NCBI RefSeq assembly: GCF_902705855.1
Contig: NZ_CACSIJ010000001.1
Span: forward strand, 659,381-720,741
Direction: 5' to 3'
DNA: 61,361 bases
Source of the DNA: Zhongshania aliphaticivorans
GTDB lineage: Bacteria > Pseudomonadota > Gammaproteobacteria > Pseudomonadales > Spongiibacteraceae
Made by a program: the position numbers and the translations under genes. The notes beneath the pieces were generated by a model. The model did not search any database, was not told where the DNA came from, and saw nothing but the letters and a program-made list of their open reading frames with translations. Shown here in pieces: positions 1-61,361 of this stretch (positions within the stretch are counted from its first letter, which is position 1; the number at the start of each line of letters is the position of its first letter).

Positions 1-1307
1 AAAATACCAGCTGACTCTAAAGTGATACGAGCAGCATCCGACAAGGTATTACCGAGATTCAAACCCAGTAACGGCTCAGTAAGCGACCCCAGTACGCCAG
101 TGGGCAGTAACCCAGTAGCAAGCCCATTATTCAGTATAAAGGCCAATCGTCCAAACCCGCCTTCGGCCTTAAGACCATAGTACCCCGCCACCCATTCCAG
201 CTTGTCAGACATTGGCGTCTCTGAATTCGAGAGGATCTGAAGTTCAATGGTCTCCTGATCATTATACTGGTCATAGACGAAGAAAGCGGAACGATCCTCA
301 TCAGTTGAATCGTAGTCAAACTGCCCCCAGTCAACGTCTGCCAACTGATCAGAGTAGATAAATTTGATATCTACAGGACCGGGACGCCACTCAAAGACCG
401 CGCCATACATGGTGTTAATTGTGGCGTTACCACCTTCATAGTTGGTATGGGTATCGCGATCAGGCTCGTCAACTTCAGCGCCCGCACCAAACACAAGAGA
501 AGGACGGGTATTTTCCTGTACCAACGAATTACCATTGAACTGATTCACATAAGAACCAATCAACGTCACGCTAAAATCTTCTAGGAAGTCCCACTTAATT
601 TTAGCACGCCCACCTTCAGAGAAATCTTCTCGCCAGGTTCGCTTCTCGCCGTTACTAAAGTTTTGACCATAATTTTCGTGAGTATCTTTAAACCCAGAAA
701 GCGTAAATCCCAAACCCTCAACACCGGGCACATCTACGCCGATAAACGCCTGGTATTCCGCAGTATCGTAGTTGCCTTGTACATATTTTAGATTCCCCAC
801 AAACTCATCAATCGGCGGATCTTCGGTTGTAATATTGATCGCACCCGCAGTCGCGTTACGACCAAAAAGCGTGCCTTGCGGCCCCTTCAACACCTCTACG
901 CGCTTTACTGGGCCTAGGGAATCTTGCTTACCCTGACTGGCAGGGATATTAATTCCGTCGATATAGGTCGCCACACTTGGATCCGCATTCGGCAAAAAAC
1001 CTTCACTACCTACACCCCGGAGGTAGATCAATGTGTATCCATAAGTATAAGTAAAGGTCAGTCCGGGCGTGATTTTTTGAAGATCAGCGGTATCTTCAAT
1101 ATTGAACGCGTCCAGCTTTTCACTGGAGAAAGCTTGAATCGTAATGGGAATATCTTGTGCATTCTCCTCACGCTTTTGCGCAGTAACCGTAACCTCTTCA
1201 AGCAAGCGGTTCGACGCACGCGACTTCGCATCTTCTTGCAACTGATCTGCTAAAGCGGTATTAGAGAAGGCGACAGCAACGGCCGCCGAAAGAATTTGTC
1301 GTTTCAT
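1..1307 (-). CDS. TonB-dependent outer-membrane receptor (partial, C-terminus beyond window)
   Basis: The reading frame is open from an ATG at 1307 to the window edge, about 435 residues. The product starts with a signal peptide (MKRQILSAAVAVAFSNTALA), followed by a TonB-box-like segment (LLEEVTVTAQKREEN, about residues 35-49). The plug domain includes YLRGVGSEGF, VATYIDGI and the signature RVEVLKGPQGTLFGRNATAG near 140-160. The rest is the start of the beta barrel. The style is that of the large iron-independent receptor group common in sphingomonads and marine gammaproteobacteria, which often take up hydrophobic or aromatic substrates. It follows the meta-cleavage operon on the same strand but has its own promoter, which shares a 28-bp element with that operon. 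The substrate is therefore inferred to be an aromatic or terpenoid compound rather than a siderophore. Confidence 0.93.
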   Translation of the reverse strand, partial: MKRQILSAAVAVAFSNTALADQLQEDAKSRASNRLLEEVTVTAQKREENAQDIPITIQAFSSEKLDAFNIEDTADLQKITPGLTFTYTYGYTLIYLRGVGSEGFLPNADPSVATYIDGINIPASQGKQDSLGPVKRVEVLKGPQGTLFGRNATAGAINITTEDPPIDEFVGNLKYVQGNYDTAEYQAFIGVDVPGVEGLGFTLSGFKDTHENYGQNFSNGEKRTWREDFSEGGRAKIKWDFLEDFSVTLIGSYVNQFNGNSLVQENTRPSLVFGAGAEVDEPDRDTHTNYEGGNATINTMYGAVFEWRPGPVDIKFIYSDQLADVDWGQFDYDSTDEDRSAFFVYDQYNDQETIELQILSNSETPMSDKLEWVAGYYGLKAEGGFGRLAFILNNGLATGLLPTGVLGSLTEPLLGLNLGNTLSDAARITLESAGI

Positions 1308-1385
1308 AATTATCTCTTCAAATTTGTTAAAGCTAATTATTGTTACTTTAATGCGCTTTGTATGGCTCAAAAAAACAACCATCAT

Positions 1386-1431
1386 ACAAACCGTGTAAAC
1401 GCATCGTAAGTTATGGAAATTTTTTAGTCAA
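1386..1431 (-). promoter_or_regulatory. Promoter with shared 28-bp element, upstream of receptor gene
   Basis: On the minus strand a -35 TTGACT (1426-1431) is separated by 17 bp from a -10 TACGAT (1403-1408). The segment 1386-1413 is identical over 28 bp to 11972-11999, where it has the same position relative to another -35/-10 pair. The identity runs from just upstream of the -10 box to about 17 bp past it, the usual place for a repressor operator over the transcription start. It would give a leader of about 90 nt before the receptor ATG. The promoter boxes are read by eye. Confidence 0.7.
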
Positions 1432-1494
1432 GAACTCTCATCAAAATGAGAAGAGAATTAACAAGTTTCTCTTCTCATAATAAATGTAGCCGCT

Positions 1495-3348
1495 CTATTC
1501 CATTGTTAGAATTGAGCTAATTTCTTCCAAGATTGCAGGGTCATCTATGGTAGCTGGGACCTTATACTCATCACCATTAGCGATTTTCTGAAGCGTAGCG
1601 CGCAAAATTTTACCGGATCGCGTTTTAGGTAAACGCTTAACCACCCGCGCCTGTTTAAAAAATGCCACCGGCCCAATTTGCTCGCGAACTAAGGCAATCA
1701 CTTCTTGAACGATGATTTCTTCGCTGCGTTCCACACCGGCATTCAGCACCAATAAGCCAATCGGAATCTGCCCTTTCATCTCATCGTTAATACCAAACAC
1801 CGCGCATTCAGCTACGTCTTTGTGCGCGCTAAGCACCTCTTCCATCTGCCCTGTAGATAAACGATGCCCCGCCACGTTTATCACGTCATCGGTGCGGCTC
1901 ATGATGTGGACATAGTCTTCACTGTCGATAAAACCCGCATCGCCGGCATTGTAGTAACCGGGGTACTCAGAAAGATATTTATCAATAAAGCCCTGATCGT
2001 TATTCCACAAACTTGGCAATGTGCCCGGCGGCAGCGGTAAACGAACCGCCAAAGCGCCCATTGTGCCAGCTTCTACCGTATGTCCCGCTTCATCTAGCAC
2101 GACCACATCGAAGCCCGGCACGGCCTTGCCAGAGGAACCATATTTAACCGGAAACAAACCTAAACCTGCGCAGTTTGCCACCGCAGGCCAACCCAATTCT
2201 GTTTGCCACCAGTGATCTATCACCGGAATATTTAATTGGCGCTCAGCCCACTGAATAGTATCGGGATCTGCCCGCTCGCCAGCCAAAAATAATTGCTGCA
2301 AGCTGGAGAGATCAAAATCCCTAGGGCCAAGTCCATTAGGATCTTGCTGTTTAATAGCCCTAATTGCAGTCGGGGCGGTGAACATGGCCTTTACTTTATG
2401 GCGCTCAATTAAACGCCAGTACGATAGGGCATCCGGTGTGCCGACGGGCTTGCCCTCAAACATAATTGCCGTCGCGCCGCGAATAAGGGGGCCGTAAACA
2501 ATATAGGAATGCCCTACCACCCAACCAATATCTGAGGCGGCCCAAAACACATCACCGGGATTGATGCCGTAGATATTTTCTAGGCTCCAATTCATTGCCA
2601 CCATGTGGCCGCCGTTGTCGCGAATGACGCCTTTAGGATTCCCCGTGGTGCCAGAGGTGTAAATAATATATAGCGGATCAGTTGCCGCTAAGGGAACACA
2701 GTCAACGGCTTCGCCACCCGCCTCAGTTTCCACCCAATCTAAATCCCGACCTTCCTGCATCGCGGCAAGCAATTGCGGGCGCTGTAAGATTACACATTTA
2801 AGCGGTTTGTTCTGTGCCCGCTCAATGGCCTCATCGAGCAAAGGCTTATAGGCCACCAAGCGGCCGGGCTCTATGCCGCAGGAAGCAGAAATCACGACCT
2901 TGGGTTTGCAGTCATCAATACGTGACGCTAATTCTGCCGCTGCAAAACCACCGAACACCACCGAGTGAACGGCGCCAATGCGCGCACAAGCCTGCATCGC
3001 GATAGCAGCTTCCGGCACCATGGGCATATATATTACAACCCTATCGCCCTTCTCAACGCCCATAGAACGCAGGGCTCCGGCAAAGCGCGACACTCGATCA
3101 AGCAAGGCTTGGTAAGACCAGTGCTCTACCGTGTCAGTAACGGGACTATCATAAATAATCGCACTCTGTTCGCCTCGGCCAGCGGCCACGTGGCGATCCA
3201 AACTATTAAAGCAGGTGTTGCACACACCATCGCTGAACCATCTATACAAAGGAACTTTGCTATCATCTAAGGTAAGCTCGGGCTTGCTAAACCAGTCTAT
3301 ACCCTCGGCAGCCTTTGCCCACAGGCCAATATTCTCATCGTGATTCAT
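1495..3348 (-). CDS. prpE: Propionyl/acetyl-CoA synthetase-like acyl-CoA ligase (PrpE type)
   Basis: This 617-residue protein is an AMP-forming short-chain acyl-CoA synthetase. The N-terminal acetyl-CoA-synthetase cap is followed by the P-loop motif YTSGTTGNPKGV near 230-241, the WWQTELGWP segment near 380 and the C-terminal catalytic lysine motif KTRSGKILRATL near 580. Sequence style (SVVFGGFAAAELASRI, DVFWAASDIGWVVGHSYIVYGPL) is that of PrpE. It is the last gene of the ring-cleavage operon, 36 bp after the hydratase gene. Its job there is inferred to be activation of the short acid released by the C-C hydrolase (isobutyrate if the substrate is p-cumate), or of acetate or propionate. Substrate specificity cannot be read from the sequence. 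Confidence 0.88.
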   Translation of the reverse strand: MNHDENIGLWAKAAEGIDWFSKPELTLDDSKVPLYRWFSDGVCNTCFNSLDRHVAAGRGEQSAIIYDSPVTDTVEHWSYQALLDRVSRFAGALRSMGVEKGDRVVIYMPMVPEAAIAMQACARIGAVHSVVFGGFAAAELASRIDDCKPKVVISASCGIEPGRLVAYKPLLDEAIERAQNKPLKCVILQRPQLLAAMQEGRDLDWVETEAGGEAVDCVPLAATDPLYIIYTSGTTGNPKGVIRDNGGHMVAMNWSLENIYGINPGDVFWAASDIGWVVGHSYIVYGPLIRGATAIMFEGKPVGTPDALSYWRLIERHKVKAMFTAPTAIRAIKQQDPNGLGPRDFDLSSLQQLFLAGERADPDTIQWAERQLNIPVIDHWWQTELGWPAVANCAGLGLFPVKYGSSGKAVPGFDVVVLDEAGHTVEAGTMGALAVRLPLPPGTLPSLWNNDQGFIDKYLSEYPGYYNAGDAGFIDSEDYVHIMSRTDDVINVAGHRLSTGQMEEVLSAHKDVAECAVFGINDEMKGQIPIGLLVLNAGVERSEEIIVQEVIALVREQIGPVAFFKQARVVKRLPKTRSGKILRATLQKIANGDEYKVPATIDDPAILEEISSILTME

Positions 3349-3384
3349 TATTATCTCCCAGCCAAATACGTAGCAGTCAAAACA

Positions 3385-4164
3385 CTATATGAAATCGAGC
3401 GCCAAGCTACCAATTCCAGATATGTCTAAGGACATTTTGTCTCCGGGTTTTACATACTCTAGTGGCACGAGAGAGCCGGATAAAATGATATCGCCTTTGC
3501 TTAAGCTGATACCATATTCACCAAGGGTATTAGCCAACCACGCCACACAGGTGAGTGGATTACCCAAGGCCTCTGCGCCGGTGCCAAAACTGAGCTTTTC
3601 ACCGTTTTTCCACACCTGCATTTCGCAATTAATTAAATCTACTTGTTTGGGGTCTATCGCGGCGGCAGAGTTAATCGCAAAATAACCGCAGGAGGCATTG
3701 TCGGCCACGGTGTCTTGGATTTTAATTTTCCAGTCAGCGATACGAGAATCAACAATTTCAAAGCACGGCATTACCGCCTCTGTTGCCGCTAATACGTCCG
3801 CCTCGGTAACGCCCGGCCCCTTGAGGTCACTATTCAATAGAAAGGCAATTTCACCTTCGGCGCGCGGTGCAATCATATTACTTAGAGACAGCTCACCGTC
3901 GCAGATCATTTTATCGGTCAAAAAACCAAAATCCGGCTGTCGCACATTGAGCATAGACTGCACAGCATTGCTGGTAACACCAATTTTTTTGCCGATCAGT
4001 TTCTCACCATCAGCCTCGCGCATCGCCAACATATTCAACGATACGCGATAGGCGTCATCAATACTGATATCAGGATAGCGCGTAGTTAGAGGCGACACCG
4101 CCTTGGCCTCGCGCAAAGAGCGATATAACTCGGTACTAATATCCTGCAATTGCTGCTGATTCAT
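3385..4164 (-). CDS. 2-hydroxypenta-2,4-dienoate hydratase (2-oxopent-4-enoate hydratase)
   Basis: The 259-residue product has the length and motifs of the MhpD/XylJ/CmtF family: GKKIGVTS near 58, the metal-binding region RAEGEIAFLL near 100-110, and EIVDSRIADW near 138. These enzymes add water to 2-hydroxypenta-2,4-dienoate to give 4-hydroxy-2-oxovalerate, the substrate of the aldolase encoded earlier in this operon. The related 4-oxalocrotonate decarboxylases share the fold. The presence of a C-C hydrolase, and of the aldolase and acetaldehyde dehydrogenase, makes hydratase the better call. The gene follows the dioxygenase beta subunit gene by 47 bp. Confidence 0.88.
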   Translation of the reverse strand: MNQQQLQDISTELYRSLREAKAVSPLTTRYPDISIDDAYRVSLNMLAMREADGEKLIGKKIGVTSNAVQSMLNVRQPDFGFLTDKMICDGELSLSNMIAPRAEGEIAFLLNSDLKGPGVTEADVLAATEAVMPCFEIVDSRIADWKIKIQDTVADNASCGYFAINSAAAIDPKQVDLINCEMQVWKNGEKLSFGTGAEALGNPLTCVAWLANTLGEYGISLSKGDIILSGSLVPLEYVKPGDKMSLDISGIGSLALDFI

Positions 4165-4211
4165 ACTTGCTATTCCAATTACTCGTTATGAAATGTATGT
4201 AAAAAAATAAC

Positions 4212-4724
4212 TTACAAAATAATGCTGATCTTTGCCTGTGGCCGCAAACCATCAAGCGCCAAAGAGCACGCTTTTTTACAAATTCGCAATTGACCTTCTA
4301 TGTCGGCCAACTCATACAAATAGCTACCCATAAACATGTCTGTGCTACCATTTTTTGAACGGTAAATTACAAACGACGCACTCACAGAAAGTCGGCCATT
4401 TTCAAGACTATCATTCACCACAATATTACTAACTACATGCTGAACCTTTGAACGCGGAAACTCGGCATGGCAGGTCTTTTTCTCAAGTCGAGTTACCCGC
4501 TCCTCCATACGACCACGATTATCTGCAATATAGTAAAGATGCTTTGTAGGGTCTGCCTCCGCAGCAGCTATGTCCGTCGGTGGCACATAATAACTTGCAT
4601 CCTCGGTATATAAAGACAACCAGTCTTGCAAGCGCCAGTCGTCCAAACATTTAGCTTCTTCATTCAGCAATTTTTGGATACGAAAATATTGAAACATTTC
4701 TTGCAAATCAGACTCGCTAGCCAT
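4212..4724 (-). CDS. Ring-hydroxylating dioxygenase, beta subunit
   Basis: The 170-residue protein belongs to the SnoaL-like small-subunit family of aromatic-ring dioxygenases. Characteristic features are the N-terminal helix with LLNEEAKCLDDWRLQDWLSLYTEDASYYVP (given here only as a positional marker: residues about 19-48) and the later FPRSKVQHVVSNI segment near 110. It starts 3 bp after the stop of the alpha-subunit gene, the usual tight pairing of alpha and beta. It has a structural role in the alpha3beta3 oxygenase and no cofactor of its own. The length matches the 160-190 residues usual for the family. Confidence 0.9.
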   Translation of the reverse strand: MASESDLQEMFQYFRIQKLLNEEAKCLDDWRLQDWLSLYTEDASYYVPPTDIAAAEADPTKHLYYIADNRGRMEERVTRLEKKTCHAEFPRSKVQHVVSNIVVNDSLENGRLSVSASFVIYRSKNGSTDMFMGSYLYELADIEGQLRICKKACSLALDGLRPQAKISIIL

Positions 4725-4727
4725 CGC

Positions 4728-5987
4728 CTACTTCTCCTCAAATTCGCTGACACGACGATTCCATTCACGCCAAAATGCGCGCATTTGTAACTCGTCATCA
4801 AATGAGGGAACTGCCGCCTTCATTCCCTTAGAAATATCATTCCACGGCGCATTAGCAGCAGACTTAAATCCGTTCTGGCACTGTTCTAAAGCCTCGACAT
4901 CATCAGGCGTTGCAAAACCGCCAGGGCCAATAAATTCTAGGAAGTTAGATAGGCGATATTCACGGCGCCAATCACTTTCACCCACCACGCCCATTGCAAA
5001 TCCATTCACCATCATTGAGTTTGGTGATGTTGGGTAGAAGGTACGCACCGTAATCGCCATGATGTCATTAACGACCAAGTTGGGAAAAATAATCATATTG
5101 CGGTTTTTAGTTGCAATCTTTTCAGCGGTTTCTGCGCCGACACGCCCCACCAACTCATCGTAAACCTGATCGATTTCTTTCTTTCCGTCTTCTCCCCACA
5201 TAGGTATCCACTGCGCTACCGGACGCCCCCACGGCGCGCTGTACTCAATAACAGCGTGCCCATTCCCTAGATCATAACCTTTGCCAGCAAGGCGAGTTGC
5301 CGTTAAGCTCCCATTGGTATTCATTAAATAATCTAAGTAAGTAGCGTGGGTGGATTCTGCGTGATAACCGTCAACACTGTTTTCGACCAATAGCTTCCAA
5401 TTGGCCTGAATGGAGTATTCTTGGGTGCCACCGATAATTTCCATACCTTGCGCAGACTGAGCGGCAATCACATCCAAATATTCTTTAGAACCCGCCAAAT
5501 AATCCTCAAGAGGCTCCACGTCTTTATTAAAGCAAATGAAGTAAAATCCGGCGTACTGTTCCAATCTTGGCACAGGCCGCAAATTTGATTCGTCGCCTTC
5601 TTTAAAGTCTTTGCTATAAGCATTCTCACCGGAGAGATGCGCTAATTCACCGGTATTTTTAAACACCCAGCCGTGATACATACACTGAAAGGTTTTGGCC
5701 TTGCCGCGTTTCTCTCTACACACAGTAGAGCCGCGATGCGGACAGACGTTAAACAAGGCGCGAATCACATTGTCGCGGCCGCGAACAAATAAAATATTCT
5801 GATCTGCCACCGTGCGCGCCACAAACGCACTGGCTTCCTTCAGCTCAGATTCATGCCCCAAGTACAGCCAGCAATTTTTAAATATTAAATCGCGTTCTTT
5901 CTCGAACACTTCCTGACTGGTAAACGTTTCGCGCGCTACTTTAAAGCGCCCGCCGTCCCGATCATCGATAATATAAGGAGTTTCCAC
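4728..5987 (-). CDS. Ring-hydroxylating dioxygenase, Rieske alpha subunit (p-cumate dioxygenase-like)
   Basis: The product is about 419 residues. The Rieske [2Fe-2S] site is visible as CPHRG near residue 82 and CMYHGW near 102, and the mononuclear iron region as [13 protein letters not shown] near 208. It dihydroxylates an aromatic ring to a cis-dihydrodiol using electrons from a Rieske ferredoxin (9803-10165) and a reductase. Gene context (extradiol dioxygenase, class II aldolase-like decarboxylase, hydrolase) matches the p-cumate 2,3-dioxygenase pathway, but other carboxylated benzenes are possible. Two in-frame GTG codons compete as start. The one at 5987 has GAGGTGG eight bases upstream and is preferred; the other, at 5996, would overlap that ribosome-binding site. 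No ATG is available nearby. Confidence 0.9.
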
Positions 5988-6075
5988 GTCAACCACCTCA
6001 CGCTTTTGGATTTAAGGAATTAATTTTTATTGTCGTACTAAATAATAATAGGACTCTATCTCAGTACTATCATAG

Positions 6076-6807
6076 TCAAAATTTACTACCGCCATCCTTT
6101 ACAACTACCTGTACAGAATGAGCAATATCACTTTCTATATCGTCGTAGGTTAAATACCGCCACATGCGTTCAAACACGCCGACTTTAACTTGTCTGTCTC
6201 GAATCTCATCAAGCGACAGTACACCCTCTTCAGGCTTAAAATTGGCACTGCGTACACTTAACTCTAGCCGCGCAGAGTCCTCTAAAAACCAAGCGTAAGA
6301 CACCGCCTCTTCTATTGATTCACCAACCACTACTGCGCCATTGCCCCGCATAACCAAGGCCGTTGCCGACCCCATCATATCGGCGAGGGATTGCGCGCGT
6401 TCATCGTCACGCAACAATCGCGGATCAGCCCACAGGGGAATATTGTTGGCAAAGTACGCGCTCAAACCATGCCGGCAAGTTGGTGTTAAACCCTGCGTAG
6501 ATAGCGCCATTACCGCTGGCGACATAATGCGGCACACGGCTTTAATTTCTGGGCGACGCTGGTAAATCGCTTGATGAATTCTCACCTCGCCCAGCACGCC
6601 ATCGGGCAAAGGCCCCCTTACCGAAACCGGGGTATTCGCTTCTCCCGCGGCAATGGTGCCCATCGGCTGGGGAGCGCACACCAAAAACTGCTCGTCATCC
6701 ACTCTTACACTGCAGTGACCAAAGGCGTGTACCAAGCCAGCGCGACCCAATGCTCTGGCCCCCATACGCAGCTTGATGTGTTGCGTGTTTATTGCTGTTT
6801 GCGTCAT
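6076..6807 (-). CDS. Class II aldolase/adducin-family decarboxylase (CmtD-like)
   Basis: About 243 residues of the class II aldolase/adducin fold, with segments GLVHAFGHCSVRVDDEQFL near 25-43 and MRGNGAVVVGESIEEAV near 155. In p-cumate degradation a protein of this family (CmtD) removes the ring carboxylate from the yellow 2-hydroxy-3-carboxy-6-oxo ring-cleavage product. The same role is inferred here because the gene sits between the ring-cleavage and lower-pathway genes and no other decarboxylase is present. Some metal-ligand positions look different from sugar aldolases: RHGLSAYF replaces the usual HxH element. The ATG at 6807 is preferred over a GTG three codons upstream. Confidence 0.75.
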   Translation of the reverse strand: MTQTAINTQHIKLRMGARALGRAGLVHAFGHCSVRVDDEQFLVCAPQPMGTIAAGEANTPVSVRGPLPDGVLGEVRIHQAIYQRRPEIKAVCRIMSPAVMALSTQGLTPTCRHGLSAYFANNIPLWADPRLLRDDERAQSLADMMGSATALVMRGNGAVVVGESIEEAVSYAWFLEDSARLELSVRSANFKPEEGVLSLDEIRDRQVKVGVFERMWRYLTYDDIESDIAHSVQVVVKDGGSKF

Positions 6808-6888
6808 GTTTTCCACGTGTCAGTTATTTATTATTTACTCGCGGGAATTGCCTAATCGTAGCCTTAAGCTAAGCTGCGAAACGTGTTA

Positions 6889-7932
6889 TTAACCCGTCGC
6901 ACTCACAGTCTCGGCCGTCGCATTTTCCTTTGCCATTGTTAAGGCCAGGTCTTCAATCATGTCCTCTTGACCACCCACGGTACCGCGACGCCCCAGCTCA
7001 ACCAAAATATCTCTTGCTGACACGCCGTAACGCTGTTCCGCGCGCTTAGCAAATAGTAAGAAGGAACTATAAACACCGGCATAACCGAGGGTTAGCGCGT
7101 CGCGATCAATACGTATTGGACTATCCATCATGGGTACGATGAGGTCTTCCGCCACATCCATAATCTTGTAGAGATCTATGCCGGTCTTCATGCCCATACG
7201 ATTCAATACCGCTACCAAAACCTCTAGCGGGGTGTTGCCGGCCCCAGCGCCAAGCCCAGCTACTGAACCATCAATGCGCGCCGCGCCCGCGTTAATGGCG
7301 GCAACCGAATTAGCCACGCCCATTGCGAGATTGTGATGACCGTGAAAACCAATCTCTACATTGTCTGGCAAGCCGTTTCTCAATGTGGATATCTTCTCGG
7401 TGACTTCTTCTGGCAACATAAAGCCCGCCGAGTCTGTGCAGTAAAGACAGTTAGCGCCGTAGCTCACCATTAGCTTTGCTTGTTCTAATAAGGCGTCTGC
7501 AGAAATCATATGCGCCATCATCAAAAAGCCAACAGTGTCTAAACCCAGCTTTGCTGAGTAGGCGATATGTTGCTGAGATACATCAGCTTCTGTGCAATGA
7601 GTTGCGACTCTTAAGGTACTTACGCCACAGGCCTGCGCCATGCGAATGTGGTCAACCGTACCAATTCCCGGCAATAGCAGGGCCGACACTTTTGCCTGTG
7701 TCATTTTGGGGATAACCGCATTGAGGTATTCTTCGTCGCTGTGCGCCGGAAAACCATAGTTAACCGACGCGCCACCCAAGCCGTCACCGTGAGTGACTTC
7801 TATTAGCGGCATACCCGCAGCGTCTAATGCCGTTGATACCGCAACCATTTCCTCAATGGAAATCTGATGGCGTTTTGAATGCATGCCATCACGCAGGCTC
7901 ATATCATGCAATTTTACAAATTTATTTTTCAT
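6889..7932 (-). CDS. 4-hydroxy-2-oxovalerate aldolase
   Basis: The 347-residue protein shows the DRE-TIM aldolase signature [15 protein letters not shown] at its N-terminus and [18 protein letters not shown] near 195, with [19 protein letters not shown] near 225. It is of the DmpG/MhpE/BphI type and splits 4-hydroxy-2-oxovalerate into pyruvate and acetaldehyde. It normally forms a channelling complex with the acylating acetaldehyde dehydrogenase, which is encoded immediately upstream (7982-8884). The ATG at 7932 has AAAGGTG six bases upstream. A GTG nine bases earlier lies in that ribosome-binding region and is unlikely to be used. Confidence 0.94.
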
Positions 7933-7981
7933 ACTCTGCACCTTTCACTGGTCGGCTATTACAAGTTAGCGGCGTAAATTA

Positions 7982-8884
7982 TTACGCCGTAATAGCACTC
8001 GCTTCCGCGAGCTTTTGGGCAATCATTTCTGCTGTGCGCAATGCTGCCGCCGTCATGATATCGAGGTTACCCGCATATTTGGGCAAATAATCACCGAGGC
8101 CCTCAACTTCCATATACATAGAGACACGCTGGCCATCAAACACCGGCCCGTTCACCAAGCGATAGCCCGGCACATAGCGCTGAACTTCACCTACCATGTC
8201 ATGCACCGATGCGGTAATGGCGGCTTGATCCGCCTCGCCTTCAACCAAGCAGTGAATGGTGTCGCGCATAATGAGTGGTGGCTCAGCAGGGTTAATCACG
8301 ATGATCGCCTTACCCTGTTTCGCGCCGCCTACCTTCTCCACCGCGCTAGCGGTAGTACGGGTAAATTCATCAATATTGGCGCGAGTACCTGGGCCAATTG
8401 AGCGCGAAGATACCGTGGCTATAATCTCGCCGTAACTAACCGCTTGCACCCGCGACACCGCCGCCACCATCGGAATAGTCGCCTGACCACCGCAGGTCAC
8501 CATATTGACGTTTTGAATATCGCTTTGACTTAAGGCATCCAAATTAACGGGAGGAATACAATAAGGGCCAATGGCTGCAGGTGTGAGATCGATCATCGTC
8601 ACCCCAAGCTCATTCAATTTGCGGCTGTTTTCAGCATGAACATAGGCCGAGGTCGCATCAAAGGCGATAGTAATATCGTCCGCTTTAATAAATGGCAGCA
8701 CACCATCGACACCCTCTGCACAGACTTTAATACCCATTTCCGCAGCGCGCTTCAAACCGTCAGACTCAGGATCTATACCTACCATCCACACCGGCTCAAC
8801 CCACTCTGAACGTAGCATTTTCATCAATAAATCAGTGCCGATATTGCCCGGCCCAATAATGACGGCCCTCAATTTCTTACTCAT
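7982..8884 (-). CDS. Acetaldehyde dehydrogenase (acylating)
   Basis: The 300-residue product starts with a Rossmann motif ([14 protein letters not shown]) and carries the active-site cysteine in [12 protein letters not shown] near 135. [12 protein letters not shown] near 175 is also typical of DmpF/MhpF/BphJ. It oxidises acetaldehyde to acetyl-CoA with NAD and CoA and partners the 4-hydroxy-2-oxovalerate aldolase encoded next in the operon. Length agrees with the family (about 300-315). Start and stop are unambiguous, and the gap to the hydrolase gene upstream is 42 bp. Confidence 0.94.
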
Positions 8885-8926
8885 AACTCACCTGCTGTCA
8901 ATTCTTAAATGCTGTCTAGTTGATAT

Positions 8927-9760
8927 TTAAAGAATTAAAAAATTTTTCACTAGCGTTGCGAACTCAATAGGCTTTTCTACCTGCGTCCAATGTCCGCACT
9001 CACCAAAAATATGCAGTTGCGAATTTTTCATTAAGCGGTGTGCTTTGATGGAATTTTCCATAGGCACAATAATGTCTTCACGACCGTGGACCATCAGGGC
9101 TTTATGTTGAATCTGTGCTATTTCAGATTCTGGAATACACAGCCCATTTAATTTTTCTTGCATTGGCTCAGGGAATAATTTTTCGTAAGCCTCTTGATAG
9201 CCAGGGCGAATGCTGGCCTCGTAGCGCGATTTAATAATGTCTTCACTGACCAAATCTTGGCGATAAGCGAAGATTGACATCAGGCTGCGCATTGCATCGA
9301 CCGAGGGTTTGTAACCCCAAATTTCACGCAAACCATCGGTGATATTGAAATGAATACCCGCAGCGCCCATCATTACGAATCGGTCAACACGCTCGCCGTG
9401 GCGTGCGGCCATGGCAAGACTAATTGCACCACCAAAGGAGTTACCCACAAAATGCGCTTCATCAACCTTTATCGCGTCCATGAACTGGCACATAAACCGC
9501 AACCAGTTATCTAAATTGTATTCAAAGCCGTCTGGGTTGTCGGTGTACCCAAAGCCAATGACGTCCGGTGCAATCACGTGAAAATCATTTTCTAAAGCTG
9601 GAATAAGCAAACGCCAATTAGCGTAAGCCGTTACGCCTGGGCCTGAACCATGTAATAAAATTACGGTGGGATTACTGCGGTCACCCGACTCTAAATAGTT
9701 CGCTTCGTAGCCGTCTGCCAATTCAACTCGTTTGCCCATTTCCGGATTCTGCGTACTCAC
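8927..9760 (-). CDS. Alpha/beta hydrolase, meta-cleavage product hydrolase
   Basis: The 277-residue enzyme has the oxyanion motif LLHGSGPGVTAYANWR near 35-50, the nucleophile elbow GNSFGG near 108, the acid in HGREDIIVP near 228 and the histidine in ECGHWTQVEKP near 257. This is the pattern of BphD/CmtE/TodF hydrolases that break the C-C bond of 2-hydroxy-6-oxo-hexadienoates into 2-hydroxypentadienoate and a carboxylic acid. In this operon the acid released would carry the ring substituent; with a p-cumate substrate it would be isobutyrate. The ATG at 9760 follows the ferredoxin gene by 42 bp. Confidence 0.92.
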   Translation of the reverse strand: MSTQNPEMGKRVELADGYEANYLESGDRSNPTVILLHGSGPGVTAYANWRLLIPALENDFHVIAPDVIGFGYTDNPDGFEYNLDNWLRFMCQFMDAIKVDEAHFVGNSFGGAISLAMAARHGERVDRFVMMGAAGIHFNITDGLREIWGYKPSVDAMRSLMSIFAYRQDLVSEDIIKSRYEASIRPGYQEAYEKLFPEPMQEKLNGLCIPESEIAQIQHKALMVHGREDIIVPMENSIKAHRLMKNSQLHIFGECGHWTQVEKPIEFATLVKNFLIL

Positions 9761-9802
9761 ATATCACCCCACTGTTATGAATTAGCTAAATTTAATTTTC
9801 TA

Positions 9803-10165
9803 TTAATCTGGTTTTTGAAACCGCTTAACACGCGGATTAATGTAGAGGTCTCCGTCGATCAGCTGTGTTTCAAAGCTTCTTAGTGGCACCCGACACGGCA
9901 TAGTCAATGCTGCCCCTGTGCGCACATCAAATGTGCCGTTATGCCAAGCGCATTCAAGAATATGGCCGCTCAATTCGCCTTCGTCATAAAACGATGCCGC
10001 GCCATGGGTGCAGCGATCTACCGCAACAAAAAATTCGCCCTCGACATTAAAAATAGCGAGATCCATCCCACCGGGATGCTTTGCGGTGCCTATTTCGCCA
10101 ACCGGCACTTCGTCTGCTTTGCAGAGAAAGGCCCAGTCATCGCTACTTGCAATTACGTCGTTCAT
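9803..10165 (-). CDS. Rieske [2Fe-2S] ferredoxin of a dioxygenase system
   Basis: A 120-residue protein with the two Rieske half-motifs CTHGAASF near 50 and CAWHNGTFD near 70. It is therefore a small Rieske ferredoxin of the BphF/CmtAd type that carries electrons from a reductase to the oxygenase alpha subunit. The ATG at 10165 has AAGGA correctly placed; the upstream in-frame GTG is less likely. The second half-site reads C-A-W-H rather than the usual C-P-x-H, which is a common variant. No reductase gene is in this operon; the nearest is at 28099-29166. Confidence 0.9.
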   Translation of the reverse strand: MNDVIASSDDWAFLCKADEVPVGEIGTAKHPGGMDLAIFNVEGEFFVAVDRCTHGAASFYDEGELSGHILECAWHNGTFDVRTGAALTMPCRVPLRSFETQLIDGDLYINPRVKRFQKPD

Positions 10166-10188
10166 TATTCCTTCCACACTCTTATTAT

Positions 10189-10962
10189 TTACAGCATCGT
10201 ACTGCCGCCGTTAACACTAATAACCTGACCGGTTACAAATGCGGCTGCATCGCTTGCTAAATACGCCACCATAGACGCAACTTCTTCCACTTTTGCAGCT
10301 CGGCCGACAGGAATCACACGAAGAAATTCTTCTGCTGCCTGCGGATCATTTTCTACAAAATTAGCAAGCACAGCAGTTTGTACCGCACAAGGTGCTACCG
10401 TGTTAACAGTAATATTGTCAGCGGCAAATTCTCTTGCCAAACCAGTAGTCATGCCGTGAACACCGCCTTTGGCGGCGTTATAGGCTGCATGCGCCCACAA
10501 GCCATTGCGCACAGAATCTGCACCAATATTGATGACCCGACCAAAACCCTGTTCTTTCATTTTGGGTAGCACACACCAACTACACCAAAGGGCAGTCCAC
10601 AGGTTCCTGTCTACCGTTTGCATCAGGGTTTCTGGCGTGTGTTCAAGAAAGGGACGAATAATTCCGCCGCCCGCGTTATTCACCAGAATATCTACCCGTT
10701 GGTATGTCGTCAGGGCAAAATCTAACAGCGCTTCTGCACCGGCCTGCGCCGACAAATCGGTGGCATAAGCCGATACCGTATAGTTAAGCGCGCTCATTTC
10801 AGCACTTAGGTCTGATAATTTCTCCTGCGATAAATCGCTGAGCACTAGCGCCACACCGGTATCCGCAAGTGCGATGGCAATGGCCTTACCGATATCACTG
10901 CAAGCACCAGTTACAATGGCGACCTTGCTGGCCGTAATGTCTTTCATATCACTCATTAACAT
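10189..10962 (-). CDS. SDR-family cis-dihydrodiol dehydrogenase (CmtB-like)
   Basis: The 257-residue classical short-chain dehydrogenase has TGACSDIGKAIA near 18-29 for NAD binding, NNAGGG near 95 and the catalytic YNAAKGG near 163, ending GQVISVNGGSTML. Its start overlaps the end of the extradiol dioxygenase gene by 14 bp, implying translational coupling. In this position it should oxidise the cis-dihydrodiol made by the dioxygenase to the catechol cleaved by its overlapping neighbour. The SDR family is broad, so the substrate rests on operon context. Alternative ATG codons lie 6 and 15 bases downstream of the start given. Confidence 0.85.
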   Translation of the reverse strand: MLMSDMKDITASKVAIVTGACSDIGKAIAIALADTGVALVLSDLSQEKLSDLSAEMSALNYTVSAYATDLSAQAGAEALLDFALTTYQRVDILVNNAGGGIIRPFLEHTPETLMQTVDRNLWTALWCSWCVLPKMKEQGFGRVINIGADSVRNGLWAHAAYNAAKGGVHGMTTGLAREFAADNITVNTVAPCAVQTAVLANFVENDPQAAEEFLRVIPVGRAAKVEEVASMVAYLASDAAAFVTGQVISVNGGSTML

Positions 10963-11875
10963 CTGGCCCCGCTATTTCACCGCGCTTACAAAATTCGGGC
11001 TTTGGCATGCCGCCCCACAAATCCATGGTTTGCGCGCTGTTTTCTAACATACGTGCCTCACGGGGATCTTCTTCTGGGAACTCTTCCATGCCAAAACTGA
11101 ATTCGGCAGTCATACCATCTGGATCTAAGAAATAAAGAAACACACTGCCAGATGGCATGTGACGACCGGGGCCGAAAACAATATCCACCCCCGCATTAGT
11201 TAGTCTATTTCTAGCACGGCCCACATCATCAATTTCACTGACCATAAAGTTAACGTGGTGCAAACCTGGGGTGTCGCTTTTCACCATCGCAAAGCTATGA
11301 TGAAAGGGATTGGGGTAGCAACGTGCCCATACTGCTTTATCAACAACAAAGTCTGACGGCAGCAAACCGAAATCCTTGTTCATTACCGCCCAAGCCTCAT
11401 CTAGCTTGTCAGTACGGATAACGACATGACCCAAACGTTGAATTTTTGCCAATGATTGATCTAGCGCTTGCGGCGGCTCAATCATGTTGTCGATGTACTC
11501 GAATGTAACACCTGTGACTGGCTCGAATACTCGGAAGCCCCGAGCAATATTCAAGAATCCAGTTTCTGTAGCAGGAATATCCCAGCACTCATAAGCCCGC
11601 GACTGAAAGTGCGCTTTCGCCAAATCTAAGTCCGCCGAGGACGCGACCTGAAAACAGACTCTACGCAGCCCCGCCGTTTCGCTCTGATAAAGCACCAGAC
11701 TCATCGCGTACTGATCACAGCGCAAACCGACCTTCTCACCCTGTTGTTCAACATGCACATTTAAGCCGAGTAATCCGCTATAAAAGCCAATTGATTTTGT
11801 TATATCCCTTACATTTAACGCCACATACGCAAGGCGCTTATACATAAAGGGAAGGCTTTGTAATGGGATGCTCAT
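10949..11875 (-). CDS. Extradiol ring-cleavage dioxygenase, VOC superfamily (CmtC-like)
   Basis: The 308-residue protein has two VOC modules. The catalytic second module provides the 2-His-1-Glu iron ligands: H in RLGHVVIR near 150, H in GLHHVNFM near 212 and E in MTAEFSFG near 263. The C-terminal tail with FPEEDPREARML and WGGMPKP resembles 2,3-dihydroxy-p-cumate 3,4-dioxygenase and its relatives more than catechol 2,3-dioxygenase. It opens the catechol next to a hydroxyl to give a yellow 2-hydroxy-6-oxo-dienoate. It is the first gene of the operon, with the promoter at 11972-12017 about 100 bp upstream. Confidence 0.9.
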   Translation of the reverse strand: MSIPLQSLPFMYKRLAYVALNVRDITKSIGFYSGLLGLNVHVEQQGEKVGLRCDQYAMSLVLYQSETAGLRRVCFQVASSADLDLAKAHFQSRAYECWDIPATETGFLNIARGFRVFEPVTGVTFEYIDNMIEPPQALDQSLAKIQRLGHVVIRTDKLDEAWAVMNKDFGLLPSDFVVDKAVWARCYPNPFHHSFAMVKSDTPGLHHVNFMVSEIDDVGRARNRLTNAGVDIVFGPGRHMPSGSVFLYFLDPDGMTAEFSFGMEEFPEEDPREARMLENSAQTMDLWGGMPKPEFCKRGEIAGPDVNE

Positions 11876-11971
11876 AATTCTGCCCTGCTCATTTTCTTAT
11901 CGTTAAGGTCCGAGAAGCGTTTCGATAGCAATATGTGGTGCACCATCGCGCCTGTATATTTCGACCAACAA

Positions 11972-12017
11972 ACAAACCGTGTAAACGCATCGTAAGTTAA
12001 ATAAAGGATAAGGTCAA
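11972..12017 (-). promoter_or_regulatory. Promoter with shared 28-bp element, upstream of meta-cleavage operon
   Basis: On the minus strand a -35 TTGACC (12012-12017) and a -10 TACGAT (11989-11994) are 17 bp apart. The 28 bp at 11972-11999 are identical to 1386-1413 upstream of the receptor gene, and the spacing to the -35 box is the same, while the sequences on either side differ. This is what a common operator placed over two promoters would look like. The remaining intergenic DNA between 11876 and 12183 holds no gene that I can see. Confidence 0.72.
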
Positions 12018-12183
12018 CATTAACCAACAAATATTATGTCACTTTAAATAGGCCCGAATTATCGTGTAGTTTTAGACGTATTTACGGTTAAGAATGTAGC
12101 ACACTTTACGCATACTACATAATCGAGAAAGGCTCTCTTAGACAAGCTTGGAACTGAAGTCACACAGTAAAAAAATCTAGCGC

Positions 12184-12669
12184 TTAGCCTGCAGCTAATA
12201 AATTCGCCACGTCAATCAACTCACTTGGCTTGCTATCAAAACCCATGGGGCTAAACCAGCTACGCCCCGTCACGCTGTGTTGACGAGCATATTGTATTAG
12301 CAATACCGAGGATTCACGTTTAAAGCCGTCACTCACATCGCATTGCGCCATCAAGCGCTCTAATGCAAAGGCCACCTTAGCAGTGTCATTTGCTGCCATC
12401 GCAGCGCGAAGGTCTATTAGCTTTCCATCATTTAGCGACTCCGACTCAGCCAAGTCAAGCAAGCGCGTAGCGCATGCTATTAAATGGCGAGCGTTATAAT
12501 CGACAAGCTCACGCTCACGACCATCCTGCGCCATCAGGGCCGCAATATGACCAATCAATAACTGGCTTTGCTCCTGCGCCATAGACTCGCTAGCGGGAAT
12601 CGCCGGTAAAATAATATCTGTCATCGCACGCATCATGGTACTTAAGCGCAACTGGGATGATGGATTCAT
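12184..12669 (-). CDS. Small helical protein, partner of the phosphotransferase (DUF6285-like)
   Basis: A helical 161-residue protein with no catalytic motif that I recognise; it has YNARHLIACATRLLDLAES near 72 and resembles the DUF6285 proteins that accompany APH-type phosphotransferases. The ATG at 12669 is chosen because GAGGAGG lies just upstream, inside the last codons of the phosphotransferase gene, and the two genes are one base apart. It probably works with that kinase-like enzyme. The family name is from memory and moderately certain. Confidence 0.6.
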   Translation of the reverse strand: MNPSSQLRLSTMMRAMTDIILPAIPASESMAQEQSQLLIGHIAALMAQDGRERELVDYNARHLIACATRLLDLAESESLNDGKLIDLRAAMAANDTAKVAFALERLMAQCDVSDGFKRESSVLLIQYARQHSVTGRSWFSPMGFDSKPSELIDVANLLAAG

Positions 12670-12670
12670 A

Positions 12671-13822
12671 TTATGCCTCCTCAAGTAAGCAGATAAGTTG
12701 ATCCACAAAGGCATAGCCCGCCGCCGTTAACCAGCTCAACAATATATCTTGGTGGCTATGTTTATTGCCGGCGGTGCGCGCCGATGTCGCCAAACAGATC
12801 ACTACGCATTTATAAACGCTTAGTACTTGATAAAAATGCAGTGCTTTTTGATCCACCGCACGCCCCGTCATCTCGGTATACCGCGCGCACAATTCACTTA
12901 GCGGCATTAAGCCAGAGGCAAGCACCTCACCACTGCTGGTTTTGCCTTGATGACATGCAATCCAGCCAAGGTCTTCGTGATAGTCGCCAATATGGGCAAG
13001 CTCCCAGTCGAGAATGGTGGTGATCTTTTGGCTTTGTTCATCGAACAGGTAATTACCGGTTCGATAATCCGCATGCACAATCACTAGCTCCGAGGTCTCT
13101 GGCAGATTGTCGCGCATCCAGCGCTCCGCCAACCCCATAATCGGCACACCTTCAATAGCGTCGTCTTGCCATGCGCTGGCCCACCAATTCAGCTGCCATC
13201 TCGCCGCCTGAAACCTGTCCTGATCCGGGGTCTGAAATACCTGACCATCATCAAAGTCGGGACTTATTTCGTGCATTATCTGCAGGTATTTCAAAAACTC
13301 CTTCGCCAAACCTTCGCGAAAGGGCTCACTGATTAGCGTGCCCAAGCCCGAGACATTACCCGCGTTATCGCTGGGCTTCGTCACACCACCGATGAAGCCA
13401 GTGATCAAGGCGGGCCGCCCCAAACGCTCCCCCGTTAAATCTGCCCACAGCACCGGTGGCACAGGTAATTTGTCTGCCACCGCACGCATCACGCCAAACT
13501 CTTTAGCGCGATCGGTTACCACCGCACTTTCCAATGGGTCCATACGGAGCACGCATTTTCTAACGAAGGTATCGTCGGAATAGAGATCGAAGACAAACTG
13601 CTCCTTCGAGGCCCCGCCACCCATCCGCTTAAAGCCCTCAAGTCGGGGGGCAACAACGCCCTCTTCCGCTAAAAATCCCAGCAGGATTGGCGCCATTTGC
13701 TCCGGGCTTCGTGGCTCGTATACACCCTTTTCTCTCGCGCTAAAATTATTCTGCAACATGGCTTGGATACTGGGTTCAATATCCACCCCCGATGCTAGCG
13801 CCGTCGCTACACTTAACTTCAT
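12671..13822 (-). CDS. APH-type phosphotransferase family protein (ACAD10-like)
   Basis: A 383-residue protein kinase-like fold phosphotransferase. The catalytic loop VIVHADYRTGNYLFDE near 250 carries the HxDxxxxN signature, and the metal motif is ILDWELAHIGD near 275. Relatives, including the N-terminal part of human ACAD10, are associated with acyl-CoA metabolism and are thought to phosphorylate hydroxy-acyl compounds. The gene lies between a lipocalin-like protein gene and the small partner gene, all tightly spaced on the minus strand. The ATG at 13822 has AGGTGG eight bases upstream; two upstream GTG codons are rejected. Substrate unknown. Confidence 0.82.
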   Translation of the reverse strand: MKLSVATALASGVDIEPSIQAMLQNNFSAREKGVYEPRSPEQMAPILLGFLAEEGVVAPRLEGFKRMGGGASKEQFVFDLYSDDTFVRKCVLRMDPLESAVVTDRAKEFGVMRAVADKLPVPPVLWADLTGERLGRPALITGFIGGVTKPSDNAGNVSGLGTLISEPFREGLAKEFLKYLQIMHEISPDFDDGQVFQTPDQDRFQAARWQLNWWASAWQDDAIEGVPIMGLAERWMRDNLPETSELVIVHADYRTGNYLFDEQSQKITTILDWELAHIGDYHEDLGWIACHQGKTSSGEVLASGLMPLSELCARYTEMTGRAVDQKALHFYQVLSVYKCVVICLATSARTAGNKHSHQDILLSWLTAAGYAFVDQLICLLEEA

Positions 13823-13834
13823 TTTCGTCACCAC

Positions 13835-14764
13835 CTATTTATTATTTACGTATTCGATAAGGCTGTTCATCCACAGCACTTCGCAACAACCACCGCCTTT
13901 CACGCCATCGATATGCGCAACAATGGGTGATTCAAACAAGGTAATCATCGGGTCTGGGCAAAGCGGGAAGGTTGCGTAGGCAACGCCTTGAAAGGTAGTG
14001 GTTCGGCCTGCAGAGTCGTAAATAGTGGCGTGCACGGTGCGAGTTTTTAAATCGTCATTTATTTCTAAATCAATATCGACATCAACCACTTGTGCAATGT
14101 GTTGGTCTTTGTCGACAAAGCCGCGAATCAGGGTTTTACCCATCGACTCTAACTTCCAAAAATGGACACCCAGCTCTGGCCCAGCTTGAGCGTGAACCCA
14201 CTTCCAATGCTGATTCAAACCCCAGTCACGAACACCCCAAGAGTGGTCGCGCTGCGCATAGCCTTGCAAGGTTATTTCACGACCGCCCACTTTAACGTAG
14301 CCAGACACCAGACCATGCTGCTCAAAGCGGTCATGCGCTATCCACTGCGGGCAACCGTCTTTATGGCTGCTGTAAGCGTAAGCAGGCTGAGTGGCAGTGA
14401 AATTATATTCAATATCGAATAGCTCAGATTTGTAGCTGATCGAGGCGGTTTCTAATAACTCACCCAGACGGAAATGCAGATTCTTAACCCGCCAATCAAA
14501 GAAGTCGGCATCCGGCGACATCGCAATGCCGTCAAATTTTTCCAGTAACGGCTCTGGCCCAATACCGGGGCCATAAAGCGTGACCGCGCTACCCGCAAGG
14601 CCTTCGCCATTAATCCAAGTATAAATAAACCCGCCAATTTGCTCTTCGGGGATTTGAATCATATACGCCATCGACTCACGGGCCAGCGGCCCTGTTCCGA
14701 GTTTATGGCGATTATCGTGTATGGGGTCTAAAGCGCGAATATCGGTGGTTAGCGTTCTTGTCAT
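13835..14764 (-). CDS. CrtC/lipocalin-like protein (DUF7064/7065-type)
   Basis: The 309-residue protein is rich in beta-strand-like segments and contains GYAQRDHSWGVRDW near 168-181 and HWKWVHAQ, marks of the hydroxyneurosporene-synthase-like (CrtC/AttH) lipocalin fold. Such proteins often sit near SDR, acyl-CoA and phosphotransferase genes in terpenoid and steroid degraders, but their reaction is mostly unknown. The stop codon lies 12 bp before the phosphotransferase ATG, so the three minus-strand genes from 14764 to 12184 form an operon. The fold assignment is by motif and the DUF number is from memory. Confidence 0.65.
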   Translation of the reverse strand: MTRTLTTDIRALDPIHDNRHKLGTGPLARESMAYMIQIPEEQIGGFIYTWINGEGLAGSAVTLYGPGIGPEPLLEKFDGIAMSPDADFFDWRVKNLHFRLGELLETASISYKSELFDIEYNFTATQPAYAYSSHKDGCPQWIAHDRFEQHGLVSGYVKVGGREITLQGYAQRDHSWGVRDWGLNQHWKWVHAQAGPELGVHFWKLESMGKTLIRGFVDKDQHIAQVVDVDIDLEINDDLKTRTVHATIYDSAGRTTTFQGVAYATFPLCPDPMITLFESPIVAHIDGVKGGGCCEVLWMNSLIEYVNNK

Positions 14765-14988
14765 TAGCCTTTCCCTAAATCAATTATTCTGATCACATCG
14801 TCGACGACGATGACTTAGGTCCAGAATACCAACAGGAGAATTAACAACAATGGACTGATTTCAGCTAAGCAACAGCGGCATGCACAGCCCGCTCAAAGGA
14901 ATGAGCTTACACATAGGCCTAATGTGGTCTTGCGACCATGACTAGTCACCAAACTCAACACCTTGCTCAAACAAGGTGTGCGCTTGTG

Positions 14989-15180
14989 TCACGAACTCTT
15001 CTTGAGCGCCTCTGGATCTTCGCGAACAACACTGATCAAGCAGACCGCCAAAAGCAAGGTCGCGAAAACCCCCGATCCCCCAGCGACGCCAGAGGGTAGA
15101 AACGCATCGCGCCCAAACACAATCAAAATCGCATTGGCGAACATAGCAACAACGCCAACCAGCGCAGTCAAGCCTCCCAA
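14989..15180 (-). CDS. Small membrane protein, hypothetical
   Basis: A 63-residue product with two hydrophobic helices (about residues 3-22 and 33-51) and a charged C-terminus (VREDPEALKKSS). It would start with TTG at 15180, overlapping the end of the upstream membrane protein gene by 13 bp with GGGAGG-like sequence nearby. I do not recognise a family. The coding call rests on the hydrophobic pattern and coupling to the neighbouring gene; a longer frame on the same strand in this region (14942-15229) looks like a shadow. Confidence 0.4.
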   Translation of the reverse strand: MGGLTALVGVVAMFANAILIVFGRDAFLPSGVAGGSGVFATLLLAVCLISVVREDPEALKKSS

Positions 15181-15611
15181 GGCCTTGGCCCCCCAGCCAT
15201 CTTTGCAAGACCAAAAATGAGTGCAGCAAAGCCTAGCAAGAGCTTTGCTGCGTAATAGATCATAAAGGACAAGGCTACGACTCCCCCAGCCAAAGGACCA
15301 AGTGCCTCGAGTTGACTCGCCGCTTCACGAAATGGCCCGAACATAGTAAGACCAATACTAACTTGCACAACGTTGAGTACCGCACTGAACGCAATGGCAG
15401 ACCATCCCACCTGATAGTTTTTGGCCTGCACCATCGCGGCGCCGGCAAACGCCGTTAGAATGGTGAAAAGAAAACCCTCCAGCCCCCATAATAATTGCCG
15501 TGGAACGCTAAGCTGAGCGAGGTGAAGAACGGTATAAAATACCTGCGTAGCTGCCAACGCCAACAGCAAATATGATGTGATTTGAACAGTTCGCTTATTA
15601 GTAAATTCCAT
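15168..15611 (-). CDS. Hypothetical four-helix membrane protein
   Basis: A 147-residue protein with hydrophobic segments near 10-30, 42-60, 70-90 and 110-137, so probably an integral inner-membrane protein. No signature motif is recognised. It starts at ATG 15611 and is followed by an overlapping small membrane protein gene. It lies between the metabolic operon and the VapBC pair, in DNA that looks accessory. I see no convincing attC site directly after it. Confidence 0.6.
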   Translation of the reverse strand: MEFTNKRTVQITSYLLLALAATQVFYTVLHLAQLSVPRQLLWGLEGFLFTILTAFAGAAMVQAKNYQVGWSAIAFSAVLNVVQVSIGLTMFGPFREAASQLEALGPLAGGVVALSFMIYYAAKLLLGFAALIFGLAKMAGGPRPWEA

Positions 15612-15793
15612 GCTTGCACCCTTTGGTATTTCTATTTATGACACTTGCTCATAACGCAGCTGTGATAACTGAACTCAACTACAACACAGTGCGCTTGAGC
15701 TTATTAGCAGACGGAAGGTGGTACAACTCGTCAAATTGCGCGTCACGCCTATAGCTGGCGCGCCGCCTTTTTGGCGTCGCATACCCGTGATAG

Positions 15794-16174
15794 TTATGTG
15801 CGTTTCTTGGAAATATATTTGACATTCGCCAGCCCTTCGAAATCGCCATCTTGAGTCCAGATTTCCGCGGAGAACTTGTGAGCAGTGGCAAAAATAATAC
15901 TATCAGCTAGCGGTAACTTATGGAGAACGCCAAATTTAGCTGCATCCTTGGCAAGCTCCGAACCCAGCGGAACTACCTTACCCTGCTCCATATGAGCAGT
16001 GACAATCAGCGCAGCTTCTTCTCCTCGTTGGCGCAATACGTTCTTAAAAACCTCAGTGATTGTGATGCTTGGCACCAGCAGCTCTGATAGCTTTTCAATG
16101 GGTTCCGCGAAAACCGCAGAATTACCATCGCCGGCAAAATACGACAACCAAGCTGACGAATCTACGACATTCAT
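15794..16174 (-). CDS. vapC: VapC-type PIN-domain toxin ribonuclease
   Basis: The 126-residue protein has the PIN-domain acidic residues in order: D5 (VVDSSAWL), E41 (ITEVFK), D91 (LADSIIFATA) and D109 (TQDGDFEG). PIN toxins cleave RNA, often tRNA or rRNA, and are held inactive by the paired antitoxin. The ATG overlaps the vapB stop as ATGA, as is usual for type II toxin-antitoxin pairs. The stop codon TAA is part of a CATAAC sequence resembling the start of an attC site, but the full site is not convincing. Confidence 0.9.
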   Translation of the reverse strand: MNVVDSSAWLSYFAGDGNSAVFAEPIEKLSELLVPSITITEVFKNVLRQRGEEAALIVTAHMEQGKVVPLGSELAKDAAKFGVLHKLPLADSIIFATAHKFSAEIWTQDGDFEGLANVKYISKKRT

Positions 16175-16377
16175 GCCCGGTCTTCTTCCCGAAGAACCGT
16201 AGTATCAATTCCTTCCAGAAAGCCTCTCATCTCCTTCATCGGCTTGAGAGGAATCACCTCAATTCGCCCCTGGTACGATGTAATTTGGACCTTTTGCCCA
16301 GACACAATCCCCATGGATTCACGAATTTCTTTAGGAATAACAATCTGATACTTGGGAGAAACAGTTACTGAGGTCAT
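16171..16377 (-). CDS. vapB: VapB-type AbrB-fold antitoxin
   Basis: A 68-residue SpoVT/AbrB-type DNA-binding protein: VSPKYQIVIPKEIRESMGI near 5-24 is the swapped-hairpin signature. The C-terminal part should wrap around the toxin. It overlaps vapC by 4 bp and is preceded by an inverted-repeat operator at 16387-16424, where the VapBC complex is expected to bind and repress its own promoter. Confidence 0.9.
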   Translation of the reverse strand: MTSVTVSPKYQIVIPKEIRESMGIVSGQKVQITSYQGRIEVIPLKPMKEMRGFLEGIDTTVLREEDRA

Positions 16378-16386
16378 GGCGGCACC

Positions 16387-16424
16387 TATCGATAAGGGTT
16401 TGGTATTACGATACCGTTATCGAT
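16387..16424 (-). promoter_or_regulatory. Inverted-repeat operator of vapBC
   Basis: Nested palindromes lie 10 bp upstream of vapB. An outer pair ATCGATAA (16388-16395) and TTATCGAT (16417-16424) encloses GGTAT/ATACC arms separated by TACG (16402-16415). This fits the autoregulatory site of an AbrB-type antitoxin complex. Confidence 0.6.
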
Positions 16425-16451
16425 CAGGGTGGTCAAGATGCATAGCGCCTT

Positions 16452-16547
16452 AATTCAGTGGCGCTTGAGGCGGCACCTGTCTTTGCGAAAGCAAAAATGG
16501 GCGCGGGTCAAACGTCCCTGCAATGTTTTGTTGGGCGTCAATTCTGC
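16452..16547 (-). other. Possible degenerate attC-like element
   Basis: Downstream of the cold-shock-domain gene the minus strand shows ACGCCCAAC near 16547 and, about 90 bp on, GAATTAAGGCGC, with GC-rich inverted segments between. This is roughly the layout of an attC site, but the outer core sites are not complementary to those of the neighbouring cassette, so it may be a decayed site or chance. Confidence 0.3.
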
Positions 16548-16600
16548 ATGCTCTTCGATTAAGCCTGAAATGCATTCAGCCACAATTAAGAACTTATTCA

Positions 16601-17254
16601 TCAACTAGAAACGACCACAAACCCAACTACGATGAACATGAAAATGATCAATCCCCACGGGAATTTTTGCCAAAATCGTTTGGAGTTGTACTTATCAACT
16701 AAGGCTTTTGTAGATTTCTCAATTTCAGCAACTGATTGCTCCAACTTAGCAGTCAACATCGCCTTGTCACTTGCCTTGCAGGGCTGGGGTTCTGCCACCA
16801 AACAGAGATCACCATCCGCCCAGTGCATAGTATGTCGGTAGTTGCCTCTCGACCAAGTTTGCCGCTTAACCGTCAGCGAGAGTACTGCGTTGCATCCGGC
16901 CTTCTTTGCGCCATTAATTAACGCATCACGGCATTCCTGTGGATCTTTGTAGAAAGGACTCTTGGCGGAAATCTTTAAGATAATTTCACCATGCTTAGGG
17001 GTGGACTCCCGCCTCACTATATGGCCATTGCACGGCTGAAGCACGGTCTCTTGTTCAATTTTGACAAGCTTTTTAGCTTGCATACCTTTCGGGCCGGGAA
17101 CGTCATCGAACCCGAACATAACGCCCCGCTTTACCTCGTTAGGATTGAGGTCTTTAGGTAAACCTTTGACATGAAAAAAATAAGATTCGTTACCGTCGGC
17201 AATAAAACCATAGCCCTTCTGGGCACTAAAGGATTTGACTTGCCCCCTTGGCAT
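16601..17254 (-). CDS. Cold-shock-domain protein with C-terminal membrane anchor
   Basis: The 217-residue product begins with a cold-shock domain (VKSFSAQKGYGFIA near 6-19, then SYFFHVKGLP). A central domain of about 90 residues follows, with C-rich spacing (NGAKKAGCNAVLSLTV near 113) that resembles heavy-metal/YbjQ-like or DUF4156-type folds. After a short helical linker there is one hydrophobic helix at the C-terminus (about 194-215). The architecture suggests a membrane-tethered nucleic-acid-binding protein. It lies just past the well-defined gene cassettes and has the same orientation, so it may be a cassette passenger. Function unknown. Confidence 0.75.
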   Translation of the reverse strand: MPRGQVKSFSAQKGYGFIADGNESYFFHVKGLPKDLNPNEVKRGVMFGFDDVPGPKGMQAKKLVKIEQETVLQPCNGHIVRRESTPKHGEIILKISAKSPFYKDPQECRDALINGAKKAGCNAVLSLTVKRQTWSRGNYRHTMHWADGDLCLVAEPQPCKASDKAMLTAKLEQSVAEIEKSTKALVDKYNSKRFWQKFPWGLIIFMFIVVGFVVVSS

Positions 17255-17388
17255 AACACTCGCTCCCCTATTGAGAAATTATAATTTTCTTTCAATATTT
17301 TTAAAATTCTTCTTGGCACCTTCGTCAGTAATCTCTGCTGTTACCCGAAATGCTTTCACACTAATTTCCTACCTTTAGTACAGGTCTA

Positions 17389-17462
17389 GCTTTGACGCCC
17401 GTAGCAACGGGAGACAAAAGCCACAGGCTTTTGGCGATCCGATTGCCTGCGCTTGTTAAGGC
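17389..17462 (-). repeat. attC recombination site of methyltransferase cassette
   Basis: On the minus strand the site opens with GCCTTAAC (17455-17462), which contains the stop codon of the methyltransferase gene, and ends with GCGTCAAAGC (outer core 17389-17396). Imperfect inverted arms lie between. The opening core is exactly complementary to the GTTAAGGC that begins this cassette at 18056-18063, as integron cassette structure requires. The far end is a less standard GTC instead of GTT. Confidence 0.75.
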
Positions 17463-18049
17463 TTGGTTGCGATGACGTATACATGCTTTTCCGGATATTG
17501 GTCTAGTTCTAGATGAAGAACGGACAAGCCATTGTTTATGAGCAACTGCAAATTTTCGTTAATACCAACGGAGCTATAGTAAAAAGTGTCATTGTGCCAG
17601 TGGCTCGTGTGCTCGCCACATTCATTGCCAAATGTGTACATGAGAACTCCGCCTTTTTCCAAGACTTCGCACAACCTGGCCACGATGGGCTTGTGCATGG
17701 CTAGAGGCAAATGAAAAATACTATCCCAAGCAAACACGAAATCGTACTTATCGCCTGGCTCCCATGAACATATATCTTGATGTAGAAAATTATGCTTGGG
17801 GTGATTGCCTTTTGCCAAGGCAACCATCTCTTCCGATGCATCAAGGCCAGTGACTAAAAACCCCTTGCTCTCCAGTATTCGGATGAACCTACCACCCGAG
17901 CCACATCCAACATCTAGAGCTTTTTTGCCTGAGGAAAGAAAGCATAAAGCCCGTTCGAGTTGCTTTACTCCATATGACGATTCTCGATGTTGTTCATGCC
18001 ACCATCGGGCTATCTTGTCATACTTCTTTCCTAGTTCGAGAGGTTTCAT
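17456..18049 (-). CDS. Class I SAM-dependent methyltransferase (gene cassette)
   Basis: A 197-residue methyltransferase with motif I ALDVGCGSGGRFI near 38-50, the acidic residue in VTGLDASEEMVALAKG near 62-77, and DFVFAWDSIFHL near 104. The substrate cannot be predicted. The stop codon lies inside the attC core, the typical compact arrangement of an integron cassette, and the gene starts 7 bp after the preceding attC ends. No promoter is expected within the cassette. Confidence 0.85.
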   Translation of the reverse strand: MKPLELGKKYDKIARWWHEQHRESSYGVKQLERALCFLSSGKKALDVGCGSGGRFIRILESKGFLVTGLDASEEMVALAKGNHPKHNFLHQDICSWEPGDKYDFVFAWDSIFHLPLAMHKPIVARLCEVLEKGGVLMYTFGNECGEHTSHWHNDTFYYSSVGINENLQLLINNGLSVLHLELDQYPEKHVYVIATKP

Positions 18050-18055
18050 ACGAGA

Positions 18056-18126
18056 GCCTTAACGCCTGCGTCACGGGTGGCGAAAAGCGCAGCTTTTTGA
18101 CATCCCGTGCACGCACTTGTTAGAAG
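18056..18126 (-). repeat. attC recombination site of acetyltransferase cassette
   Basis: The minus strand reads CTTCTAAC (18119-18126), then arms GTGCGTGCACGGG and CACCCGTGACGC that pair with each other around an AAAAGCTGCGCTTTT stem, and ends GCGTTAAGGC. The opening core is complementary to GTTAGAAG at 18613-18620, which begins the same cassette. This is a well-formed site of about 71 bp. Confidence 0.85.
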
Positions 18127-18138
18127 TTTTTTCGCTCA

Positions 18139-18603
18139 TTATTTACCTACTGGAATATGGTAAGTTGTAAAATACCGACCTAATTGTTCTGTTTTATGAA
18201 CTTTAGTGGCCATTTTATTTAGTGCCTTGTACTCAGGCCTACTTTCGAGTAAATGAAATAGTATTTCTTTATGCCCTAACTCATTAGCCCAACACATGAG
18301 CACTTTAAAAATTGGAATGCCAAAACCCCAGAATTTTTGTGAGATAACAACAGCTAATTCAAAACCATTATCATCTGGCTGAATTCCACACCAACCAGCT
18401 AAAACCCCACCTATATAAACTGCCCGAATACGACAACCCTCTATCGCATCCACTTTAATTTTATCTCCCATCCACTCTTGAAGGCTGGCTGCATCAAAAT
18501 ATGGATGATCGATTAAATGTGTTCTCAGAGAATCCTCATTGACGACTGCCATGAAGTCTTCTGGATTCACTTGATTAAAACACAAAAATTCAATTTCACT
18601 CAT
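18139..18603 (-). CDS. GNAT-like acetyltransferase (gene cassette)
   Basis: A 154-residue protein with the length and pattern of a GNAT N-acetyltransferase: VYIGGVLAGWCGIQPDDNGFELAVVIS around 68-94 gives the beta4-beta5 region, and KFWGFGIPIFKVLMCWA the acetyl-CoA-binding helix region in a degenerate form. The substrate is unknown. The gene ends 13 bp before its attC site and begins 10 bp after the previous one. Base composition is AT-richer than the metabolic genes around the array, consistent with acquisition by cassette insertion. Confidence 0.7.
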   Translation of the reverse strand: MSEIEFLCFNQVNPEDFMAVVNEDSLRTHLIDHPYFDAASLQEWMGDKIKVDAIEGCRIRAVYIGGVLAGWCGIQPDDNGFELAVVISQKFWGFGIPIFKVLMCWANELGHKEILFHLLESRPEYKALNKMATKVHKTEQLGRYFTTYHIPVGK

Positions 18604-18612
18604 ATCTCAATA

Positions 18613-18699
18613 CTTCTAACGCCGCGGTTTGGGGCTGACATGGAGCGCCAGCGGAATGGCAGTCCCAGCCGAAGGCGATAACACCGCCTTGTTATTGGG
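18613..18699 (-). repeat. attC recombination site of small membrane protein cassette
   Basis: The minus strand opens with CCCAATAAC (18691-18699), which holds the stop codon of the upstream gene, and closes with GCGTTAGAAG (18613-18622). Pairing arms GGCTGGGACTG and CATGTCAGCC lie between. The opening core is complementary to GTTATTGGG at the start of the same cassette (18960-18968). Confidence 0.85.
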
Positions 18700-18952
18700 A
18701 GTCTTTGAATATGGGGCCCAAGCCATAAACTCTCCGACTTACGAAAAATCCCGCCAAAATGCTGATTGGCGTAAAGAATACTAATGCCAGAACAACACTC
18801 GTTCCCGGCTCACCTAGAGAATAGAAAACTGCATTTACAATTAAACTGGCAAGCAATCCAGAAACTAATCCACATGGCAAATGAGTAATACCAAAACGCT
18901 TACCTAGTGCTATCAGAGGCCACGCCAGCAACAGTATTAGACCGAACTTCAT
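18692..18952 (-). CDS. Small membrane protein, hypothetical (gene cassette)
   Basis: An 86-residue protein with hydrophobic segments near 3-18, 27-45 and 50-70, probably three membrane helices, ending in a polar tail. No family is recognised. The TAA stop lies in the attC core, and the start is 8 bp from the previous attC. Functionless-looking small membrane proteins are common passengers of chromosomal integrons. Confidence 0.6.
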   Translation of the reverse strand: MKFGLILLLAWPLIALGKRFGITHLPCGLVSGLLASLIVNAVFYSLGEPGTSVVLALVFFTPISILAGFFVSRRVYGLGPIFKDSQ

Positions 18953-18959
18953 TTAGATT

Positions 18960-19052
18960 CCCAATAACGCTCGGCGTTGGGGCAGGCAAAATAAGCGCAG
19001 CGTTTTTGGCTGTCCCAGCCCCGCAGGGGCAACAACCGCCGCTTGTTAAAGG
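18960..19052 (-). repeat. attC recombination site of zinc-ribbon protein cassette
   Basis: The minus strand opens with CCTTTAAC (19045-19052) including the stop codon of the upstream gene, has complementary arms CGGCGGTTG..GGGGC and GCCCCAACGCCG, and ends GCGTTATTGGG. The opening core is complementary to GTTAAAGG at 19442-19449, which starts the cassette. It is the best-formed site of the array, about 93 bp. Confidence 0.87.
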
Positions 19053-19435
19053 TTGCCAACTGTAATACCTACTATCACTAAAATTGCTAAACCTAAAATA
19101 AACCAGTTTCCAAACTTACGGTTAACAACTGACTCCTGCTCAGTGATTGGCTGCATTGGGAGAGAAGCAAGTTCTCCAAAACGACCTGAGAGCCACAAAA
19201 TTGGCGCCAACAGCAGTACATAAATATTGTTACTGACAAAGAATATATAAACGCACAGCGCGATGGCCAGCCACGAAACTAAGAATGGCCACGCTGACTG
19301 GAAGCCAAAACGGTACTTAGAATGAACATAGCTTAGTTCACCACAGTTACTACATCTGGCGGGCATATCAGAGCCGCACCAAAACTTGGCCCAAACTCCT
19401 ATTCCTTTTGCCTTACAGTGTGGACACTGAAACAT
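19046..19435 (-). CDS. Zinc-ribbon membrane protein, hypothetical (gene cassette)
   Basis: A 129-residue protein with an N-terminal zinc ribbon (CPHC at 4-7 and CSNC at about 28-31) followed by two or three hydrophobic helices (about 50-67, 69-85 and 109-128). The combination suggests a membrane protein with a cytoplasmic metal-binding head. No function is recognised. It is the first cassette of the array, and its stop codon is inside its attC site. Confidence 0.65.
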   Translation of the reverse strand: MFQCPHCKAKGIGVWAKFWCGSDMPARCSNCGELSYVHSKYRFGFQSAWPFLVSWLAIALCVYIFFVSNNIYVLLLAPILWLSGRFGELASLPMQPITEQESVVNRKFGNWFILGLAILVIVGITVGNL

Positions 19436-19992
19436 GAAAGACCTTTAACAGTTGTTATAACGAACCAGGCCATATATCACTTTGGCCCCCTTATCACGGA
19501 ACGGGCTTTAACGTTGATTGAAAATTTATAGGGAATTCAATTAGTTGGCGGCATCGCCATTAACGAGCGCCGGTCAAACTAAGACTACTTCCCTTTATTT
19601 CTGCCAAACATTCCTTTCCCTTGATCATATCGCGTTTTTTATAAAATTCAATGAGTTAACTAATTCGTCAGGTAGATAGTGGGAATGGCTCTACTGTTCA
19701 CGAAGATTTATCGCGTGAAGCCAGCGAATATACGAGATATTTATGCACTGACTTTTGCACCAAGATAGCCGTATTGATGATGGGGATAAGCGATTTACTT
19801 GAATGGTTTAAATTGTGATCAGAACTTCAGCGACTGACCACTAACCTGACCACTCACGCATATCAATAATGAAAAGGTGGTCAAGCTCAAGGTAATGCGC
19901 TCGCCGGAAACGACAACACAAGACCTATAGTCATCATTTTGACCAATATATGATTCAAATGCTTGACCAATTTATGAGTGACTCAACCTTAG
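19436..19992. other. Array boundary and gene-free stretch
   Basis: The minus-strand core GTTAAAGG at 19442-19449 marks where the first cassette joins the flanking DNA; the adjoining TTATAACAACT looks like the inner part of an attI site. No integrase gene follows: the rest of the stretch has no reading frame that I trust. Near the end there is a 13-bp direct repeat GACCAATWTATGA at 19941-19953 and 19965-19977, of unknown role. Confidence 0.5.
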
Positions 19993-20964
19993 CTAGCTCA
20001 TGACCGTGACTAGTAACCACGCGTTGTATATCACAAATGAAATCAACAGAATGCCGCCTTTAAGTCGATTAAGCTGCGTCGCTTCGCGTAAACCGAAGGT
20101 CATCACTAATAAGCCAACCGTCATCAGCATCATTGCTGCCCAGTCGCGGCTGATAATGTCGGCAGGAAATGAACTCATTGGGTTTATTACACCAGCAATG
20201 CCGATGACAGCCAGCAGATTGAACATATTGGAACCCACCACATTGCCAATGGCGATATCGTGCTCACCGCGACGAACGGCAATGATCGACGCCGCTAGCT
20301 CGGGGAGTGAGGTGCCAAAGGCCACAATGGTCAGGCCAATAATTAAATCACTTACTCCAAGTGCGTGAGCTACGGTAACTGCACCCCATACTAAAATACG
20401 TGAACTGATGATCAGTGCGACTAAGCCCATCACCAGCCAAAACAGCGCTTTTTTTATCGGCATCGCTTGCGCGATTAGCAACTCATCCGTTTCAGTTTCT
20501 AAGTTGTCGCCTCGGGTGCGCAGCGCCACAAATATTGTCCAGCTAACAAGCCCAATAAACCCCGCTAGCAACAAAAATGATTCAAAGCGAGTGAGTGCGC
20601 CATCCCACAATATAAAGCCGACTAAGCCACCAATGAGTGTCAGTAGTGGCAGTTCTTTGCGCACGATATTTGAGTGAACGCTGATCGGCGATATTAATGC
20701 GGTAATACCGAGAATCAGGCCAATATTAACTATGTTTGACCCAATCGCATTGCCCAGCGCGAGGTCTGGGTTGCCGTCGAACGACGCCATTGCCGAAACC
20801 ACCATCTCGGGAGCCGAAGTACCAAAGCCGACAACCACCATGCCAATCAATAAGCTCGGCATGCCCAAATGTTTCGCCGTCGCGGCGGCGCCTTCAACAA
20901 AGCGGTCCGCGCTCCAAATTAACAGCACGAATCCACCAAGAATGGCCATTAGTGCAAGTGTCAT
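19993..20964 (-). CDS. Calcium/sodium antiporter, CaCA family (YrbG-like)
   Basis: The 323-residue integral membrane protein has the two alpha repeats of the cation/Ca2+ exchanger family: VVGFGTSAPEMVVS with GNAIGSNIVNIGLILG in the N-terminal half, and IVAFGTSLPELAAS with GNVVGSNMFNLLAVIG in the C-terminal half. Ten helices are expected. It should exchange Ca2+ for Na+ or H+ across the inner membrane. It stands alone, with the cassette array downstream and a MITE-like element upstream. Confidence 0.93.
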   Translation of the reverse strand: MTLALMAILGGFVLLIWSADRFVEGAAATAKHLGMPSLLIGMVVVGFGTSAPEMVVSAMASFDGNPDLALGNAIGSNIVNIGLILGITALISPISVHSNIVRKELPLLTLIGGLVGFILWDGALTRFESFLLLAGFIGLVSWTIFVALRTRGDNLETETDELLIAQAMPIKKALFWLVMGLVALIISSRILVWGAVTVAHALGVSDLIIGLTIVAFGTSLPELAASIIAVRRGEHDIAIGNVVGSNMFNLLAVIGIAGVINPMSSFPADIISRDWAAMMLMTVGLLVMTFGLREATQLNRLKGGILLISFVIYNAWLLVTVMS

Positions 20965-21105
20965 GTCTTTGTACTACCTATGAATGAATACGGTTAAGTT
21001 AATTGGCGTGGCTGTGCAGGCGGGAAGCTAAAGTATGCCTGCTTAGACGCGCCGGCAGCATCTCATGCAGATTGAGTTGAAATCCATCTAAATTAAAAAC
21101 TTTAT

Positions 21106-21244
21106 GAGACCTTTGCACGAGCCGGAATTTTGTTCTTTGGCAAGGAAAAATCGCACGGAATGAGGGAGTTTATACTCATAAATGACCGATTGAGTACGAT
21201 TTTGACGCCGGCAGAGGTCAAAATAACTATCGTGCAAAGGTCTC
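21106..21244. mobile_element. MITE-like element with 15-bp terminal inverted repeats
   Basis: A 139-bp segment bounded by perfect 15-bp inverted repeats GAGACCTTTGCACGA (21106-21120, and its complement at 21230-21244) and flanked by the 5-bp direct repeat TTTAT (21101-21105 and 21245-21249). It has no coding capacity. The ends resemble those of IS5-family elements, so it is probably a non-autonomous derivative moved by such a transposase elsewhere in the genome. It fills most of the 364-bp gap between the antiporter and secDF genes. Confidence 0.75.
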
Positions 21245-21328
21245 TTTATTCAAGCCCGATTATCGCTTCAAAATTTTAATTAGCGCGAATATGCCGCGCG
21301 GAATTTACCAACGCGGCATGCAAAGTAA

Positions 21329-23845
21329 TTAAGGAATATGCGCTAAGGATTCCCTCACTTCTGCGGCGCTTGGCCTGAGTTGTTTAAGGCCTTTTTGCTC
21401 TCGCCATACACCAAGAAAATATAGGATTGGCGAGGCAATAAAGATTGACGAGCTGGTGCCAACAATAATGCCGAATAGCATAGGCTTGGCAAAGCTCGAC
21501 ACTGCATCGCCGCCTGCCACGGCCATCGGTAATATCGCCAATAAGGTGGTTGCCGATGTAAATAGCGTTCGCGTTAGTGTCGAGGAAATACTGTCGTTTA
21601 GAACGCGAATCAGCGGCGCCTCAGGATCGGCGCGCAACCCTTCACGCACGCGGTCAAATACAACCACTTTGTCGTTTATGGAATAGCCAATAAGCGCGAG
21701 TAGCGCCGCGACGGCGGTTAAGTTGAACTCCAGCCCAGTTAAGGCAAAAAAGCCAATGGTTTTGGTGATGTCTAAACCAATGGTAGCGATGGCCGCGGTG
21801 GCGAAATGCGATTCGTATCTAATCCACAAATACACTAGCATTCCAGCGGCGGCCAATAGCACGGCAAGTATGGAGGCGTCGGCAAAGCCGCCACTGATTT
21901 TAGGGCCAACCATATCCACGCGCGGAAACGTCGCCGCAGGATCTTCGCTGAGGATGGCTGCTTTTAGCGCATCTATCTCGTTGGCGTTTGACTGCTTATC
22001 GCTATTGTTAGCGGGTAGCCGCACCAGAAACTCGCCTGCATCGCCAAATTCTTGAATCGTTGCGCGCTCAAGGTCATTACTTAGCAGATTGCTGCGTAAA
22101 CCCTGCACAGAGAGATGCTCGGCTTTCACATTCACTAAGGTTCCGCCGGTGAAGTCGACGCCATAATTTAGGCCTGCGCCAAAAAATAGCGCCACCGAGC
22201 CCAGCGACAATATTGCGGACAAGGCCAAGCCCATAAATCGCCCGCCTAGGAAGTTAGTATTGCGCTTGCTAAGCCGGTCCAGCATGGCAAAGCCAGAGAA
22301 AGACAGCACATCTCCTTGCCGCTTGCGGATATACCATTTAATTAATAGGCGTGTCACCGCGATAGAGGTAAACATCGATGTGACTAAGCCAATGGCAATT
22401 GTCACCGCAAAACCACGAACAGGGCCATTGCCAAACATAAATAGCAGGCTCACCGCGATAAGGGTGGTGACGTTGGCATCGATAATCGTTGCATAGGCTT
22501 TATCAAAACCGGCGTTGACGGCCGCCATTGCGCGCTTGCCACGTGCCGATTCCTCGCGGATGCGCTCGTTAATTAGAATATTGGCGTCAACGGCCATGCC
22601 GATGGTTAGAATAATACCGGCGATGCCTGGCAGGGTAAGCGTGGCGTTTAGCAGGCTTAATATGCCGAAGATTAGGCCAATATTAATGGTCAGGCTCGAG
22701 CAGGCAATTAAGCCCCAGCCTCGGTAGATGACTGTCATAAATAGTAAGACCAAAGCAGCACCGAATACGCCGGTAAACAAACCCATTTGAATGGCATCGC
22801 TGCCAAGGTCTGGGCCAACAGTGCGCTCTTCAATAACTGACAAGGGTGCTGGCAAAGCGCCTGCGCGAAGCAGCAGAGCAAGATCACTCGCTTCACTGGA
22901 TGTAAAATTACCGGTTATTTCACCGCGACCGCCACCAATAACGCCTTGTATTACCGGTGCTGTAATCACCTTGTTATCGAGAACAATTGCCAGCGGCCTA
23001 CCGATGTTTTTGCGGGTCATTTCGCCAAAGAGCTTGGCGCCGACATGGTCGAGTGCAAAGGTGACTATTGGCTCGCCGGTGTTTTGATGAAAGCCTAAAC
23101 TCGCGTCACTAATATGCTCGCCTTTCATGGCAACTTGTTTTTCTAAGGTATAGGCTTGCTGGTCTTGACTGCTTAGCACGGTCATTGTTGGCACTGTGCT
23201 TTGCGGGCGCGCTACCCAGTGAAATGACATTTGTGCCGTCGTGCCCAGCAGTTGCCGAATATAGCTAGGGTCACTAACACCGGGCATTTGAATCAGTACG
23301 CCATCATCTCCTTGCCGGCTAATACTAGGTTCAACCAAACCGGTTTCATTGAGCCGCCGTCGAACCACTTCTAGGCTGCGGTCTAGGGCGTCTTTTCTGA
23401 TTTGCGCAATATATTCTTCCGTCAGCGTGATGCTCAGGGTGCTTTCTTGCCCCGCGACTTTAAACATTCGCACGCCGGCAGGGGTCCTATTATGCTCAGT
23501 GGCCAGTGCCTTGGCTTTTTCTAAGTTTGCAGCATTGCGCAAGCTTAGCTGCCAATGTGTGCCGTCGGTCTGTGGCTTTGCATAGGCGATCTTGTTCTCT
23601 CGCAGCTGGGCCAATAGCTGCTCGGCAGCGCGCTCTACCGCGCCGTTAATGAGTGGGGTGGTATCAGCGCTCATAAGCAGGTGTGAGCCGCCCTGCAAAT
23701 CTAAACCCAGTTTTAAGGTGTTGTGCGTAAACCACGCCGGTAAGTTTTGCTGCGCCTTGGTATTTAAAAAGTTTGGGGCCGCGCTGCCCAAACCAAGCAG
23801 TATGAGCAGTAGATAAACCACCACCCGTGTATTAAAGAACTGCAT
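21329..23845 (-). CDS. secDF: Fused SecD-SecF protein translocase subunit
   Basis: The 838-residue protein joins SecD (about 1-510) and SecF (about 520-838). The SecD part shows LGLDLQGGSHLLM near 42-54, the P1 domain, IQMPGVSDPSYIRQLLGTTAQM and AGALPAPLSVIEERTVGPDLG. The SecF part shows LNYGVDFTGGTLVNV near 562 and LIGYSINDKVVVFDRVRE near 720. Both halves carry six membrane helices and drive proton-motive-force-dependent completion of Sec export. The ATG at 23845 has AAAGGA eight bases upstream; the longer frame to 23887 is unlikely. Most gammaproteobacteria have separate secD and secF, so this may be a second copy. Confidence 0.92.
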   Translation of the reverse strand: MQFFNTRVVVYLLLILLGLGSAAPNFLNTKAQQNLPAWFTHNTLKLGLDLQGGSHLLMSADTTPLINGAVERAAEQLLAQLRENKIAYAKPQTDGTHWQLSLRNAANLEKAKALATEHNRTPAGVRMFKVAGQESTLSITLTEEYIAQIRKDALDRSLEVVRRRLNETGLVEPSISRQGDDGVLIQMPGVSDPSYIRQLLGTTAQMSFHWVARPQSTVPTMTVLSSQDQQAYTLEKQVAMKGEHISDASLGFHQNTGEPIVTFALDHVGAKLFGEMTRKNIGRPLAIVLDNKVITAPVIQGVIGGGRGEITGNFTSSEASDLALLLRAGALPAPLSVIEERTVGPDLGSDAIQMGLFTGVFGAALVLLFMTVIYRGWGLIACSSLTINIGLIFGILSLLNATLTLPGIAGIILTIGMAVDANILINERIREESARGKRAMAAVNAGFDKAYATIIDANVTTLIAVSLLFMFGNGPVRGFAVTIAIGLVTSMFTSIAVTRLLIKWYIRKRQGDVLSFSGFAMLDRLSKRNTNFLGGRFMGLALSAILSLGSVALFFGAGLNYGVDFTGGTLVNVKAEHLSVQGLRSNLLSNDLERATIQEFGDAGEFLVRLPANNSDKQSNANEIDALKAAILSEDPAATFPRVDMVGPKISGGFADASILAVLLAAAGMLVYLWIRYESHFATAAIATIGLDITKTIGFFALTGLEFNLTAVAALLALIGYSINDKVVVFDRVREGLRADPEAPLIRVLNDSISSTLTRTLFTSATTLLAILPMAVAGGDAVSSFAKPMLFGIIVGTSSSIFIASPILYFLGVWREQKGLKQLRPSAAEVRESLAHIP

Positions 23846-23900
23846 AAATAATCCTTTCAAATTAATGAAATAAAAATCGAAGTACAAAAATTGAGGAGGA

Positions 23901-24272
23901 TTATTTAAACGGGGGTGCGCGCAGCCGTGGTCGCAGATGAACTAGCGTTTGTAGTGCGGGAGCCCAACTACCTGCTGATTTTACTAGGCCAACAAAGCGC
24001 CAATTAAGTTTGAGATTGAGGAAGCCGTTCGATAATGGGGTATAGAGGCGCTGATCACTCTCATCACGTTCAAGTACCAGAGCCGAACCACTAACACTTG
24101 AAAAAACGAAGACTTGAGCCGAATCGGCCCTATTAAAACTCTTGTCTGTATCTAACTCACCTGCCTGTAAATTAACCCCTGCGGCTAACATACCGATAAA
24201 TGCAAATAGCCAAGCACGCAGGGAAGAAGCCGAGTGCTTGTGCAATTTTATCTTAATAGGTGGGCTAAACAT
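23901..24272 (-). CDS. Hypothetical exported protein
   Basis: A 123-residue frame with a basic N-terminus and a hydrophobic stretch (AWLFAFIGMLAAGVNLQA near 20-37) that reads as a signal peptide. The remaining roughly 85 residues show no known domain. It ends 56 bp before the secDF start on the same strand and may be co-transcribed. The coding call is moderate because nothing else supports it. Confidence 0.45.
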   Translation of the reverse strand: MFSPPIKIKLHKHSASSLRAWLFAFIGMLAAGVNLQAGELDTDKSFNRADSAQVFVFSSVSGSALVLERDESDQRLYTPLSNGFLNLKLNWRFVGLVKSAGSWAPALQTLVHLRPRLRAPPFK

Positions 24273-24369
24273 GATGCCTAAATACAGTATCTAGAGTTAG
24301 CGGATTATTGGGGCGAATCATTCTTTAATCAAGCGCAGTTTCTAGCGATAAATTACCGAGTCTTAAATT

Positions 24370-25122
24370 TTACATTCGCGGTGAGTCAAGAATAGCTAAC
24401 AATGAGGTGCGGCTGTGAACACGAAACTTACGATAAATACGCTTTAAGTGATTTTCTATGGTGTATTCAGACAGCTCCAGCGCCGCCGCTATTTGTTTAT
24501 TACCGTGCCCACTACGAACTCCATCCACAACCTGACGCTCTCTGGCGGTAAGCATGCCATCTGAAAATGCTGGATCATGTGCTTTTGACTGCACTGCGAC
24601 GACGGCCTGATCAATATGCATTTGACGTCGCACTAACTGGCCAATGTAATCATTTGAAGACTGCTGGAGTAAATCTTCGAGGTCTGCAGATACTTGATTT
24701 GCCGTGATATGTACCCCGCGAACACAGCTCTGGCGCATTACTCCGGCAATCATATGCAGGCCAGGCGCAATACAATGGGTGGCTGCAACAATCTCTTGAT
24801 AGCCAATTAAATCCATATACTGCCAGTAAGGCTCACAGCGTCGCTGCTGGTCAGAGACCTCTAACTCCCGACGCTCCAAGATTCTCGCCCTTGAGCCAGA
24901 GTTCTCATCGTCACAATCATTGATGTTGCGCAGAAAAGGATCATAAGACCACAAATGACTGCTGTACTCGCTGTGCACGCGCTTTGACATACCGTGGTTA
25001 TACAAAAAACTAACCGCACGCTGAGCGGGATTGGTGTCATACAAAAATACACAAAGATTACTCACCTTTGACCGTGCTAAGACCTCTGATGCTAATCCAC
25101 TAACCTCTGAACCTAGCTCCAT
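24370..25122 (-). CDS. LuxR-family transcriptional regulator
   Basis: A 250-residue regulator with a C-terminal LuxR/GerE helix-turn-helix (LTARERQVVDGVRSGHGNKQ, then IAAALELSEYTIENHLKRIY) and a roughly 170-residue N-terminal domain of unknown ligand. No receiver domain is visible. It is a paralogue of the regulator at 40021-40800: both share the LSEYT(I/V)EN(H/Y)L recognition helix and KF.VHSRT ending. The ATG at 25122 has a perfect AGGAGGTG five bases upstream. It lies next to the alcohol/aldehyde dehydrogenase operon, on the same strand and beyond its terminator, so control of that operon is possible but not shown. Confidence 0.87.
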   Translation of the reverse strand: MELGSEVSGLASEVLARSKVSNLCVFLYDTNPAQRAVSFLYNHGMSKRVHSEYSSHLWSYDPFLRNINDCDDENSGSRARILERRELEVSDQQRRCEPYWQYMDLIGYQEIVAATHCIAPGLHMIAGVMRQSCVRGVHITANQVSADLEDLLQQSSNDYIGQLVRRQMHIDQAVVAVQSKAHDPAFSDGMLTARERQVVDGVRSGHGNKQIAAALELSEYTIENHLKRIYRKFRVHSRTSLLAILDSPRM

Positions 25123-25238
25123 GTCACCTCCTGAACGCACTCACCACCGGTAATACACGCACATACTTTATTTATTGTGCTGGTGAATAATCGCGAGAAT
25201 GAATCTGAAAACCTTCTTATATTTATATGTACTTAAAC

Positions 25239-25274
25239 AAAAAAGGCGCTATGCAGTAAACACTCCATAGCGCC
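25239..25274 (-). terminator. Rho-independent terminator after alcohol dehydrogenase gene
   Basis: GGCGCTATG (25245-25253) and CATAGCGCC (25266-25274) form a 9-bp stem with a 12-base loop. Read on the minus strand, it is followed by a run of six T. It ends the operon 29166-25311. Confidence 0.85.
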
Positions 25275-25310
25275 CAATCGCGAATTCCTTGTCGCGACTC
25301 TACAAGACTA

Positions 25311-26414
25311 TTAAATCTTCAATACCGCCTTAATGCAGCTACCGCTGTGCTGTGCTGATACGGCCGCATTGATGTCGTTAAAATCGAAGGTTTGGCATAG
25401 TTTATCGAAGGGGAATTTACCTTCCATAAACAGATCAACCATGACCGGAATGAATTCAGACGGGATCGCATCACCTTCACAAATTCCTTTAATTTGTACA
25501 CCACACAGCAGCATATTCAAAACACCAAACTCTAAATTTGGTTTATCTGGTTTTGGTACGCCGACCAGACCAATAGTGCCCGCCGCCGCCATCGCATTAT
25601 ATACGGCGGTGATCGCAGACTGCAGCGCAGTGGTATCCAAGGCGTAATCAATGCCATTCGGGCTTATTTCACGCAGCTTTTCCGTTACGTCTTCGCCATT
25701 CATTGGATCGATAACGTGAGTTGCACCTAGCGACAGCGCTAATTCACGACGATTCGCGTGTGGCTCAATGACTACAATCGGATTACAACCTTGTACTACC
25801 GCACCAAGTACGGCACTCAAACCCACTGCACCGCCACCAATAACAGCCACAGCGGAACCCGCTTCGCAGGCAAATGAGCGCATCATGGTGCCCGCACCGG
25901 TTTGAATACCGCAGCCCAAGGGCCCAAGCAGCTCAAGCGGCGCGTCGTTGCGAACTTTAACGACATTATTTTCGTAAGCAATCGCGTAGTTTGCAAAAGA
26001 AGACTGCCCAAAAAAGTGACCAGAAACCCGCTCACCATCTTTGCTTAATGCACTACTGCCGTCAGCACGCATCCCGACCATATTCAGCGGTGCAAAGCTT
26101 TGGCAATAATTGATGTGTTGATGACCGCAGGGCTTACACTGCTCACAATACGTGTAGGACAATACAACGTGGTCACCCGGCTTTACCGACGTCACTTTGC
26201 TGCCGACTTTTTCGACCACACCAGAGCCTTCATGGCCAAGTACGGCGGGCAACTGCGTTGGCAGCTCTTGGTCTCGCGCAGCAATATCGGTATGACATAC
26301 ACCTACGCCGACAATGCGAACTAAGACTTCGTTATCACGGGGATCTTCTAATTCAATCTCTTCAATTGCAAAATCAGCGCCAGATTCACGGGTCACGGCA
26401 GCAGTAATTTTCAT
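25311..26414 (-). CDS. Zinc-dependent aryl/terpenyl alcohol dehydrogenase (XylB/GeoA-like)
   Basis: The 367-residue medium-chain dehydrogenase has the catalytic zinc site GVGVCHTD near 36-43 and GHEGSG near 61, and a structural zinc loop with four cysteines near 90-104 (CEQCKPCGHQHINYC). AVIGGGAVGLSAVLGA near 190 binds NAD. LLGPLGCGIQTGAG near 160 is typical of benzyl alcohol and geraniol dehydrogenases. It should oxidise a primary allylic or benzylic alcohol to the aldehyde, the substrate of the dehydrogenase encoded just upstream. In a p-cymene type pathway this is the cumic alcohol step (CymB role, although CymB itself is an SDR-type enzyme in Pseudomonas, as I recall). Confidence 0.9.
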   Translation of the reverse strand: MKITAAVTRESGADFAIEEIELEDPRDNEVLVRIVGVGVCHTDIAARDQELPTQLPAVLGHEGSGVVEKVGSKVTSVKPGDHVVLSYTYCEQCKPCGHQHINYCQSFAPLNMVGMRADGSSALSKDGERVSGHFFGQSSFANYAIAYENNVVKVRNDAPLELLGPLGCGIQTGAGTMMRSFACEAGSAVAVIGGGAVGLSAVLGAVVQGCNPIVVIEPHANRRELALSLGATHVIDPMNGEDVTEKLREISPNGIDYALDTTALQSAITAVYNAMAAAGTIGLVGVPKPDKPNLEFGVLNMLLCGVQIKGICEGDAIPSEFIPVMVDLFMEGKFPFDKLCQTFDFNDINAAVSAQHSGSCIKAVLKI

Positions 26415-26528
26415 ATTTTTGTCCTGATAATATTTGCGTTAAATGCTCGGCATTCCGCGCAGGATTTTATTATTTACTTCCTGCAGAGCTTGCGCCGCAG
26501 GAAGTAACACTTAGAGGGGTTTTAAAAC

Positions 26529-27998
26529 CTAGTCTAACAATGCGCAAACAGATTTTGATTCGGTGTACATCAATACACCTTCGTCACCCACTTCGCGACC
26601 AACACCTGATTCTTTAAAGCCACCAAACGGCATAGCAGCGTCGACAACAAAGTAGGTATTCAACCAGATAGTGCCAGCATGAATGCCCGCTGCCATTTTA
26701 TGGCAGGTATTCATGTCTTTGCTGTAGATATTAGCCCCCAGACCAAAACGCGTTTTATTCGCCAATGAAATAGCTTCGTCCATGTCTTTAAATTTAGTCG
26801 CTGCCAATACGGGTCCAAAAATCTCTTCATTGAATACGCGCGATTCAGACGTCGCATTCGACAAAATAGTTGGCTCGATAAAGTAACCTTCGCTAGGCAA
26901 GGTTCTGCCAGCTGAGATTGCCTCTGCGCCCTCTTGTTGGCCGATATCGATGTAGCTTTGGATACGCTCTTGCTGCTTTTGATTGATAACGGGGCCAATC
27001 ATGGTAGTTGGATCTTGGCCGTGACCGATAGGCAGCGCCTTAGCAACTTCTGCAATCCCTGCAATGACCGTGTCATAAATAGATTCATGGCACAGTAGAC
27101 GTGAACCAGCAAAGCAGGTTTGCCCAGAGTTAAAGAAGATCGCCATTGCCGCATCGGGAATAGCACGCTCTAGATCGGCATCTGGCATGATGATGGTTGG
27201 TGACTTACCGCCGAGCTCTAAACTTACTCGACGCATATCATTCGCCGCAGTGCGCATAATGTGTTTACCAACCGGCGTAGAGCCAGTGAAGGCAATTTTG
27301 TCGACACCGGGATGAGTAATCAGCGCCTCGCCCGCTTCTTGGCCATTACCGGTAACGATGTTGAGCACGCCCGGTGGTACACCGGCTTCTAACATCAGTT
27401 CGCCCAGACGCAATGCGGTCAAGGAGGTCACTTCAGATGGCTTTAACACCATGGTGCAACCCGCTGCCAATGCAGAGGCGATTTTCCAAGATGCCATTGC
27501 TAAAGGGTAGTTCCACGGCACAATCGCGCCGACGACACCAATGGGCTGACGCAATGTGTAGGCATGATATTGGCGACCATCGCCAGATACCGGCAGGGTT
27601 TTACCGTAAATTTTAGTACACCAGCCTGCCATGTAACGGAACACTTCAACAGAAGAAGGAATATCTACCATCATTGCTAAATGCTTGGGCTTGCCGTTGT
27701 CTAAGCTCTCTAATAGCGCCAGCTCTTCAGCGTGATCTTCGATGGTTTGAGCAACGCGTTCTAATAATTTGCTGCGATCAATAGGACGCATTTTGGCCCA
27801 GCCCGGAGATTCAAAGGCCGCGCGTGCCGCTTTGACAGCAGCATCAACTTCTTCTGCACCACCGGCAGCAATATTAGTAAAGGAACGCCCCGTCGCTGGG
27901 TTAATTACTTCTAGGGTTTGACCACTTTGCGCAAACTTCCAGTCTGAACCAATCAGCATTTTGCCTGAAGGAATCACTGCATCTTCAATAGTATTCAT
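26529..27998 (-). CDS. NAD(P)-dependent aldehyde dehydrogenase
   Basis: The 489-residue enzyme has VVPWNYP-like GAIVPWNYPLAMASWK near 158, FTGSTPVGKHI near 236, the general base in LELGGKSP near 262 and the nucleophile in FFNSGQTCFAGSRL near 290, ending with MPFGGFKESGVGREVG. It is of the betaine/phenylacetaldehyde/cumic aldehyde group and should convert an aldehyde to the carboxylic acid. It sits between the oxygenase reductase and alcohol dehydrogenase genes on the same strand with gaps of about 100 bp, so the three likely act on one side chain. Confidence 0.92.
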   Translation of the reverse strand: MNTIEDAVIPSGKMLIGSDWKFAQSGQTLEVINPATGRSFTNIAAGGAEEVDAAVKAARAAFESPGWAKMRPIDRSKLLERVAQTIEDHAEELALLESLDNGKPKHLAMMVDIPSSVEVFRYMAGWCTKIYGKTLPVSGDGRQYHAYTLRQPIGVVGAIVPWNYPLAMASWKIASALAAGCTMVLKPSEVTSLTALRLGELMLEAGVPPGVLNIVTGNGQEAGEALITHPGVDKIAFTGSTPVGKHIMRTAANDMRRVSLELGGKSPTIIMPDADLERAIPDAAMAIFFNSGQTCFAGSRLLCHESIYDTVIAGIAEVAKALPIGHGQDPTTMIGPVINQKQQERIQSYIDIGQQEGAEAISAGRTLPSEGYFIEPTILSNATSESRVFNEEIFGPVLAATKFKDMDEAISLANKTRFGLGANIYSKDMNTCHKMAAGIHAGTIWLNTYFVVDAAMPFGGFKESGVGREVGDEGVLMYTESKSVCALLD

Positions 27999-28098
27999 AA
28001 TCCGTTCCTGTTCTTATTTAATGAGTTATTAAAACTGTAAATAGCTTAGGCTGAGTGCTTACCAGTATTAAGCGATCAGCGCCAAGCCGCACCCAACT

Positions 28099-29166
28099 TT
28101 AGTTTTGTCGCGAAAGACCGTGGCTTGCATCCAAAAACTTATCAGCATGAATATTCTCTGGGGTAATACCCAGCTTTAATACCGTGTCTGTCACGGCATC
28201 GATCATTGGCGGCGGCCCACACAAGTAAACTTGCGTTTCATTAGACAAATACTGAGCGGCAACTTGCTCGATAGCCATGTTCACAAACCCAGTGTGGCCG
28301 GTCCAGCCGCTGTCCTCTGGCTCATTTGACAGTACCGGCACAAACGTAAACGCGCCGTCCCATTTAGCGGCAATTTCCTCAATACGCTCTAAACAGTACA
28401 AGTCTTCTTGGGTACGAGCCCCAAACAGCATAATGCACGGGCGACCCAAGGGCGATTTAGCCGCCTGTTCGAGTAAACTTACAATAGGCGCCAAACCACT
28501 ACCACCACCCACACAAATAATGGGGGCCTTGCCATCGCGCAACCAGAAGTTACCCGAGGGCCCATGGACTTTCACGTTCTTACTGTCGAGCTTCCCGTCA
28601 AACAACATGCCCGTAAACTCACCGCCTGGCACTTGTCGAATAAATAGCTCAATTTCTCGGCAACCGTCTTCAGCTGGTGGCAAGGCGAAAGAATAAGAGC
28701 GTGCGGCAAGGCCTTCATCGACCTCTAATTGCACATATTGACCCGCATCAAACCAAATTGGCCTATCCAGCAAAATGGTCACTTTCTTAGTGTCGTGGGT
28801 GAGATTTTCAGTCTTAATGATCTTGCCGTCATAATCTTCCGGCGGGTGCAGCTGCTTTAACTCGAAATTTGGAATATTGAGGGTGACATCGCTTTTCAGT
28901 GCACTTTGACACGTTAATATAATGCCGCTCTGCAATTCATCGGCTTCCAAAACATACGCAAAATCAGTTAATTCTTTGATTTTACCTTCGGCCAACTTGC
29001 ACTTGCAGCTACCGCAGGTCCCAACCGTGCAGCTGTGCGGCATGGCATAGCCATGGGAAAGCCCCGCTTCTAGCACTGATTGGCCAGGCTTTACCTCGAA
29101 GCTCACGCCTGCCGGTAATATTGTGACCGTCCTAGGGGAGGGTTTTAGAAAATCAAAAAGTGCCAC
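28099..29166 (-). CDS. Oxygenase reductase: plant-type [2Fe-2S] ferredoxin fused to FAD/NAD(P) domain
   Basis: The 355-residue protein starts with a plant-type ferredoxin domain (CTVGTCGSCKC near 46-56 and C near 85 in LTCQSA). Then come the flavin-binding RSYSFALPP near 170 and the nucleotide-binding CVGGGSGLAPIVSLLE near 233 and YLCGPPPMID near 320. This is the layout of DmpP/XylA/CymAb-type reductases. No hydroxylase gene lies beside it. It could feed a membrane hydroxylase encoded elsewhere, or supply the Rieske ferredoxin of the dioxygenase at 4.2-6.0 kb, which lacks a reductase in its own operon. First gene of the 29166-25311 operon. Confidence 0.9.
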   Translation of the reverse strand: MALFDFLKPSPRTVTILPAGVSFEVKPGQSVLEAGLSHGYAMPHSCTVGTCGSCKCKLAEGKIKELTDFAYVLEADELQSGIILTCQSALKSDVTLNIPNFELKQLHPPEDYDGKIIKTENLTHDTKKVTILLDRPIWFDAGQYVQLEVDEGLAARSYSFALPPAEDGCREIELFIRQVPGGEFTGMLFDGKLDSKNVKVHGPSGNFWLRDGKAPIICVGGGSGLAPIVSLLEQAAKSPLGRPCIMLFGARTQEDLYCLERIEEIAAKWDGAFTFVPVLSNEPEDSGWTGHTGFVNMAIEQVAAQYLSNETQVYLCGPPPMIDAVTDTVLKLGITPENIHADKFLDASHGLSRQN

Positions 29167-29521
29167 ACCTTACTCCTGACCATCAGCGCAAAAATAAGCC
29201 ACTACTGATCTGCTCATTAATAATTAGGTTTATAGGGTTAATATAAGTAAGCGTACTTTTTATGTCAACACGAACTGACGTAAATTCAATATAGTCCAAC
29301 ACAGCCACCCTGCAGCGAAATTACCCTTCTTAATAAAGTAGCGGTATGTCGTAACGCCCCGTCAAAATGCACTTTGGCGAGTTGCCAGCCAACATATATT
29401 TATGCATACTATAAGCTAGCGTATAAAATTCAAACCAAGACAATTCGGGCATTACAATTCAGCGCCACAGCATTCCTTATCAATGCTAAGCCCTTGTAAT
29501 ACGCGCAACCTAGGACCCAGT
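29167..29521. promoter_or_regulatory. Divergent promoter region between reductase and MDR operons
   Basis: A 355-bp AT-rich gap between divergent operons with no reading frame that I trust. It contains the inverted repeat AAGTA-AGCG-TACTT at 29245-29258, facing the reductase gene, and TATGCATACT at 29401-29410, facing the MDR gene. Similar AGTAYRCATR-like words occur in the divergent region at 45305-45503, so these may be binding sites for a common regulator. This is pattern matching by eye only. Confidence 0.4.
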
Positions 29522-30535
29522 ATGAGCCAACTGATCAACTCGCAGGTTTTATTAAACTCACGCCCTAAGGGTATACCTCAGGCTGAGAATTTCACCATAG
29601 CCACCAGTCCTGTCGTTGCGCCGCAAGATGGCGAAGTGCTTATACGCAATCGCTACCTTTCAGTAGAGCCAGCCATGCGGGGCTGGATCTGTGACGCCGG
29701 CAACTATTCAGAGCCCGTCGGCATCAATACTGTCATGCGCTCGCTTGCGGTTGGCGAAATCGTCGAATCTAAAGACCCTGCCTATAAAGTCGGCCAGCAT
29801 GTGTTGGGTATGTTTGGTTGGCAAGACTATGCCACCATACCTGCATCCGGTATAGACCGCGTTATCGACACCAGCAAATTACCCATGTCTACCGCACTCG
29901 GCATTTTGGGCATTAACGGTTTGGCGGCTTACTTTGCATTACTTGAGGTTGGCCTACCCAAGGCTGGCGACACCGTACTGGTGTCCACCGCAGCCGGCTC
30001 GGTAGGCTCCTGTGTTGCGCAAATTGCCAAAATTAAGGGCTGCAAAACCATTGGCATTACCAGTAGCCCCGAAAAGGTTGAGCTTTGCATTAATGAGTTT
30101 GGCTACGACAAGGCCGTCAATTACAACTCGCCTAGCTTTGCCGAAGATCTCGCCAGCGCCTGCACTGACGGCGTAGACGTGTATTTTGACAACACCTCCG
30201 GCCGCATTAGCGATGCCGCATTAACACTGCTCAATCAACGCGCACGTGTCGTTATTTGCGGCACCGCATCTATATCTCAATGGGACCCGATCCCACACGG
30301 CCCACGCGTCGAACGCCACATGCTCGTCAAGCGTGCGCGCATGGAAGGTTTCGTTATTTTTGATTACGCCGACCGCTATCACGAAGGTGTCAGTCAACTT
30401 AGCGAGTGGATACTCGAAGGTCGACTACACTACAGAGAAGAAATTAAACACGGCATCGAAGAAGCCCCAGATTCAATTGCCGCGCTGTATCGTGGCGACA
30501 ACCTTGGCAAACGCCTGATTAAATTAGCTGACTAA
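29522..30535 (+). CDS. MDR-family NADP-dependent oxidoreductase (CurA/prostaglandin-reductase-like)
   Basis: A 337-residue medium-chain reductase lacking zinc ligands. Marks are VEPAMRGWI near 46, MFGWQDYA near 92, and the nucleotide site STAAGSVGSCVAQIAKIKG near 155-173, with YFDNTSG and CGTASIS typical of zinc-free double-bond reductases such as CurA and PTGR. It would reduce an alpha,beta-unsaturated carbonyl with NADPH. The ATG at 29522 is preferred over an in-frame ATG 13 codons upstream because homologues start near MSQLINSQVLL. First gene of a four-gene plus-strand operon ending at 33854. Confidence 0.87.
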   Translation: MSQLINSQVLLNSRPKGIPQAENFTIATSPVVAPQDGEVLIRNRYLSVEPAMRGWICDAGNYSEPVGINTVMRSLAVGEIVESKDPAYKVGQHVLGMFGWQDYATIPASGIDRVIDTSKLPMSTALGILGINGLAAYFALLEVGLPKAGDTVLVSTAAGSVGSCVAQIAKIKGCKTIGITSSPEKVELCINEFGYDKAVNYNSPSFAEDLASACTDGVDVYFDNTSGRISDAALTLLNQRARVVICGTASISQWDPIPHGPRVERHMLVKRARMEGFVIFDYADRYHEGVSQLSEWILEGRLHYREEIKHGIEEAPDSIAALYRGDNLGKRLIKLAD

Positions 30536-30564
30536 TATCATCGTCAACACAGAGAGATAACATC

Positions 30565-31446
30565 ATGTTTAAAGACTCAACACTAGCTAGCAAACGCGTA
30601 CTCATCACTGGCGGCGGCACCGGCCTCGGCAAAGAAATCGCGAAAGGCCTTTTAAGCTACGGCGCAGAAGTCTATATCTGTGGTCGCCGAGAATCTGTAT
30701 TACAAGAGACCGTCGCTGAGCTTTCAAAAATTGGCTCAGGCAAAATTCAATACCGCGTAACTGACATTCGCGACCCCGACGCGATTGAAGCAATGGTTGC
30801 CTCTATTTGGGAAGAAGGCCCCCTAACCGGCCTGATCAATAATGCCGCCGCTAACTTTATTTCCCCCACTAAAGATCTATCGCCACGCGGTTATCAAGCC
30901 ATTCGCTCTACCGTTATGGACGGCGCGTTTTACACCGTGCTCGCTATCGGTAAGCGCTGGATAAAAGAAGGCATTAAAGGCTCTATCGTTAGCAACTTGG
31001 TAACCTGGGTGTGGACCGGCTCAGCCTATGTCGTACCGTCAGCCATGGCCAAAACCGCCATAGACTCAATGACTAAATCACTCGCTGTTGAATGGGGACG
31101 CTACGGCATTCGCGTTAACGCCGTTGCACCCGGCCCATTCCCAACCGAAGGCGCATGGGACAAACTCAACCCCACCGGCACATCAACCGGCGCCACTGAC
31201 GCAAGCACTGTACCGATGGGCCGCTACGGCGAAATGCAAGAACTCGCCAACCTGATGACCTTCTTACAAGCTGACGGCTGTGACTACATCACCGGTCAAA
31301 CCATTGGTATCGACGGCGGCCACCATCTTGCCGCACCGAGCACCTTCGCAAGCTTAGGCAGCTGGTCCGACGAAGATTGGTCGTCTGTTCGCGATTCAAT
31401 TAAGTCCTCCGCTGAAAAAGAAAAATCTCAGCGTAGCGTTGGTTAA
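30565..31446 (+). CDS. SDR-family reductase (2,4-dienoyl-CoA reductase-like)
   Basis: A 293-residue SDR with TGGGTGLGKEIA near 16-27 and NNAAANF near 92. The expected Tyr-x3-Lys is not obvious: SAYVVPSAMAKTAID has the serine-lysine pattern found in peroxisomal-type 2,4-dienoyl-CoA reductases, which lack the catalytic tyrosine. The C-terminus has GQTIGIDGGHHL. This supports a role in removing double bonds from an acyl-CoA rather than in alcohol oxidation. It follows the MDR gene by 29 bp and is probably in the same operon. The exact substrate is unknown. Confidence 0.8.
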   Translation: MFKDSTLASKRVLITGGGTGLGKEIAKGLLSYGAEVYICGRRESVLQETVAELSKIGSGKIQYRVTDIRDPDAIEAMVASIWEEGPLTGLINNAAANFISPTKDLSPRGYQAIRSTVMDGAFYTVLAIGKRWIKEGIKGSIVSNLVTWVWTGSAYVVPSAMAKTAIDSMTKSLAVEWGRYGIRVNAVAPGPFPTEGAWDKLNPTGTSTGATDASTVPMGRYGEMQELANLMTFLQADGCDYITGQTIGIDGGHHLAAPSTFASLGSWSDEDWSSVRDSIKSSAEKEKSQRSVG

Positions 31447-31476
31447 GCTACACACCTTTATTTGGAGAAAAAAATA

Positions 31477-32265
31477 ATGGAACTGGAATCCTTTTTATTT
31501 GAGATTCGCAATAACGTCGGGCACATCACCTTAAATCAGCCAGACCGCGGCAATCCGTTTGACGCAAGGTTCTGCCGAGAGTTTAAAGAAATTGCTAACG
31601 AGTGCGACGAGAACCCCGAAGTTCGCGCCGTACTCATTAACTCAAATGGACCGTATTTCAGTGTTGGCGGCGATCTCAAAACCTTTCTTGGTAATCGCGA
31701 TGGATTACCAAGATTTATTAAGTCTGCCACCAGCGACCTCCACTCGGGTGTATCGCGCCTAGCTCGTGGTGATGCACCGGTAATACTGGCATGCGACACG
31801 CTTGCTGCTGGCGGTGCAGTCGCACTCGTTGCCGCAGCAGATTATGCTCTGCTAAGCGAAAAGGCGAGCGTTTACGCCGCATTTAGCGGTATCGGCTTTT
31901 CTTGCGACAGCGGCTCCTCATATTTTATGCCGCGCCGCGTGGGCCAACGCAAAGCCTTCGATTTTTATCTTAGAAATCAAAAATGGTCTGCGGAACAATG
32001 CCTAGAATACGGCCTAGCTAGCGAGATCATTCCAAGCGCGCAACTCGCCGAACAAGCACTTGCACTGGCAGAAGAACTGGCACAAGGCCCAACCTATACA
32101 TATGGGAAAATTAAAAACTTATTCCACTCCAGCCAAGAAAACACTCTAGAGGCACAGCTCGAGCAGGAAGCCCGCGCCCTCGCTGACTGCACCCGACGCG
32201 ACGATACTTGGAATGCCGTCAACTCTGTTGCGAAAAAGCAAAAACCCATTTTTAATTACAACTAA
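31477..32265 (+). CDS. Crotonase-family enoyl-CoA isomerase/hydratase (PaaG-like active site)
   Basis: A 262-residue crotonase. The oxyanion region reads SVGGDLKTF near 63, but the usual two glutamates are replaced: AAGGAVALVAAAD near 105 and FSGIGFSCDSGSSYFMPRRVG near 130, which carries an aspartate as in PaaG-type and delta3-delta2 enoyl-CoA isomerases. It is therefore more likely to be an isomerase than a hydratase. The ATG at 31477 has GGAG ten bases upstream; an in-frame TTG five codons earlier overlaps that site. It lies between the SDR and CoA ligase genes of the operon. Confidence 0.83.
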   Translation: MELESFLFEIRNNVGHITLNQPDRGNPFDARFCREFKEIANECDENPEVRAVLINSNGPYFSVGGDLKTFLGNRDGLPRFIKSATSDLHSGVSRLARGDAPVILACDTLAAGGAVALVAAADYALLSEKASVYAAFSGIGFSCDSGSSYFMPRRVGQRKAFDFYLRNQKWSAEQCLEYGLASEIIPSAQLAEQALALAEELAQGPTYTYGKIKNLFHSSQENTLEAQLEQEARALADCTRRDDTWNAVNSVAKKQKPIFNYN

Positions 32266-32285
32266 ATAACAAGAGACCAAATATC

Positions 32286-33854
32286 ATGTGGCCCTATCCC
32301 GAGATTAAAAACGTTGCGGATATCGTTCGTTACAACGCTAAGAATTATAGCGACAAACCCGGCACCATATTTTGCGATCACACGCTGAGCTGGGCAGACA
32401 TTGACGAACTCTCAAACCGCATGGCTAATGGCTTCCGTGCAGAGAACGTCGACGCAAAGGATCGTGTGCTTTATTTTGCAGGCAATGCAGACGATTACTT
32501 TTTAACAATCTACGCATCTGCAAAAATTGGCGCAGCTTTTATTCCGCTTAACTGGCGTTTATGCGTAGCAGAAATTGCCGCCATCGTTGAAGATAGCGCG
32601 CCCAAAATAGCCCTAGTAGACCTAATTTACAAAGACACCTGGGACGAAGTTCAAAGCAAGCTCCCGCAAGCTATCAAAACGATTTACATTGATCCTGCCA
32701 AAAAGGCCAATAATCCATTTTGGCAATGGGCATCAAATTTTGAAAGCACTGATCCAAACTATGTTTGTGAAGGTGACAGCACGGCGTGGCAGATTTACAC
32801 TTCCGGCACCACCGGTGCACCCAAAGGCGTAGAACTAACTCACGCCGGCATAATGAATATGCGCCTGTGTGAGCATTTTGAGCCTGCCTACACTTGGGGA
32901 GAAACTGATCGCTACCTATTTTGCGTCCCCAGCTTTCACCTTCTCGGACTCGGGCTGTCCATGCAGGCCATGTACAACGGCGCCTGCGTCTTAATAGCGC
33001 CGCAATTTGACCCCGAAAAAGTTCTGACACTTATAAATACCCACAAACCAACACTAATGGGCTTGGCGCCGGTAATGATCCAGTTCCTGCTGGACCACCC
33101 TAGTGCCGCGACCACTGACTTCAGTGGAATACGCGAGATTCTGTATGCAGGTTCCCCCATTTCCAAAGGGCTACTCAAGCGTGCAATCGAAGCCATTCCC
33201 TGCAAATTCATGCAGTTTTACGGCGCGACCGAGTCTGGCGGTGCCATCACCCTGCTACGACCAGACGACCACGATTTAGACAATGATAGTATTTTAACGT
33301 CCTGCGGTAAGCCGCTTCCGTTAATTGATATGAAAATTATCGATGCCGAAGGTAATTCACTGCCCGCCAATGCTCCTGGAGAAATGGTGATTCGCGCGCC
33401 ATCCATCACTAAAGGCTATTGGAATAAGCCCGAAGCATGGAAGGACGTGTACGAAAATGGCTGGTATAAAACCGGCGACGTTGGCTACTACGATGATAAC
33501 GGCTATTTTTATTTGATCGACCGAGCTAAAGACATGATCGTCAGCGGTGGCGAAAATATCTATTGCTCGGAAGTCGAAAACTGCTTATCGCTGCACGGCG
33601 CCGTTGCTGCTGCAGCCATCATTGGTGTACCCAGCGAAAAATGGGGTGAGGAAGTAAAAGCATTCATCATGTTAAAGCCTGGGCAATCCACCACTGATGC
33701 AGAACTAATTGCACATTGTAAAGCCAGCCTAGCCGGCTACAAATGTCCAAAGAGTATTGAGTTTGTCAGCGACTTCCCTCGCACTGGTGCCGGCAAAGTC
33801 TCTAAAAAAGATCTTCGCGCACCCTACTGGGAAGGCCAAGAACGTTCCGTGTAA
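32286..33854 (+). CDS. Acyl-CoA synthetase, AMP-forming (class I adenylate-forming)
   Basis: The 522-residue ligase has YTSGTTGAPKGVELTHAG near 170-187, the QFYGATESGG region near 312, YKTGDVGYYDDNGYF near 395 and a C-terminal KVSKKDLR lysine motif near 508. It belongs to the FadD/medium-chain ligase group. As last gene of the operon it probably makes the CoA thioester on which the SDR, crotonase and MDR enzymes, and possibly BadH/BadI, act. A ring carboxylate or terpenoid acid is a reasonable but unproved substrate. A bidirectional terminator follows. Confidence 0.9.
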   Translation: MWPYPEIKNVADIVRYNAKNYSDKPGTIFCDHTLSWADIDELSNRMANGFRAENVDAKDRVLYFAGNADDYFLTIYASAKIGAAFIPLNWRLCVAEIAAIVEDSAPKIALVDLIYKDTWDEVQSKLPQAIKTIYIDPAKKANNPFWQWASNFESTDPNYVCEGDSTAWQIYTSGTTGAPKGVELTHAGIMNMRLCEHFEPAYTWGETDRYLFCVPSFHLLGLGLSMQAMYNGACVLIAPQFDPEKVLTLINTHKPTLMGLAPVMIQFLLDHPSAATTDFSGIREILYAGSPISKGLLKRAIEAIPCKFMQFYGATESGGAITLLRPDDHDLDNDSILTSCGKPLPLIDMKIIDAEGNSLPANAPGEMVIRAPSITKGYWNKPEAWKDVYENGWYKTGDVGYYDDNGYFYLIDRAKDMIVSGGENIYCSEVENCLSLHGAVAAAAIIGVPSEKWGEEVKAFIMLKPGQSTTDAELIAHCKASLAGYKCPKSIEFVSDFPRTGAGKVSKKDLRAPYWEGQERSV

Positions 33855-33870
33855 GTAAACATGTAGGCAA

Positions 33871-33909
33871 AAAAAATGCCCGCCAACTCTAAGAGTTGCG
33901 GGCATTTTT
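33871..33909. terminator. Bidirectional terminator between convergent operons
   Basis: The stem AAAAATGCCCGC / GCGGGCATTTTT, extended by AACTC/GAGTT around a TAA loop, is preceded by a run of A and followed by a run of T. It can stop transcription from both the CoA ligase operon and the convergent MarR gene. Confidence 0.92.
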
Positions 33910-33931
33910 CTTACTACTTAGAACAGAAAGG

Positions 33932-34438
33932 CTAACCAATCTTACCCTTCATCTTGTCTAAATTTTTATTCAACTTTCTTAACATCTCAACGCAGCCACG
34001 AACTTCATCTACCGATATACCTTGTAGCATATCTTCGTTCGCCTGAACCGTTAGCACACGCATTTCTTTAATAACACGGCGCCCTTCTGGCGTAAGATGT
34101 ATGCGCTTAATCCGGCGATCATTTGCATCTGCACGACGCTCAACCATACCCACATCTTGTAAGCGGTCAATCAAGCCACCCAAAGTAACCTTACCCAAAC
34201 CCATCTCATCAGCCAGATCAGACTGGGGCACACCATCACGACGCGACAGATAAGCCATTGCCCACGCCTGTGACCGAGTAACCTTTAAGGGTTTAAATAA
34301 ATCGTCAATGACGATACGACGAAGCCGAGCGGCGTCATGAATAATAAATCCCAAACGCAAAACCAAATCTTCCTCAGACTCGAGAAAGTCATTTGATAGT
34401 GCAGCGTCATACCCTAGCGACTTCCCTTTTGCAGCCAT
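33932..34438 (-). CDS. MarR-family transcriptional regulator
   Basis: A 168-residue winged-helix regulator with VTRSQAWAMAYLSRRDGVPQ near 53 and the recognition region LADEMGLGKVTLGGLIDRLQDVGMVERRADANDRR near 74-108, where the DxRxxR wing is clear. MarR proteins of this kind respond to aromatic acids or acyl-CoAs in catabolic operons. It is convergent with the CoA ligase operon and divergent from the acetoacetyl-CoA synthetase gene. The ATG at 34438 has GAGG six bases upstream; an ATG four codons earlier is less likely. Confidence 0.9.
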   Translation of the reverse strand: MAAKGKSLGYDAALSNDFLESEEDLVLRLGFIIHDAARLRRIVIDDLFKPLKVTRSQAWAMAYLSRRDGVPQSDLADEMGLGKVTLGGLIDRLQDVGMVERRADANDRRIKRIHLTPEGRRVIKEMRVLTVQANEDMLQGISVDEVRGCVEMLRKLNKNLDKMKGKIG

Positions 34439-34620
34439 CACCGACCTCATATCGTGTATATATCAAAATATTAACTATAACTATGCTAATCATACACTAT
34501 ATAGACATAGCACAAATAAGATTAATGAATCTGTAATATTACAATACGGCAGGCAACCATTATCGCCACTACCTGCCGCGCTAGAAGCCACCTACTAACG
34601 CAGAGACACCTATCGAAATT

Positions 34621-34646
34621 AAAAAAAAGGCCGCTATAAAGCGGCC
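34621..34646 (-). terminator. Minus-strand terminator inside a divergent intergenic region
   Basis: GGCCGC (34629-34634) and GCGGCC (34641-34646) form a 6-bp GC stem with loop TATAAA, followed on the minus strand by eight T. No minus-strand gene precedes it. Confidence 0.65.
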
Positions 34647-34881
34647 AAAGATACACTCACCTGGAAGTAAGTAATTTTAGAGAAGCAACCACAATTAAGT
34701 AAAATTTTATATTCAATAGCCGCAACCCGGAAGCATCAGTATTAGCTTATGCTTGCACAATATTAGTAATAAAGCAAACGATACGCTAGGTCATATAACG
34801 TTTGGAAATCTAAGCTTTGATTAGCGCCATTAACACCGGCGAGGGCCTGCCTATGGACGAACTTAGATAGCTAGCTTACAA

Positions 34882-34902
34882 TATGCTTAATATCTAAGCA
34901 TA
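34882..34902. promoter_or_regulatory. Palindromic operator candidate upstream of acetoacetyl-CoA synthetase gene
   Basis: A perfect 8-bp inverted repeat, TATGCTTA / TAAGCATA, separated by ATATC, ends 25 bp before the start codon. A dimeric regulator such as the neighbouring MarR protein could bind here. No direct evidence for the pairing. Confidence 0.5.
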
Positions 34903-34927
34903 GCAAGACCATATTAGGATCCAATTT

Positions 34928-36883
34928 ATGACGACTGCCGCCTCCGCCCAAGCACTTTGGTCACCATCCAAAGAAGACATTGAACTCGCGAACTTGAGCA
35001 CCTTTGCCAAAGGCTTAGAATCTACACATAACATTAGCTTTAAATCAGACTTCCGCGCACTACACCAATGGTCTATTCAAAATCCAGACGCCTTCTGGAC
35101 CGAATGCCTCACTGCATTTGGCCTAGTGTATGACGGCGATATCAATCCAGCCCGAATCACTACCGATCAAGCGCCATTTGCCCGCTGGTTCCCTCAGTTA
35201 AATCTCAACTATGCAGAAAACATGTTGCGTTGGCCCGGCCACTGGACCGCATTGATTGAAGCCGGCGAAGAAGGCGAAGGCCGCCACTGGAGCTTTTCAG
35301 AATTGCGCTGCCGAGTGTCCCAACACCAACGCGCGCTGCGCGAACTAGGCGTCAGTGCCGGCGATTGCGTCGCCGGCGTTTTACCCAATATTGGCGAAGC
35401 CGTTGCCATCATGCTCGCCGCTGCCAGCATTGGCGCCAGCTGGGCGTCAGTCTCTCCTGATTTTGGTATTGCCGCCGCCTTAGACCGCCTCGGGCAGGTT
35501 CAGCCCAGTGTTTTATACTCAGTCGCGGAATATCGCTTTAACGGCAAAACTTACAATGTTGCAAACAACATCAGCAAAATAGCCGCTGACTTACCAAGCC
35601 TAAAACGTTTCGTAAAAATCGGCGGTGGCTGGCCCGAAGACAGTGCTGGCATAACTCTAGAAGATGCCCTGCCAGCCGACAACACCCAGCAACCTGACTT
35701 TGTTAGACTGCCCTTTCACCACCCGCTATTTGTACTGTTCACATCCGGCACCACCGGCGCACCCAAGTGCATTGTGCACGGTCATGGCGGCACACTGATC
35801 CAACTTACCAAAGAGCACCAACTGCACTGTGACATCAGCGCCCAGCAGCGGGTTATCTTCCCGTCGACGCTTGGCTGGATGATGTGGAACTGGAGCATTA
35901 CCGCATTGGCAAGTGGTGCTACCGTTATTCTTTATGATGGCTCAGTCATCGCGCCGGATGAGCTGTCTATTTTCCGTCTATCCGAGCAGCTACGCGTCAA
36001 CACCCTAGGTTTACCCAGCGCGTTTATTGAACGCTGCGGACAAAAGCAAATAGATGTGAAAGCTCAGGTACCACTCAAAGATTTAAAATTAATTTTTGCT
36101 GGTGGTTCGGTGCTCTCCCCTGAAGGCTTTGAATACGTATACGAGCACATTTCACCAAAAGTACACCTCACTACCGGCTCTGGTGGTACAGATATCGTCT
36201 CGTGTTTTATGCTGGGCAATAAATGGCAATCGGTTTACGCTGGCGAAATGCAAGGCCCAGCCCTAGGTATGGATGTGCAAATTTTTAATGAAGACGGTAA
36301 GCAGGTTATTGGTGAACGCGGCGAACTGGTCTGCTGCGCGCCTGCTCCCAGCATGCCAGTACGCTTCGCCAACGACCCTGGCAATAAGCGCTTTACCAAG
36401 TCTTACTTTGACGGCTTCCCAGATGTATGGACCCACGGCGACTTTGCAGAAGAAACTATTAATGGCGGCTTTGTTATTCATGGCCGCTCAGATTCAGTTC
36501 TTAACCCCGGCGGCGTCCGCATTGGCACCGCAGAAATTTATCGCCAAGTTCAAAAAATTGAGAGTATTGAAAATTGCGTGGTCGCAGGGCAGCAATACGA
36601 CAATGACGTGCGCGTTGTATTATTCGTGGTCTTAGCCGAAGGTCAAAACCTGAGCGACGAATTATGCGCTGAAATACGCCAGCTACTTCGCGAAAATGCC
36701 TCACCGCGTCACGTGCCGAAATTTATCATTGCCGTAAACGATATACCCAAAACACGCAGCGGCAAAAATGCTGAAACCGCCGTATCTGCACTTATCAATG
36801 GCCGCGAGCCATCGCAGGTACATGCACTAGCAAACCCAGAGTCTCTAGATAACTTCCGCAATAGACCTGAGCTAGCCAAATAA
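34928..36883 (+). CDS. Acetoacetyl-CoA synthetase
   Basis: The 651-residue ligase has the N-terminal domain of acetoacetyl-CoA synthetases (LWSPSKEDIELANLSTF, ARWFPQLNLNYAENML near 92). TSGTTGAPKCIVHGHGG lies near 274, HLTTGSGGTDIVSCF near 415 and PKTRSGKNAE near 605. It activates acetoacetate or similar 3-oxo acids to the CoA ester with ATP. It starts an operon with the CoA transferase gene 17 bp downstream. In this setting it may rescue free beta-keto acids or act on a related oxo acid from ring degradation. Confidence 0.9.
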   Translation: MTTAASAQALWSPSKEDIELANLSTFAKGLESTHNISFKSDFRALHQWSIQNPDAFWTECLTAFGLVYDGDINPARITTDQAPFARWFPQLNLNYAENMLRWPGHWTALIEAGEEGEGRHWSFSELRCRVSQHQRALRELGVSAGDCVAGVLPNIGEAVAIMLAAASIGASWASVSPDFGIAAALDRLGQVQPSVLYSVAEYRFNGKTYNVANNISKIAADLPSLKRFVKIGGGWPEDSAGITLEDALPADNTQQPDFVRLPFHHPLFVLFTSGTTGAPKCIVHGHGGTLIQLTKEHQLHCDISAQQRVIFPSTLGWMMWNWSITALASGATVILYDGSVIAPDELSIFRLSEQLRVNTLGLPSAFIERCGQKQIDVKAQVPLKDLKLIFAGGSVLSPEGFEYVYEHISPKVHLTTGSGGTDIVSCFMLGNKWQSVYAGEMQGPALGMDVQIFNEDGKQVIGERGELVCCAPAPSMPVRFANDPGNKRFTKSYFDGFPDVWTHGDFAEETINGGFVIHGRSDSVLNPGGVRIGTAEIYRQVQKIESIENCVVAGQQYDNDVRVVLFVVLAEGQNLSDELCAEIRQLLRENASPRHVPKFIIAVNDIPKTRSGKNAETAVSALINGREPSQVHALANPESLDNFRNRPELAK

Positions 36884-36900
36884 TTTAAGGCGTAAAAAAA

Positions 36901-38142
36901 ATGAGCACTGTATCTGGAATTGAACAACTTATTGCCCACTTTAAACCTGGCGACACCGTTTTTATTCCAGGCAGCGCTGGCGAACCCAGCGAGCTAACGG
37001 AAATACTAGTAAACCAAGCTGAGCTAGCACCTGGCGTCACATTTATTACTAGCTTTGTACCGGGCATTAATACGCGCAATCTCTGCAATGCTGAGACTGA
37101 TCGAAAAATGGCGGTGTTTTTTATGCAAGGCCAATTTCGTAGTGATTACGAAAAAGGTGCCATAAAATTTCGCCCCATAAGCTTTAAACAAATACAGCAG
37201 TATTTAACTGCGGACAACACCCGCATCGACTGGATTGTTGCGCAAGTAGCCGCGCCTATCGACGGCCAATGCTCACTTGGACCACATGCCGAGTTTCTAC
37301 CGAGCCTACTCGCACGAGACTGTAAAGTTCTCGGGGTTATTAACGCCAATACACCAAACGTTCCGAGTGCACCCAGTATTCCTCTTGAGCGTTTCACTGC
37401 AACCGCGACATCCAGCGCCGCTTTAGAAAGCTATGACGCTGGTAGCAGTAATGAAATTTCCGAAGCCATCGCCAAACATATCGCCGCACTTATCCCCAAC
37501 GGCGCTACGCTGCAAATCGGTCTAGGTAAAATACCCTCGCAGTTGCTAGCCGCTTTGAGCGAACACCGCGAGCTTGGCTTTCACACCGGCATGCTCTCTG
37601 ATTCAGTATTGCCAATGGCAAGCAACGGTTCATTGCGCAAAGAAAATGCATTAACAACCGCAGTATTTGTCGGCTCCGAAAATTTATACCAGCAATTACC
37701 CACCCTAAATTCACTCAATATTGCCGGCGCGGAATTCACCCACGATCCCGCAGTCTTGGTCAATATACCTAAGTTGCACTCCATTAATTCCGCATTAGAA
37801 GTCGATATATTGGGCCAAGTAAATGCTGAAACGCTAAACAACAAATATGTTAGCGCGCCAGGTGGATTACCCGACTTTGCAGCGGCAGCAAGCCGCCAGC
37901 AAGACGGTCTGTCGATTGTTGCCCTACCCTCGACCGACCCCAGCGGTAAACACTCACGTATTACTGCCAAATTCCGCAGTGGCACGCCGGTTAGTGTTCC
38001 GCAGTTTGATGTTGACTACGTGGTAACGGAGTTCGGCGCGGCGTATTTACGCGGCGCCACGCCAAGCGAACGGCATGAACGCATCATTGCCATCGCTCAC
38101 CCAGATCACCGCGAGCAACTAAAAACAAACGCCGCTGGATGA
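36901..38142 (+). CDS. Acetyl-CoA hydrolase/transferase-family CoA transferase
   Basis: A 413-residue protein of the 4-hydroxybutyrate CoA-transferase/acetyl-CoA hydrolase family. Visible marks are LQIGLGKIPSQLL near 202, GFHTGMLSDSVLPM near 220 and HSINSALEVDILGQVNAE near 297, which contains the glutamate region used for the CoA-thioester intermediate. ADIAVTEYG-like VDYVVTEFGAAYLRG is near 378. It should move CoA from acetyl-CoA or succinyl-CoA to an organic acid. The family includes itaconate CoA-transferase, which is relevant because a MaoC/CitE-like pair lies 10 kb downstream. The acceptor is unknown. Confidence 0.87.
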   Translation: MSTVSGIEQLIAHFKPGDTVFIPGSAGEPSELTEILVNQAELAPGVTFITSFVPGINTRNLCNAETDRKMAVFFMQGQFRSDYEKGAIKFRPISFKQIQQYLTADNTRIDWIVAQVAAPIDGQCSLGPHAEFLPSLLARDCKVLGVINANTPNVPSAPSIPLERFTATATSSAALESYDAGSSNEISEAIAKHIAALIPNGATLQIGLGKIPSQLLAALSEHRELGFHTGMLSDSVLPMASNGSLRKENALTTAVFVGSENLYQQLPTLNSLNIAGAEFTHDPAVLVNIPKLHSINSALEVDILGQVNAETLNNKYVSAPGGLPDFAAAASRQQDGLSIVALPSTDPSGKHSRITAKFRSGTPVSVPQFDVDYVVTEFGAAYLRGATPSERHERIIAIAHPDHREQLKTNAAG

Positions 38143-38303
38143 ACTATGTAAACGCCGGCACAAGTCAAGATAAGTGTTTGCATATTGTAATCATGCGAAC
38201 AGTTAATGTAGTATAGATATCATTACAGTTTACAGTCTGGGCGCGTCTTCCTTAAACAGGTCTTGCCCTCTTAATCGTTCAAAGAGTAGGAGTTTATCAA
38301 CAC

Positions 38304-39068
38304 ATGAAAGGCTTAAATGGGAAAGTTGCAATTGTCACCGGTGGTGGCAGCGGTATTGGTGAAGCAATAGTTTTACGCCTAGCCGAAGAAGGCTGCAAAG
38401 TCGCATTATTCGACATCAATGGCGCAGCGGCAGAGCAAGTTGCCGCCAAAGCCAGCTCTGCGGGCAGCGTCACTCCCTTCATTGCCGACATCACCAATAT
38501 GGATGCCGTCGAAGCTGCAGTGGCGCAAGTTGAAGAAACACTAGGTCCAGTCTGGATGCTGGTTAACAACGCGGGCTGGGATCAAGTGCTTCCTTTCCTT
38601 AAAACCACGCCGGAATTGTGGCAAAAAATTATCAACCTAAACCTTTACGGCCCAATTCATATGCATGCGGCAGTATGTAAACGTATGGCTGCCCGCAACG
38701 CTGGTCGTGTTATCAATGTTGCCTCTGATGCTGGTCGCGTTGGCACAAGCCATGAAGCCGTATACTCAGCCTGTAAAGGCGGCACTATCGCTTTCGGTAA
38801 ATCTATTGCCCGCGAATTAGCCCGCAACAATGTTTTAGTTAACTCTGTTTGCCCCGGCCCCACTGACACCCCTGCAATGGCAGCCGTGGCAGGTACAGGT
38901 GAAGAAGCGCAAAAATGGAAAGAGTCTATGGCTAGAGGCATTCCATTGCGTCGCATGGGCCAAGCAGATGACTACGCAGGCATTATTGCGTTTCTCGGCA
39001 GCGACGACGCTGACTACATCACCGGACAGACAATTTCTGTTTCCGGCGGACTAACAATGCACGGCTAA
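38304..39068 (+). CDS. badH: 2-hydroxycyclohexanecarboxyl-CoA dehydrogenase-like SDR (BadH-like)
   Basis: A 254-residue SDR with TGGGSGIGEAI near 12, NNAGWDQVLPF near 86 and YSACKGG near 155, ending GQTISVSGGLTMHG. The whole sequence closely follows the pattern that I recall for BadH of Rhodopseudomonas palustris, including LVNNAGWD, NVASDAGRVG and VNSVCPGPTDT. BadH oxidises 2-hydroxycyclohexane-1-carboxyl-CoA to the 2-keto compound. The next gene encodes a BadI-like hydrolase for the following step, which strongly supports the call. The ring may bear a side chain. Confidence 0.85.
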   Translation: MKGLNGKVAIVTGGGSGIGEAIVLRLAEEGCKVALFDINGAAAEQVAAKASSAGSVTPFIADITNMDAVEAAVAQVEETLGPVWMLVNNAGWDQVLPFLKTTPELWQKIINLNLYGPIHMHAAVCKRMAARNAGRVINVASDAGRVGTSHEAVYSACKGGTIAFGKSIARELARNNVLVNSVCPGPTDTPAMAAVAGTGEEAQKWKESMARGIPLRRMGQADDYAGIIAFLGSDDADYITGQTISVSGGLTMHG

Positions 39069-39106
39069 TCCCCCGTTCAAATACCGTTTTAAAGAGGTTA
39101 ATTATT

Positions 39107-39895
39107 ATGTTTGCAACCACACCTTATGAAGACATCACTTACGAAAACCGCAATGGCGCAGCGTGGATCACCATTAACCGCCCCAAGGTTTACAACGCAT
39201 TTCGCGGCAAAACAATTGAAGAGCTTATTCATGCATTTTTGACCGCTGCTAGCGACAAAAGCGTAGGTGTAGTGGTATTAACTGGCTCAGGCGACAAAGC
39301 GTTCTGTACTGGTGGTGATCAATCTAATCACGACGGCGACTACGATGGTCGTGGCGTTGTGGGCCTGCCCATTGACGAATTGCAATCTGCAATTCGCGAT
39401 ATTCCAAAACCAGTCATTGCCGCTGTAAATGGTTTTGCGATTGGTGGCGGACACGTACTTGCCACTATCTGCGACATGACGATTGCTGCCGACACCGCAA
39501 AAATGGGCCAAGTAGGACCTAAAGTGGGTTCGGTTGACGCTGGCTGGGGCACTGCATATTTGGCTCGTATCGTGGGCGAGAAGAAAGCACGCGAAATTTG
39601 GTATATGTGTAAGCGTTACACTGCACAAGAAATGATGGATATGGGCTTGGTAAACAAAGTTGTTCCCGCTGCCGAGCTAGTAGCTGAAGTGACTAGCTGG
39701 TGTGACACCATTATGGAGCATAGCCCGACTGCAATGGCGCTGGCTAAGCGTTCATTCAACTGCGATTCAGAATCTATTCGCGGTATCAGCATGATGGGCC
39801 TAAACGCCGTTAAAATGTACTACGATACTGAAGAGTCGCAAGAAGGCGTAAATGCGTTTAACGAAAAACGTAAGCCTAACTTCCGTCAATTCTGA
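39107..39895 (+). CDS. badI: 2-ketocyclohexanecarboxyl-CoA hydrolase-like ring-opening enzyme (BadI-like)
   Basis: A 262-residue crotonase-fold protein. FCTGGDQSNHDGDYDGRG near 67-84, AIRDIPKPVIAAVNGFAIGGGHVLATICDMTIA, QVGPKVGSVDAGWGTAYLARIVGEKKAREIWYMCKRY and KRSFNCD (positions about 95-205) match the BadI/MenB group. They follow BadI of Rhodopseudomonas palustris, as I recall it, much more closely than ordinary hydratases. BadI opens the ring of 2-ketocyclohexanecarboxyl-CoA to a pimeloyl-CoA. MenB is the alternative, but no menaquinone genes are near and BadH precedes it by 38 bp. Confidence 0.86.
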   Translation: MFATTPYEDITYENRNGAAWITINRPKVYNAFRGKTIEELIHAFLTAASDKSVGVVVLTGSGDKAFCTGGDQSNHDGDYDGRGVVGLPIDELQSAIRDIPKPVIAAVNGFAIGGGHVLATICDMTIAADTAKMGQVGPKVGSVDAGWGTAYLARIVGEKKAREIWYMCKRYTAQEMMDMGLVNKVVPAAELVAEVTSWCDTIMEHSPTAMALAKRSFNCDSESIRGISMMGLNAVKMYYDTEESQEGVNAFNEKRKPNFRQF

Positions 39896-39902
39896 TTGAC
39901 CA

Positions 39903-39930
39903 AGCAGCCGTACAACAGTGCACGGCTGCT
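39903..39930 (+). terminator. Hairpin after badI-like gene
   Basis: AGCAGCCGT and ACGGCTGCT form a 9-bp stem with a 10-base loop just after the stop codon. No T run follows, so it may act as a weak terminator or an mRNA-stabilising structure. Confidence 0.55.
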
Positions 39931-40020
39931 ACCTCATCAAAATTAAATATTAAGAAGGTCACTCGGCAAAGTGCCAGAAAAGCTAAAACACTCCAGATAA
40001 AACTATAAATGGGGTAGTAA

Positions 40021-40800
40021 ATGAATAGCTATAACACCCAATTTAACAGCACAGACAAGCAATTTTCCCACGATATAATGCGGCTAAGCCAAGCCAGCCA
40101 TATCGCGCTACTCCTTTACGACCGCAACACCCCGCAGCAACCTATTAGTTTTTTATTTAATGATGGCATCTCTGAGCTGCTAGCAGACAACTATACAAAA
40201 CGTGTTTGCCAGCATGATCCGCTACTCCCTCACGCAGGTACATCGAACAGCGATGCCATACGTCGCACCGAAATTACGACTAGAAAAAAATCGGTTCAAC
40301 TCACAGATACCACGTACTCCGACACTTTATATCAAGACGTTCTCGCCCATGCCGGCTATAGGGAAACAGCGGCATTTAGCCACCGCGTTAGCAGCAACTT
40401 ACATTTAGTGGTCGGCTTATTACTCTCTAACAAAGCTCGTAATGGCCGCCATTTGCAGCTAGATGCCGCCAGCCAACTTACCGAAGAATGGCTCAGCGTT
40501 TGCGCAGACAATCTCATTGATTCATCCATTCGCCACCACCTTTATCACAACAGCACTAAGCTTCCACAGCCCCAAAATGGGTTCAATGAAACGGCAATAA
40601 ACCGAGGTGATTTTGGCTTAAGTCAGCGCGAGGCCGATGTGGTTGGCGAGCTAATCAAAGGCAAGAGCAATAAGCAGATCAGCGCCGCTTTAACGTTGTC
40701 TGAATACACGGTTGAAAATTATTTACGAAAGATTTACAAAAAATTTAATGTCCATAGTCGCACAGAGTTAATCGCGGTATTGGCGCATACCGCCAGATAA
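40021..40800 (+). CDS. LuxR-family transcriptional regulator
   Basis: A 259-residue regulator with a C-terminal LuxR/GerE domain (LSQREADVVGELIKGKSNKQ, then ISAALTLSEYTVENYLRKIY near 203-242) and an N-terminal ligand-type domain similar in length and layout to the regulator at 24370-25122. YKKFNVHSRTELIAVL closes the domain. The two are clear paralogues. It follows the BadH/BadI genes on the same strand, after a hairpin and a 125-bp gap, so it may control the alicyclic or beta-oxidation genes. No ligand can be named. Confidence 0.87.
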   Translation: MNSYNTQFNSTDKQFSHDIMRLSQASHIALLLYDRNTPQQPISFLFNDGISELLADNYTKRVCQHDPLLPHAGTSNSDAIRRTEITTRKKSVQLTDTTYSDTLYQDVLAHAGYRETAAFSHRVSSNLHLVVGLLLSNKARNGRHLQLDAASQLTEEWLSVCADNLIDSSIRHHLYHNSTKLPQPQNGFNETAINRGDFGLSQREADVVGELIKGKSNKQISAALTLSEYTVENYLRKIYKKFNVHSRTELIAVLAHTAR

Positions 40801-40903
40801 ACCCGTAAGTGCCGACAGCTAGGGGGAACATCACGCTGCCAGCGACTTAAGGAACATGAATCGCCAATGCTTTTTTCAGCATGGGCGAACTCATTGCTCG
40901 ACC

Positions 40904-42049
40904 TTAAAAACTATTCAAAGAATCCAAGTCGTCAATCGCATGAGTCATCCGACTAATAAATTCTAAAGAGGTATCTCTAGGCTGCATGTCTGGCACATCA
41001 GGATTTGGGCTTAATACTGGTGTCCACCACGCCAAGGCACCAAACAGCTGCTGGCGATACTGGGTCCATGCCTCGTCAAACGGCGTCTCTGGGCCGCCAT
41101 TGGCTTTTAGCTCTGCCAAGTAATGGATAATTAAATCTTTTTCCCATGCTCGGCGGTCAGCAGTCGCTAAGCCAGTAGAAAGTGCATAGGCAATATCACG
41201 ACTCCAATGCCCAACACACATACACTGCCAATCACTCAAGCCCATATGATTATCGGCGGTGATATACCAGTTTTTTAAATGTACATCTGAGTGAACAAGA
41301 GTGTGCGGAAGCTGCGCATGACGCGCTACGCTTTGCAGGGTTGCGGGCCATACTTTCTCTGCCTGCTTAAAGAGGCGCTCTGGAATCACCTCCCTCGCCT
41401 CTTTAAACCCGATATCTGCCTGTGGCCCAAACCCTGCTTCATTAGCAGTAATAGTGAAGAAATCTTCCCAGGTATTCAGGTAGGACAACTCACCTTTAAA
41501 GGCGTCACTTTCGTAATATTTGCCATGCAATTTTGCGAGTAAGGAAACCTGCTCAAGCGCCATTTTCTCTGTGACCACGGTACGGTGATCACAGAAGGTA
41601 ACGTCATTACTCATATCTTCCAGCATAACAATGGAGTTCAATGTTTCTGGATTAAAGTTTGAGAACAAGCCCTTTGGTGCCTCTAAATCTAACTGTGAAC
41701 GAATGATGTTATAAAAATTCACCTCGCCCTCAATCGCGCCATTCATACCCAGCAAACAGCGGCTTGCCAGGGTAAATGTGGATTTACAAAACACACTCTC
41801 TGGTAGGCCAGAATCGGCCTTATTGTATTCGAGAAATATTCTGCGGCGGCTCGAGGTACCCTCGTCTTCATCGCCTAAACGCCAATTGCTTACCTTTGTA
41901 CCTGGCTGCTTCTTGCAGAGCACATCTGTGAACCACTCATTACTGAGTAATTCGTAGGCCATCGGAATTTGGTCCGCGCTGGTCACAACGCTGCGCGCTG
42001 CACTCTCTGCATCAAAACGGGATTTTATTTCTTCAAATGATAATTTCAT
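40904..42049 (-). CDS. Phosphotransferase family protein (CHK/ecdysteroid-kinase-like)
   Basis: A 381-residue kinase-like phosphotransferase. The catalytic loop is HTLVHSDVHLKNWYITAD near 245-262 and the metal aspartate lies in GLSDWQCMCVGHWSRDIAYAL near 265. This version, with the SDW motif and C-terminal helical lobe, resembles the CHK/DUF1679 kinases rather than the ACAD10-like enzyme at 12671-13822. It adjoins an acyl-CoA dehydrogenase gene on the same strand. The ATG at 42049 has AGGTG nine bases upstream; a GTG four codons earlier overlaps that site. Substrate unknown, possibly a hydroxylated ring or chain compound. Confidence 0.82.
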   Translation of the reverse strand: MKLSFEEIKSRFDAESAARSVVTSADQIPMAYELLSNEWFTDVLCKKQPGTKVSNWRLGDEDEGTSSRRRIFLEYNKADSGLPESVFCKSTFTLASRCLLGMNGAIEGEVNFYNIIRSQLDLEAPKGLFSNFNPETLNSIVMLEDMSNDVTFCDHRTVVTEKMALEQVSLLAKLHGKYYESDAFKGELSYLNTWEDFFTITANEAGFGPQADIGFKEAREVIPERLFKQAEKVWPATLQSVARHAQLPHTLVHSDVHLKNWYITADNHMGLSDWQCMCVGHWSRDIAYALSTGLATADRRAWEKDLIIHYLAELKANGGPETPFDEAWTQYRQQLFGALAWWTPVLSPNPDVPDMQPRDTSLEFISRMTHAIDDLDSLNSF

Positions 42050-42125
42050 TGCACTGAACACCTGCGTAATTATATTTAGTCGATAAGCGTTACAGAGATA
42101 CTAACAAGCATTGACCATACACTCG

Positions 42126-42145
42126 ATAGACGGATTCCCGTCTAT
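42126..42145. promoter_or_regulatory. Perfect palindrome upstream of phosphotransferase gene
   Basis: ATAGACGG and CCGTCTAT, separated by ATTC, lie about 80 bp upstream of the start at 42049. A similar AGACGGA..GTCTGTCT word is found at 53901-53920 in the LysR/acyl-CoA dehydrogenase divergent region. A regulator site is likely; which protein binds is unknown. Confidence 0.5.
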
Positions 42146-42271
42146 TCGGCAACATCAAGTCAAAAAGACGATATAACGTGGAATGGAAATAAAAGCATAG
42201 CGACATAAAGCAATCCCCGCCATTCAAACAACGGAGTACACTTTATTAGTGGGTAGGTATATTTCTTAGAG

Positions 42272-42309
42272 CACAAACTCAGCGAGTAGATATACCCGCT
42301 GAGTTTGTG
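42272..42309 (-). terminator. Strong hairpin after acyl-CoA dehydrogenase gene
   Basis: A perfect 13-bp inverted repeat CACAAACTCAGCG / CGCTGAGTTTGTG with a 12-base loop lies just past the stop codon of the minus-strand acyl-CoA dehydrogenase gene. There is no T run on either side, so termination is likely but not certain. Confidence 0.65.
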
Positions 42310-42319
42310 GCTTACCGCA

Positions 42320-43477
42320 TTATATTTTCTTGTATTTTTTGAAAATATCTTTAGCGATGATGGTCTTCATAACCTCTATAGATCCGCCCGCTATTTTCAC
42401 AATACGCGCATCGGCATAAGCTCGGCATATTGGGTATTCCCACATATAGCCCCAACCACCAAATAGCTGTAGACATTCATCAACTGCTTTGCAGTGAAGA
42501 TTGCTCAGCTGCATTTTAGCGATCGCCGCCGTTACGGAGTCCAATTTACCTTCCATAAACAACTCGATGCATTTATCGGTAAATACACGACCCACAACAG
42601 CCTCAGCTTTAAGCTCAGCCAGTTTAAATTGGGTGTTTTGGAAATCTGCAATGGTTTGACCAAAGGCTTCGCGCTGAGATACGTATTCAGCGGTCCACTC
42701 AATAACCGTTTCGGTTACTGTTGCACTACGGATAGTTTGCGCCAATCGCTCTTGGGCCAATTGGTGCATCATGATCTTGAAGCCCTTACCCTCTTCGCCC
42801 AACATATTGGTTGCTGGAATACGAACATCTTGGAAGAATAACTCAGAGGTATCCTGTGCCTTCATGCCCAATTTATCGAGGTTTTGACCACGTATAAAGC
42901 CGTCTCTATCACCTTCAACAATAAACAGCGTTACGCCATTAGCGCCCGCTTCTTGGTCCGTTTTCGTGGCCAAAACCAAGATGTCACACATCTGACCATT
43001 TGAGATAAATACTTTTTGGCCATTGATAACGTAGTCGTCACCGTCTTTAACCGCTTTGGTACGAATATTTTTAAGATCGCTGCCCGCATGGGGCTCGGTC
43101 ATACCCAATGAGCCTATCCATTCGCCAGATACCATCTTGGGAAGAATACGTTTCTTTTGTTCTTCGGTGCCGAACTTGTGGATATACGTCGCGACAAGAT
43201 CCGCGTGAATTAAGAAACCGGGGCCGGAATAACCTGAGCGGAACAGCTCTTCGAACACGATAGCGTCGTAGAGGTAGTCAGCGCCATAACCGCCGTATTC
43301 TTCAGGAATAGTACAGCACAAAATGCCCGCTTCACCGGCCTTAAGCCACAGCTCACGCGGAACAATACCGTCCTTTTCCCACTGTTCATGATAGGGAGCT
43401 ATTTCCTTCTCGATAAACTTCTTTACCGACTCACGGAAAATCTCATGTTCTTCGCTAAAAAGCGTTCTTTCAATCAT
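42320..43477 (-). CDS. Acyl-CoA dehydrogenase
   Basis: A 385-residue flavoprotein. FSEEHEIFRESVKKF at the N-terminus, the flavin region GSLGMTEPHAGSDLKNIRT near 125-143, VFISNGQ near 155 and the C-terminal LFGGWGYMWEYPICRAYADARI near 337 are all typical. The end reads KIAGGSIEVMK, with glycine where medium-chain enzymes have the catalytic glutamate. The base must therefore come from another helix, as in long-chain and isovaleryl types. The ATG at 43477 matches homologue N-termini (MIERTLFSEEH); the frame extends 21 codons further but that part is unlikely to be coding. Downstream of the FadJ-like gene, probably one operon. Confidence 0.92.
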   Translation of the reverse strand: MIERTLFSEEHEIFRESVKKFIEKEIAPYHEQWEKDGIVPRELWLKAGEAGILCCTIPEEYGGYGADYLYDAIVFEELFRSGYSGPGFLIHADLVATYIHKFGTEEQKKRILPKMVSGEWIGSLGMTEPHAGSDLKNIRTKAVKDGDDYVINGQKVFISNGQMCDILVLATKTDQEAGANGVTLFIVEGDRDGFIRGQNLDKLGMKAQDTSELFFQDVRIPATNMLGEEGKGFKIMMHQLAQERLAQTIRSATVTETVIEWTAEYVSQREAFGQTIADFQNTQFKLAELKAEAVVGRVFTDKCIELFMEGKLDSVTAAIAKMQLSNLHCKAVDECLQLFGGWGYMWEYPICRAYADARIVKIAGGSIEVMKTIIAKDIFKKYKKI

Positions 43478-43573
43478 TAGGCACCACCATTTATTACTTA
43501 AACACAAAATACGCTTGGTCACAATATTCATAAAACCCATTGCGCCAGCCCTTGTAAACCTAATGCCGCCTAA

Positions 43574-45304
43574 CTATTTAGTTATAGCGACTGCGCAATA
43601 ACCGCGCTCATCCTTTAAACGCCACTGCACTGCCGCAACGGCAGTTTGCAACTCGTCATTTAATAATTCGGGATCTATCTCTTTTCGCTGCAACATCGCA
43701 AGTAACGACAGCGGCCCACCGGTCCACTTCGGATAGTTCAGCGCATAAATCGCGAGTAAATCCACACCTTCGATAGCATCAACATTGCTTGCTAGCGAGC
43801 CAGCGAACCTCGCCTCTAAAGAATTCAATGCCGCCAAGGCAACGACTACCAACATATTCAAACCGTGGCTGCGATCTTCCACGCCAGTGCTACTGGTGTG
43901 GCTATCAACGTCAATTCCCATCGCCGTTAAGGCAGCACCCAACTCCACCGAGCTCGCCGCCCGACTAAGCTGTTCTGCATTTAAGCCAGTCTCGCTAACA
44001 TAAGCAGACAATGCAGACGCCATGGTTCGCAAAGAACCGCTCTCACCATCAACAACTACCGCAGAGATGCCCAGCGTCGCCAATAGGCTAACAGCTGCCG
44101 CCTTAGTCTTATCAGCAGCAGGGCCGACTAGCTCAACAAATTCTGATAGCTCGCCGCAAAAATGAATTTCTGCACCACCGCCAACAGTAAATTCGTCCTT
44201 GGCTACATCCCGCAAAATGACGGTTTTATCTGCAAACCCTGTTATCTGATCAGAAACGACTAAGTCTGCCGCTGCCTCATCGACTAAGGCAACGCGCTTT
44301 TGAAGACGAGTAGGCGCAGATACCGCCGACTGCCAAGCAACTGATGCTGGCAATTCACCTGCCACGCCCAATCTACGCTTAGCGTGTTTTGATGCGGCTG
44401 TTTTATTCAAGAAGCAGCTGGTCACCATATTCGAAGCGATGGGATCACTCATCAGATCAACAAAGATGTCCCACTCAACATCGCTACCTGCATCAATATC
44501 CAGCAAGAACCCTTCTTTAACGCAACTTACTATCGCGCCAACCGCTGGATATAAATCTGCGCGCTGCTTATTCCAAGCTGTTAACGCCAACATTTCATGC
44601 TCAGCACCTAGCGCCTCTACAAAAGCACGGTCTTCTGCCGATACCGCAAACTTGGGCTTATCCCACTTCGCACCCGCGGCCATATTAGCAGCGAGGTCTT
44701 GTGCGCGAGCCACCAGAGAATCCGCTTCACTCAGCTCATCAACCAATCCCAATTCGAATGCTTTAACGGGGCTAATCGCGCCGCCGTCCAGTAACATTTT
44801 TATCGATTCTTTAATCCCGATATATCTTGGTAACCGCTGGGTGCCACCGGCACCCGGCAACAAGCCTAGTAAAATTTCTGGCAAGCCTAAGATAGGCGCA
44901 GTGGACTCAACACACACTCGCGCATGGCAGGCCATGGCAATTTCAAGCCCGCCGCCTAGCGCCAAGCCATTAACAGCTGCAACAACCGGCACCGGTAAAC
45001 GCTCTAAACGCCGAAACAAAGAACCCAAATAGCTATAACGCTCACGCATTTCGGTTTTCGTTGCACTGAAACGCATGGTGCCGAAATCCTGAATCATCGC
45101 CAAATCTGCACCGGCAACGAAGGCACTTTTTCCAGAGGTGATCACCAACCCTTTGATCTTGCCATCGCTTGCGTCAACCGTATCAATCAAGCTACTCAGA
45201 TCTGCCATCATCGCTTCAGAGAAAACGTTAAAGGGCCGCCCCGGCATATCCAATGTTGCCAAGGCGATACCGCGACTGTCGATCTCAAGCTGTATGTTTT
45301 CCAT
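43574..45304 (-). CDS. FadJ-like enoyl-CoA hydratase with degenerate dehydrogenase region
   Basis: A 576-residue protein; true FadB/FadJ are over 700. The N-terminal crotonase domain (about 1-190) keeps both glutamates: E121 in LALGGGLEIAMAC and E143 in LPEILLGLLPGAGGTQRLPR. After the linker there is no GxGxxG Rossmann motif. A recognisable remnant (AEIHFCGELSEFVELV near 385, aligned with the HFFNPVH segment of FadB) has lost the catalytic histidine. The C-terminal helical part (YALNYPKWTGGPLSLL near 536) remains. Hydratase activity is likely; dehydrogenase activity is not. It is divergent from the HMGS-like/thiolase operon. Confidence 0.82.
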   Translation of the reverse strand: MENIQLEIDSRGIALATLDMPGRPFNVFSEAMMADLSSLIDTVDASDGKIKGLVITSGKSAFVAGADLAMIQDFGTMRFSATKTEMRERYSYLGSLFRRLERLPVPVVAAVNGLALGGGLEIAMACHARVCVESTAPILGLPEILLGLLPGAGGTQRLPRYIGIKESIKMLLDGGAISPVKAFELGLVDELSEADSLVARAQDLAANMAAGAKWDKPKFAVSAEDRAFVEALGAEHEMLALTAWNKQRADLYPAVGAIVSCVKEGFLLDIDAGSDVEWDIFVDLMSDPIASNMVTSCFLNKTAASKHAKRRLGVAGELPASVAWQSAVSAPTRLQKRVALVDEAAADLVVSDQITGFADKTVILRDVAKDEFTVGGGAEIHFCGELSEFVELVGPAADKTKAAAVSLLATLGISAVVVDGESGSLRTMASALSAYVSETGLNAEQLSRAASSVELGAALTAMGIDVDSHTSSTGVEDRSHGLNMLVVVALAALNSLEARFAGSLASNVDAIEGVDLLAIYALNYPKWTGGPLSLLAMLQRKEIDPELLNDELQTAVAAVQWRLKDERGYCAVAITK

Positions 45305-45440
45305 CCGATCAAAGCTACCTATATATCAAAATAAAAAATTCGTATAAATCCTATTTTTTACCTGCCCACCTGCATTTCGAACAAGTTTTATACAGCTACA
45401 AAAAAGGCCTATCAATTAGAACGTAAGTATACATACATGT

Positions 45441-45469
45441 TTGCAACAGTAAAGTACGCATGCTATCCT
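45441..45469 (+). promoter_or_regulatory. Promoter candidate for HMGS-like/thiolase operon
   Basis: A -35 TTGCAA (45441-45446), 17-bp spacer and -10 TATCCT (45464-45469) with an extended TGC lie 35 bp before the start at 45504. The spacer contains AAGTACGCATGC (45452-45463), and AAGTATACATAC (45425-45436) lies just upstream: two similar words that could be regulator half-sites. Confidence 0.5.
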
Positions 45470-45503
45470 TTTATCAAAATCACTAGGCAAAATACGTACA
45501 TAT

Positions 45504-46937
45504 ATGAACGGAATAACGGTAGCTGGTACATATCTTCCCCAAGCCCGTATAGCGCGCTCAGAAATCGCCAAAGCACACGCTTGGGCAATCAGCGCCTTAA
45601 AAGGTAAATCCAAGGGCCAGCGCAGTGCTGCAGCATGGGATGAAGACGCGATTACTATGGCGGTGGAATCTTCACGCGGCCTATTAAATAGCGGCGTGCA
45701 AATAGATCAATGTGTGTTTGCCTCTACATCACACCCTTTTGTTGATCGCAGCTCCGCCACCATCGCCGCGGCGGCCTTAGGCCTGCCAAATGATGTCATT
45801 ACCACGGACGCCGCCACCAGCCGTCGCGCCGCCACCAGCGCACTCATTCAAGCATTGCGCTGCAACGGCAATACCCTACTCCTCAGCGGCGAAAAACGTA
45901 TTGCCAGACCGGGTAGCTGGGCAGAAATTGTTTGGGGCGACGCGGGCGCCGCCGTATTAGTTTCAGATGCAGCACCGCAGGCCACCTGCATTGGTTGGCA
46001 GAGCCGTAACGAAGACAGTCCAGATTTTTATACCGCTACTGGCTTCCACCCTTATCAAGGCGAAGAACGCTGGATAAAGGAACAACTAGTTAGTGGTATT
46101 GCCGCACCAACGATTCGTGCTGCAATCGACAAAGCGGGCCTGAAAGCTGCCGACATTACCTGGGCGGTATTACCAGACCCTTCACCGGCCTGTGAAAAAA
46201 CCTTAGCCAAAGAGCTGGGTTTAAGCGCCACCCTGCTCACCCAAGAAATTGTCGCCAATGCTGGCGACCTAGGTAGTGCTCACCCGATTTTTGGTTTAGC
46301 ACTTGCGCTAGAGCGCGCCAAAGTCGGTGACACCATTTTGATTGCCAGCTTTGGCAATGGCTGCGATGCCTTGGTCTTTAAGGTTGAATCCTTGGCCACA
46401 AAATCATCTAGTACAGACGCACAATTACAAGGTGGTAGCGCAGGCAGCTATATGCCGTTTATTAATTCACGCGGCTTATTCGACATCGACTGCGGCCCAC
46501 GCGCCGAGCGCATAGATAAAACCTCATTCAGCGTACATGCACGCTATCAGCGCGACATCACTAGCTTTACCGGCGGAAAAATTACTGGCGGCGGCGCGGT
46601 CCAGTTTCCGAAAAGCCCCGTTGCACTGGATCAAGCGGCGACAACACCCGCGCAATATATCGATGTTTGTCTTGCTAGCGAGCGCGCAAGCGTAGTGTCT
46701 TACACCGCCGACTATTTAACGTATACGCCACAACCGCCGTTCTGCTTCGGCTTGGTTCAGTTTGGTAACGGTGCTCGCGTGGCAATGGAATATGTCGATG
46801 TGCCCAGCGAGGGCTTAGATGTTGGCGATGAATTAGAAATGCGCTTCAGAATTAAACATATTGACCGCGAACGGGGATACAGGCATTACTTCTGGAAAGC
46901 TGCTCCCATAAACACCACCACCGGAGAGCAAAACTGA
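45504..46937 (+). CDS. HMG-CoA-synthase-like domain fused to DUF35-type OB-fold domain
   Basis: The 477-residue protein has an N-terminal thiolase/HMG-CoA-synthase fold (about 1-300; SSATIAAAALGLP, WAEIVWGDAGAAVLVSD, NAGDLGSAHPIFGLALALE) and a C-terminal OB-fold of DUF35 type (about 310-470; VVSYTADYLTYTPQPPFCFGLVQF). In archaea these parts, with a thiolase, form the acetoacetyl-CoA thiolase/HMGS channelling complex, and the next gene here encodes such a thiolase. In this protein the synthase cysteine column (TTDAATSRRAATSAL near 100-114) is arginine, and the zinc-ribbon cysteines before the OB-fold (ITGGGAVQFPK) are absent. A structural or non-classical role is inferred. It could also be a divergent lyase partner. 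Confidence 0.78.
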   Translation: MNGITVAGTYLPQARIARSEIAKAHAWAISALKGKSKGQRSAAAWDEDAITMAVESSRGLLNSGVQIDQCVFASTSHPFVDRSSATIAAAALGLPNDVITTDAATSRRAATSALIQALRCNGNTLLLSGEKRIARPGSWAEIVWGDAGAAVLVSDAAPQATCIGWQSRNEDSPDFYTATGFHPYQGEERWIKEQLVSGIAAPTIRAAIDKAGLKAADITWAVLPDPSPACEKTLAKELGLSATLLTQEIVANAGDLGSAHPIFGLALALERAKVGDTILIASFGNGCDALVFKVESLATKSSSTDAQLQGGSAGSYMPFINSRGLFDIDCGPRAERIDKTSFSVHARYQRDITSFTGGKITGGGAVQFPKSPVALDQAATTPAQYIDVCLASERASVVSYTADYLTYTPQPPFCFGLVQFGNGARVAMEYVDVPSEGLDVGDELEMRFRIKHIDRERGYRHYFWKAAPINTTTGEQN

Positions 46938-48136
46938 TGGCTAGCGGAATTAAAGATAAGGTCGCCATCATTGGCATGGGCTGCAGTACATTTGGCGAAC
47001 GCTGGAATGTAGGCGCCGAAGAATTAATGACCGAAGCATTTAGCGAAGCACTTAGCGATGCCGGCATCACCAAAGAAGATCTTGGCGCCGCGTGGTTAGG
47101 TAGCGCCCTAGACGACGTCAATATCGGTAACTCTGCACTACCGTTGGCCTTTGGCCTTCGCCTGCCACGCATTCCCGTTTCACGGGTAGAAAATATGTGC
47201 GCCACCGGTACAGAAGCACTCCGCGCCGCTACTTACGCTGTTGCCTCTGGTGCCGTTGACATCGCCGTTGCTGTCGGCGTTGAGAAACTAAAAGACACTG
47301 GTTACGGTGGCCTGCCGTTACGTACCAAAGGCACATTCAACGACTTGTGGATGCCCTACGGTTCCGCACCGGGCGGCTTTGCCCAATTAGCCGGCGCCTA
47401 TCGCGCACGCTATGGCGTTAGCAAAGACGACCTAAAACGCGCCATGGCCCATGTGTCGTGGAAAAGCCATCAAAATGGTGCCCGCAATGAAAAAGCGCAT
47501 TTGCGCAAAGCGGTAGACATCGACACTATTTTGAATGCGCCGATGATCTCTGACCCGCTAGGCCTGTTCGACTGCTGTGGCGTGAGTGACGGTGCCGCCT
47601 GCGCCATTGTGACCACCCCCGAAATTGCAGCAACACTGGGTAAAAATAATCCGGTTGTCGTGAAATCCATTCAAATCTCCGCCAGCAATGGCTGGGAAAG
47701 CAGCGCCGACGGTTGGGACGGCAGCTATGTCGTCAACACCCGCGAAGCCGCGAAGCGCGCTTACGCTGAAGCTGGGGTTAAAAACCCCGAGCAAGAAATC
47801 AGCCTTGCCGAAGTACACGACTGCTTCTCTGTGACCGAATTAGTCACCATGGAAGACTTGGGTTTATCGAAAGACGGCTGTGCAATTACCGACATTCTCG
47901 ACGGCAAGTTTGATGCAGACGGCAAAATCCCAGTTCAAATCGATGGCGGCTTAAAGTGCTTTGGCCACCCGGTTGGCGCCACTGGCTTACGCATGGTGTA
48001 CGAAATGTATCTACAGCTTCAGGGCCGTGCCGGCGATCGCCAACGTGACAATGTAAGACTAGGCTTGACTCACAATTTAGGTGGCTCACCCAGCAATAGC
48101 GTGTCTGCAGTAGGTCTGTTTGGTTTACTCGATTAA
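46937..48136 (+). CDS. SCP2-type thiolase / acyl-CoA acetyltransferase
   Basis: A 399-residue thiolase of the SCP-x/archaeal group. The nucleophile is C88 in VENMCATGTEAL, followed by AEVHDCFSVTELV near 292 and GGLKCFGHPVGATG near 335. The C-terminal catalytic cysteine motif of ordinary thiolases is missing, as usual in this group. The ATG overlaps the stop of the HMGS-like gene by one base, so the two products are made together and probably form a complex. Members of this group can be thiolases or, as with steroid side-chain enzymes paired with DUF35 proteins, retro-aldolases; the sequence does not settle it. Confidence 0.87.
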   Translation: MASGIKDKVAIIGMGCSTFGERWNVGAEELMTEAFSEALSDAGITKEDLGAAWLGSALDDVNIGNSALPLAFGLRLPRIPVSRVENMCATGTEALRAATYAVASGAVDIAVAVGVEKLKDTGYGGLPLRTKGTFNDLWMPYGSAPGGFAQLAGAYRARYGVSKDDLKRAMAHVSWKSHQNGARNEKAHLRKAVDIDTILNAPMISDPLGLFDCCGVSDGAACAIVTTPEIAATLGKNNPVVVKSIQISASNGWESSADGWDGSYVVNTREAAKRAYAEAGVKNPEQEISLAEVHDCFSVTELVTMEDLGLSKDGCAITDILDGKFDADGKIPVQIDGGLKCFGHPVGATGLRMVYEMYLQLQGRAGDRQRDNVRLGLTHNLGGSPSNSVSAVGLFGLLD

Positions 48137-48168
48137 TTTTTCATCTACAACAAGGTAATGAGGCAGCA

Positions 48169-48624
48169 ATGGCTGGTTTATATTTAGAAGAGTTTTCAAT
48201 TGGGCAAGTGTTTAAGCACGAAATTCGTCGCACTGTTTTAGAGTCCGACAATATGCTGTTTTCGTCGCTAACCTATAACTCGGCGCCCATTCATATTGAT
48301 CACGACTACGCGTCGAAAACTGAATTCGGCAAACCGCTGATGAACAGTGTATTCACCTTAGGTTTAATTATTGGCCTGAGCGTACAAGACACTACGGTGG
48401 GAACTACCATCGGCAATCTGGGTTTTGGCGAAGTCACCTACCCTGCGCCGGTATTTGCTGGCGATACCATTCGCTGCGAAACCACGGTTTTAGAAATACG
48501 CGAAAGTAAATCCCGCCCCACCCAAGGGATTGTCGCCTTTGAACATAAGGGTATTAATCAGGACGGCGTAGCGGTGTGCGTTGCTATTCGCAAAGCGCTT
48601 ATGATGAAAAAGCCTGTTAACTAA
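48169..48624 (+). CDS. MaoC-family enoyl-CoA hydratase
   Basis: A 151-residue hotdog protein with the hydratase-2 motif around NSAPIHIDHDYASKTEFGKPLMN near 39-61, which contains the catalytic D/H pair. Proteins of this length and style (GEVTYPAPVFAGDTIRCET) are often encoded next to a CitE-like lyase and act on mesaconyl- or itaconyl-CoA-type substrates. Here the lyase gene follows by 14 bp. It should hydrate a double bond of a methyl-branched or dicarboxylic acyl-CoA, producing the beta-hydroxyacyl-CoA that the lyase cleaves. Confidence 0.86.
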   Translation: MAGLYLEEFSIGQVFKHEIRRTVLESDNMLFSSLTYNSAPIHIDHDYASKTEFGKPLMNSVFTLGLIIGLSVQDTTVGTTIGNLGFGEVTYPAPVFAGDTIRCETTVLEIRESKSRPTQGIVAFEHKGINQDGVAVCVAIRKALMMKKPVN

Positions 48625-48638
48625 GACTGGACCTACAG

Positions 48639-49526
48639 ATGATTTACCGTTCATTTTTATTTGCACCGGGCGACTCTGATCGCAAGATTGAAAAAGCGAT
48701 TGCGAGTAATGCCGACGCCATCATTCTAGATTTAGAAGACGCCGTTGTTGCTGAAAACAGACCCATGGCACGCACCCAAGTGCGTGATGTATTACAAGCG
48801 ACGGGCCCTACTATGCCCGGCCGCTTATGGGTACGCATCAACCCAGTATGCACCGACGACTGTCTGTCTGATCTTGCCGCCATTACCTGCGATGGCTTAG
48901 CTGGCGTGATGGTGCCAAAACCCGATAGCGCAGCTGACATCGACACAGTTAGTTATTATCTTGCCGCCCTAGAACGCCGTGAAGGTTTGACTGCGGGCAG
49001 TATAAAAATACTGTCTGTTATGACCGAAACCGGTAAAGGCTTCCTTAACGCCGCTAGCTACGGCAACGCTGACCGCCCACGCTTAAGTGGCGTATTGTGG
49101 GGCGCAGAAGATTTGTCTGCAGCACTGGGCGCCTCTGCCAATACCGACGAAGATGGCGCGCTGTCATTCACCTATCAAATGGCAAGGTCATTGTGTTTAG
49201 CGGCTGCTAGTGCCGGTGAGATTCAAGCCATAGACACTGTCTACACCGACTTTAAAAACCCTGACGGCCTGCGCGCTAATTCACTCGCCGCACGTCGGGA
49301 AGGCTTTCTTGGCAAGATCGCGATTCACCCCAATCAAGTCGACATTATTAACGAATGCTTTAGTCCGTCGCCTGACGATATTGCCCATGCCAAAGCAGTT
49401 ATTGCTGCGTTTGCAGAAAACCCCGGCAAAGGCACAGTTGGTCTAAACGGTAAAATGCTAGACCGTCCACATCAGGTTCAAGCTGAGCGAGTTTTGTCAC
49501 TGGCAGAAGCATTTAATATTCAGTAA
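48639..49526 (+). CDS. HpcH/HpaI (CitE-like) CoA-ester lyase
   Basis: A 295-residue TIM-barrel lyase of the citrate lyase beta/malyl-CoA lyase family: FLFAPGDSDRKIEKA near 6-20, IILDLEDAV near 28-36, a metal glutamate in VMTETGKGF near 128 and WGAEDLSAALG near 152-162. IAIHPNQVDIINE near 228 is also typical. It would split a citramalyl- or malyl-type CoA ester into two smaller units, with acetyl- or propionyl-CoA as one product. It pairs with the MaoC hydratase gene just upstream. Confidence 0.9.
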   Translation: MIYRSFLFAPGDSDRKIEKAIASNADAIILDLEDAVVAENRPMARTQVRDVLQATGPTMPGRLWVRINPVCTDDCLSDLAAITCDGLAGVMVPKPDSAADIDTVSYYLAALERREGLTAGSIKILSVMTETGKGFLNAASYGNADRPRLSGVLWGAEDLSAALGASANTDEDGALSFTYQMARSLCLAAASAGEIQAIDTVYTDFKNPDGLRANSLAARREGFLGKIAIHPNQVDIINECFSPSPDDIAHAKAVIAAFAENPGKGTVGLNGKMLDRPHQVQAERVLSLAEAFNIQ

Positions 49527-49587
49527 TCATCAAAATATTCGGTGCACACAAGATGCGCACCGAGCAGTCAAAGCAGAGGTAATACAC

Positions 49588-50754
49588 ATGGATTTTTCAA
49601 TGTCAGAAGACCACCAAGCCTTACGCGAAGGCGTTGCGTCGGTAATGAAAAAATTCGATGCCGACTACTGGCTAGAGCGCGACGAAGATGGTGAATTCCC
49701 ACGGGATTACCACCGCGCCATGGCAGACGCTGGCTGGCTTGGCATTACCATGCCAGAAGAATACGGCGGCTCAGGCCTAGGTGTAACTGAAGCGGCAATC
49801 ATGATGCACGAAATCGCCAGCCACGGCGGTGGTATGGCAGCAACATCTGCTGTGCATATCAATTTATTTGGACCACACCCTATCGTTGTTAAAGCGACCC
49901 ACGAGCAAAAACAACGCTGGATTCCACGCCTAGTCTCTGGCGAAGACCAGTGCTGCTTTGGCTTCACCGAACCCAATGCCGGTTTAAACACTACCCAGAT
50001 CACCACCTTTGCACAAAAGGTTGAAGGCGGTTATATCGTTAACGGCCAAAAGGTGTGGACCTCTACCGGTCAAGTCGCCAACAAAATTATGTTGCTAGCG
50101 CGCACCACCAAAATTGAAGACTGCAAAAAACCTACCGACGGTATCTCTATTTTCTATACCGATATGGATCGCAGCAAAATTGAAGTCACACGCATCCCTA
50201 AAATGGGCCGCAAATGTGTTGATTCAAATTCGACGTTTATCGACGGCCTATTTGTACCTGACGAAGATCTCATCGGCGAAGAAGGCAAAGGCTTTTCTTA
50301 CATACTCCACAGCCTAAACCCAGAGCGTATTCTAATTGCCGTTGAAGCGATTGGTATTGGTCAAGACGCCCTGCGTCGCGCCACCCAATATGCAAAAGAG
50401 CGTGAAGTATTTGGTCGTCCAATTGGTAAAAACCAAAGTATTCAGCATCCTTTGGCTGAAAACTGGATGTACTTAGAAGCCGCGTTTAACACCGCCATGA
50501 AAGCGGCGTGGTTATATGACAACAACCAGCCCTGCGGTGCTGAAGCAAACTCCGCGAAATTCCTCGGCGCACGCGCAGGCTACGACGCATGTTTGCAAGC
50601 CGTGCTAACTCACGGTGGCATGGGTTACGCCAAGGAATACCATGTAGAGCGCTTGCTGCGTGAAGTTACCGTAACCCGCATCGCACCTATCACCGAACAG
50701 CTTATTAGCTGCTTTATTGCTGAGAAAGTTCTCGGCCTGCCAAAGAGTTATTAA
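49588..50754 (+). CDS. Acyl-CoA dehydrogenase
   Basis: A 388-residue acyl-CoA dehydrogenase: MPEEYGGSGLGVTEAAIMMHEIA near 52-74, CFGFTEPNAGLNTTQI near 124, VNGQKVWTSTGQVANKIMLLART near 150 and YAKEREVFGRPIGKNQSIQHPLAE near 264. The C-terminus ends RIAPITEQLISCFIAEKVLGLP, where the usual EGT segment is replaced. This subgroup is common next to MaoC, lyase and SDR genes. It follows the lyase by 61 bp, a gap holding a CGGTGC/GCACCG hairpin. Probable substrate: a branched acyl-CoA. Confidence 0.92.
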   Translation: MDFSMSEDHQALREGVASVMKKFDADYWLERDEDGEFPRDYHRAMADAGWLGITMPEEYGGSGLGVTEAAIMMHEIASHGGGMAATSAVHINLFGPHPIVVKATHEQKQRWIPRLVSGEDQCCFGFTEPNAGLNTTQITTFAQKVEGGYIVNGQKVWTSTGQVANKIMLLARTTKIEDCKKPTDGISIFYTDMDRSKIEVTRIPKMGRKCVDSNSTFIDGLFVPDEDLIGEEGKGFSYILHSLNPERILIAVEAIGIGQDALRRATQYAKEREVFGRPIGKNQSIQHPLAENWMYLEAAFNTAMKAAWLYDNNQPCGAEANSAKFLGARAGYDACLQAVLTHGGMGYAKEYHVERLLREVTVTRIAPITEQLISCFIAEKVLGLPKSY

Positions 50755-50756
50755 TT

Positions 50757-51668
50757 ATGAGCATGCTTTCCGGAAAAACCGTTTTAGTAACGGGTGGTGG
50801 TCGTGGTGTTGGCCGCGCCATCGCACTTGCCGCAGCAGAAGCTGGCGCCAATGTTGCCGTTAACGATTTAGGCGTATCGCTACAGGGTGACAGCACCGGC
50901 GATAGCCCAGCCCATGAAGTAGTAAAAGAAATTGAAGCTATGGGCGGCAAAGCAATCGCGCTTACCGACAGCGTCGGTAATTGGGATGCTGCCCACAGCA
51001 TGATCGAAACCACAGTGAAAACCTTCGGCAGCATCGACGCAGTCATTAACAACGCGGGCAATTTACGCGATGTTATTTTTCATAAAATGACAGAAGATGA
51101 TTTCGACGCCGTTATTAATGTGCACCTTAAGGGCACGTTCAATATGAGCCGTGCCGCAGCACCCTACTTTAAAGAACAGGCTGGCGGCGCCTTTTTACAT
51201 ATGACCTCGACCTCAGGTTTAGTGGGTAACTTTGGACAGGCAAACTACTGCGCCGCCAAGCTCGGTATTGTTGGTATGTCTAAAGCCATTGCACTAGATA
51301 TGCAGCGTTTTGGTGTACGCTCTAATGCCGTTGCACCGTTCGCGTGGACGCGGATGGTAAGCTCTATTCCCAACGAAACACCTGAACAGAAAAAACGTGT
51401 CGAAGGCCTAATGAAATTAGTACCTGAGCGCTTGGCCCCTTTTGCCGTGGCCATGTGTTCTGACCAAGCCAAACACGTAAGCGGACAAGTATTTGGCGTG
51501 CGTAACAATGAAATTTATTTGTTCTCGCAAAGCCGCCCTATCCGCACCGCACACAGCGGCGACGGCTGGACACCAGAAACCGTTATCGATCGGGTATTAC
51601 CGATGTTTGAAAACGATTTCTATCCATTGCATAAATCCGGTGATGTCTTCACTTGGGATCCAGTTTAA
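50757..51668 (+). CDS. MFE2-like SDR, (3R)-hydroxyacyl-CoA dehydrogenase
   Basis: A 303-residue SDR with TGGGRGVGRAIALAAAEAGANVAVNDLG near 11-38, the long insertion (SLQGDSTGDSPAHEVVKEIEAMGGKAI) typical of the dehydrogenase part of peroxisomal multifunctional enzyme type 2, NNAGNLRD near 100 and YCAAKLG near 163. It should oxidise (3R)-hydroxyacyl-CoA. The gene begins 2 bp after the acyl-CoA dehydrogenase stop, and a hydratase-2 gene follows, so both MFE2 activities are present as separate proteins. Confidence 0.9.
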   Translation: MSMLSGKTVLVTGGGRGVGRAIALAAAEAGANVAVNDLGVSLQGDSTGDSPAHEVVKEIEAMGGKAIALTDSVGNWDAAHSMIETTVKTFGSIDAVINNAGNLRDVIFHKMTEDDFDAVINVHLKGTFNMSRAAAPYFKEQAGGAFLHMTSTSGLVGNFGQANYCAAKLGIVGMSKAIALDMQRFGVRSNAVAPFAWTRMVSSIPNETPEQKKRVEGLMKLVPERLAPFAVAMCSDQAKHVSGQVFGVRNNEIYLFSQSRPIRTAHSGDGWTPETVIDRVLPMFENDFYPLHKSGDVFTWDPV

Positions 51669-51682
51669 GAGCTACATATAAC

Positions 51683-52537
51683 ATGGCAATAGATTACAAC
51701 ACCCTGCGCAATTGGCACTTTGACGATGTTGAGCATAGTTATAATGAACGCGACAGCATTCTCTACGCGCTAGGTGTTGGTCTTGGTCGCGATCCCTTAA
51801 ATCGCGACGAGCTTAACTATGTTTATGAGCAAGACTTAAAAACCTTACCCACCATGGCCGTCACCATGGCAACGTTGGGTATGTGGGTGAAAAACCCCGC
51901 TACCGGCATTACTTGGAACAAACTTGTTCACAGCGGCCAAAATGCGGTTTTCCACCAAGCTTTACCTCCGGCGGGCAAGGTCATCGGCAAAGCGGAGATC
52001 AGTGAAGTTTACGATCGCGGCGCTGAAAAAGGTGCCGTGATTGTTGTAAAACGATCTATCTATGACGCGGAAACCGAGGTCTGCTACTGCACGCTGGAAC
52101 AGACTTTAATGCTCCGCGCCGACGGCGGTTTTGACGGCCCAGCAATGCCCAAAGGTAATCAATCGGTCATTCCTGAGCGCGCTGCAGATTTGACATCTGT
52201 GCAAGAAACCACGCCAGGACAAGCTATCCTTTATCGCTTATCTGGTGACTGGAACCCTTTGCATGTCGATCCCGACGTGGCGACCCAAGCTGGCTTTTCA
52301 AAACCTATATTGCACGGCTACTGCAGCTACGCCATTGCTGGCTGGGCGGTATGCCAAGCGTTAGGCAAACCGGCGCCTGCGCTAAAAGAGCTAAGCGCTC
52401 AGTTCACCTTTCCGGTTATTCCAGGTGACAAAATTGAATTTGAATTCTGGCAACAAGACGACAATGATTGGCTATTCCGAGCCAGCTCTAACGGTCGACT
52501 TGTTCTGAATAAATGTAAGGCGCGGTTTAGTAGTTAA
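51683..52537 (+). CDS. MFE2-type enoyl-CoA hydratase 2 (double hotdog)
   Basis: A 284-residue double-hotdog protein. The N-terminal half starts YALGVGLGRDPLNRDELNYVYE near 28-49, and the C-terminal half carries the hydratase-2 motif YRLSGDWNPLHVDPDVATQAGF near 193-214, with the catalytic D and H, followed by ILHGYCSYAIAGWAV. It converts trans-2-enoyl-CoA to (3R)-hydroxyacyl-CoA for the SDR encoded just upstream. The ATG at 51683 lies 14 bp past the SDR stop; a longer frame starting at 51653 overlaps the SDR gene and is not needed. Confidence 0.92.
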   Translation: MAIDYNTLRNWHFDDVEHSYNERDSILYALGVGLGRDPLNRDELNYVYEQDLKTLPTMAVTMATLGMWVKNPATGITWNKLVHSGQNAVFHQALPPAGKVIGKAEISEVYDRGAEKGAVIVVKRSIYDAETEVCYCTLEQTLMLRADGGFDGPAMPKGNQSVIPERAADLTSVQETTPGQAILYRLSGDWNPLHVDPDVATQAGFSKPILHGYCSYAIAGWAVCQALGKPAPALKELSAQFTFPVIPGDKIEFEFWQQDDNDWLFRASSNGRLVLNKCKARFSS

Positions 52538-52570
52538 TTGTTTTAAAATTCAACGTAACAATAATCAAAA

Positions 52571-52951
52571 ATGGACGTAACCATGACAGCACAAAATATT
52601 AAACACGCAGTATTTTTATTACTCGGTATTGTCGCCATGCTGCTAACTTGGCCACACGCCTTCGATTGGATGGCTAACGGCGGCAACATTCTCAACCCCG
52701 TCGCCTTTTTCGGCGACGCTATCGCCGCAGGTGGAACCGCAGCCTTCCTAAGCATCGATATGATGATTGCCTGGGCGGTGTTCATGATATGGGTAGTGTT
52801 TGATACCCACCGCATTGGCATGGGCATGAAGTGGGGCTGGTTTTTTGTCGCACTCTCTTACATCGGTGTGTCGTTCACCTTCCCCGTGTACTTGATTGTT
52901 CGCGAGCGCTATATAGACAAGCATCGCACTGAGCCAAACAACGCAGCTTAA
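52571..52951 (+). CDS. DUF2834-type small membrane protein
   Basis: A 126-residue protein with three or four hydrophobic segments (about 12-27, 62-80 and 87-108) and the late WVVFDTHRIGMGMKWGW motif, resembling the DUF2834 family, which is frequent beside terpene and steroid catabolic genes and has no known role. It follows the hydratase by 33 bp and its stop overlaps the end of the convergent LysR gene by 4 bp. A second in-frame ATG at 52583 may be the true start. Confidence 0.65.
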   Translation: MDVTMTAQNIKHAVFLLLGIVAMLLTWPHAFDWMANGGNILNPVAFFGDAIAAGGTAAFLSIDMMIAWAVFMIWVVFDTHRIGMGMKWGWFFVALSYIGVSFTFPVYLIVRERYIDKHRTEPNNAA

Positions 52952-53862
52952 TGCCATTCCTGAGCCGTATCAGCCCAATGCGGCTCAGACTCTAATATAT
53001 CCACCAAGGCAGTCATCGGCGGGCTTGGTAGCCATTTAGAATGATAGGCAATGGCGAGTGGTATTGGCGCGGTTGCCACATCTAAAATAGTAAAATTCTC
53101 TAAGAACAGCGTGTTCTTTCTATAGTTAGCCCCAACTGTACCAATCGTATTCGTTGCCTGAACAATTTTACAGGCAGACGCAAAGTGACCAATGATATGT
53201 AATTGCTGGCTTGCTGGAATTTCCGGTTGCCCAAATAGCTCTTGCATCAACTCTGGGGTGGCCACACTTTTATCGGCAAGCGCCATGGGGTAGCGATTAA
53301 GATCAGCAATTTTTGCCACTGATTGATCGCATAACGGATGCCCTTTACGCACAAAGAAACATATGCCAAACGGCTCCAGCGTATGTACTGTAAATTGGCT
53401 TTGCTGGCGTATCGCCGGTGCCGGCCCCACCAGCAAGTCGATATCCCTGTTCTTTAAATGCTGAATACTCTGCTCAATCCAACCCGCCGTCTGCTCAATC
53501 CGAACATCGGGGTATTGGCTTAACATTTTAGGCAAGGCAGTATTTAGCAAGGACACTAGCGACGGAGGACACACCCCTACCCTAAGCCGAGAGCCACTTA
53601 ATTGCCGCCCAGCCTTGGTGTCTGCGCTCAGCTGCTCTAAGTCAGCAACAATACGCGCAGCGCGGTCTATAAACGCCCTGCCCTGCGCTGTGGCATACAC
53701 CCCCTTGGCATGGCGCTCAAACAAGGCAAAACCCGCCTCACCCTCTATTTCAGCCACGCTCTTGGTTAAGGCTGACTGGGTAATATGCACCGCTTTCGCA
53801 GCCGCAGTAAAAGAGCCACAGCGATCCACCGCCACCACGTGCTTTAATTTTGTCGGATTCAC
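52948..53862 (-). CDS. LysR-family transcriptional regulator
   Basis: A 304-residue LysR protein with the N-terminal helix-turn-helix (VAVDRCGSFTAAAKAVHITQSALTKSVAEIEGEAG, about 9-43) and a type 2 periplasmic-binding effector domain from about 90. It is divergent from the acyl-CoA dehydrogenase gene at 54011, and the 148-bp gap between them carries AGACGGA..GTCTGTCT at 53901-53920. Control of that gene and itself is likely, possibly with an acyl-CoA or acid as effector. Confidence 0.93.
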   Translation of the reverse strand: MNPTKLKHVVAVDRCGSFTAAAKAVHITQSALTKSVAEIEGEAGFALFERHAKGVYATAQGRAFIDRAARIVADLEQLSADTKAGRQLSGSRLRVGVCPPSLVSLLNTALPKMLSQYPDVRIEQTAGWIEQSIQHLKNRDIDLLVGPAPAIRQQSQFTVHTLEPFGICFFVRKGHPLCDQSVAKIADLNRYPMALADKSVATPELMQELFGQPEIPASQQLHIIGHFASACKIVQATNTIGTVGANYRKNTLFLENFTILDVATAPIPLAIAYHSKWLPSPPMTALVDILESEPHWADTAQEWH

Positions 53863-53900
53863 AGAGGTATTCCAAAAATGAATAATGTAGAAATAATATC

Positions 53901-53920
53901 ATTAGACGGAATGTCTGTCT
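53901..53920. promoter_or_regulatory. Candidate LysR site in divergent region
   Basis: The segment contains AGACGGA and GTCTGTCT in imperfect inverted arrangement, 38 bp from the LysR start. It resembles the palindrome at 42126-42145. Assignment to the LysR protein rests on location only. Confidence 0.4.
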
Positions 53921-54010
53921 TTTGCGAATCTCTATCTCATAGATTTACCAAGCCAAAGCACTACAGAAGTAATTCAGTGCTAAGCCCACATGAAATAACG
54001 AGGAAACCCC

Positions 54011-55147
54011 ATGCCTAAGCGCACGCTATACAACGAAGACCACCAACTCTTTCGAGAAAGTGTTAAAAAAATGTATGCCAAGGAGTTGGTGCCCTTTGTA
54101 GAGGAATGGGAAACCAAAGGCCTAGTCAGCAGAGCGTTTTGGACAGCCTGTGGTGACAACGGCATGCTCTTACCAGATATCCCAGAGGAATACGGCGGTG
54201 GCGGATTAGACTTTAAATTTAACGCCATTCTGCTTGAAGAGACGGCATTAGCGGGCACCACTGGCCCCGCCTTTGGCGTACACAACGACATCGTCGCCCA
54301 TTACATTCATAACTACGGCAGTGAGTCTGTTAAGAAACACTGGCTGCCAAAAATGGCAACTGGCGAGGCGATTGGCGCCATCTGTATGAGCGAGCCTAGC
54401 ACCGGCAGCGATTTAAAAGCCGTGCGCAGCAAAGCCATGCCGGTCGAGGGCGGTTTTATTCTCAACGGCTCAAAAACCTTTATCACCAACGGCATTAACG
54501 CCGATGTTGCGGTTATAGCGGCACGCGTCGGCGACGACAGTGGCGCCAAGGCCATTTCATTATTTGTAATTGGCTGTGATCAAAAAGGCTTTATTAAAGG
54601 CAATAAACTTAACAAGGTCGGGAATAGATCCTCTGATACCGCCGAAATATTTTTCGAAGACTTATTCATACCTGTAGAAAATATGCTGGGCGAACAAGGC
54701 GCTGGCTTTATCTATATGATGAAAGAGCTTCCTCAGGAACGACTCTCCATCGCCATATCCTGCCAAGCCGCTGCCCAGCATGCCTATGATCTCGCAGTAG
54801 ATTACGTCAAAGAACGCAAAGCCTTTGGCAAAGCGGTCATCGACTTCCAAAATACTCGCTTTGTTTTAGCCGACATGAAAGCTAAGCTCCAGGTAGGCTG
54901 GGCGCACTTAGACGCCTGTATACAAGCACTAGTAGACAAAGAACTTACCACCACCGAAGCCGCTGCGGCCAAACTTTGGCATAGCGAGTTACGCTGTGAA
55001 ATCGTCGACAACTGTCTGCAGATGTTTGGTGGCTACGGCTACATTGAAGAATACGAAATTGCAAGATTGTGGCGCGACGCGCGAGTCATGCGCATTTACG
55101 GCGGCACCTCTGAAATCATGAAAGATTTAATTAGCCGCTCTATTTAA
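54011..55147 (+). CDS. Acyl-CoA dehydrogenase
   Basis: A 378-residue acyl-CoA dehydrogenase similar in sequence style to the one at 42320-43477 (both begin RTL(Y/F)(N/S)E(D/E)H and share IPEEYGG, MFGGYGYI/LFGGWGYM). Key segments are GAICMSEPSTGSDLKAVRSKA near 117, VKERKAFGKAVIDFQNTRF near 264 and RIYGGTSEIMKDLI at the end, again with glycine at the medium-chain glutamate position. It is followed by a nitronate monooxygenase-like gene 32 bp on. The pair of related dehydrogenases suggests duplication with different chain or branch preferences. Confidence 0.92.
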   Translation: MPKRTLYNEDHQLFRESVKKMYAKELVPFVEEWETKGLVSRAFWTACGDNGMLLPDIPEEYGGGGLDFKFNAILLEETALAGTTGPAFGVHNDIVAHYIHNYGSESVKKHWLPKMATGEAIGAICMSEPSTGSDLKAVRSKAMPVEGGFILNGSKTFITNGINADVAVIAARVGDDSGAKAISLFVIGCDQKGFIKGNKLNKVGNRSSDTAEIFFEDLFIPVENMLGEQGAGFIYMMKELPQERLSIAISCQAAAQHAYDLAVDYVKERKAFGKAVIDFQNTRFVLADMKAKLQVGWAHLDACIQALVDKELTTTEAAAAKLWHSELRCEIVDNCLQMFGGYGYIEEYEIARLWRDARVMRIYGGTSEIMKDLISRSI

Positions 55148-55179
55148 ATAGCGAAAAAAATTCCGACGAGGAAATAACC

Positions 55180-56148
55180 ATGTCACTACCCGAATTTATG
55201 ACAAAAAATCTGCGCCTGCCCGCCATGGCCGCGCCGATGTTTATTGCGTCTACCCCCGAACTAGTTATCGAACAATGCAAAGCCGGTATGATCGGCTCAC
55301 TGCCGGCACTGAACGCTAGACCCCAAAGCCAGCTAGAAGATTGGATAGTACAAATCCAAACCGCACTGGCCGAGTACGATGCGGCGAACCCAGACAAGCC
55401 TTCGGCCCCCTTTGCGATTAATCAGATTTCTCATCCGAGCAATGACAGACTGATGGGCGACCTAGACATTATCGCAAAATACAAAGTGCCTATCGTTATT
55501 GTCAGCCTCTATGTTGCACCGAAAATTTGTGAGGTTGTGCACTCTTATGGCGGTATTGTTTTCAACGATATTATTTCTAATCGCCAAGCCAAAAAATCAG
55601 TCGAGGGCGGTGTCGACGGTCTTATCGCAGTCGCAGCCGGCGCGGGCGGCCACACCGGCAGCACCTCTCCCTTTGCGCTAATTTCAGAAATCCGTGAATG
55701 GTGGGACGGCCCCCTCGCACTGTCTGGCTGCATCGCCACTGGCCAAAATGTATTAGCGGCACTGGCAACGGGCGCTGACTTGGCCTACATCGGCTCGCCA
55801 TTTATTGCGACCACCGAAGCCAACGCGGTGGAAGATTACAAAAACATGATCGTTGAAAGCACCGCTCAAGACATTCTGACCTCAGATGCGTTTAGCGGCG
55901 TACCGGCTAACTTTTTAGTTGGCTCAATCAAACGTGCAGGCCTAGACCCAGAAAAACTAAAACGCGACCCCGAGAAAGCCATAGACGTAAGCGAAAGCAG
56001 CCAGAGCTTTAATACCTGGAAAGACATTTGGGGCTGCGGACAAGGCATTTCAGCCGTAAAGAAAATCGTCCCCACCGCCGAGTTGGTAGAGCGTATGACA
56101 CTCGAATATAAGGCCGCAAAAGCGGATTTTATCAAACGCATGTCATAG
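55180..56148 (+). CDS. Nitronate monooxygenase-family flavoprotein (2-nitropropane dioxygenase-like)
   Basis: A 322-residue TIM-barrel FMN protein. AAPMFIASTPELVIEQCKAG near 16-35, FAINQI near 82, AAGAGGHTGS near 150 and GADLAYIGSPFIAT near 198 are the family's FMN and active-site segments. Besides nitronate oxidation, members near acyl-CoA genes may act as enoyl reductases or as repair enzymes, and FabK belongs to the same superfamily. The position after an acyl-CoA dehydrogenase gene makes a role in branched acyl-CoA metabolism possible; the reaction cannot be decided from the sequence. Confidence 0.87.
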   Translation: MSLPEFMTKNLRLPAMAAPMFIASTPELVIEQCKAGMIGSLPALNARPQSQLEDWIVQIQTALAEYDAANPDKPSAPFAINQISHPSNDRLMGDLDIIAKYKVPIVIVSLYVAPKICEVVHSYGGIVFNDIISNRQAKKSVEGGVDGLIAVAAGAGGHTGSTSPFALISEIREWWDGPLALSGCIATGQNVLAALATGADLAYIGSPFIATTEANAVEDYKNMIVESTAQDILTSDAFSGVPANFLVGSIKRAGLDPEKLKRDPEKAIDVSESSQSFNTWKDIWGCGQGISAVKKIVPTAELVERMTLEYKAAKADFIKRMS

Positions 56149-56268
56149 TTCTAGCGCGCGATCACGCCCTATTGGCTGGTCGCGCCCGCAATACAAAACC
56201 ACGTAATTAAAATATAACTTAGCTGTTTTTCATCCAATGATTAAACAACACAACCAACTCAGCGGAGC

Positions 56269-56829
56269 TTAACTCGCAAGACAAATATCAATATATGTCC
56301 TTAATTTATGTTTAATCTGGCTCATAAATTCTCGCGTGGCGCCATAACTCCTGCCTAGCAAATCGGCTACTGTGCGCAGATCCAACTCATCATCCATCAC
56401 CCAAGACAATGCTTGCGCTCCTTCGGGATTGTCGCGAGTGAATACCGACATCTGCCCCTCTATGCAGGCTTTTAAACGATCTTCATCATAACTTTCTTCA
56501 TCAAAAAGCCAGTCATCCCCATCCACGTATGACGTGGCTTTCTCTGTGCTGCGATAGCGATCAGCGAGCTTTGATCTCACAACCGTCCAAACCCAGCCCC
56601 GCCCCTGCCCTATTGGCGTAAAACTAGTCGCACGATCAATAAAGGCGATAAAAATATCATGCAGAACGTCTTCCGCTTCGACGTCAGCAATACCGCGAAT
56701 TTTTAAAAATCGAATTATTTTTTCAGCAAACGCCATGTATAGCTGAGTAACCGCGAGTTTACGACATTCTCCACCGAGCTGTAGCTCGGTAATTAGACGA
56801 TCAACATCTGTGTTGCTAAGACTAGTCAT
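56269..56829 (-). CDS. ECF-type RNA polymerase sigma factor
   Basis: A 186-residue sigma-70-family factor. Region 2 contains VEAEDVLHDIFIAFIDRATSF near 55-75 and GRGWVWTVVRSKLADRYR near 82; region 4 contains LDLRTVADLLGRSYGATREFMSQIKHKL near 150-177. The ATG at 56829 overlaps the end of the upstream gene (ATGACTAG) and is preferred over a longer frame running to 56904. It is the last gene of an operon with a membrane anti-sigma-like protein and a vWA protein. Confidence 0.85.
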   Translation of the reverse strand: MTSLSNTDVDRLITELQLGGECRKLAVTQLYMAFAEKIIRFLKIRGIADVEAEDVLHDIFIAFIDRATSFTPIGQGRGWVWTVVRSKLADRYRSTEKATSYVDGDDWLFDEESYDEDRLKACIEGQMSVFTRDNPEGAQALSWVMDDELDLRTVADLLGRSYGATREFMSQIKHKLRTYIDICLAS

Positions 56830-57622
56830 CGGCGCTAACAAGCTGTATTTCAATTTCTGTATTGAGAGGCCAGCTCTCCATTTTATAGGGTTTTGGAAGG
56901 GCATTTATCCAACGCGCCTTACTGGACTCGCTATTAAGAATAAGTACCCATACTCCCTCTGCTTCGGATTCAGAAAGAGAAATTCCTTCGTGATTTAGTT
57001 CAGATAAGGCCTGCCACTGCGTCGCGGTAAGGCGCAATTCTATTGGCGAATTTAAATATTTAAGCGTTCTTGGCTTCGAGGCAACACTATCAGCGTCGAA
57101 TTCGCTACCGCTATCGGCGCGCCCATATTGCTCTGGCGATGCAGATACTGACATTTCCTGCTTCGCACGGGAGGCCATTTGCGCGACCGCTTCATCGACA
57201 ATACTAGAGTCAGAAAATTGAGTCATTTCCCGCTCGTCAACTGCCAACTCATCATTCGCTGCCTGTATTTGCTTTGAATAGGACTCACGTTTAGTCGCGC
57301 TTTCTTCAGAGAGCTGCAGAGCCGCTTCGTGAAGCGGCTTATCCGTAACGGCATAATTCAAAATAATACTCACGCCTAATAACAGCACAGCAGCGTAGCC
57401 AAACACGTGAAAACGTCGAGATCGCGCAATGGCAGCGTCGTACACTCCCTCGCTAGCAAGACGCTTATGCAACCGTTGCAAAGCAAGTTGATCTATTTGT
57501 GTAGCAGGCTCTGCGGCACGCAAGCCAGAACGAACTGCATTCATGACAGCCCGTTCCTTCTCGGTTTCGCATGCGGCGGGGTCAGCCAGCCGCTTAAGCC
57601 AATCATCGATATGTTCAGTCAT
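56822..57622 (-). CDS. Single-pass membrane protein, anti-sigma-factor-like
   Basis: A 266-residue protein with a soluble N-terminal part, one hydrophobic helix near 70-90 (VFGYAAVLLLGVSIILNYAV) and a long periplasmic part with a charged helical stretch. The N-terminal part (DDWLKRLADPAACETEKERAVMNAVRSGLRA) could bind the sigma factor, but no zinc-binding anti-sigma motif is visible. It starts exactly where the vWA gene ends (57622) and overlaps the sigma gene by 8 bp, so all three products are likely made together. Confidence 0.65.
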   Translation of the reverse strand: MTEHIDDWLKRLADPAACETEKERAVMNAVRSGLRAAEPATQIDQLALQRLHKRLASEGVYDAAIARSRRFHVFGYAAVLLLGVSIILNYAVTDKPLHEAALQLSEESATKRESYSKQIQAANDELAVDEREMTQFSDSSIVDEAVAQMASRAKQEMSVSASPEQYGRADSGSEFDADSVASKPRTLKYLNSPIELRLTATQWQALSELNHEGISLSESEAEGVWVLILNSESSKARWINALPKPYKMESWPLNTEIEIQLVSADD

Positions 57623-59379
57623 TACTCTTGCGCTAATAGCCTTGGGCTGATTTGTTCAAGCAGCTTAACAAATTCGCTACGTTTAGCATCATTTACCTTG
57701 GCACTTATCCCTTTGGCGCGAGCTAAAACGGCGTGAAGGCTGGCAGACCCAGCGTGATCGGATTCTGACAATAGCAGGCTCAATTCTGCCACCGCAGATG
57801 CCCACTGCAAATCAGCTGTAGCAGTCTCGATAGACTTGGCTTTAGTGGTCATGGCGTGAGCGAACTCAATACCCTTGTCGCCACTAGGCTGTTTGTAACG
57901 CACTTTCACATAAGCCAGCTCCATAGCCTCGCTACCTGCCGTGCGAGTGCTCTGGTAACGCCGCTCGATATCAGGTGTGGCGCCAATGCCGCTAGGAATA
58001 ATTTCATAGAGCGCGACAACGGAATGGCCTACGCCGATTTCACCGGAGTCCTTCTTATCGTCGCGGAAATCTTCAGTATTCATTACCCGTGACTCGTATC
58101 CAAGAAGGCGGTACTGAGCAACCGCAGCGGGATTAAATTCGACCTGAATTTTTACATCTTTAGCGGCTATATGAAGCGTACGCATGAGTTCAGAACCAAA
58201 AAGACGCTGTGTTTCTGAGTCAGAGTCTAAATAATGCGCGACACCATTACCAGCTTCCGCGAGAATCTGCATCTTGGCATCTTGGTAGTTCCCAGTACCC
58301 ATACCAATTATCGACAGAAAAACGCCACTTTCACGTTGTTTTTCAATCATCGATTTCAGCTCACCATCTCCGCTCACACCAACATTAAAATCACCGTCAG
58401 TCGCCAATATCACCAAATTAGTAGCGTTTTCATCATACTGTTTACGCGCAACATCGTAAGCAAGCTGAATACCAGCACCACCGGCAGTAGAGCCACCCGC
58501 AGTAAGATTAGACAATGCCTGATAAATACGATCGCTTTCGGTAACTGGCGTCGGTGCTAGCACCAAACCCGCACTCCCCGCGTAGGTCACAATAGCAACT
58601 TGATCTTGTGGTTTTAAATTGGACAACAAAGTTTGAAAACTACGAATCAGTAACGGCAGTTTATCTGTACTGTTCATCGAGCCAGAGGTATCTAGCAAAA
58701 AGGTAATGCGAGCGCCCTTATCACTCGTGCTGCTCTGATCTATCGCTTTAACACCGATCATCGCCAATCGATGATTGGGATTCCACGGCGCTACGGCGTA
58801 ATCAGACATAATCGCTAGCGGATGCCCATCAGTCGGTGCAGGAAAGTGATAGTCAAAATAATTCACCATCTCTTCTAAACGCACACTAGATGGAATCGGC
58901 ACCGAGCCTTGATTGATTTGCCGGCGCACATTGGAATAGCTCGCAGAATCGACGTCTAAACCAAAGGTGGATAAAGGCGAAAGAGCTACTGATAAAAATC
59001 GATTCTCGTTCCTAGCGGCATAATTTTCGCGATCCAGCGGCAATACTTGCCCCACCGGACTACGGGTAATTAGCATTGGCGACGCCATATCTGCCGCGAG
59101 TTTTGAGTATTCATGGGCCCGGCGTGGCTCAGCCTCTACCGCAGAACTCATATTATTGGCTAGATGTGCCGGCGCCGGTTTCACCGCAATAATTTGCTGG
59201 TCAACTTGCTCTTGGTAGACCACCGCAGGATGTTGCGAATCGTCAATCTCATTAATGCTATGCCTTAGCGGCAATGTGGATTTAGGAACATCTGACAAAA
59301 TAGGATCATTTGACGTCTGAAACACAAAGAATGTGCCTGCGACGACTAAAAACAAACACAGTGTGATGATATAGCGCAT
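57622..59379 (-). CDS. von Willebrand factor A-domain protein (YfbK-like)
   Basis: A 585-residue protein with an N-terminal hydrophobic segment (about 4-20) for export or anchoring and a VWA N-terminal module (RFLSVALSPLSTFGLDVDSASYSNVRR near 127-153). The vWA domain proper has the MIDAS motif LLDTSGSMNSTDK near 227 and later VTYAGSAG and ATDGDFNVG. A DUF3520-type C-terminal region follows, with YALYEI-like VVALYEIIPSG. YfbK-type proteins occur with ECF sigma factors and are thought to bind partners through a metal-dependent site. The role is unknown, presumably envelope sensing. Confidence 0.88.
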   Translation of the reverse strand: MRYIITLCLFLVVAGTFFVFQTSNDPILSDVPKSTLPLRHSINEIDDSQHPAVVYQEQVDQQIIAVKPAPAHLANNMSSAVEAEPRRAHEYSKLAADMASPMLITRSPVGQVLPLDRENYAARNENRFLSVALSPLSTFGLDVDSASYSNVRRQINQGSVPIPSSVRLEEMVNYFDYHFPAPTDGHPLAIMSDYAVAPWNPNHRLAMIGVKAIDQSSTSDKGARITFLLDTSGSMNSTDKLPLLIRSFQTLLSNLKPQDQVAIVTYAGSAGLVLAPTPVTESDRIYQALSNLTAGGSTAGGAGIQLAYDVARKQYDENATNLVILATDGDFNVGVSGDGELKSMIEKQRESGVFLSIIGMGTGNYQDAKMQILAEAGNGVAHYLDSDSETQRLFGSELMRTLHIAAKDVKIQVEFNPAAVAQYRLLGYESRVMNTEDFRDDKKDSGEIGVGHSVVALYEIIPSGIGATPDIERRYQSTRTAGSEAMELAYVKVRYKQPSGDKGIEFAHAMTTKAKSIETATADLQWASAVAELSLLLSESDHAGSASLHAVLARAKGISAKVNDAKRSEFVKLLEQISPRLLAQE

Positions 59380-59522
59380 GGTCGTTCTCCGTTGATTTAT
59401 GCTGCTGTCATTTGTATAAACGCAACGGAGAAGGGATTGTCAGGGTAGCTTGTAAACTATTTTTTCATCCATATTGTTAAGCCACTTAATTGTGCATACA
59501 TAAAACCTCGACGACCATCTAT

Positions 59523-60830
59523 TTAATTAGTCTGCTCCGGCATATCTTTACGAATATGCTTTGCCGTCAGTGCACACAAAACTAAGCACGCTATCGTTGC
59601 AGCACTCACCCAAAACAGCAGCGAATAGCGTAGACTTTCATTGCCGTAAGTCGGCTCTAAATAATCACTTAAACCACCAACCAATACTGGGCCAAAACCC
59701 AAACCGATTAAATTGACCATTAATAACACCACCGCCGAGGACACCGCGCGCATACTCGGTTTAACCAAGCTGTGGGTGACTGTAATCAATGGCGCAAGGT
59801 AAGTCGCCTGCAAGGCCGCGGGAATAATAAAAAATAACAACGATGTCGTTCCGTCGCTACTCAGTAACATTGCCGCCACTAGCGGCAGCGGTAAGCCATA
59901 GGCCAGTGCGATAGTGCCGGGATACCAGCGGCGATCTTTTAAGCCCAAGCGGTCGGCCACATAGCCCATGGAAAATGTGCCAAGAGCGCCGCCCACGCCA
60001 ATGGTTAGCGCCAGCCAATTACCGACGGTACCGGTGCTCATACCAAAGCTGCGAATCAGGAATGATGGCGTCCAGCTATACAAGCTGTAAGCGCTAAATG
60101 AAGCGAGTGCGCCAGCAAAGACCATGTAGCGAAACGTTTTCTTTGACCACAATAGTGTGATGGTTTCCAGCAGTGTCGGGTGAGCTTCTGCGGCTTGATT
60201 TTCAAGTGCTTTAGCCACCTGCCGCTGGGGTTCTTTAACCGTAAATTTAATGACCAAGGCCAGTAGAATACCGGGAATACCCACCGCCATTAAGGCTATG
60301 CGCCAGCCGAAATATTCCTGAATCCAGCCGCCCATTAAAAAGCCGACTAGCATGCCGATATTGACGCCACTATTGTAGGTAGCAATGGCGGTTGCCCGCT
60401 CTTTCATGGGGAAGATATCTGAGATCATTGAGTGGCTTGGCGGACTGCAACCTGCCTCGCCCACGCCTACACCAATTCTCGCCAGCAGCAATTGCCAATA
60501 ATTTTGCGCCAAGCCGCAAGCGGCGGTCATCATGCTCCACAGCCCAACGGAATAAGCGACGATGTTTCTGCGATTTCCTCTATCTGCCCAGCGCGCAATA
60601 GGCAGGCCCATCACAATATAAAAAACCGCAAAGGCAAAGCCCGTCAATAAGCCGAGCTGGGTATCTGACAAGCCCAAATCGGCCTTGATCGGTTCTTGCA
60701 AGATCGACAGTATTTGCCGATCTACGAAATTAAACATATAGGAAGTCGTCAGCAGCGCTAAGGCGTAATAACGGTAGCGACTATTACTATAGCCATCAGA
60801 TCTTACATTAGCGCTTTCTAGGCTCATCAC
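59523..60830 (-). CDS. MFS transporter (spinster-like)
   Basis: A 435-residue major facilitator with 12 predicted helices. FVDRQILSILQEPIKADLGLSDTQLGLLTGFAFAVFY (about 37-73) and the GLPIARWADRGNRRNIVA loop near 76-93 are the family signature, with GVGVGEAGCSPPSHSMISDIFP near 118. This group is common beside steroid, terpene and aromatic catabolic genes in sphingomonads and marine gammaproteobacteria. It may import a substrate or export an intermediate. Either ATG at the start (MM) may be used. Confidence 0.9.
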   Translation of the reverse strand: MMSLESANVRSDGYSNSRYRYYALALLTTSYMFNFVDRQILSILQEPIKADLGLSDTQLGLLTGFAFAVFYIVMGLPIARWADRGNRRNIVAYSVGLWSMMTAACGLAQNYWQLLLARIGVGVGEAGCSPPSHSMISDIFPMKERATAIATYNSGVNIGMLVGFLMGGWIQEYFGWRIALMAVGIPGILLALVIKFTVKEPQRQVAKALENQAAEAHPTLLETITLLWSKKTFRYMVFAGALASFSAYSLYSWTPSFLIRSFGMSTGTVGNWLALTIGVGGALGTFSMGYVADRLGLKDRRWYPGTIALAYGLPLPLVAAMLLSSDGTTSLLFFIIPAALQATYLAPLITVTHSLVKPSMRAVSSAVVLLMVNLIGLGFGPVLVGGLSDYLEPTYGNESLRYSLLFWVSAATIACLVLCALTAKHIRKDMPEQTN

Positions 60831-60863
60831 AACTCCACAAATTATCTTTATTTTCTGCTTTAA

Positions 60864-61106
60864 TTATTTCGCAATGTGATAACAGGCCGTGGTGCGAACC
60901 ACGATACGGCCATCCACTTTCATTACGGCGTGGGAATACAAGGTACCCTTGGTTTCCCTAACTAAATCTGCCTCAATTTCTATCCAGGCGCCCTTGGGCA
61001 CCGGCGCAATAAAATCAATATCAAGATTTTTAGTGGGAAAATGGAAATTATTACTACTAATTTGATCTTCCAGCGGCACTAACTGCATATCGGCAAGATA
61101 AGTACT
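60864..61106 (-). pseudogene. Truncated hotdog thioesterase (PaaI-like), cut by IS630 insertion
   Basis: The frame encodes the C-terminal part of a PaaI-type thioesterase: STYLADMQL at the broken edge aligns with the central helix, and LDIDFIAPVPKGAWIEIEADLVRETKG and AVMKVDGRIVVRTTACY form the last strands. The N-terminal half and the original start are missing; directly upstream is the 3' end of an IS630-family transposase gene. An ATG at 61088 exists, but a protein starting there would lack the catalytic region. It lies 33 bp upstream of the MFS gene start and may once have been co-transcribed with it. Confidence 0.75.
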
Positions 61107-61108
61107 AC

Positions 61109-61361
61109 CTAGGCGGCAGCAAAGGATACAGTCGCTTCTTTAAAAAAGGATTTTACGAGCTTCTTGTTTCGTCGAATTTTCTCTAAATCCACTATCGCTC
61201 GATTTTTAAGCGACTCGCCTTTCTTAAGAGGCTTTTTCGATGTACCCATATTTCTCATCTGGTTCCAAACCAGTTCATCTGGGTTTAAATCAGGCGCATA
61301 GGCAGGAAGAAAAACGATTTCGATCATTCCCTCCAAAGAATCAATATGCGCCATTACCTTT
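61109..61361 (-). mobile_element. IS630-family transposase, 3' end (continues beyond window)
   Basis: The frame stays open to the window edge. It carries the C-terminal part of the DDE domain: IEIVFLPAYAPDLNPDELVWNQMR near the start, where the final glutamate of the DDE triad lies in NPDELVW, followed by a basic tail. This is the IS630/Tc1-mariner pattern. The insertion appears to have removed the 5' half of the adjacent thioesterase gene. The terminal inverted repeat should lie within about 20 bp of 61109, but I cannot fix its end. Confidence 0.85.

What the first reader, a model, noticed from the sequence alone, without database searches (positions are those of the whole stretch)
1386..12017. 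Identical 28-bp operator-like element at two promoters 10.6 kb apart
Positions 1386-1413 and 11972-11999 are identical over 28 bp (starting ACAAACCGTG, ending CGTAAGTTA). In both cases, on the minus strand, they cover the -10 box TACGAT, which lies exactly 17 bp from a TTGACY -35 box in otherwise different flanking sequence. One precedes the TonB-dependent receptor gene, the other the meta-cleavage operon. This ties the receptor to aromatic catabolism and predicts one regulator for both, most likely a repressor blocking the -10 region. No regulator gene lies in 1-12 kb. The element does not look like the palindromic CymR operator.
Basis: partly seen in the sequence, partly recalled or inferred. 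Interest (0 to 1): 0.7.

Follow-up and report, generated by a model that had tools for sequence, protein, structure and literature searches.

The report
Shared repressor site links receptor, ring-cleavage genes
Two far-apart gene sets in a marine bacterium, one headed by an outer-membrane receptor and one for breaking down an aromatic ring, carry the same DNA switch site, most likely read by a repressor whose gene lies just outside the window and which resembles the known cumate repressor CymR.

Summary
The 28-mer occurs at 1386-1413 and 11972-11999 and nowhere else (up to 3 mismatches) in the 3.95 Mb genome. Both copies carry TTGACY-17-TACGAT on the minus strand. Beyond 36 bp the two promoter regions show no clear similarity.
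It is a conserved operator. All 8 genomes (of 21 in the family set) that hold an ortholog of the extradiol dioxygenase carry a variant at that gene's promoter.
The likely reader is a TetR-family gene 5.8 kb left of the window, with orthologs in the same 8 of 21 genomes. Relatives of this TetR in other bacteria sit near CymR-type operators (21 of 38 loci with the gene, 1 of 38 without), and a matrix built only from the Zhongshania-group sites finds such operators again.
So: a diverged, asymmetric CymR-type operator overlapping the -10 box. Binding, inducer and substrate are untested.

The parts
1386..1413 (-). operator copy 1 (28-bp identical block) at the receptor promoter
   Evidence: variants in 8 genomes
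1426..1431 (-). -35 hexamer TTGACT of the receptor promoter
   Evidence: TTGAC invariant in 9 aligned sites
1403..1408 (-). -10 hexamer TACGAT, inside operator copy 1
1..1307 (-). TonB-dependent receptor, N-terminal part (the gene runs off the window; complete in L003:13238-15688)
   Evidence: In L003 it is followed by a 120-aa protein, ferredoxin reductase, aldehyde DH and alcohol DH
11972..11999 (-). operator copy 2 at the promoter of the meta-cleavage operon
12012..12017 (-). -35 hexamer TTGACC
11989..11994 (-). -10 hexamer TACGAT, inside operator copy 2
10949..11875 (-). extradiol (glyoxalase-fold) dioxygenase, first gene of the operon
   Evidence: NCBIfam hits below cut-off
10189..10962 (-). 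short-chain dehydrogenase (dihydrodiol dehydrogenase-like)
   Evidence: best hits below the curated cut-offs
9803..10177 (-). Rieske-type ferredoxin
   Evidence: below cut-off
8927..9760 (-). meta-cleavage-product alpha/beta hydrolase
   Evidence: below cut-off
7982..8884 (-). acetaldehyde dehydrogenase (acylating)
   Evidence: above cut-off
6889..7941 (-). 4-hydroxy-2-oxovalerate aldolase
   Evidence: above cut-off
6076..6816 (-). class II aldolase/decarboxylase-like protein
   Evidence: below cut-off
4728..5996 (-). ring-hydroxylating dioxygenase alpha subunit
4212..4724 (-). ring-hydroxylating dioxygenase beta subunit
   Evidence: below cut-off
3385..4164 (-). 2-oxopent-4-enoate hydratase
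   Evidence: 356 bits against a cut-off of 409
1495..3348 (-). short-chain acyl-CoA ligase (propionate/acetate-CoA-ligase-like), last gene of the operon
   Evidence: below cut-off

Best explanation
The 28-bp element is the operator of a TetR-family repressor encoded in the same cluster (L003:7928-8545, 5.8 kb left of the window). The repressor is of the CymR type. Bound as a dimer (inferred), it covers the -10 box and start region of two promoters: that of the ring-hydroxylation/meta-cleavage operon and that of a receptor - ferredoxin reductase - aldehyde dehydrogenase - alcohol dehydrogenase operon. An aromatic acid made or taken up by the cell (p-cumate-like; inferred from gene content) would release it and switch on uptake, the electron supply of the dioxygenase, peripheral oxidation and ring cleavage together. 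Shown by sequence: the element, its uniqueness, its promoter position, its conservation, the co-occurrence with the TetR gene and the kinship to CymR-type operators. Inferred: binding, repression, inducer, what the receptor carries.
For: Only 2 copies in 3.95 Mb. Element at the dioxygenase promoter in 8 of 8 family genomes with the ortholog. Pattern written from those sites and the receptor site: 10 exact sites in 21 family genomes, all in those 8, one of them new, before the reductase/dehydrogenase/receptor set of G019; in 390 genomes of the order at up to 1 mismatch, 9 sites in 7 genomes, all in the window's genus (reversed control 3). TetR ortholog at 60% identity or more in the same 8 of 21, in the cluster each time. 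TetR_N domain above cut-off and a predicted nine-helix TetR fold. Relatives of the TetR: a site of 16 or more of 20 CymR-operator positions in 21 of 38 loci with the TetR, 1 of 38 without, 0 of 190 shuffles. Matrix from Zhongshania-group sites alone on the same 76 loci (1.36 Mb): 6 of its top 20 hits start exactly on sites of 15 or more of 20 CymR-operator positions; 200 column-shuffled matrices give mean 0.035, maximum 2. Literature: CymR site ACAAACAGAC-N6-GTCTGTTTGT, and two such sites in LB400, before cymB and cmtAa (PMC5224996, passages).
Against: No binding or expression data. The element itself is a poor palindrome (6 of 10 arms, a score that 2.3% of window positions reach) and matches the CymR operator at only 11 of 20. 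The TetR is only about 31% identical to the cluster TetR of LB400. A LuxR-family gene co-occurs in the same 8 of 21 genomes, so co-occurrence alone does not single out the TetR. No site with a matrix score above 8 was found before the TetR gene itself. The exact receptor-side copy exists in only 2 of the 8 genomes; in G004, G015, G017 and G018 the reductase operon has no such site. The 6 hits are not independent: L180/L188 and L179/L183 are pairs of close relatives. Of the 38 loci with the TetR, 17 show no CymR-type site at 16 or more of 20.
Confidence: 0.84

Rival explanations
1. The element is bound by another regulator, first of all the cluster's LuxR-family protein (window 24370-25140), acting at both promoters.
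For: The LuxR gene occurs (E 1e-30 or better) in the same 8 of 21 family genomes and has a GerE domain.
Against: Of 80 named loci with the dioxygenase only the Zhongshania marina locus L158 has a LuxR hit, while 38 of the 76 loci outside the group have the TetR, many with CymR-type sites. The loci reach only 10 kb to each side, so a LuxR further away would be missed (it is missed that way in G016, G017 and G019). The element lies over the -10 box and start, where repressors sit; LuxR activators usually bind upstream of -35 (general knowledge). A different motif, TTCGCATGCTTAA-like, precedes the reductase operon in 5 genomes and could be the LuxR's.
Confidence: 0.08
2. The two copies are identical only because one promoter was recently copied from the other (duplication or conversion), with no shared regulation.
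For: The receptor module lies where five relatives have the ligase and tetR side by side, and a ligase 3' remnant marks a rearrangement.
Against: Outside 36 bp the two promoter regions show no clear similarity, and orthologous dioxygenase promoters keep the element while spacer and flanks diverge. G019 also has a second site, at a different gene order and in its own variant.
Confidence: 0.04
3. The conserved block works in the 5' leader RNA (riboswitch, sRNA target) rather than as a DNA operator.
For: About half of the block is expected to be transcribed (inference from the promoter position).
Against: Conservation runs through the -10 box and into the spacer; no Rfam family reaches its gathering score in window 1-16000; TetR-linked relatives carry similar sites.
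Confidence: 0.03

Closest known systems
CymR / CuO operator, cym-cmt regulon (Pseudomonas putida F1, Paraburkholderia xenovorans LB400)
   Same: TetR-family gene in the cluster; one operator type at two promoters; a ring-hydroxylation/meta-cleavage operon with decarboxylase, hydrolase, hydratase, aldolase and acetaldehyde dehydrogenase genes; alcohol and aldehyde dehydrogenases, an outer-membrane protein and a ferredoxin reductase in the same clusters (PMC5224996 passages; loci). The LB400 cmtAa site of that paper was found again at L227:6813.
   Different: TetR only about 31% identical to the LB400 one; operator diverged and asymmetric (11 of 20) and overlapping the -10 box, whereas in the CymR-type relatives printed it mostly follows the promoter; a TonB-dependent receptor where the known clusters have CymD; no p-cymene monooxygenase among the genes I annotated (not searched for genome-wide); inducer unknown.
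TetR/site pairs of Haliea sp. Ww140 (L161) and of three MAG loci (L212, L216, L220)
   Same: Closest TetR relatives outside the group (47-50% identity; clade support 100/99); sites with the core A[CA]AAACAGTGTAA[AC]CG, in Haliea at the dioxygenase promoter.
   Different: Different gene order; in L212/L216/L220 the sites lie between tetR and the dioxygenase alpha gene; no receptor-side copy was looked for there.
PheR of Sphingobium sp. SHPJ-2 (IclR family; PMC13273656)
   Same: One repressor whose deletion raises both a ring-hydroxylation operon and TonB-dependent receptors (passages).
   Different: Unrelated regulator family and operator; in the passages seen, the effect on the receptors rests on transcriptomics.

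Membership tests
TetR-family repressor | N-terminal TetR_N helix-turn-helix domain | tested here: met
   PF00440 41.1 bits, cut-off 24
TetR-family repressor | all-helical TetR fold of about nine helices | tested here: met
   Model pLDDT 86.5, nine helices; the 50 PDB rows shown are TetR-type regulators, TMq 0.43-0.69
CymR-type regulator | encoded with p-cumate-type ring-hydroxylation and meta-cleavage genes | tested here: met
CymR-type regulator | groups with cluster-linked TetRs, that of LB400 among them, apart from other TetRs | tested here: inconclusive
   They share one branch (92/90) with 6 unlinked TetRs and the second-cluster TetR of G004; the tree of 62 rows has long-branch warnings
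CymR operator (CuO) | ACAAACAGAC-N6-GTCTGTTTGT | tested here: not met
   11 of 20 for the window element, 13 of 20 at best in the group; background-level
CymR operator family in the wide sense | operator matrix finds CymR-type sites of relatives in register | tested here: met
   6 of top 20 hits; 0 of 200 shuffled matrices as high
CymR | release from DNA by p-cumate | not testable with these tools
   needs a binding assay
CymR regulon | two promoters with one operator type, one of them serving an outer-membrane protein gene | tested here: met
   window and L003; G019, where the receptor is the last gene of the series

The most novel reading that the evidence does not exclude
The TonB-dependent receptor is the actual importer of the aromatic (or terpenoid-derived) growth substrate. 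In at least two lineages the receptor/reductase/dehydrogenase module has come under the CymR-like repressor independently, each copy matching the operator variant of its own genome, so that a TonB-dependent receptor takes the place of the CymD protein of the classical regulon.
Probability: 0.35. Interest if true: 0.55.

Novelty: new variant of a known kind. Interest (0 to 1): 0.42.

Why it matters
It names a regulator, an operator and two target operons for a ring-cleavage cluster in a marine group that, by record titles, includes MAGs from oil samples, and it makes a testable substrate prediction for a TonB-dependent receptor, a class whose cargo is often unknown. It also shows a CymR-type operator that lies on the -10 box and has little symmetry left, so that neither the palindrome nor the consensus reveals it; only comparison does.

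Tried and rejected
Direct comparison with the CymR consensus: 11 of 20, background level (476 of 122,672 window positions, both strands, score 11 or more); not usable as evidence alone. A 22-bp palindrome register (9-N4-9) was considered first; the 26-bp CymR register (10-N6-10) gives 6-7 of 10 in all six site variants tried and the 9-N4-9 register 4-6 of 9, so I prefer 10-N6-10 without strong proof. The search of the own genome with A[CA]AAACAGTGTAA[AC]CG (the two copies plus one weak site, reversed control 1) is partly circular, because the four outside sites were themselves found with the group's matrix; it is not counted as independent. Autoregulation of tetR: no matrix hit above 8 upstream. 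Rfam scan of 1-16000 at gathering threshold: nothing. My labels 'TBDR2' and 'SDR2' for window 21329-23887 and 24370-25140 were wrong; Pfam shows a SecD/RND-type protein and a LuxR regulator. The ALDH_G019 row was read out of frame and is discarded. Literature (searches; only openly licensed PMC papers are held): no report of this cluster or of a CymR-type regulator controlling a TonB-dependent receptor appeared in the listings; the two papers listed for 'TonB-dependent receptor' with 'p-cumate' (PMC3056050, PMC5501837) were not opened. Seen as passages only: PMC5224996, PMC4349456, PMC1654148, PMC13273656.
Full report
What is there. The 28-mer is exact at 1386-1413 and 11972-11999, part of a 36-bp repeat with 94% identity, and has no third copy within 3 mismatches in the 3.95 Mb genome that holds the window (the window is G000:C1:659381-720741). 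On the minus strand each copy contains TACGAT at 17 bp from TTGACT or TTGACC. Apart from these 36 bp the two upstream regions have no clear similarity (next best match E 0.1).

The operons. The left promoter precedes a TonB-dependent receptor cut by the window edge. Stretch L003 beyond the edge shows receptor - 120 aa protein - ferredoxin reductase - aldehyde dehydrogenase - alcohol dehydrogenase, then, convergent, a TetR-family gene at L003:7928-8545, which is 5.8 to 6.5 kb left of the window. The right promoter precedes extradiol dioxygenase, SDR, ferredoxin, hydrolase, acetaldehyde dehydrogenase, aldolase, decarboxylase-like protein, ring-hydroxylating dioxygenase alpha and beta, hydratase and a short-chain acyl-CoA ligase. 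Of these only the aldolase and the acetaldehyde dehydrogenase pass NCBIfam's curated cut-offs; the other names are by best match. The gene set is that of a p-cumate (cmt) pathway as described for LB400 (PMC5224996, passages); the substrate here is inferred.

Conservation. The family set has 21 genomes. The dioxygenase ortholog (65% identity or more) is in 8 of 21, and the TetR ortholog (60% or more) is in the same 8. TetR lies in the cluster, convergent to the operon: directly after the ligase in 5 of 8 (G012, G015, G016, G018, G019), with other genes between in G000, G004 and G017. All 8 dioxygenase promoters carry a variant of the element with TTGAC at 17 bp, 18 in G019. The pattern TACRNNNCGTYTACACKGTWTGT, written from those sites and the window's receptor site, gave 10 exact sites in 21 genomes, all within the 8 genomes; 1 hit had 2 mismatches and 20 had 3, while the reversed control had 50 hits at up to 3 mismatches. 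The tenth exact site was new: in G019 it lies, with TTGACA-17-TACAGT, about 515 bp before the ferredoxin reductase gene that starts a reductase - aldehyde DH - alcohol DH - receptor series, the receptor being 80% identical to the window's. In 390 genomes of the order at up to 1 mismatch there were 9 sites in 7 genomes, all in the window's genus (reversed control 3). In G004, G015, G017 and G018 the reductase operon has no such element.

Who reads it. From genomes with names, the 80 best of 143 loci with a dioxygenase relative were kept; 4 belong to the Zhongshania group. Of the other 76, 38 hold a relative of the TetR within the locus (tblastn E 1e-6 or better, 100 residues or more). A site matching the CymR operator at 16 or more of 20 is present in 21 of these 38, in 1 of the 38 without the TetR and in 0 of 190 shuffles. 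As a test that does not use the CymR consensus to build the query, a matrix from the Zhongshania-group sites was run over these 76 loci (1.36 Mb): 6 of its 20 best hits start on sites with 15 or more of 20 CymR-operator positions (47 such sites in 29 loci); 200 column-shuffled matrices gave mean 0.035 and at most 2. The 6 include two pairs of close relatives. The two best hits are both in Haliea L161, one just before the dioxygenase gene and one between RHO alpha and the decarboxylase gene. The Haliea, L212, L216 and L220 TetRs are the nearest relatives of the window's (100/99). The Zhongshania-group operator variants follow the TetR sub-clades (G000/G012/G016, G015/G018, G004/G017/G019), as the species tree might also give.

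The element against the CymR operator. Read on its own, the window's element is a weak palindrome (10-N6-10 arms 6 of 10; 7 of 10 in some relatives) and matches the CymR consensus at 11 of 20, both near background. Its left half begins ACAAAC as CymR sites do; the other half doubles as the -10 box, a plausible reason for the lost symmetry (inference). In most of the CymR-type relatives printed the operator seems to follow the promoter rather than cover the -10 box.

Rival regulators. The cluster's LuxR gene co-occurs with the element as well as the TetR does (8 of 21). Among the 80 named loci it was found only in L158, while CymR-type sites go with the TetR; the loci reach 10 kb to each side, so this is not proof of absence. 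I favour the TetR.

History of the receptor operon. In the window's genome the receptor module lies between ligase and tetR. A 177-bp stretch next to tetR (L003:8542-8717) matches G016 at 90% over the last 104 bp or so of the ligase gene and the gap to tetR; the genome's own intact ligase did not match it at E 0.01. The operon is mosaic: its first genes (dioxygenase, SDR, ferredoxin) are nearest G016, its last ones (RHO alpha, beta, hydratase, ligase) nearest G012. The module was thus probably brought in by recombination, perhaps with its own operator (inference).

Verdict. A real, conserved operator with a good candidate repressor; a variant of the known CymR regulon. Binding, repression, inducer and receptor cargo are untested.

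Noticed in passing
G000:C2:24007-24029 (L146:10008) and G012:C19 (L148:8006): A weaker element-like site (2 mismatches to the pattern) about 260 bp before a receptor paralog 75% identical to the window's, with a poorer counterpart at the same place in G012; possible third regulon member.
   Followed up: partly
L085, L147, L084, L152, L154 just before the reductase gene: A different conserved promoter motif (TTGAC ... TTCGCATGCTTAA-like) precedes the reductase operon in five genomes; perhaps the site of the co-occurring LuxR protein.
   Followed up: no
L003:8542-8717: Remnant of an acyl-CoA ligase 3' end next to tetR, 90% identical to G016; with the mosaic operon it points to a recombination event that brought in the receptor module.
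   Followed up: partly
window 24370-25140: LuxR-family gene present in exactly the 8 of 21 family genomes that hold the element.
   Followed up: yes
L080 (G004:C1:3988000-4001000): A second ring-cleavage cluster in G004 with its own TetR (32% identical) between dioxygenase and ferredoxin genes; no element above matrix score 8.
   Followed up: partly
window 12184-14764: A phosphotransferase-like, a DUF7064/DUF7065 and a 176-aa protein form a trio found near this cluster in several related genomes, for example G004, G012, G016, G017, G018 and G019.
   Followed up: no
L003:12759-13121 and window 23901-24272: Two small proteins (120 and 123 aa) without a Pfam match at E 1e-5, one beside the receptor and one beside a SecD/RND-type protein.
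   Followed up: no
L220, L202: MAG records titled Klebsiella pneumoniae carry relatives of this cluster; the labels may be wrong.
   Followed up: no
L154:9555-11998: The receptor gene of the G017 MAG is split into two open frames.
   Followed up: no
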